Source: a virus. Taken from it: DNA of 20,867 bases. Positions within the stretch are counted from its first letter, which is position 1; each line of letters opens with the position of its first letter. The stretch spans positions 1-20,867 of the IMG/VR virus record IMGVR_UViG_3300024518_003973, one strand, 5' to 3'. Below the pieces are notes generated by a model that ran no database searches, was not told the origin of the DNA, and was given only the letters and a program-made list of their open reading frames with translations. Of this stretch, positions 1-20,867 are shown piece after piece. The translations under genes were made by a program, and so were the position numbers.

Positions 1-1
1 C

Positions 2-190
2 CGAGATTTTGAAGGACTGCGATCCGAGTGGAGATGGCATAGGCACGTCAAGCAAATCGCCGAACGTGAGATGGAGATACGCAAGGAGCGCTTCGCCGAG
101 GTGGAGCAAGACGCGCTAAAGCGACTGGGAGACAAATTCATGAACGAGAATCAAATATTCTGGGATGACCCGGACAAACCCGAAAAGTAA
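2..190 (+). CDS. 3' end of an unknown phage protein (partial)
   Basis: The frame is open from the left edge of the window to a TAA at 188-190, giving the last 62 residues of a protein whose start lies outside. The fragment is highly charged and probably helical, with many R, E and K residues and a W-R-W-H-R stretch near residue 10, and it ends in an acidic-to-basic tail, DDPDKPEK. No domain can be named from it. The ERF gene follows directly (ATG at 192, or an in-frame ATG at 165 that would overlap this gene), so it probably belongs to the same replication/recombination operon. I am confident that it is coding from its codon pattern and close fit to the next gene, but its function is unknown. 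Confidence 0.7.
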   Translation, partial: RDFEGLRSEWRWHRHVKQIAEREMEIRKERFAEVEQDALKRLGDKFMNENQIFWDDPDKPEK

Positions 191-191
191 A

Positions 192-998
192 ATGGACAAC
201 GAATCAACTCACACCCGCGCGGACGAACTGCCGCAATCATTTCAAACGCAATCCCCCGAAATAAACGAGTTGGCTGGCGCCTTGTCGCTTGCCCAAGGGG
301 ACATGTCACCTGCCAAGAAGGGGGCGAGCAACACTTTCTTCAAGAGCAAGTACGCAGACCTCTCGGAAGTCATCGAAGCGTCTCGTTATCCCTTGTCGAG
401 CAACGACCTTTCAATCGCCCAGTATTGCGATGACGGATACGTGGTGACCCAGTTGATGCACTCCTCCGGGCAATGGATGAGGGGACGCTTGCGGATCACG
501 CCGAAGGACAGCACTCCCCAAGGCGTTGGAAGCGCCCTGACCTACGCCAGACGCTACTCATGGCAGATGATGGTCGGAATAGGAGCGGAGGACGATGACG
601 GAGAGGCGGCGATGGGCCGCGCCGGAAGCGCCTATGACCCTGCCCACGCCAAGCCAACTCCCAAGAAGAAAGCTCCCGCCAGGAGGAAAGCCCCGGCGAA
701 GAAGAAGGAGGAACCGCAGACTTCCGACAAGCATGAGCCGAAGACCGAGACTGTGACCGAGAAGAAGGAGGAACCGACAACCGTCACCGAGGCGCCCAAA
801 CCGCCCGAACTGACCTTGGAGGAAGAGGCGAAGGCAATCGTGAAGACCGTCAAGGACGGCGAGGCGTACCTGAAGTTCCACGACGTCGAGTTTGACGCAA
901 TACCCGTCCCGGTGCAGGAGCGCATAATGTCCAAGGGACTGGACGGATTCGGCGAGATGGTGGCCCAATGGTCGAAGGAGAGGGAGGAATCGACGTGA
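192..998 (+). CDS. ERF-family single-strand DNA annealing protein
   Basis: This is a 268-aa protein. The N-terminal half (about residues 25-140) matches the ERF superfamily of phage recombinases, which bind single-stranded DNA and anneal complementary strands during phage recombination. The key signature is GSALTYARRYSWQ followed by GIGAEDDDG (about residues 113-137), and FKSKYADLSEV earlier is also typical. Residues about 145-215 form a linker rich in K, P, A and E, with KKEEP repeated, and a helical C-terminal segment follows. The linker looks like a flexible DNA- or partner-binding tail. ATG 192 lies just after the previous stop. An in-frame ATG at 165 would add nine residues; neither has a convincing Shine-Dalgarno site. 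A possible exonuclease partner follows with a GTGA overlap. Confidence 0.9.
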   Translation: MDNESTHTRADELPQSFQTQSPEINELAGALSLAQGDMSPAKKGASNTFFKSKYADLSEVIEASRYPLSSNDLSIAQYCDDGYVVTQLMHSSGQWMRGRLRITPKDSTPQGVGSALTYARRYSWQMMVGIGAEDDDGEAAMGRAGSAYDPAHAKPTPKKKAPARRKAPAKKKEEPQTSDKHEPKTETVTEKKEEPTTVTEAPKPPELTLEEEAKAIVKTVKDGEAYLKFHDVEFDAIPVPVQERIMSKGLDGFGEMVAQWSKEREEST

Positions 999-1660
999 GC
1001 AAGAGGAACTACTGGGTTTTCGACATAGAGACTGGGCCGCTTTCGGACGAGGAGATCAAGAGAATCGCCCCGCCCTTCGACCCGGACGAGGTGAAGGTGG
1101 GCAATGCGGGCATAGGGAAGGCAATGGAGAAGATCAACGCCGCCAAGGACGCTCACCTTCGATCCATCAAGTCAAGGGCGGCGCTGAAGGCGGAATACGG
1201 TGAAGTTCTCGCCATAGGTTACGCCAACGCCGCCGACACGGTTCTGCTGGTTGACTTGCCCGAAGACGAGATGCTGGACAAGTTCTGGGAGAGGGCGGAC
1301 GAAAGCTATCATTCGCAGGAGACTTTCGTGGGATTCAACGTGATGAACTTCGACCTTCCGTTCCTCATACGCCGATCCATAATCAACGGGGTGAAGGTTC
1401 CGCCGGGACTGTTGCCCCGAAACAACCGCTACTTCCCCGACTTCTTCGTTGACTTGATGCAGATGTGGCAGGCGGGAGACTATCGTGAGATGATCAGTCT
1501 CGACCGATTCGCCAAGGCGCTTGGTCACGAAGGCAAGAACGGTTCCGGCAAGTTCTTCGCCCAGACCTTGAAGGAGGACGAAGGCGCCGCGCTGGAATAT
1601 TTGAGAAACGACCTGTTGCTAACCCAAAAAGTCGCCGAAGCATGCTTCCGCGCATACTAA
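995..1660 (+). CDS. DnaQ/PolB-like 3'-5' exonuclease
   Basis: This 221-aa protein has the RNase H-like exonuclease motifs in order: Exo I FDIETG (D10, E12), Exo II GFNVMNFDLPFL (near residue 120), and Exo III YLRND (Y202, D206), so it is a DEDDy-type enzyme. It resembles the stand-alone exonuclease family related to the DNA polymerase B proofreading domain (DNA_pol_B_exo2). The expected activity is removal of nucleotides from 3' ends, for replication fidelity or for making recombination ends with the upstream ERF protein. I chose the GTG at 995 because AGGGAGGA lies seven bases upstream and GTGA overlaps the ERF stop. The in-frame ATG at 968 would overlap ERF by 31 bases and has a weaker site. 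No DNA polymerase gene is visible in the window. Confidence 0.88.
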   Translation: MSKRNYWVFDIETGPLSDEEIKRIAPPFDPDEVKVGNAGIGKAMEKINAAKDAHLRSIKSRAALKAEYGEVLAIGYANAADTVLLVDLPEDEMLDKFWERADESYHSQETFVGFNVMNFDLPFLIRRSIINGVKVPPGLLPRNNRYFPDFFVDLMQMWQAGDYREMISLDRFAKALGHEGKNGSGKFFAQTLKEDEGAALEYLRNDLLLTQKVAEACFRAY

Positions 1661-1683
1661 TTGATTAACCAAGCAGAACAACT

Positions 1684-1854
1684 ATGACCAAACCAATCAA
1701 AAAGTCGCGCGGCGCCGCCTTGCATGGCAAACTGAGGACAACCATCCGCCTAACGGGTGGCAAACACAGGGCAAGTTGTGACGTGGAAGAACAACTCCAT
1801 GCGTTACCCCGACCGAAGAGGAATGAAAAACTGAAAGCAGGAACAAACCCATGA
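1684..1854 (+). CDS. small basic protein, unknown function
   Basis: An open frame of 56 aa starts at ATG 1684 and ends in a TGA that overlaps the ATG of the DUF669-like gene (ATGA at 1851-1854). It fills an otherwise empty 190-base gap. The product is rich in K, R and T, with KKSRGAA near the N-terminus and RPKRNEKLKAG near the C-terminus, so it is probably a small nucleic-acid-binding or unstructured protein. The Shine-Dalgarno site is weak (AGCAGAAC). The four-base overlap, which is common in this genome, is the main support. It could be an incidental frame, but a gap of this size would be unusual here. Confidence 0.55.
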   Translation: MTKPIKKSRGAALHGKLRTTIRLTGGKHRASCDVEEQLHALPRPKRNEKLKAGTNP

Positions 1855-2360
1855 GTACCTATAACATACCCGCGCCCGCAGGCGCGAACCATTCATCATC
1901 GAAACACGAACTGTTGCCACCTGGAACATATGACTTGGAGGTGGTCTACGCCTCCGACGTGGACGGTGACGGCGTTCCCCTGACCACCAAGTCGGGAGAT
2001 CCGAGAATAAAACTCAAGGTGATGGCGGACAACGAGCAATCGTTCTACCACTTCCTTTACCTGACTCCCAAGGCGTTCCCGATGGTGTGGGAATTCCTCT
2101 CCGCTTGCGGGGTAACCCCGGAGGATGACGGTCAGTTCGTACTCGACCCTGTGAAACTGGAGGGCAAGCGCTTCAGGGCGTTGGTCTACGAGGAGAACGG
2201 GTGGAACAGGTTGCGCAAGCCAACCCCAATACCTTCCGCCGAACAGTCCACTCCCGACCCGGAGGGTGAGGTTGTCTCCGGCTCGGACGGCAACGCCATT
2301 CCGGAGGACGGCAAGGGAAACGTGATGGAATCCGAGGAGGAGGACGACGTTCCTTTCTGA
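1851..2360 (+). CDS. DUF669-like protein with SSB-type acidic C-terminal tail
   Basis: This 169-aa protein has an N-terminal beta-rich domain (PPGTYDLEVVYAS..., then DPRIKLKVMADNEQSFYHFLYLT) of the kind seen in phage DUF669 proteins, which usually sit beside recombination and replication genes. FVLDPVKLEGKRFRALVYEENGW fits a second beta segment. Residues about 125-160 form an acidic, G/S/P-rich linker. The protein ends in EEEDDVPF, closely resembling the DDDIPF tail by which bacterial single-stranded DNA-binding proteins recruit partners. I infer that it is the phage's SSB-like protein. AGCAGGA upstream of ATG 1851 is a plausible ribosome site. The next gene begins at its stop codon. Confidence 0.78.
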   Translation: MSTYNIPAPAGANHSSSKHELLPPGTYDLEVVYASDVDGDGVPLTTKSGDPRIKLKVMADNEQSFYHFLYLTPKAFPMVWEFLSACGVTPEDDGQFVLDPVKLEGKRFRALVYEENGWNRLRKPTPIPSAEQSTPDPEGEVVSGSDGNAIPEDGKGNVMESEEEDDVPF

Positions 2361-2839
2361 TGATGGGTGAGGAACCTGACGAAATAACCCTCGATGACGA
2401 GGAGCAGACCCTTGTCAGGGTGCTGGCGGCGCTACGCAACGGGAACAACTTGATCAACTCGGTGCGATCCTCCAAGATGTCGCCCAGAGGCGACTACGAG
2501 GTGAACTTGGACGGCATGGGCGGCGAATACGCATTCGCCAAGATAAAGAACCTCTGCCCCGACTTCGGCATTGGCCCCCGTTCGGGAGGACATGACTTCG
2601 TTGACCGCAAGGGAAACACCGTGGACGTGAAGACCAACCCCAAGGAAGACGGCGACCTGTTGGTGCGAGCGTCCAAGAAAGACCGTCCCTCCGACTGGTA
2701 CGTGCTGATGACGGGCGAGTTTCCCCGATACAGTTACCGGGGATACGTCCACAGGAGGGAATTGTTCTCCGACTCGCGCCTCGTTGACCTCGGTCACGGC
2801 GACACTTACCTCGTCCCGCAAAAGGAGTTGACCCTGTGA
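2360..2839 (+). CDS. putative PD-(D/E)XK-superfamily nuclease
   Basis: This 159-aa protein contains a compact restriction-endonuclease-like signature: GGEYAFAKI (E56), GGHDFVD (D79) and NTVDVKTN (D89-V-K91), followed by a beta strand DLLVRAS. These are the acidic and lysine positions expected of a PD-(D/E)XK metal-dependent nuclease. The C-terminal half has aromatic-rich beta segments (DWYVLMTGEFPRYSYRGYVHR). Its place between an SSB-like protein and the replication initiator suggests a role in replication intermediates, recombination or attack on host DNA. The start overlaps the previous stop (TGATG). A second ATG at 2363 could be used instead; GAGGAGGAGG lies about 15 bases upstream. The superfamily call is from visible motifs only. 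Confidence 0.65.
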   Translation: MMGEEPDEITLDDEEQTLVRVLAALRNGNNLINSVRSSKMSPRGDYEVNLDGMGGEYAFAKIKNLCPDFGIGPRSGGHDFVDRKGNTVDVKTNPKEDGDLLVRASKKDRPSDWYVLMTGEFPRYSYRGYVHRRELFSDSRLVDLGHGDTYLVPQKELTL

Positions 2840-3612
2840 GCAAGCGATACGTCGAAAGCACCCAGTTCACCGATCCTTGGTTCAGGAGACTGTCGCCGGA
2901 AGCGAAACTGTTCTGGCACTTCCTGACCCTCCATTGCGACCATTCCGGGGTATGGGAGAGGGACGATGACTACTGCAAGTATCTGACGGGCTTGAAGAAG
3001 TCTCCGAAAACGCTCTTGAACGAACTCGGCGACCGTGTAATCGAGTTGTCCGAAAACAAGGTGCTTTTGCCCAAGTTCATACTTTTTCAGCAGGGAAAAA
3101 CCCTCTTTGAAGCAAAACCACCCCATCGTGGCATACTGAAACTGCTCTCCAAGCATGACCTCGAAATGGATGCAGACGGCATTACCAAGCCGATTGTTAA
3201 GTTAACCTTAACCAAAGCAAAGGCAAAGGATAACTTAACCTTAACCTTACCAAAGGTTACAAGTAATAGTATACGTAATGGTAAAGGTATAGATAAGGAA
3301 GGGAGTGTGAGGGGAACCATTCCCGAACTTCCCGAACTTCCCACCGAACTGGATCACATCGGATTCATAGCGGTCTGGGACGAATGGACGTCGTATCGCA
3401 GGGAACGCAAGCTCCCCCCCTACAAGCCCGCCGCCCTCAAGGCCAACCACTCCCGGTTCGTCCAATGGGTCGCCGACTACGGAATGACCTCGGTCATCGA
3501 GTCGATCCGAAACTCCATCGCCAACAATTACAACGGACTGTTCCAACCCAAGTCCTCCACCGCCCTGCGTGACGAACCGATTGACCGAGACTACGAAAAT
3601 GCCCTCGACTGA
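2836..3612 (+). CDS. replication initiator-like protein (winged-helix plus DnaD/O-like C-terminus)
   Basis: This is a 258-aa protein. The N-terminal ~95 residues (from RYVESTQFTDPWFRRLSPEAKLFWHFLTLHCD) have the layout of phage replisome-organiser winged-helix domains. A low-complexity linker (about residues 120-160, rich in K, T and L) leads to a C-terminal helical domain with VWDEWTSYRRERKLPPYKPAALKANHSRF and NSIANNYNGLFQPK, a pattern common in phage initiators of the DnaD or lambda O type. It should bind the origin and recruit the helicase loader encoded next. The start is GTG 2836, with AAAGGAG eight bases upstream and a GTGA overlap with the nuclease stop. The linker is encoded by DNA carrying TTAACC repeats, a possible origin inside the gene as in lambda O. 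Confidence 0.7.
   Translation: MSKRYVESTQFTDPWFRRLSPEAKLFWHFLTLHCDHSGVWERDDDYCKYLTGLKKSPKTLLNELGDRVIELSENKVLLPKFILFQQGKTLFEAKPPHRGILKLLSKHDLEMDADGITKPIVKLTLTKAKAKDNLTLTLPKVTSNSIRNGKGIDKEGSVRGTIPELPELPTELDHIGFIAVWDEWTSYRRERKLPPYKPAALKANHSRFVQWVADYGMTSVIESIRNSIANNYNGLFQPKSSTALRDEPIDRDYENALD
3197..3260 (+). repeat. TTAACC direct repeats with hairpin, candidate iterons inside the initiator gene
   Basis: TTAACC occurs as two tandem pairs, at 3202-3213 and 3235-3246, each embedded in similar sequence (pairs followed by CAAAG-type purine tracts). A 7-bp inverted repeat follows, TAACCTT at 3242-3248 and AAGGTTA at 3253-3259, with a four-base loop. The flanks to about 3295 are A+T-rich (AAGTAATAGTATACGTAATGG), unlike the surrounding sequence. 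The tract encodes the linker of the initiator-like protein. Iterons next to an A+T-rich patch within an initiator gene are the known layout of lambda ori. Origin function is an inference, and a low-complexity linker alone could produce such repeats. Confidence 0.5.
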
Positions 3613-4381
3613 ACCAACCGCCCTCCCGACCACCCTCTCCGAACTGACCGAAAGCGACGTCGACTGGGAGAACGCCCCCCAAGTGACCGTCACTTGCCCG
3701 GAATGCAAGAAAGACCATCAGCACAACAAGTATCTCGCCGCCATATTCCCCAATGCCCTCTGTGACGGCTGTAGTGGTGCCTATGACCCTCGTTCGGGGG
3801 GCAACCAATACCTTGACCCCATTCACGACACGCAATCAATCCTAGACACTTGCATGCCCTCGCTCTACCTGAACACCGACCCATCGCGCATACCCACCCC
3901 CCAACTCCACCAAGTCACCTCCTGGTCACCCAACCCCATCGGGCTGTGGATCACCGGGGACACTCGCACCTTCAAGACCCGATCCGTCTGCGAACTGATC
4001 AAGACACTCGTCCGAACACACACCGTAACCACTTTCTTTCACGGCGGATTCAACGACCAAATACTAGACGTCATGCGATCCGAGCAGTCGTTCCGCAAGT
4101 TCAAGCGGAAACTATCCAACACCCCCATACTCTTCATAGACGACTTGTTCTCCTCCAAGCTCACCGAACGAGCCGAATCAACCCTATTCGAAATCATGGA
4201 CGCTCGCATTTCAAACCAATTGCCCACCCTAGTCACCACCCAAGCCACCAAGAACGATTGCAGAAAAATCTTCGCCAACCCCAAACGACTCGACGCGCTG
4301 TTCGAACGGGTCAAGGAATTCTTCACCCTCGTGAACACCAACGCATTCGCCAAGCAGGCGAACCTCAAACTCTCCGAGTAA
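3599..4381 (+). CDS. DnaC-like helicase loader ATPase with N-terminal zinc finger
   Basis: This 260-aa protein has a C4 zinc-binding motif (CPEC at 33-36, CDGC at 55-58) followed by an AAA+ core. The Walker A position reads G120-DTRTF-K126-T127, keeping the first glycine, lysine and threonine but lacking the usual inner glycines of GxxGxGKT. Walker B is LFIDD (178-182). A TTQAT sensor-like strand (213-217) and LFERV near 235 resemble sensor I and arginine-finger regions. DnaC-type loaders place the replicative helicase on origin DNA, and the gene directly follows the initiator-like gene with a 14-base overlap, matching an initiator/loader pair. I prefer ATG 3599; an in-frame GTG at 3569 is possible. 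The coding strand is markedly C-rich. Confidence 0.8.
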   Translation: MPSTEPTALPTTLSELTESDVDWENAPQVTVTCPECKKDHQHNKYLAAIFPNALCDGCSGAYDPRSGGNQYLDPIHDTQSILDTCMPSLYLNTDPSRIPTPQLHQVTSWSPNPIGLWITGDTRTFKTRSVCELIKTLVRTHTVTTFFHGGFNDQILDVMRSEQSFRKFKRKLSNTPILFIDDLFSSKLTERAESTLFEIMDARISNQLPTLVTTQATKNDCRKIFANPKRLDALFERVKEFFTLVNTNAFAKQANLKLSE

Positions 4382-4401
4382 CCAACCAACCACCAACCAA
4401 C

Positions 4402-4770
4402 ATGCCCGACCCGGCCACCAACAAACTCAAGCAATCCATGAACGACTTGTTCAGACTCAAGGACCAAGACCAAGTGGCTCAACTACCACCGGACGAATTC
4501 AAGACACTGGTAGCCGCCAAACTACAACACCTCGTCAACCAACTGGCGGACAGAATGCATCACGAAATAGATTCAATGCCCGCTTCCAAGTTACCTCTAG
4601 CTTTCGGCATACTTCAGGACAAACTCCTCAACCTACAGGGCGAGGCAACCGTTCGCACGCAGAAAACCATCACCGTCTCTCACCAAGACTTCAACCAGAT
4701 ACTTCAAGCCCTTCCCGCCAAACCCGAAGTCATCGAGAACAACATACAGGACGTTCCCCAATCCAAGTGA
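4402..4770 (+). CDS. small helical phage protein, unknown function
   Basis: A 122-aa product starts at ATG 4402, twenty bases after the loader stop. It is predicted mainly helical (DEFKTLVAAKLQHLVNQLADRMHHEIDSMPASKLPLAFGILQDKLLNLQGE) with a polar tail rich in E, N, Q and P. The family is not recognised. The pattern suggests a small adaptor or DNA-metabolism accessory protein, by position only. The open frame extends upstream to 3850, but that part overlaps the loader and reads as a low-complexity H/R/P-rich shadow, so ATG 4402 is the likely start. There is no Shine-Dalgarno site: the leader at 4381-4401 is built of repeated ACCA units. The next gene lies 472 bases away, so this probably ends the first operon. 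Confidence 0.65.
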   Translation: MPDPATNKLKQSMNDLFRLKDQDQVAQLPPDEFKTLVAAKLQHLVNQLADRMHHEIDSMPASKLPLAFGILQDKLLNLQGEATVRTQKTITVSHQDFNQILQALPAKPEVIENNIQDVPQSK

Positions 4771-5242
4771 TCCAACCCATTCCAATGAATACCTTCCATT
4801 CAGTACGCTCCGCAGGAAGTCAGGGGGGTTTTAATCACGTACCAATAACGTACTCGTTTGTTGGGATGGTGTATTAATATAGGGGGGATGGAAGGAAACG
4901 TGTCAAGGGTAAAATTAAGGTGGGTCAAATCGGTTGCAGGTATTGCACCCCCCCACAAAACCTGCGCGCCCAAGTCACTTAATGAGACTGATCCGGGCCG
5001 AACTTATTGAGACTGAAGTCGGGAATATGCACAACCTATCTTACCATCAGAGAGTTATGAATATTTCACCATTTCGCATAATAAGCATTATGTCTAATCG
5101 CAGTCGGGGGGCGGGGGTGGAGGGGGTTGCCAAGTCGCTTCTCGGAACCGTATTTGGGCAACGAAATTTTTTTACCAAAAGAGCATATTTCCCTTACCCC
5201 TCAAAACCCGAATATCACCAGTTCGCGCAAGGAAATCGTTGA
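4771..5242 (+). promoter_or_regulatory. 472-bp intergenic region with repeats: origin and/or promoter candidate
   Basis: No convincing gene is seen here; the frame ending at 5242 lacks a good start and looks non-coding. Contents in order: a weak hairpin (CTTCC 4793-4797, GGAAG 4815-4819) followed by G6 and TTTT, a possible terminator; two ACGTAC copies 11 bp apart (4837, 4848); an A+T-rich TATTAATATA before G6 (4872-4887); an inverted repeat GCAGGT/ACCTGC (4936-4941, 4960-4965) with a C7 loop; two imperfect 21-22 bp direct repeats (4977-4997, 5002-5023); a CATAAT/ATTATG hairpin (5077-5092); and a G-run cluster (5106-5126). AAGGA at 5229-5233 is the ribosome site for the next gene. GC skew reverses across the region. 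Confidence 0.6.
4977..5023 (+). repeat. pair of imperfect direct repeats
   Basis: Two copies of ACTTA(A/T)TGAGACTGA followed by a CGGG end lie at 4977-4997 and 5002-5023, with starts 25 bp apart. They match over the first 15 positions with one change, then differ by an insertion before CGGG. They lie at the centre of the largest early intergenic gap. Such paired sites are typical of binding sites for a repressor or initiator. No second pair was found elsewhere in the window by eye. Confidence 0.6.
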
Positions 5243-5464
5243 ATGCCGGGTAATTCGAAACGTGGAGGAGAGGAAGAATTGGACGCTATGGACTGGAGTG
5301 AGGGAGATGGATTGAGTGGTCGGGACAAGGCGAAGATCGAATTGGCTATGGATCGTTTTTGGTCGAAGCGTGGAATGCGGAAGGGCGGAGGAGACTTTGA
5401 TTTCGGTGGCAAGGGGAAGAGGGTTGGAAAGAAGAGGCGCGCGAGGAGGAAGAGGGATGAGTGA
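5243..5464 (+). CDS. small charged protein with basic C-terminus, unknown
   Basis: A 73-aa product starts at ATG 5243, with AAGGA nine bases upstream. The first half is acidic (EEELDAMDWSEGDG). The second half becomes glycine- and lysine/arginine-rich, ending KGKRVGKKRRARRKRDE, a tail likely to bind nucleic acid. No family is recognised. It is the first gene of the G-rich block and probably the first gene behind any promoter in the preceding gap. Its last codons overlap the next gene by eight bases, which supports it as a real translated unit. Confidence 0.6.
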   Translation: MPGNSKRGGEEELDAMDWSEGDGLSGRDKAKIELAMDRFWSKRGMRKGGGDFDFGGKGKRVGKKRRARRKRDE

Positions 5465-5747
5465 GGATGGATGGGTGAAGGAGATTAGGGTCAGGGGTTT
5501 TGAGTATGACTATGGCGAATCGGTTTGGTTTGTGTTGCCCGTGAGTGACGAGGGGAGAATTTTGCATGGTTTGGCGTGTACGGGGAGTTCCCGTGGGTTA
5601 ACTGTTCCACGGGTGGCAAGTCCGTTGGTGTATTCAAGGAAGAGTCATGCGGTAAAGAGGGCGAGGATGCTGGCCAAGGTATTTGATTTGGACGTGGTGA
5701 AGGTATATTTGATTACCAGAGAGGAATGCCGGGAGGTTAGGGCATGA
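5457..5747 (+). CDS. small phage protein, unknown
   Basis: A 96-aa product starts at ATG 5457, with GAGGAGGAAGAGGG immediately upstream and an eight-base overlap with the previous stop. The frame is open further upstream to 5316, but that part overlaps the previous gene. The sequence is mixed alpha/beta: GESVWFVLPVSDEGRILHGLACTG looks like beta strands, and KSHAVKRARMLAKVFDLDVVKVYLI a helix and final strand. Family and role are not recognised. The stop overlaps the next start as ATGA, pointing to coupled translation. Confidence 0.6.
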   Translation: MSEDGWVKEIRVRGFEYDYGESVWFVLPVSDEGRILHGLACTGSSRGLTVPRVASPLVYSRKSHAVKRARMLAKVFDLDVVKVYLITREECREVRA

Positions 5748-5932
5748 TTGATCGTTGGGAGTGTCAGCCGGAGGATTGGAGTGACCCGCCTGAGAGGGAA
5801 GACTTGGAGGAGAGTCGAGATGACTGGGCGGATCGCGCGCGTCCGGGTAGAGAGAGGTGTAGTGGGTGTGGTGAGGAGTGGTCTGTGGGTGATGACGGAT
5901 GCAAGTGCGGGGAGGGTGATGGGGATGAGTAA
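5744..5932 (+). CDS. small acidic four-cysteine protein, possible zinc ribbon
   Basis: A 62-aa product starts in an ATGA overlap with the upstream gene. It is strongly acidic (PEREDLEESRDDWADRAR), and its C-terminal part carries C39-x2-C42 and C53-x-C55, a spacing that could bind zinc, before ending EGDGDE. A longer frame on the same strand (from 5748) overlaps it fully, but upstream of 5925 that frame is arginine/valine-rich shadow sequence. The role is unknown; a small metal-binding regulator or a host-interacting protein is possible. Confidence 0.55.
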   Translation: MIDRWECQPEDWSDPPEREDLEESRDDWADRARPGRERCSGCGEEWSVGDDGCKCGEGDGDE

Positions 5933-6161
5933 AACCCCGAAGTGGCGTGACAAGGCGCTTGATTTGGGGTCAAAGACTCAAGAAAAGCGGGTGACTTTCC
6001 GCTTGCCGAAAGATTTGCACAGGCGGGTCAAGGTGGTTCTCAAGTTTTACGGCATACGGATGACGGACTTGTTGCTTGCGTCTTTGGATACTCAATTGCA
6101 GATAGAGGAGGAGCATTTTCAGAATTTTGGGTGGAACACCGAGGAGGGTGATGGGGAGTGA
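5925..6161 (+). CDS. ribbon-helix-helix DNA-binding protein
   Basis: A 78-aa product begins MSKTPKWRDK, with GGAGGG eight bases before ATG 5925 and an eight-base overlap with the previous gene. Residues about 19-57 (KRVTFRLPKDLHRRVKVVLK, then the GIRMTDLLLASLDTQLQ helix) match the ribbon-helix-helix layout of Arc/MetJ/CopG-type proteins: a beta strand with alternating residues, a helix, then a second helix with hydrophobic spacing. Such proteins bind DNA as dimers and usually repress promoters. It is one of two candidate transcription regulators in the window and could act on the repeats at 4977-5023 or the palindrome at 10586-10600. An ATG at 5919 is an alternative start. Confidence 0.72.
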   Translation: MSKTPKWRDKALDLGSKTQEKRVTFRLPKDLHRRVKVVLKFYGIRMTDLLLASLDTQLQIEEEHFQNFGWNTEEGDGE

Positions 6162-6261
6162 AGGGGAGTGGAGGATGTTGGGTGGGATGTGTTTGTTGTT
6201 ATGGCAACTGGAGAGTTGGACTGGCGTTGCGTACTGGGTGATAGGGAAGTTATGGGAGTGA
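6151..6261 (+). CDS. short hydrophobic peptide gene, possible membrane miniprotein
   Basis: A 36-aa frame starts at ATG 6151, with GAGGAGGG just upstream and an 11-base overlap with the RHH gene, and ends three bases before the next ATG. From residue 9 it is hydrophobic and tryptophan-rich (MLGGMCLLLWQLESWTGVAYW), so it could span or lie on a membrane. Support is the ribosome site and exact fit between neighbours; the short length makes chance possible. Confidence 0.4.
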   Translation: MGSEGEWRMLGGMCLLLWQLESWTGVAYWVIGKLWE

Positions 6262-6264
6262 GCC

Positions 6265-6477
6265 ATGAGTGAGGACACGAATTGGAGCCGGGAACTTGTC
6301 ACGACTGCCGAGCAAGCGAGGGAGGAAGAGCAACTAAGCAAAGTGGACAGGTGCCGGATGTGGATAGATTTCCGTACTTGGTTCCATCACCACGACACGG
6401 GAACCTCGCTTGTCCACTCGATCAACTACCATGCGATAAAGAAGAACCGAGAAAAAGTGGAAATGAATTATGAATGA
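6265..6477 (+). CDS. small phage protein, unknown
   Basis: A 70-aa product starts at ATG 6265 with GGGAG six bases upstream. It is polar and probably helical at first (ELVTTAEQAREEEQLSKVDRCRMWIDF), with a short HHHD cluster and a basic end. No family is recognised. A competing frame from 6282 covers nearly the same bases, but it has no ribosome site and a cysteine/proline-rich composition typical of a shadow. Its stop overlaps the start of the next gene by eight bases. Confidence 0.5.
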   Translation: MSEDTNWSRELVTTAEQAREEEQLSKVDRCRMWIDFRTWFHHHDTGTSLVHSINYHAIKKNREKVEMNYE

Positions 6478-6946
6478 AGTGAAGGAAGGAATGATCAAGC
6501 AGAGCATGGGAGACTGGGCGCGAGAGGAGGAAGCGTTTGCGGTGGCCCTTGGGTTGAAGCGTGAGAAGTTGTCCTCCTTGAGAAAGGAACACCTGGAGGA
6601 AGGCGAGCATTGGGGGAAGGTGAGCGGACGCATCACCTACCGAGTGGGCGGCGAGGTGAAGATGCGTGGAGTGGTTGCGTTGTTGCTGGGCATTGAGGAG
6701 AAGGAGGTTGTGGTTGACGAGGAGGTTGGCCGGGAAGAGCCGGAGGACTTGGAGGTATTGAGGGTATTCCCGGTGAATCGGCGCTTGGTGGAGTGTGGTC
6801 GGGACAACGGCGAGGTTGTGAGGGTGACTGTGGGCGACAACGTGAATTTTTTGAAGGGGATGGTCTTGAAGGCGCGCCCTCCTTGGGGTAGTGGCAGGTT
6901 ATGGGTGCTGGTTGGTCGCAGACCGAGGTGGCGGGGGAAGTGGTGA
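6470..6946 (+). CDS. phage protein with possible N-terminal HTH-like region, unknown
   Basis: This is a 158-aa product. Residues about 12-55 (GDWAREEEAFAVALGLKREKLSSLRKEHLEEGEHW, then a basic beta segment SGRITYRVGGEVKM) resemble small phage DNA-binding modules in which a helix-turn-helix is followed by a wing, but this is a weak visual match. A glutamate/valine-rich linker follows, then a beta-rich C-terminus (LEVLRVFPVNRRLVEC, VVRVTVGDNVNFL) ending in a basic tail, RRPRWRGKW. Codons are heavily G-biased. The function is unknown; a transcriptional or DNA-binding role is only a guess. Confidence 0.6.
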   Translation: MNEVKEGMIKQSMGDWAREEEAFAVALGLKREKLSSLRKEHLEEGEHWGKVSGRITYRVGGEVKMRGVVALLLGIEEKEVVVDEEVGREEPEDLEVLRVFPVNRRLVECGRDNGEVVRVTVGDNVNFLKGMVLKARPPWGSGRLWVLVGRRPRWRGKW

Positions 6947-6984
6947 GAAGTATTTGAATCAATGAAATCAACGAAGGGAATGAA

Positions 6985-7557
6985 GTGAGCGTGATATTGG
7001 AAACGAAGATAGAGGAATTCAGGGAAGCGTTGACTGCCGGGATGGATGGCATTGTCAGGGCAAGCGAAATCTACGTGGATGCGTTGGACGATGATCCTCG
7101 AAACGCCGACAAGTTTCAATCTGTCTTTGCGGATTGGGTGCCTGCGTCCGCATGGAAGCAGTTTGAGGCAGTCGGGAGGAAATGGATGCACCCGAAGTTG
7201 TTGATGGGGGGAATGTCGAACAGGCGGAAGGCGCATATGGTGAAGTCGTTGCCGTATTCCTTGCAGGAGAGGATATTTTCAGGGGAACGCTTTCCTTTGC
7301 TGGTCGGTGGCGGCGACGTGATGCAAGTGACGGTGATGGACGCAACGCTGGATCAAGTGGGGCAATTGTTCACTCAAGATGGATTGCGTAGTTTGTCGGG
7401 GCAAAAGTCTCGGTTGGAGGAGATTTCCTTGGTCGAGGAAACGGAAGCGGCAACCCCGGAGGTAATGCCATACGTGATCCACGGTGGATCGGTGACGTTT
7501 AGAAAGGGAGTGAGGATGACCAGAACGGAGTTGAAGCGCTTGTTGCAGGAGATGTGA
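6985..7557 (+). CDS. phage protein, unknown function (190 aa)
   Basis: The start is GTG 6985, with AAGGGAA upstream. The protein has a helical N-terminus (ETKIEEFREALTAGMDGIVRASEIYVDAL), a central stretch with WVPASAWKQFEAVGRKWMHPKLL and SNRRKAHMVKSLPYSLQERIFSGERFPLL, and a beta-rich C-terminal half, before a basic helical end (RMTRTELKRLLQEM). The central part looks like a globular alpha-helical domain with conserved-looking aromatics, but I do not recognise the family. An eight-codon reading frame (6962-6988) precedes and overlaps its start. It lies in the block of unassigned genes before the terminase, so either an early regulatory role or a packaging-related role is possible. Confidence 0.7.
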   Translation: MSVILETKIEEFREALTAGMDGIVRASEIYVDALDDDPRNADKFQSVFADWVPASAWKQFEAVGRKWMHPKLLMGGMSNRRKAHMVKSLPYSLQERIFSGERFPLLVGGGDVMQVTVMDATLDQVGQLFTQDGLRSLSGQKSRLEEISLVEETEAATPEVMPYVIHGGSVTFRKGVRMTRTELKRLLQEM

Positions 7558-8165
7558 TGGAGTTTCCCGTGATGAGAGGGCCATCGAGGGCGCGGAATAC
7601 CTGGCAGAGGGAAACTTCCAGATTCGTGTCTTGGTTGCACAAGCGCCGGGAGAGGAACTTGCCCGAAGGCGAGGGAACGAATGCGTGGACACGGCGACGT
7701 TTCGTGTCACAAGAGGAGGTGGAGAAGTGTCGCTGGGAGAAGAGTGGGCGGGCTTATGCCAGAGTGAGTCGTGAGAATGCCCCGTATTCGAACGGATGGA
7801 TGATTTGGAAGCAGGGATATTACCGGGTGGAACCGCTGGAGGAACTGGATGGCGGGACTTGTTGCCTTATGAGGCAATCGTGCGCGGACGGATTTCCGCA
7901 CAATGACAGGAATGTGTTCAGGGAGATGTTTCGGGAATTCTTGTCGCGCCGGGAAAAAGAGGCGCTGGACTTGAGGCGGGAGGAGTATCGGGCATGGAGT
8001 GACGGTGAATCGGAGAGGAAAGCGAGCGAGATCGAGCGAGATCGGGAGGAGGGGCAAAGGGCGAAGACGCTGGCGAAGGTGACTTTTCCGGGGGCAACCA
8101 GAGAATTTTTTCAATCCTTGGCGATTGCGGGGAGTATAAATCGAAAAACAAAGGGAATAAAATGA
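7557..8165 (+). CDS. phage protein, unknown function (202 aa)
   Basis: This protein is arginine-, glutamate- and tryptophan-rich. The first ~90 residues contain SRFVSWLHKRRERN and WTRRRFVSQEEVEKCRW, and the next part GWMIWKQGYYRVEPLEEL. The second half is a long charged helix, probably coiled-coil (VFREMFREFLSRREKEALDLRREEYRAW through ERDREEGQRAK). No family is recognised. CAGGAG lies five bases before ATG 7557, which overlaps the previous stop as TGATG; a GTG at 7554 is less well placed. Its own stop overlaps the next small gene (ATGA). Position upstream of TerL and a coiled coil leave open a small-terminase role, but there is no positive evidence. Confidence 0.65.
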   Translation: MEFPVMRGPSRARNTWQRETSRFVSWLHKRRERNLPEGEGTNAWTRRRFVSQEEVEKCRWEKSGRAYARVSRENAPYSNGWMIWKQGYYRVEPLEELDGGTCCLMRQSCADGFPHNDRNVFREMFREFLSRREKEALDLRREEYRAWSDGESERKASEIERDREEGQRAKTLAKVTFPGATREFFQSLAIAGSINRKTKGIK

Positions 8166-8341
8166 GCAGGAGCGTGGGAAGTGGAACGGACAAGGTATTG
8201 CGCCAATGGGAGCAAGTGAACGAGCGCAAGGAGATGTCGCAGGAGATCTCCAAGTTCTTCAAGGACAGTTTGGGGCGGAAGAAGTCCGCCGGGAAGAAAT
8301 CGAAGGCGAAAACAAAATCAAACAAGGGGAAAAAGAAATGA
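8162..8341 (+). CDS. small lysine-rich protein, unknown
   Basis: A 59-aa frame begins in an ATGA overlap with the previous gene and ends in another ATGA overlap with the nuclease-like gene, so it fits exactly between neighbours. The first ~38 residues are a charged helix (DKVLRQWEQVNERKEMSQEISKFF). The remainder is a lysine tail ending KSNKGKKK, which would bind nucleic acid non-specifically. The frame of the next gene is open back to 8206, but that segment is out of frame with this better-placed gene. A role near packaging is suggested by position only. Confidence 0.6.
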   Translation: MSRSVGSGTDKVLRQWEQVNERKEMSQEISKFFKDSLGRKKSAGKKSKAKTKSNKGKKK

Positions 8342-8706
8342 GTGATAACAACAAGGCGGCATGGAGATACGAGGCGAGTTTGCTCCGGGTAATAGACGGA
8401 GACACGGTGGATGCGATGCTTGACTTGGGTTTTTCGACCCATCGGAAGGTACGCATACGCTTCTACGGGATAAATACACCTGAAACGCGCACCAGGGACG
8501 CTGAAGAGAAAAAGGCGGGCAAGAAGGCGACTGCCCGGTTGATCGAGTTACTTTCCACCGGGAGCTTCGTCTTGAAGAGTCATGGCGTGGGAAAATTTGG
8601 TCGTTGCTTGGGCGAACTGTTCACCGAGGAACTTGGCGAAGTCTCCGTTAATCAGACCTTGATCGATGAAGGATTGGGCGAAGCGTACTTTGGCGGCGCG
8701 AGGTGA
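8338..8706 (+). CDS. staphylococcal nuclease-like protein (SNase family)
   Basis: A 122-aa product starts at ATG 8338, with AAGGGGA about seven bases upstream. It has the SNase fold signature: RVIDGDTVDAMLDLG (D20, D22), RIRFYGINTPETR (R41, E49) and GKFGRCLGEL, with an arginine matching the third catalytic position, then LIDEGLGEAYFGG. Compared with the VDTPE of staphylococcal nuclease, the calcium-ligand aspartate is N46 here; this occurs in some SNase relatives, so activity is likely but not certain. It is a minimal single-domain enzyme without an obvious signal peptide, so it should act in the cytoplasm. It overlaps both the preceding small gene and the terminase gene, linking it to late DNA processing. 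Confidence 0.85.
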   Translation: MSDNNKAAWRYEASLLRVIDGDTVDAMLDLGFSTHRKVRIRFYGINTPETRTRDAEEKKAGKKATARLIELLSTGSFVLKSHGVGKFGRCLGELFTEELGEVSVNQTLIDEGLGEAYFGGAR

Positions 8707-10322
8707 CCGAACCTCCCCCTATGGCCCAGTTGAGTCAGCACCCCGTGTTGGCGTTGCCCACGCGCAAGCAGGCGAAGGCAATGGGGGAGAAGGAACTGAA
8801 GAAGTTGCTGGACAAGAGGGAACTGCTCATCCGAAACGAGCGTGACGATCCTTACCATCATGGATTTGAGCCGGAGCATTGGGAGCAGGCGGACAAATTG
8901 CGCGAGGAATGCTCGGAACTAGTGATTCTGGGCGGAAATCGGTCTGGCAAGAGCGAGTATGCGGCGAAGGCAGTCGTGAAGACCTTGGTGGAGTACGAGG
9001 ACAGCAACGTCATCTGCATGCACACCACTTCCAGCACCTCGGTGGAGCAACAGCAGGCGTTGGTCTGGAAGTATCTGCCGAAGGAGTGGAAGACTGCTCG
9101 CAAAAGCAGAACGACCAATTTGACCTACTCGGTGAAGAACGGATTCACCGAAGGGTCGTTGGTCGGGCCAAATGGTTCGAAGGCATACTTTCGCAACTAC
9201 AGTCAAAAGGCGGAGGGCATAATGGAAGGTTCCGAATGGGACTTGGCGTGGGCGGACGAATTATGTCCCTTGGAGATCATAGAATCCCTTAGATTTAGAT
9301 TAGTCACGCGCGCGAGGGCGAATCCGAGGAACGGGTTGATCCTCACCTTCACCCCCATCGCCGGATGGAGCAACACGGTGAAGGCGTATCTTCAGGGGGC
9401 GAGGACGGTCGAGTCGGCGCCCGCGCACTTGCTGGGGGGCGAGCTTGTCCCGGTGGTACAGCAATGCGTTCGCCCCGCCGCCAAGATAATGTACTTCCAC
9501 ACCTTGTGGAATCCATACAACGACTACGAGGCGCTGGTGAAGACCTTGGAGGGAGAGGCGAGGCACAACATACTGTGTCGCGCGTACGGAATTCCACAGC
9601 GCCAGTCACAGGCGGCGTTCCCTTTGTTCTCAAGTCGGCACCTCCTGGCAACCGACCAGATCGCCAAGGAAGGCACCAATTACATGGTGGTCGATCCGTC
9701 AAACGGAAAGAACTGGGTGATGGGATGGTTCCGAGCGGCGCCCAACGGAATACACTACTGCTACCGTGAATGGCCCACCCCTGACGAATACATCCCCGGC
9801 GTAGGTCATGCGGGCGAGTGGGCGTTGCCCGGAAAGAAGATAGACGGTGACGCTGGCCCCGCCCAGCAAACCTTCGGGTTTTCCTTGGATCGCTACAGGG
9901 AGGAAATCGAGAGAGTGGAGGACGGGGAGGAAATCTTTCTGCGCATAATGGACAGCAGGTTCGGAGCGTCCCCCACGCCGACCAAGAGCGGGGTGACCAC
10001 GCTCATCGACCAAATGGGTGACTTGGGACTGCACTTCGTCCCCGCATCGGGGGTGAGCATCAACGAGGGGGTTACCATGATAAGCGACGTCATTCATTGG
10101 AAACCCCATGCCGAAAATCCCGATGACCCGACCAGCATGCCGAGATTCTTTCTGGATGAGTCATGCAAGAACATGGCGTTCGCCCTGACCAGTTGGACGG
10201 GGGCGGACGGAAAGCACGGGGCCACCAAGGATTTCGTTGACGTTGCGAGGATGTACTTCACCGCGGCGCCCCAGTACGTCGACCTGAATGCGGGCGTTCT
10301 GCATCCGGGCGGATACTACTAG
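8703..10322 (+). CDS. terL: terminase large subunit
   Basis: This 539-aa protein is the packaging motor that translocates DNA into proheads and cuts it. The ATPase domain has Walker A GGNRSGKS (77-84), Walker B WDLAWADE (179-186) and the coupling motif LTFTP (214-218). The nuclease domain has its metal-binding acids in MVVDPSNGK (D331), RIMDSRFGASPT (D417) and KDFVDVARMYF (D510, D513). All expected motifs are intact. The start GTG 8703 overlaps the nuclease stop (GTGA), but it has only a weak ribosome site; ATG 8721 is an alternative. It ends just before a repeat-rich gap. No recognisable small terminase lies next to it. Confidence 0.95.
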   Translation: MTEPPPMAQLSQHPVLALPTRKQAKAMGEKELKKLLDKRELLIRNERDDPYHHGFEPEHWEQADKLREECSELVILGGNRSGKSEYAAKAVVKTLVEYEDSNVICMHTTSSTSVEQQQALVWKYLPKEWKTARKSRTTNLTYSVKNGFTEGSLVGPNGSKAYFRNYSQKAEGIMEGSEWDLAWADELCPLEIIESLRFRLVTRARANPRNGLILTFTPIAGWSNTVKAYLQGARTVESAPAHLLGGELVPVVQQCVRPAAKIMYFHTLWNPYNDYEALVKTLEGEARHNILCRAYGIPQRQSQAAFPLFSSRHLLATDQIAKEGTNYMVVDPSNGKNWVMGWFRAAPNGIHYCYREWPTPDEYIPGVGHAGEWALPGKKIDGDAGPAQQTFGFSLDRYREEIERVEDGEEIFLRIMDSRFGASPTPTKSGVTTLIDQMGDLGLHFVPASGVSINEGVTMISDVIHWKPHAENPDDPTSMPRFFLDESCKNMAFALTSWTGADGKHGATKDFVDVARMYFTAAPQYVDLNAGVLHPGGYY

Positions 10323-10413
10323 TGATAGCATGATAGCAAGTTCTCTATTTCACGAAGTTTTAAAACGGTATGGGGAGCAGTCACAGTTATTGAAAAATGC
10401 CCTCATGCTACAT

Positions 10414-10567
10414 GTTAGCCCCGACTTTTCGACCCTCCCAAGAGGGAAAACCCCTGTTTCATGCGGATAAATCTTTAGTTAGCCCCGACTTTCCCCGGAT
10501 TTTCAACCCATCCCTGCTCCTGTTTCCCTGTTTCATGCGGATGATCCTTTGATCTTCCCCGGATTTC
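10414..10567 (+). repeat. duplicated motif module
   Basis: Three exact or near-exact direct repeats alternate: GTTAGCCCCGACTTT at 10414-10428 and 10478-10492 (64 bp apart); CCCTGTTTCATGCGGAT at 10452-10468 and 10526-10542 (74 bp apart); and TTCCCCGGATTT at 10491-10502 and 10555-10566 (64 bp apart). The first two define a module present twice in tandem, with diverged filler between motifs. Conserved motifs separated by variable filler suggest protein-binding sites rather than a recent simple duplication. Confidence 0.75.
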
Positions 10568-10577
10568 GGAAAAGAAC

Positions 10578-10606
10578 TTGACGAGGGTGAATTGTTCACC
10601 TATGTC
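10578..10606 (+). promoter_or_regulatory. promoter-like site with palindrome in the spacer
   Basis: TTGACG at 10578-10583 is five of six matches to a sigma70 -35 box. It is followed after 17 bases by TATGTC at 10601-10606, a weak -10 box (three of six). The spacer ends in a perfect 6-bp inverted repeat, GGTGAA (10586-10591) and TTCACC (10595-10600), centred on TTG. A palindrome between the two boxes is where a repressor, or a MerR-type twisting activator, would bind. It lies about 30 bases ahead of a small HTH gene and the portal gene. Confidence 0.5.
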
Positions 10607-10635
10607 GGAAATTATGGGGGATTTCTGATGAAGTG

Positions 10636-10842
10636 ATGACGGAGGGAGAACCACAGGGGATGTTGCTACGCAGGCGGCACGTGTTGTCGTGGTTGGGTAT
10701 TGACGCAGACCTGTTCGCCAAGTGGAGGGAGTGCGGAACGCTTCGTCCCGTCTACGTTGGTGGCAAGCGACCCTTCTACCTCAAGGAAGACATAAAGCAA
10801 TTGGTGGAGGATGCGATTGATGAGCGAGAAAGAACTGATTAA
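10636..10842 (+). CDS. small helix-turn-helix protein (excisionase/MerR-like)
   Basis: A 68-aa product contains LLRRRHVLSWLGIDADLFAKWRECGTLRPVYVGGKRPFYLKEDIKQLVE, the layout of the short helix-turn-helix plus wing found in excisionase and MerR N-terminal domains (helix, turn, W residue, then GGKRPFY wing and final helix). It should bind DNA. Candidate starts are GTG 10633, ATG 10636 and ATG 10660; the last has GGAGGGAG upstream and still keeps the HTH. It follows the palindromic promoter-like site, so it may control its own operon. Alternatively it could be a DNA-recognition subunit for packaging. It overlaps the portal start by 23 bases. Confidence 0.7.
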   Translation: MTEGEPQGMLLRRRHVLSWLGIDADLFAKWRECGTLRPVYVGGKRPFYLKEDIKQLVEDAIDERERTD

Positions 10843-13015
10843 GAAGACGGACGAACCTGAAGTCCCCCTGCTCCAAGAGGAGTTGCGCTCGGTCATGGAG
10901 GACGCATCGACTGCCCTTCAGCACCGTGACACTTACGAAGACGTCCGATTTTCACGGCATGACGGTCAATCCGAGGACGGCAGGAAGCACGAAAGCGACT
11001 TGGGTTATCCGCCCACCCCGTGGGAAGGCGCATCCGATGTTCGCATCCGACTGGGTGATCGACTGGTGAACGAACACGTCAACATGGCGGTCACCGCATT
11101 CTTTCGGGCCAATCTTCGCATCACGGGAATAGGGGTGGAGGACAACAGAAGCGCCGCAATCTGGGGAGACGTCTTGAAGTACTACCTTCACCAGAAACTG
11201 CTTCCCGAACTTAGGGCGGAAGTGGAGATACTCGCCCAAAACGTCTACGGATCTTCGCCGGGGGTGGGAATACTTGGAATTTACTGGACGCAGGAAGTGT
11301 CCACCCGAATGAAGACCTTTACCCTCGATGACGTTATCCAGACGGTATTCGCCGCCGGAGGTGACCAGGATGCGGTTGCCGACGTGGTGGCCCTTCTTCA
11401 AGACAAGGATACGGAGGAACAGGCGCTTGAATTGATGCGCCCCCAGTTCCCCACCGTGGATGACAAGAAACTCAAGAAGGCGTTGAAGGACTTTCGGAAG
11501 GACGGGGAAGCGAAAATTCCGCAACCGTACCTGAAGGAGAATCGCCCACGCTTCGTTGCCCATCGACTGTACGAGGACGTCTTCGTTGCGGGGAACGTCA
11601 CGAATTTGGAACGGGCGGAAGTAGTGTTTCGCCGTGAATGGATGACCGAAACGGAGGTTCGGGAAAAAGGAATTACCGAGGAATGGCCGACCGAGTTTGT
11701 CGATGAAGTCATCGAGAACACGGAAGGCATGACCGCAGTACCCGAAGCGGATCAACGATTCCCCCTGAACTTCGGAATGCGCCAAACCTTTGCGGATCGC
11801 TCCAGCGATTTCGAAAACCTTTACGAAATATATTACGCCTACACCAAGACCTATGACGAGGATACGGACGTCCCCTGCATATACTGCACCGCATTTTCCG
11901 CCCACATAGACGACCTGTGGGGCAAGCACGAAATGCTGAACTACTCGCACGGGCAAATGCCGTTCGTACTCTTTTCGAGGGAAAGACTTTCCCATTCGAT
12001 CTTCGATTCACGGGGAATTCCCGAACTGGTGGCGACCAACCAATACGAAATAGCCACTCAACGCAATTTGCGCTCGGACGCATCACAGATCGGTACAATC
12101 CCACCAATGCTTGTCAACGCTCGCCGGGGGGGAATCAATCTGTTGGTTGCTCCGGGCGCTCAATTGACGGTCACTCGCCCCGATGACGTGGGATGGTTGC
12201 CACCGCCACCGTTCCCAAGTGGTTCGGTTGAAGCGGAGAACGCCGCCCTCAAGGACGTGGAGGACTACTTCGGCGGGGATGATCCTGGCAAAAGAATGCT
12301 TCACCAGCAGTCGGTCACCGACAAATGGTTGGATTCATGGCGCATTGCCTTGGATCAAGCGTTCCGCCTCATGCAACAATACATGTCGCCGACCACCGTC
12401 CAGAGACTGACCAACGGCAAGCCGGAGGAAGTCTCGGTGAGTCAGGAGGACATTCAGGGCAAGTTCGACCTCGCTTTGCGGTTCTCCATAGACGTATTGA
12501 ATCCCGAATTTCAGGAAAAGAAACTGGATGCAATCGTGAAACTCACCCAGTTCGACGTCACCGGGGCGCTGGATCGCACCAAACTACTTCACTTCATAGC
12601 GGAAACGATTGACCCGCAACTGGCGGACGCAGTCGTGATGGATCAAACCGCCGCAAGCGCGCGTGAAATCTCGGACGAGCAGGACGCATGGGTGAAGATC
12701 GCCCTCGAAATCGAACCTGTGATGACCGAGGACGTGAACTTTCCGTTGAGACTTCAAACCGCCCAGCAAATCGTTCAAGCGTCCACCGAAATACAAAAGA
12801 AGATGCAGGGGCAACCTATGGTCAAGCAACTTGCCGACAATCGCATCAAGTACCTCCAATTCGGTATAGCCCAGCAAGAAAACGCCCAAATTGGCAGGGT
12901 AGGCACTTCCCCAATCGCCCAACAGCAACAACAGGAAGTCGCGCCGCAGGGTCAACCCCAACCACCACAGCAACCCCAACCCGAACCACAACCCGTGGAA
13001 GCGGGCGGATACTAG
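10820..13015 (+). CDS. portal protein
   Basis: This 731-aa protein is of the large podovirus portal type (SU10/P22-like layout). Near the start, YPPTPWEGASDVRIRLGDRLVNEHVNMAV is the characteristic portal N-terminal region, followed by a wing and stem with LRAEVEILAQNVYGSSPGVGILGIYW. About residues 365-425 contain the HGQMPFVLFSRERLSHSIFDSRGIPELVATNQYEIA block common to these portals. The C-terminal barrel region is helical, and the last ~40 residues are Q/P-rich (QQQQQEVAPQGQPQPPQQP). Portals form the dodecameric DNA channel at one capsid vertex and dock the terminase. ATG 10820 is chosen for GGAGG nine bases upstream; an ATG at 10811 has no room for a ribosome site. Confidence 0.88.
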   Translation: MSEKELIKKTDEPEVPLLQEELRSVMEDASTALQHRDTYEDVRFSRHDGQSEDGRKHESDLGYPPTPWEGASDVRIRLGDRLVNEHVNMAVTAFFRANLRITGIGVEDNRSAAIWGDVLKYYLHQKLLPELRAEVEILAQNVYGSSPGVGILGIYWTQEVSTRMKTFTLDDVIQTVFAAGGDQDAVADVVALLQDKDTEEQALELMRPQFPTVDDKKLKKALKDFRKDGEAKIPQPYLKENRPRFVAHRLYEDVFVAGNVTNLERAEVVFRREWMTETEVREKGITEEWPTEFVDEVIENTEGMTAVPEADQRFPLNFGMRQTFADRSSDFENLYEIYYAYTKTYDEDTDVPCIYCTAFSAHIDDLWGKHEMLNYSHGQMPFVLFSRERLSHSIFDSRGIPELVATNQYEIATQRNLRSDASQIGTIPPMLVNARRGGINLLVAPGAQLTVTRPDDVGWLPPPPFPSGSVEAENAALKDVEDYFGGDDPGKRMLHQQSVTDKWLDSWRIALDQAFRLMQQYMSPTTVQRLTNGKPEEVSVSQEDIQGKFDLALRFSIDVLNPEFQEKKLDAIVKLTQFDVTGALDRTKLLHFIAETIDPQLADAVVMDQTAASAREISDEQDAWVKIALEIEPVMTEDVNFPLRLQTAQQIVQASTEIQKKMQGQPMVKQLADNRIKYLQFGIAQQENAQIGRVGTSPIAQQQQQEVAPQGQPQPPQQPQPEPQPVEAGGY

Positions 13016-13130
13016 TGACTTTGCCTTTTTCTCATCATAAACCATCCCTATGGTTGGGTTTGCCGTCCGATTCGTTGTCCGGGTCAAAAGTTCTAACCTT
13101 ACGGGTTGGCGGCAAACCCTCTTTCCTTTA
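13016..13130 (+). promoter_or_regulatory. structured leader with long inverted repeat between portal and next gene
   Basis: The gap contains a hairpin AACCAT/ATGGTT (13040-13055, four-base loop), directly followed by a 10-bp perfect inverted repeat, GGGTTTGCCG at 13056-13065 and CGGCAAACCC at 13110-13119. The latter encloses a 44-base loop that includes a smaller AACC/GGTT pairing. The second arm ends 11 bases before ATG 13131, where no Shine-Dalgarno site is visible, and is followed by TCTTTCCTTTA. This could be a terminator/attenuator, an RNA processing site or a translation control element. Confidence 0.5.
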
Positions 13131-13412
13131 ATGAGGTTTTTCCGACAAAGGGCGAAACTCGTTCGTTACGATGACAAGTTGAGCGAAGCGGACGTGAAGG
13201 ATGCGTTCTGCTCCATCTCTCCGGGCAATCCGTTCTGGCAGGCGCTGGATCACGTCATCGACCAAACCCTCCTCGATGCGATTGATGACGTGTCCGATCC
13301 GAAGAATGCGGAAAAACCCGGATCACTCGCCCACGCCGCTGGAGGAGTGGACAAACTTTCGACGTTGAAATCTAAAATTCAGAATCTTCGAATTCTGGAT
13401 AACTTGGGGTAG
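13131..13412 (+). CDS. small protein between portal and scaffold, unknown
   Basis: A 93-aa product starts at ATG 13131: a basic N-terminus (MRFFRQRAKLVRYDDK), then an acidic helical middle (LSEADVKDAFCSISPGNPFWQALDHVIDQTLLDAIDDVSD) and a polar C-terminal helix (KLSTLKSKIQNLRILDNLG). The same frame is open upstream to 13050, but that part coincides with the inverted repeats. No ribosome site is evident. Small acidic helical proteins are often found between portal and scaffold in podoviruses and may assist head assembly, but this assignment is by position only. Confidence 0.6.
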   Translation: MRFFRQRAKLVRYDDKLSEADVKDAFCSISPGNPFWQALDHVIDQTLLDAIDDVSDPKNAEKPGSLAHAAGGVDKLSTLKSKIQNLRILDNLG

Positions 13413-13415
13413 TTA

Positions 13416-13466
13416 AAGGGTATTCACGTCGTAACCCTCTGCTTTTCGGGGCGGGGGGTTTTTCTT
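13416..13466 (+). terminator. possible rho-independent terminator with alternative pairing
   Basis: AACCC at 13433-13437 can pair with GGGTT at 13456-13460, followed by a T-rich run (13459-13467, TTTTTCTTT), the layout of an intrinsic terminator, with an 18-base loop. The same left arm could instead pair upstream: AGGGT at 13417-13421 with ACCCT at 13434-13438. Two exclusive hairpins are how attenuators work. The stem is short, so the call is tentative. It lies just after the stop of the 93-aa gene and before scaffold and capsid genes. Confidence 0.45.
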
Positions 13467-13623
13467 TCCGTAAAAGGAATGTGTTCTCATGGGTACGATG
13501 GGTTTGTGGAACGGACGCATTGATTAACCGCATCCCCACCCCCCATAGGTGAATGCGATGTGCCTTTGGTATGTCCCTTCCGGGTGGGCCACCCGTGACA
13601 GTCAACCCTTGTGAGACGTAAAA
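13467..13623 (+). promoter_or_regulatory. structured region upstream of the scaffold gene
   Basis: About 155 bases without a supported gene. They contain a CGCATT/AATGCG inverted repeat (13516-13521, 13552-13557) and a near-perfect palindrome CGGGTGG-G-CCACCCG (13581-13595). A 12-codon frame with AAGGAAT upstream (13489-13527) is possible but not called. No clear -35/-10 pair is visible, and the scaffold ATG at 13624 lacks a clear ribosome site. The palindrome may be an operator or an RNA hairpin in the capsid-gene leader. Confidence 0.4.
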
Positions 13624-14634
13624 ATGCCAAGTGATGCAAAAGAGGTCGCTCCTGAAACAGCTGAAGCAACAGAGGGAATATTCGACGTAGCGGTAAGTGA
13701 CATTGCCAAGGCGGCGAATGCTCCACAAACGTTCATTGATAGTCTGACGTCCAATGATGGCGAAGCATCCGAACCTCAAGAGGTAGAGGAAGAGGAAGAA
13801 GTCATCGAGGAAAACGAGGACAACGAGGAGGAAGTCGAGGAAAGCGAGGAAGACCAGGAAGAAGAGGAGCAGGAGGAAGTCGAGGAGGAGGAACCGAAAG
13901 GTGATTCGCCCGGAATCAAGAAGCGAATTGGAAAACTGGTCGAACGAGCGAAGAAAGCGGAAGCGGAAGCGGAACGACTGCAAACGGAACTGAACGGTCA
14001 GCAGGGTGAATCCCGGCAGGACAATTCGACTCCCGGCGCGGATCGTTTCGAGACAGTCACCGATTCGCAGAAACTGGACAAGATGGAAGCGGACGCTGAA
14101 CACCTTCGGGAATGGTTGATAACTAATCCGGAGGGCGGCGAATACGCAGATCGAAGCGGCGGCAAATACGACGTCGATTACGAAACTGCCAAATCCCTTC
14201 ACGTCCAGACAGACCGAGACTTGCGCAAGAACATCCCGAACCAACGGGCGAATCTTCACCAGAGGGCAACTTCATTCCAGCAGGCGAACGCAACGTTCCC
14301 GTGGATGCAGGACAACGGCACAAGTGAATTCGTGGAAATGGCCGGGATACTTGCAAACAATCCGAGGGCGAAGAAGTTCTACGAATCCGATCCGAACGCC
14401 GCTCTTTTCTTTGGTTACGCCGTGGAGGGCTATAAGTCAGTCCACGCCAAGGAAGGGAAGGGCAAGAAGGTCAAACCAGTAGCTCAAGCGCCCACCTCAG
14501 TCCCAACTTCGACCCGCGCAAAACGGGCAACGAAGAACACTTCGGGCGCCGCAAAGCAAAGCAAACTGAAGAAACAGGCGCTAAGTAGCGGCGACCAACA
14601 TGACGTCAGAAGTTACCTCGAAAGCATCATTTAA
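13624..14634 (+). CDS. capsid scaffolding protein
   Basis: A 336-aa protein sits between portal and major capsid genes. Residues about 50-92 are almost entirely acidic (long E runs with D, N, Q and S), followed by a basic helix and coiled coil (KKRIGKLVERAKKAEAEAERLQTELNGQ). A helical middle carries YDVDYETAKSLHVQTDRDLRKNIPNQRANLHQRATSF, and the C-terminus is basic (KGKKVKPVAQ..., RAKRATKNTSGAAKQSKLKKQ). Acidic, coiled-coil proteins with a basic C-terminal capsid-binding helix at this locus are scaffolds that direct prohead assembly and then leave. Identification rests on composition and position. Confidence 0.78.
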   Translation: MPSDAKEVAPETAEATEGIFDVAVSDIAKAANAPQTFIDSLTSNDGEASEPQEVEEEEEVIEENEDNEEEVEESEEDQEEEEQEEVEEEEPKGDSPGIKKRIGKLVERAKKAEAEAERLQTELNGQQGESRQDNSTPGADRFETVTDSQKLDKMEADAEHLREWLITNPEGGEYADRSGGKYDVDYETAKSLHVQTDRDLRKNIPNQRANLHQRATSFQQANATFPWMQDNGTSEFVEMAGILANNPRAKKFYESDPNAALFFGYAVEGYKSVHAKEGKGKKVKPVAQAPTSVPTSTRAKRATKNTSGAAKQSKLKKQALSSGDQHDVRSYLESII

Positions 14635-14651
14635 AAATAGGATTTAATATA

Positions 14652-15668
14652 ATGGCCGGTCTAGTAGAACGCTCACAATCACTCAAACGTGAAGATCTTT
14701 CCGACCTTCTCGTTACCGTAGACAACGCCGCAACTCCCTTTACGAGTATGGCGCGCAAAGGGTCTGCTCCCAAGAACTCCCTGGTGGAGTGGGGACTTGA
14801 CGCATACCCGGCGCCTCGCACCACGCCAGTCGTGGATGACGCAGACGTTTCGAGTTACGAAAACATGTCTTCTGATCGCCAGAAGGCGCAGAATTACGTA
14901 CAGATTTTCCAACGGGCGCCGAAAGTGTCTCGTCTGGCTAATCTCACCTCCGACGTCGCAGGCGTGGGATTCAAGCAGGAAATGGCGAAAGCCATCGCCA
15001 AGGCGCTTGTCATGGTGAAGAGAGACATGGAAAGTACCTTTCTCGGAAACAACGATGCTCAAGCCGACAACGGCACCATCGGATATGGTTCCAAGGCGGC
15101 GAACATCATCATCAGCACTTCCGGCGGTTCAACGCTTCAAATTCCGTCTGGTTTTCGCACTCCGTCCGCTTCGATCAACGCCGATTCCACGCAGGTCAAC
15201 CTGACCGAAGAGGAAGTTCGCGCCATATTGAAGTCGATCTGGAACGAGACTGGAGAGAACAACAAGTCGTTTACCGGGATTTGTGGTTCCAGCGTGAAGA
15301 ACACCGTGTCGCAAATGACTCTGTATCGTCCCGCCGCCGGAGATGGCGGAACCAAGACGGTCTACATTCAGAGCAACCGTGATGCGGCGGACGCAACACT
15401 CACAAGCGGAGTTGACGTAATTGATACTGACTTCGGTAAAATCACCCTGCACCTCGATTCGTTCATTCGTTCGGATTCAAGCACAGCAGGGCCATTGACG
15501 TTGTACATCTTCAACATGGACAACATCGAGATCAAGTACGCTTCGCAACCATCCTTCAGGGAACTTCCCGACTTAGGTGGTGGCCCGCGCGGACTTGTCG
15601 AATCAGTTGCAACTCTTTGCTCATACTCCGGGGGACTGGATCACGGCAAAATCGTCTTAACCGCTTAA
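14652..15668 (+). CDS. major capsid protein, SU10/DUF5309 type
   Basis: This 338-aa protein has the opening typical of the SU10-type major head protein family: residues about 10-60 read REDLSDLLVTVDNAATPFTSMARKGSAPKNSLVEWGLDAYPAP. It continues with NYVQIFQRAPKVSRLANLTSDVAGVGFKQEMAKAIAKALVMVKRDMESTFLGNN, the spine-helix region of an HK97 fold. The C-terminal beta region includes FGKITLHLDSF and the P-domain-like PLTLYIFNMDNIEIKY. It forms the icosahedral shell. AGGA about ten bases upstream is a modest ribosome site. Its place after the scaffold supports the call. Phages with this type include short-tailed phages with elongated heads. Confidence 0.9.
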   Translation: MAGLVERSQSLKREDLSDLLVTVDNAATPFTSMARKGSAPKNSLVEWGLDAYPAPRTTPVVDDADVSSYENMSSDRQKAQNYVQIFQRAPKVSRLANLTSDVAGVGFKQEMAKAIAKALVMVKRDMESTFLGNNDAQADNGTIGYGSKAANIIISTSGGSTLQIPSGFRTPSASINADSTQVNLTEEEVRAILKSIWNETGENNKSFTGICGSSVKNTVSQMTLYRPAAGDGGTKTVYIQSNRDAADATLTSGVDVIDTDFGKITLHLDSFIRSDSSTAGPLTLYIFNMDNIEIKYASQPSFRELPDLGGGPRGLVESVATLCSYSGGLDHGKIVLTA

Positions 15669-15687
15669 TCGCAGGAGGAACAATAAT

Positions 15688-16254
15688 ATGACAGCAACAG
15701 CAACATCAGTCGATGACTTCGTAGGTCTAAACCGTTCATGGGTTTCAAACATGGCAGTCGAGGAATCCGCGCGGACGGGATACACCCACAAGGTGACCGT
15801 AAGCGCAAAGGACATATCCGACTTGGCCTTAGCCCAGTCTACTCCTCTTACGAGTACGGGGGACGAACTGCAAATGGCAGTATTCACCCTCGCCCAAAAC
15901 GAGGATTCAGATTCTGCGGTAACTGCTTCCGCATTAATCGTCACCAAGGCATTCGCTTCCTCAACCGCGCAAACGATTGTCTGTGACGTGGGTGATGCGG
16001 CAGGCGGCGCCCAACTACTCGCCGCAGTAACATTGATCACCACCGGGACGGGCGCGGAAAGAGGTCATGCCTCATACGCCTCCTTGCCGGATGACGAAAA
16101 TCCTCTGCTCGACGTCAACGCCGGGACGCAGGGAACCGCCGCAGGAACGATCTACATGAACTTCCTCAATAGCGCCGCCGGGGGGTTGGATGACCTCACC
16201 GATGGTGAAGTTACGTTGCTCCTCAAGGTGCGCGAATCTTCGGTTATAGCTTGA
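15688..16254 (+). CDS. virion protein after the capsid gene, possible head decoration protein
   Basis: A 188-aa product has the strongest ribosome site in the window: AGGAGGAA seven bases before ATG 15688, suggesting high expression. The sequence is rich in A, T, S, V and D with short beta-strand patterns (YTHKVTVSAKDI, QTIVCDVGD, GEVTLLLKVRES) and no basic regions, as in structural surface proteins. No family is recognised. Position directly after the major capsid gene and predicted high translation make a head decoration, cement or fibre protein the most likely role, but this is inference. Confidence 0.65.
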   Translation: MTATATSVDDFVGLNRSWVSNMAVEESARTGYTHKVTVSAKDISDLALAQSTPLTSTGDELQMAVFTLAQNEDSDSAVTASALIVTKAFASSTAQTIVCDVGDAAGGAQLLAAVTLITTGTGAERGHASYASLPDDENPLLDVNAGTQGTAAGTIYMNFLNSAAGGLDDLTDGEVTLLLKVRESSVIA

Positions 16255-16298
16255 TCCGTTCATAGTTTAGGTACACTTGCAACAGACGGACGGGCGCC

Positions 16299-16688
16299 AT
16301 GCCAACCATCTCCGAGAACATCATAGTTCCCGGCGCTGGTGACCTCACCAAAGAGGTTATCGAGGAACTTCGTACTGCGAAGAACCTGGAACTGGTCAAT
16401 GCGTCCGTTCGTCAACGCAAGTTGGCTCAAGCGGAACAAGTCGTTTCCAACGGAGTTCGGAAGAACCTTTCGTTCGGCAGACTTCGAATGCGGATCGCGC
16501 CGGAAGCATATCATTACTGGGGAAAACGCCTAGGTTATGCATGCTGGGACGATCAGCAATTCTTGAGGGAGTTCGAAAGAGACAACGAATCTGTCAGGAT
16601 AAACTCAAGGAGCGAGAACGCCACGGTCATTGCGCCGGGTCCACTCCACGATCCTGACGCAAAGTATTTGGTCAAGCCAGCGGCATAA
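16299..16688 (+). CDS. small protein between capsid and adaptor genes, unknown
   Basis: A 129-aa product with a helical region (DLTKEVIEELRTAKNLELVNASVRQRKLAQAEQV), a basic middle (VRKNLSFGRLRMRIAPEAYHYWGKRLG) and a C-terminal part with CWDDQQFLREFERDNESVRI. Small genes in this slot of podovirus genomes often encode head-completion or internal virion proteins. The family is not recognised. It ends two bases before the adaptor start. Confidence 0.62.
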   Translation: MPTISENIIVPGAGDLTKEVIEELRTAKNLELVNASVRQRKLAQAEQVVSNGVRKNLSFGRLRMRIAPEAYHYWGKRLGYACWDDQQFLREFERDNESVRINSRSENATVIAPGPLHDPDAKYLVKPAA

Positions 16689-16690
16689 CC

Positions 16691-17764
16691 ATGCAGATAA
16701 CCAAATTCAGGGACGTGCTGGGAGGAGTTTCCCACAGGATGGGTCTTGACCCGGACAATTTGCTGGACGTGGAGAAAGCGTCATTCGCCGAATTCATTCA
16801 AAGCAGGGTGCGCCAGGGGTGGGAGTATTATCCTTGGCCCGAAACAATGAAGGTCGAGCAACGGCAGTACCGGCCCGACTATGCTGGTGGAACCACTTAC
16901 TCCAATGCGGCGAGCGACGTCGATTCCTCACAGGTCTACTGGCCCCAAGAGGACAAGTATTATCAAGCGTTGAAGTCAACTTCAGGGAATGCCCCGACTG
17001 ACTCCAGCGGTACGGTGAACGCCCAATGGGAGGATCTGGGGGTAACCTACGCCGCATCCGACTATGCGGCGGCAACCGACTATGCGGTGGGTGACACGGT
17101 ATTCTACCCGACCAACCGTGAATACTACACGATGCACACCAATGCGTCCGCCGGGACGGCTCCCACCAACGCTTCATACTGGGGGAAACTCACTCCCTTC
17201 ATACGATTCATAAAATACGAGCAGACTTCGGAAACGAAACTGGGCGAGATATTCTCCGTCACCAGCAAAAACCCCGAAGCTAACCGGGCGCCCACCTCGC
17301 TTTCCTATTCGTTGATTGATGACGGCATATTGCCCGAATTCGATGCAGGATCGAAGATATGGCTCAAGTTTCGTCCGAGAACGCCTTCCTTCACCTCCAC
17401 TTTGTACAATAACACCACGGCGAACTACTACGTGGGAGACATTGTCTATGACGATGGTTCCTCCGCAGGCGCCCAGAACACCGGGGAATGCTACGAGTGC
17501 ATTGTCGCCCACACCAATTCGCCCGCCAGAACACCGGACAACACGACCTACTGGACGAAGCAGGAAATACCAAAGGTGATCGCCGAGTTCGTCAAGCAGG
17601 CGGGGTATGCGTCCGCATTGCTTCAGGACGGTCAGCACGAAAAAGGCCCGTTGCTGGAGGAAATGGCCCTCAATCTGTTGTACAACGAACTGGACAAGGT
17701 GCAGAACCAGCAACAGCAGTACAGAACGATTTTCACTCAACCTCTCGCCGTGAGAGTTTCTTAA
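16691..17764 (+). CDS. head-tail adaptor protein with carbohydrate-binding-module-like inserts
   Basis: A 357-aa protein. The N-terminus (TKFRDVLGGVSHRMGLDPDNLLDVEKASFAEFIQSRVRQGWEYYPWPE) and the C-terminal helices (IPKVIAEFVKQAGYASALLQDGQHEKGPLLEEMALNLLYNELDKVQNQQQQ) have the pattern of podovirus adaptor proteins that sit under the portal. Between them are three segments resembling CBM5/12 (chitin-binding-like) repeats: about residues 58-118, 122-168 and 232-292. Each has a YxxGDxVxY-type strand or equivalent, a Y-rich strand, an APTN/ARTPDN turn and a closing W (QWEDLG, YWGKL, YWTKQ). Usual adaptors are shorter, so the inserts are unusual; they may sit at the virion surface and bind sugars. 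Confidence 0.72.
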   Translation: MQITKFRDVLGGVSHRMGLDPDNLLDVEKASFAEFIQSRVRQGWEYYPWPETMKVEQRQYRPDYAGGTTYSNAASDVDSSQVYWPQEDKYYQALKSTSGNAPTDSSGTVNAQWEDLGVTYAASDYAAATDYAVGDTVFYPTNREYYTMHTNASAGTAPTNASYWGKLTPFIRFIKYEQTSETKLGEIFSVTSKNPEANRAPTSLSYSLIDDGILPEFDAGSKIWLKFRPRTPSFTSTLYNNTTANYYVGDIVYDDGSSAGAQNTGECYECIVAHTNSPARTPDNTTYWTKQEIPKVIAEFVKQAGYASALLQDGQHEKGPLLEEMALNLLYNELDKVQNQQQQYRTIFTQPLAVRVS

Positions 17765-17786
17765 ACAAGTCAAGTCAAGTCATGCC

Positions 17787-18275
17787 ATGAGTAAACCAAA
17801 CGTGCAAATCAGAAACTTCAGAACCAAGGTGATTGATGTCACCCTGACCAATGCGACCTCCGCCAATTATGCAACGGGCGACGTGTTGGTGGAAACGCAG
17901 GAAATCAACCTCGGCGGTGATTCAAATTACCCGACCCGTGGGACGATCAACAACTTCATTTTAATCGACAAGAATGACATCGGGGCGCAATGCGACGTCC
18001 TTTTCCTTTCTTCGAACGTGTCAATTGGTTCGGCGGACGGGGCAGTATCCTTGACTGCGGCGAATGCGGCGAACGTACTGGGAAGGGTGGACACGGGGGC
18101 GACTTTCGTGGATTTGATTAATTCGAAAACCATAACCCCATCAGCATTCGCGCCCATACCGTTCGACTTGTCGGACAACAAGTTATACGTCGGGGTTGTC
18201 GCTCGCGCCGCATATGATAATTCGGGTGGGTCGGCGGACTTTCTGATACTTCGCCTCGGACTAACCATAGAGTAA
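17787..18275 (+). CDS. virion-associated protein, unknown
   Basis: A 162-aa beta-rich product: VQIRNFRTKVIDVTLTNATSANYATGDVL, then GTINNFILIDKNDIGAQCDVLFLSSNVSIG and a C-terminal FDLSDNKLYVGVVARAAYDNSGGSADFLILRLGLTIE. The pattern of alternating strands resembles small phage surface proteins found beside tail fibre genes. The family is not recognised. The leader holds three tandem CAAGT units (17766-17780) instead of a Shine-Dalgarno site. It is followed six bases later by the glycine-rich adhesin, so a role in the tail or adhesin complex is likely but inferred. Confidence 0.62.
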   Translation: MSKPNVQIRNFRTKVIDVTLTNATSANYATGDVLVETQEINLGGDSNYPTRGTINNFILIDKNDIGAQCDVLFLSSNVSIGSADGAVSLTAANAANVLGRVDTGATFVDLINSKTITPSAFAPIPFDLSDNKLYVGVVARAAYDNSGGSADFLILRLGLTIE

Positions 18276-18280
18276 GGGCG

Positions 18281-19189
18281 ATGCTCCAACTACCTTGGTT
18301 GTCGGCGCGAGGGGCAAGGGGCGGATCGTTCGCCGCTGGCCCTGCCGCTTCTGCGGGGGGCTTTACCCCTATCACCGCAACGGGGGGGACTGTAACCACG
18401 TACACGGGATACAAGGTACACACTTTTTTAGCGTCAGATGATTTCGTGGTTAGTGATGCGGGAAGCGAGGGAGAGGTCGACGTCTTGATCGTAGCCGGAG
18501 GAGGCGGAGGAGGAACGTTTGGAGGAGGCGGAGGCGGAGGTCTTCGCACTTTGTCAGCCCAAAGCGTTTCAGCCGCCACTTACGCAATCGTTACAGGAGC
18601 AGGGGGAGCGGCGGGAGGTGCAGACCTTGGGACATCGGGTTCAAATTCTTCGGGATTCTCGACCACTTCGGCTGGTGGCGGTGGTGGTGGAGGTTTTAGT
18701 GCGTCAAACTATAATGGCGTAAATGGCGGAAGTGGTGGTGGGGCTGGATGTCAAATCACCTCAGGTTACCCTACGGGAGCCATAGGAAGTGCTGTTGCTC
18801 CGTCTCAAGGCAATGACGGCGGCCTAGGCCGAGCCACTAATGGAACCGCAGGAGGAGGAGGAGGAGGCGCAGGAGCGGTTGGCGGAACACAACCCGGCAC
18901 CGGTGGCGTTCCCACAACGACAGGCGGCGCCGGAGGGGCTGGCGCAGATAACTCTTTGCGAACTGGTTCAGCCATAACTTATGCAGGCGGCGGAGGAGGC
19001 GGTGGTAGTGCAAATGGAGGCGCTGGTGGTTCAGGTGGAGGAGGACTTGGCGCGGCCTACCCGGGGGGAGCCGTTGGAGTTGCCGGAACAACAAATTCAG
19101 GCGGTGGAGGCGGAGCCGGTTACTCAGGGGTCAAAGCCGCAGGTGCTGGCGGATCGGGAATAGTGGTCATTCGATACAGGACTTCCTAA
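18281..19189 (+). CDS. glycine-rich tail adhesin/receptor-binding protein
   Basis: A 302-aa protein. After a short start, residues about 30-72 form a small beta domain (TVTTYTGYKVHTFLASDDFVV, ending VDVLIVAGGGGGG) that typically precedes glycine-rich repeats in phage tail-tip proteins. From residue 70 to 290 the sequence is dominated by runs of glycine with A, S and T (GGGGGG seen many times) broken by short variable loops. It closes with GSGIVVIRY, a typical end of this family. Such domains can pack as polyglycine II helices with loops that bind bacterial surface receptors, as in gp38 adhesins of T-even-like phages. The next gene starts within its stop (TAATG). Confidence 0.85.
   Translation: MLQLPWLSARGARGGSFAAGPAASAGGFTPITATGGTVTTYTGYKVHTFLASDDFVVSDAGSEGEVDVLIVAGGGGGGTFGGGGGGGLRTLSAQSVSAATYAIVTGAGGAAGGADLGTSGSNSSGFSTTSAGGGGGGGFSASNYNGVNGGSGGGAGCQITSGYPTGAIGSAVAPSQGNDGGLGRATNGTAGGGGGGAGAVGGTQPGTGGVPTTTGGAGGAGADNSLRTGSAITYAGGGGGGGSANGGAGGSGGGGLGAAYPGGAVGVAGTTNSGGGGGAGYSGVKAAGAGGSGIVVIRYRTS
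18498..19125 (+). repeat. GGN-codon low-complexity tract in the adhesin gene
   Basis: Arrays of glycine codons (GGA, GGC, GGT) form several near-repeats, for example GGAGGCGGAGGAGGAACG and GGAGGCGGAGGCGGAGG at 18500-18540, and GGAGGAGGAGGAGGCGCAGG at 18851-18870. Such tracts favour slippage and recombination, which would change loop content and receptor specificity. Confidence 0.6.
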
Positions 19190-19542
19190 TGGCTACTTAT
19201 TACGCAGAAATAAATGATGAATCCATCGTGATTGAGGTGGTGGTCGTTTCGGACGAAAACGGTTCAAGGGAAGCCGATGGAATCGCCTTTCTGAAAGCGT
19301 TGCTCGGAGATGACAGGAACTGGGCCAAAACCTACGCAAACGGTCAGCACAGATACAATTATGCAGGGATAGGATTCACTTGGGATAATTCAAACAAAGC
19401 ATTTTACGCACCCCGCCCTTTTGCTTCGTGGTCGCTTGACGATAACTACGTTTGGGAAGCACCCACTACATATCCCAATGACGGAAAACCTTATGCTTGG
19501 GTCGAGGCAGATCGGGAGTGGGCGGAGGTTCCGCTTGTATGA
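19189..19542 (+). CDS. small tail-associated protein
   Basis: A 117-aa product whose pattern recurs beside tail fibre genes in marine phages, from memory of such families: an N-terminal beta strand pair (TYYAEINDESIVIEVVVVSDEN), then LLGDDRNWAKTYANGQHRYNYAGIGFTWDNSNKAFYAPRPFASWSLDDNYVWEAPTTYP and a C-terminal YAWVEADREWAEV. The tryptophan/proline-rich middle (RPFASWSLDDNYVW) is the most distinctive part. It probably belongs to the virion or the adhesin complex. It overlaps the adhesin gene by one base and the lipoprotein gene by four, so the three are translationally linked. Confidence 0.7.
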   Translation: MATYYAEINDESIVIEVVVVSDENGSREADGIAFLKALLGDDRNWAKTYANGQHRYNYAGIGFTWDNSNKAFYAPRPFASWSLDDNYVWEAPTTYPNDGKPYAWVEADREWAEVPLV

Positions 19543-19961
19543 ATAACTTATTCGCCATATCGTTGCTTTTCATGGGAGGATGCTCGATGCGTCCACTCTA
19601 TGCTCCGCTGGGCGGTGCGTTAGGCGCGGCGGCAGGTGGCGCGGTGGGTGGAGTAGGTGGCGCATTTCTAGGTGGCGGCGCAGGAGCGGCAACCGGTTCC
19701 CTTTTAGCTGGTGACGGCGAACTAAAGGCGGCGAAGGAACAGACCCAGCAAGTCATAGCGTCCTTGAGCAAGGGAGACGTGGAAGGCATGTTGGCGGCTG
19801 CGGCTGGAAAGCAGAAGGGATTTGTTGACGAGGCAATAGACGGGGTGATCGGATTTGTGAAGCTCTGCCTAATATTTTTGGTACTTTGGAACCTAATTCC
19901 AATCATCTATACGAGATACATCCACAAGAAGCACTCCAATGGAAATTCTGAAAAAACTTAA
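19539..19961 (+). CDS. small lipoprotein with glycine zipper and C-terminal membrane segment
   Basis: A 140-aa product starts in an ATGA overlap, with GGAGG upstream. The N-terminus MNNLFAISLLFMGGCSM looks like a lipoprotein signal with a short hydrophobic core and a cysteine at residue 15, though M at -3 is not ideal for a lipobox. Residues about 23-55 are a glycine zipper (GGALGAAAGGAVGGVGGAFLGG), which can insert in or oligomerise on membranes. A charged helical middle (KAAKEQTQQVIASLSKGDVEGML) follows, then a hydrophobic span (VKLCLIFLVLWNLIPIIYTRYI) and a basic tail. It may be a lysis or envelope protein. The frame is open upstream to 19497, but ATG 19539 is the better start. Confidence 0.65.
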   Translation: MNNLFAISLLFMGGCSMRPLYAPLGGALGAAAGGAVGGVGGAFLGGGAGAATGSLLAGDGELKAAKEQTQQVIASLSKGDVEGMLAAAAGKQKGFVDEAIDGVIGFVKLCLIFLVLWNLIPIIYTRYIHKKHSNGNSEKT

Positions 19962-20055
19962 GGGCGAGTTCGACAAGTTGAACAAGCGGGGCAAGTCGAT
20001 TGTCATCATAGGCATAGCAATCGCCGTGTTCTTTCTCCTCGAACTAGTGAAGTAA
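19939..20055 (+). CDS. single-span membrane miniprotein
   Basis: A 38-aa frame starts inside the end of the lipoprotein gene (23-base overlap) and ends where the next gene begins (TAATG at 20053-20057). It has a basic amphipathic N-terminus (MEILKKLKGEFDKLNKRGKS) and a transmembrane segment (IVIIGIAIAVFFLLELVK). The exact fit and membrane pattern support it. It could be a holin-like or accessory lysis protein. Confidence 0.55.
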   Translation: MEILKKLKGEFDKLNKRGKSIVIIGIAIAVFFLLELVK

Positions 20056-20318
20056 TGGAAGGATTGGACGTCGGATTCATCGAGTTGTTGCTCATCGGAG
20101 CGATGGGCGTGTTGGGGTATTTATGGAAGAGCCAATCGTCGGACATCCGACAAACCACGCTGGACTTGAATCAGTTGAGTATACGCTTCGCCGAAGCGAA
20201 GGGTGGGGCGGAAGCAACCAACAAGACCCTGTTTTCCCACATCGAGGAGATGAAGGACGCAATTGCCCGGATCGAGAGTCACTTGATTACGTCGGGGGGC
20301 AAGAAGGGTGCTAACTGA
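20055..20318 (+). CDS. small membrane-anchored coiled-coil protein, lysis candidate
   Basis: An 87-aa product with an N-terminal transmembrane segment (VGFIELLLIGAMGVLGYLW) followed by a charged helix likely to form a coiled coil (SDIRQTTLDLNQLSIRFAEAKGG, then SHIEEMKDAIARIESHLI). This topology occurs in small phage membrane proteins such as i-spanin-like and XhlA-like lysis accessories. The next gene has the same topology, suggesting a pair. No endolysin is in the window, so a lysis role is inferred from topology and the neighbouring membrane proteins. Confidence 0.62.
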   Translation: MEGLDVGFIELLLIGAMGVLGYLWKSQSSDIRQTTLDLNQLSIRFAEAKGGAEATNKTLFSHIEEMKDAIARIESHLITSGGKKGAN

Positions 20319-20649
20319 ATATAGCGAATATTTCGTACTGGGCATAGCGTTAATCATATCGGTGATAGCATGGGCATTGAAGAAAGAACACCAACGCATC
20401 GAATCCTGCGAGTCGGCCGTCTCCGACCTGAACCACCGACTATCCAAGGCAATCAACGAGATAAGTCGCAACGAGGTGGCGGACGTCGAGTGGCGCAAGC
20501 GAGTGGAGGAAAACCACAAAAGTCTCCTGAAGGCAGACGAGGACAGGCGCAATGACACACGAAAGATATTTGACAAGATTGAATCAATGAAGGGTGACAC
20601 GCACATAGAACTTCAGCGCCTCGGCGAACTGATTGCGGGAAAGAAGTAA
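20308..20649 (+). CDS. second small membrane-anchored coiled-coil protein
   Basis: A 113-aa product starts at GTG 20308, overlapping the previous gene by 11 bases with GGGGGG upstream. It has an N-terminal transmembrane segment (YFVLGIALIISVIAWALKK) and then a long charged coiled coil (HQRIESCESAVSDLNHRLSKAINEISRNEV through DDTRK-like helices to LQRLGELIAGKK), with one cysteine in the helix. The layout repeats that of the upstream 87-aa protein with little visible sequence identity, so they may be functionally paired or distant duplicates. A spanin or lysis-regulator role is possible. Confidence 0.62.
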   Translation: MLTEYSEYFVLGIALIISVIAWALKKEHQRIESCESAVSDLNHRLSKAINEISRNEVADVEWRKRVEENHKSLLKADEDRRNDTRKIFDKIESMKGDTHIELQRLGELIAGKK

Positions 20650-20867
20650 TGCCAACCTCGACCTACACGACCACCACCTCGACCACCACGAAGCGTTATC
20701 GTTCTTCGGGCAAACTCGATGATCAAGTTGCGATGGAGGGTGACGGGGCGTTCGTGGGGTTGAATTCGTACATGGACGAAACTATATTGCCGGAGGGGAT
20801 AGTTTCGACTGCGAAGAACGTCCGCATGGATTCAGGGAAGATTCAGGTAAGGAAGGGATTGGACTTC
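20649..20867 (+). CDS. virion protein, N-terminal part (cut by window end)
   Basis: A frame of 73 codons starts at ATG 20649 in the stop of the previous gene (TAATG) and runs off the right edge. It begins with a T/S-rich stretch (STYTTTTSTTTKRYRSSGKLDD), then FVGLNSYMDETILPEGIVSTAKNVRMDSGKIQVRKGLDF. The GLNS(Y/R)-D-LP-G-S-A-N-R-G-R-G pattern is common at the start of large phage structural proteins near the tail, such as tail tube or stopper-like proteins. The exact role is unclear because most of the protein is missing. Confidence 0.7.
   Translation, partial: MPTSTYTTTTSTTTKRYRSSGKLDDQVAMEGDGAFVGLNSYMDETILPEGIVSTAKNVRMDSGKIQVRKGLDF

Follow-up and report, generated by a model that had tools for sequence, protein, structure and literature searches.

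Our analysis reveals a strong, inherited reversal of GC skew centered on a noncoding gap in a temperate tailed phage. The window, which is the whole 20,867-nt stretch of DNA that we analyzed, is a genome fragment whose + strand carries all well-supported genes. As the initial annotation had noticed, this strand turns from C-rich to G-rich within a same-strand gene array (skew −0.34 and +0.42), and the counts quoted at that time are exact (27 C and 6 G at 4381–4440; 28 G and 5 C at 6661–6720). The skew dipole is conserved, its edges are anchored to genes, and it is accompanied by a conserved hub and an origin-like segment at 3061–3300. We favor a model in which transcription outward from the gap gives rise to the skew over the main alternative, a local bidirectional replication origin in the gap, although the model is not proven.

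Least-squares segmentation of the window into five segments placed steps in + strand skew at 3401, 4801, 5241, and 8421, with segment skews of +0.03, −0.34, +0.09, +0.42, and +0.05, respectively. The skewed region is therefore real but slightly wider (3401–8421) than first proposed (3300–8160). Toward the terminase gene, where the initial annotation had described a weakening, the skew ends in a step at the SNase gene (third-position skew +0.05), not as a fade. Skew is near 0 in the gap, and the cumulative minimum, which the initial annotation had proposed as a check for an origin there, lies within it (4811 raw, 5230 detrended).

Table 1. Features of the skew island and its surroundings (positions in the window)
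Feature	Position	Strand	Basis or remarks
Replication initiator, O-like C-terminal part	2836..3612	+	phrog_18589 E=2e-8; phrog_678 "replication initiation O-like" E=0.004, residues 179-242
Candidate lambda-type origin in initiator gene	3061..3300		Alignment; AT-rich segment with repeats and frozen synonymous sites
Two 33-bp direct repeats with TTAACCTTAACC	3187..3252	+	Also in G002; weaker, degraded in G003
Block 1, C-rich + strand	~3401-4800		Segmentation; skew −0.34
DnaC-like helicase loader gene	3569..4381	+	phrog_50 E=4e-12
Conserved 122-aa gene, function not assigned	4402..4770	+	Identity 75% G002, 62% G003
Noncoding hub, dipole center, skew near 0	4771..5242		Three-phage alignment and segmentation; conserved
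Promoter-like pair, leftward: TTGACA 4906-4901, 19 nt, TATATT 4881-4876	4876..4906	-	Kept in three phages
Two direct repeats TTA[AT]TGAGACTGA, 25 bp apart	4977..5016	+	Conserved in alignment
dif-like Xer site, 28 bp, ATTTCGCATAA-TAAGCA-TTATGTCTAAT	5071..5098	+	11-bp arms, 6-bp center
G-tract GGGGGGCGGGGGTGGAGGGGG	5106..5126	+	Sequence; conserved in alignment
Block 2, G-rich + strand	~5243-8420		Segmentation; skew +0.42
Small Arc-like (ribbon-helix-helix) regulator gene, block 2	5925..6161	+	phrog_582 E=0.0014, weak match
Conserved gene, function not assigned, block 2	6470..6946	+	Identity 87% G002, 72-76% G003
Two genes with block 2 skew	6985..8165	+	Missing from G002 and G003
SNase-type endonuclease gene, right edge of island	8338..8706	+	PF00565 E=6e-10; phrog_452 E=4e-36
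Terminase large subunit, beyond island	8703..10322	+	PF03237 E=8e-11

The island stands out from its surroundings. In 1.37-kb windows outside it, skew averaged 0.046 (sd 0.074, range −0.09 to +0.24), and a two-sided statistic reached 0.33–0.43 in the phage clade versus at most 0.21 in other viral loci (n = 196, 2.1 Mb). Every codon position was skewed, as were 4-fold sites and spacers, the noncoding spacers most of all. At 4-fold sites, C and G made up 56.5% and 16.6% in block 1, 17.7% and 48.3% in block 2, and about 35–40% and 31–32% in the flanks. The shift in composition is mainly a C/G swap, and GC content is almost constant across both blocks. Simple cytosine deamination was rejected as a cause, since the 4-fold change is mostly between C and G.

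Two diverged relatives (G002 and G003) retain the same five skew segments, with edges that track genes (initiator, gap, and nuclease) and not distance in all three phages. The right block spans 3.2, 2.0, or 1.6 kb and always ends at the SNase gene. Block 2 gene content differs between the relatives; genes specific to the window phage show block 2 skew, and orthologues at 50–60% amino-acid identity retain theirs. Homologous helicase-loader genes elsewhere lack the skew; in other genomes of the class their skew varies in sign, and a skew intrinsic to the genes was rejected on that ground. Since phage-specific genes share the skew and loader homologues elsewhere are without it, these comparisons indicate that the pressure is positional and not a mosaic scar. 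Relatives that keep the skew without the gap, a case raised initially, were not seen. Searches of GTDB genomes and INPHARED phages found no close relatives beyond distant terminases, initiator-profile and block 2-profile searches recovered only the same three phages, and Puniceicoccales phage P8625 (KP792622) had neither the dipole nor a dif-like site.

Because the window is a fragment, the whole-genome test was run on the 33.4-kb G002. The detrended cumulative minimum fell inside the gap in the window, G002, and G003, in agreement with the proposal of a local two-sided feature centered there; the raw minimum of G002 lay near the contig start because its whole genome is mildly G-rich. Two-arm skew was absent from the rest of G002, as the left flank (24 kb) was at +0.09 to +0.12 and the right flank (5.6 kb) at +0.09. 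The original reading of the switch as an origin is thus supported in part, by the position of the minimum; a genome-wide origin signature is not supported, since both flanks are at about +0.1.

The gap has a lower GC content and contains several conserved elements. Its leftward promoter-like pair is retained in all three phages; any such pair appeared in 2 of 300 column shuffles, a frequency for a pair that was picked after the fact, with an atypical spacing (19–21) and an allowed range that was widened post hoc. The three-phage alignment of the hub yielded no conserved rightward promoter. Neither single strand of the gap folded better than shuffles, the three-sequence consensus fold had no covariation support, and an Rfam search and a tRNA scan gave no match. 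Terminators were not found at the left or right edge of the island.

The gap also contains a dif-like Xer site. Its arms show 0 mismatches, versus 4–7 in random windows, and both 11-bp arms are identical to the dif of small-genome Opitutales/Puniceicoccales. The XerD arm is identical in all three phages, the XerC-side flank is conserved and carries repeats, and the 6-bp center differs from host dif on the XerD-proximal side. As the arms match chromosomal dif of Opitutales, the hosts are probably Opitutales (Verrucomicrobiota). The single 11-6-11 site, host-dif arms, XerD-proximal center difference, and conserved flanks resemble IMEX attP sites of the VGJphi type and cer/psi sites; unlike these, the site lies on a tailed-type phage, one relative of which (G002) encodes its own integrase. 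The dif-like site was rejected as the cause of the skew, since none of 55 other dif-like sites of viral origin has such skew. The FtsK-orienting KOPS-like motif GGGNAGGG, an E. coli motif that may not be that of the host, occurred 0–1 times per phage in block 2 and 1–4 times in block 1. Chi and other polar motifs were not enriched, and no common octamer accounts for the skew.

The best origin anatomy sits 1.5–2 kb to the left of the gap, within the initiator gene and adjoining the left edge of the island. At conserved residues, 66% (3061–3180) and 87% (3181–3300) of codons were identical, compared to 42% in other genes (p = 4e-6). Since repeats, AT-rich DNA, and frozen synonymous sites are the usual anatomy of an origin, this segment appears to be a better origin candidate than the gap. 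The arrangement resembles the lambda module, in which an initiator gene with internal repeats and AT-rich DNA lies directly upstream of a helicase loader gene. A transcript against the early operon, comparable to that from the opposing pO promoter, is a possible further likeness. Unlike in lambda, about 1.5 kb separates the candidate origin of the phage from the candidate opposing promoter downstream of it, and homology is limited to the O-like and DnaC-like families. We know of no lambda counterpart for the strong skew dipole.

Our preferred, though tentative, explanation is that rightward mRNA and leftward antisense RNA from the gap, the latter ending near the initiator-gene origin, cause the skew. 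The gap would be a control hub from which processes run outward both ways, leaving the skew as a long-term imprint. The rightward transcript would span the block 2 accessory genes, while the putative antisense transcript would span the helicase-loader gene and stop near the origin. The exposed or RNA-like strand would then be G-rich on both sides (+ to the right, − to the left). We infer transcription as the cause and strand-biased mutation, rather than selection, as the driver. Consistent with this model, the center is neutral noncoding DNA, on each side of it the G-rich strand runs outward, no site class is exempt, the left edge of the island adjoins the origin-like segment, and the hub contains the conserved leftward TTGACA/TATATT-like pair. 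RNA-like strands are purine-rich in phages (PMC3269016), and a promoter opposes pR at the lambda origin (PMC3985674). The purine- and G-rich RNA-like strand of block 2 fits this Szybalski-type asymmetry; however, relative to its genes, block 1 is skewed the other way, which would require antisense transcription, and the strength is unusual.

Several observations sit less easily with outward transcription. The loader and 4402 genes also need rightward transcription, and the model holds only if this is weaker or less frequent than the antisense RNA. The C/G swap differs from the C-to-T change that usually marks transcription. The promoter-pair spacing is odd, and neither a conserved rightward promoter nor edge terminators were found. 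A more elaborate version, which we regard as speculative and rather improbable, is that hub antisense RNA forms R-loops through the loader gene to the initiator-gene origin and controls or primes replication, with Xer resolving or integrating the phage at the hub dif-like site and the skew dipole as the trace.

It is also possible, if somewhat doubtful, that bidirectional replication starts in the gap, perhaps only in the prophage state or early on, with leading strands G-rich outward and 3061–3300 serving as enhancer, fork barrier, or second origin. The skew has the sign of an origin, the gap holds the detrended minimum in each of the three phages, and it is a conserved region that carries paired repeats and is lower in GC. 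Some prophages are known to have RNA-based origins within noncoding segments (PMC7157519); like the extrachromosomal mycobacterial prophage origins, the gap is a noncoding phage segment that could be a transcript-dependent origin. However, those origins lie beside parABS in phages without an integration cassette, whereas the present analysis identified no par genes, and G002 encodes an integrase. Bidirectional origins of bacterial chromosomes and plasmids likewise show a negative-to-positive switch at a noncoding region, but the phage skew is confined to 1.4 kb plus 1.6–3.2 kb, with gene-bound steps and no opposite arms. Since the steps lie at fixed gene positions and do not decay, while the right block varies in length, transcription units fit better than a fork gradient. 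That the remainder of G002 lacks two-arm skew, and that the better origin anatomy lies to the left, also argue against an origin in the gap.

Selection on RNA or single-strand composition (Rho loading avoided or invited, or strands kept unstructured), giving C-rich block 1 and G-rich block 2 transcripts, seems unlikely. In its favor, every codon position and the spacers are shifted, and a C/G swap that leaves GC content constant is no simple mutation signature. Rho prefers C-rich, G-poor RNA. However, a Rho loading site is tens of bases, not 1.4 kb, block 1 is translated, and the meeting of opposite signs at the gap is left without explanation.

We think it improbable that the Xer site is an attP that places blocks 2 and 1 at the ends of a prophage integrated at host dif, where host forks would enter from both sides of the terminus. 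The arms match Opitutales dif, the center differs as in VGJphi attP, and the skew signs fit such forks. Nonetheless, forks would cross tens of kb, whereas the skew is limited to 1.4–3.2 kb at the ends; sampled host skew (in G030) was only about 0.05–0.08; G002 has its own integrase; and the other viral dif-like sites lack such skew. No integrated copy was found at chromosomal dif in the genomes searched, which contain no close relatives. Finally, that the blocks are mosaic pieces from sources differing in composition, as the initial annotation had raised, is very unlikely: although phages are mosaic and block 2 content varies, GC content hardly shifts, unrelated genes inside block 2 share one skew, and diverged orthologues retain a skew that homologues elsewhere lack.

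For this otherwise unplaced phage clade, the Xer site offers a sequence-based host assignment, to Opitutales. Studies of phages and metagenomes routinely take GC-skew switches to mark replication origins. The strong, conserved switch described here passes the cumulative-minimum test, fails the two-arm test, and lies about 1.5–2 kb from the segment that is the better candidate for an origin. Should transcription or antisense RNA be the cause, this practice needs qualification, and skew of this kind could reveal hidden antisense control.

The earlier base counts for 4381-4440 and 6661-6720 proved exact on recount, and segmentation of the window by GC skew gave five stretches: +0.03 to 3401, -0.34 to 4801 (block 1), +0.09 to 5241, +0.42 to 8421 (block 2) and +0.05 thereafter. 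The skew was present at all codon positions and at 4-fold sites (C 56.5%, G 16.6% in block 1; C 17.7%, G 48.3% in block 2), and some of the short spacers were extremely biased (G absent from 4382-4401; G 46%, C 8% in 6162-6264). The island lies far outside the remainder of the window, where 1.37-kb windows span only -0.09 to +0.24, and its two-sided strength was 1.5-2 times the top value among 196 other viral loci, a convenience sample of fetched loci and no census. Together with the comparisons below, these results reveal a dipole that is real, conserved and unusual.

The window is a complete 20.9-kb virus record that is itself a genome fragment. One contig, G001, matched it at 99.99% identity and is not independent. 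Two diverged phage relatives, G002 (33.4 kb) and G003 (10.6 kb), share 72-92% (in aligned pieces) and 64-80% nucleotide identity with it, respectively. Since the ends of G002 overlap both window halves, the full genome would be ~38 kb. The window encodes an Erf-type annealing protein, an exonuclease, an O-like initiator, a DnaC-like loader, an SNase-type endonuclease, a terminase and a major head protein, and G002 adds a tyrosine-type integrase, a RusA resolvase and a cytosine methylase, a gene set most likely to belong to a temperate tailed phage. G002 also contains a 2166-aa reading frame (9543-16043, L016) with a C-terminal ADP-ribosyltransferase domain of polyvalent proteins (PF18760, E=1e-20). 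A 302-aa window gene (18281-19189) differs from the remainder of the window in having a GC content of 73% at second codon positions and just 42% at third ones.

The same five skew segments occur in G002 and G003. In all three phages, the first step lies ~480-565 bp into the initiator gene, the gap carries the plateau, and skew drops for the last time at the SNase gene; as the right block is 3.2, 2.0 or 1.6 kb long, its edge tracks the gene rather than distance. Third-position skew was kept (window, G002, G003) in the loader (-0.47, -0.58, -0.55), the 4402 gene (-0.38, -0.49, -0.73), the 6470 gene (+0.47, +0.52, +0.48) and SNase (+0.05, +0.06, +0.08). Genes 6985-7557 and 7554-8165 are missing in G002 and G003, yet their skew matches that of neighbouring genes. 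Among homologous loaders elsewhere in the class, third-position skew varies between -0.40 and +0.72. Together, these comparisons indicate that the skew pressure is positional.

Features in and near the gap (noncoding DNA conserved in the window and relatives)
Feature	Location	Sequence or centre	Remarks
Candidate lambda-type origin	window 3061-3300	TTAACC repeats in 3181-3300, then AT-rich DNA	inside initiator gene; hyperconserved, AT-rich repeat segment
Dif-like Xer site	window 5071-5098	ATTTCGCATAA-TAAGCA-TTATGTCTAAT	in gap
Dif-like Xer site	G002 25611-25638	TAAGGA	
Dif-like Xer site	G003 4645-4672	TAAGCA	
Two 13-bp repeats	in gap		25 bp apart
G-tracts	in gap		

A tentative model is that the skew arises from outward transcription. 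Units with strand-biased composition starting at the gap would shape it, with rightward transcription over block 2 and leftward antisense transcription over block 1, toward the origin-like segment. This model is the simplest because the steps are gene-anchored, the noncoding centre is neutral, the outward strands are G-rich on both sides and the pattern is independent of gene identity. Purine-rich RNA-like strands in phages are an old observation of Szybalski (PMC3269016), and at the lambda origin a promoter opposes pR (PMC3985674). A leftward TTGACA/TATATT-like pair in the gap was kept in 3/3 phages, with any such pair in 2/300 column shuffles, though the 19-21 spacing is atypical, and the range allowed for it was widened post hoc.

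The initial annotation had noted that such a switch is typical of replication origins and proposed a cumulative-skew minimum in the gap as the test. After detrending, the minimum was located there in the window, G002 and G003, but the opposite-arm skew sought in G002 was not found (+0.09 to +0.12 either side of the island), leaving an origin at the gap partly supported and not established. That the gap is a local or prophage-state bidirectional origin is somewhat less likely than outward transcription; RNA-based prophage origins provide a precedent (PMC7157519). The composition change is mainly a C/G swap, for which neither such an origin nor outward transcription accounts.

Classical origin features sit outside the gap: the initiator gene itself holds a candidate origin, as in lambda, where the origin sits within gene O. 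Identical codons were used at 87% of conserved residues in 3181-3300 across the three phages, versus 42% in other genes (p = 4e-6 for 3061-3300). This segment adjoins block 1 at its left edge. A rightward fork from it would enrich the + strand of block 1 in G, opposite to what is observed; thus, it does not explain the skew. The Xer site was rejected as the cause, as 55 viral dif-like sites had a mean right-minus-left skew difference of -0.01 (sd 0.14), versus ~0.8 in this phage.

Scanning GTDB genomes for the Xer arms gave 10 matches. Five came from Opitutales, Puniceicoccales or another Verrucomicrobia record, each with the centre TATATA and exactly one copy per genome. When mismatches were allowed, NNCGCACAA-N6-TTATGTCTAAT or a one-base variant was present in 13/19 other genomes of the group. 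In the 3.75-Mb bacterial genome G030, the dif-like site lies within the region where positive sampled skew gives way to negative, the pattern expected of a dif located near the terminus. Terminase homologues (46% and 37% identity) were found in genomes of the same class, and these two lines, arms and terminase, point to an Opitutales host. On its XerD-proximal side the phage centre does not match host dif, as has been described for VGJphi attP (PMC5357621; PMC4246890), a likeness by which the putative Xer site could serve integration at dif or self-resolution.

Dif-like sites that share the XerD arm TTATGTCTAAT and have varied centres occur in viral contigs L116, L127, L141, L149, L167, L173 and L178, which are probably other Opitutales viruses. 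Separately, a stretch of an Opitutae-class chromosome (G426:C5:72000-128000; L285, L278, L286) was very strongly skewed by bacterial standards: its 18-19 kb pieces gave +0.26 to +0.44, versus only ~0.05-0.08 in the G030 samples.

In this tailed-phage clade, the dif-like site, with arms like those of Opitutales and a centre unlike the host's, could be used as a host marker. The dipole represents known strand-asymmetry effects in a strong, local form, tied to a well-conserved, testable control region.
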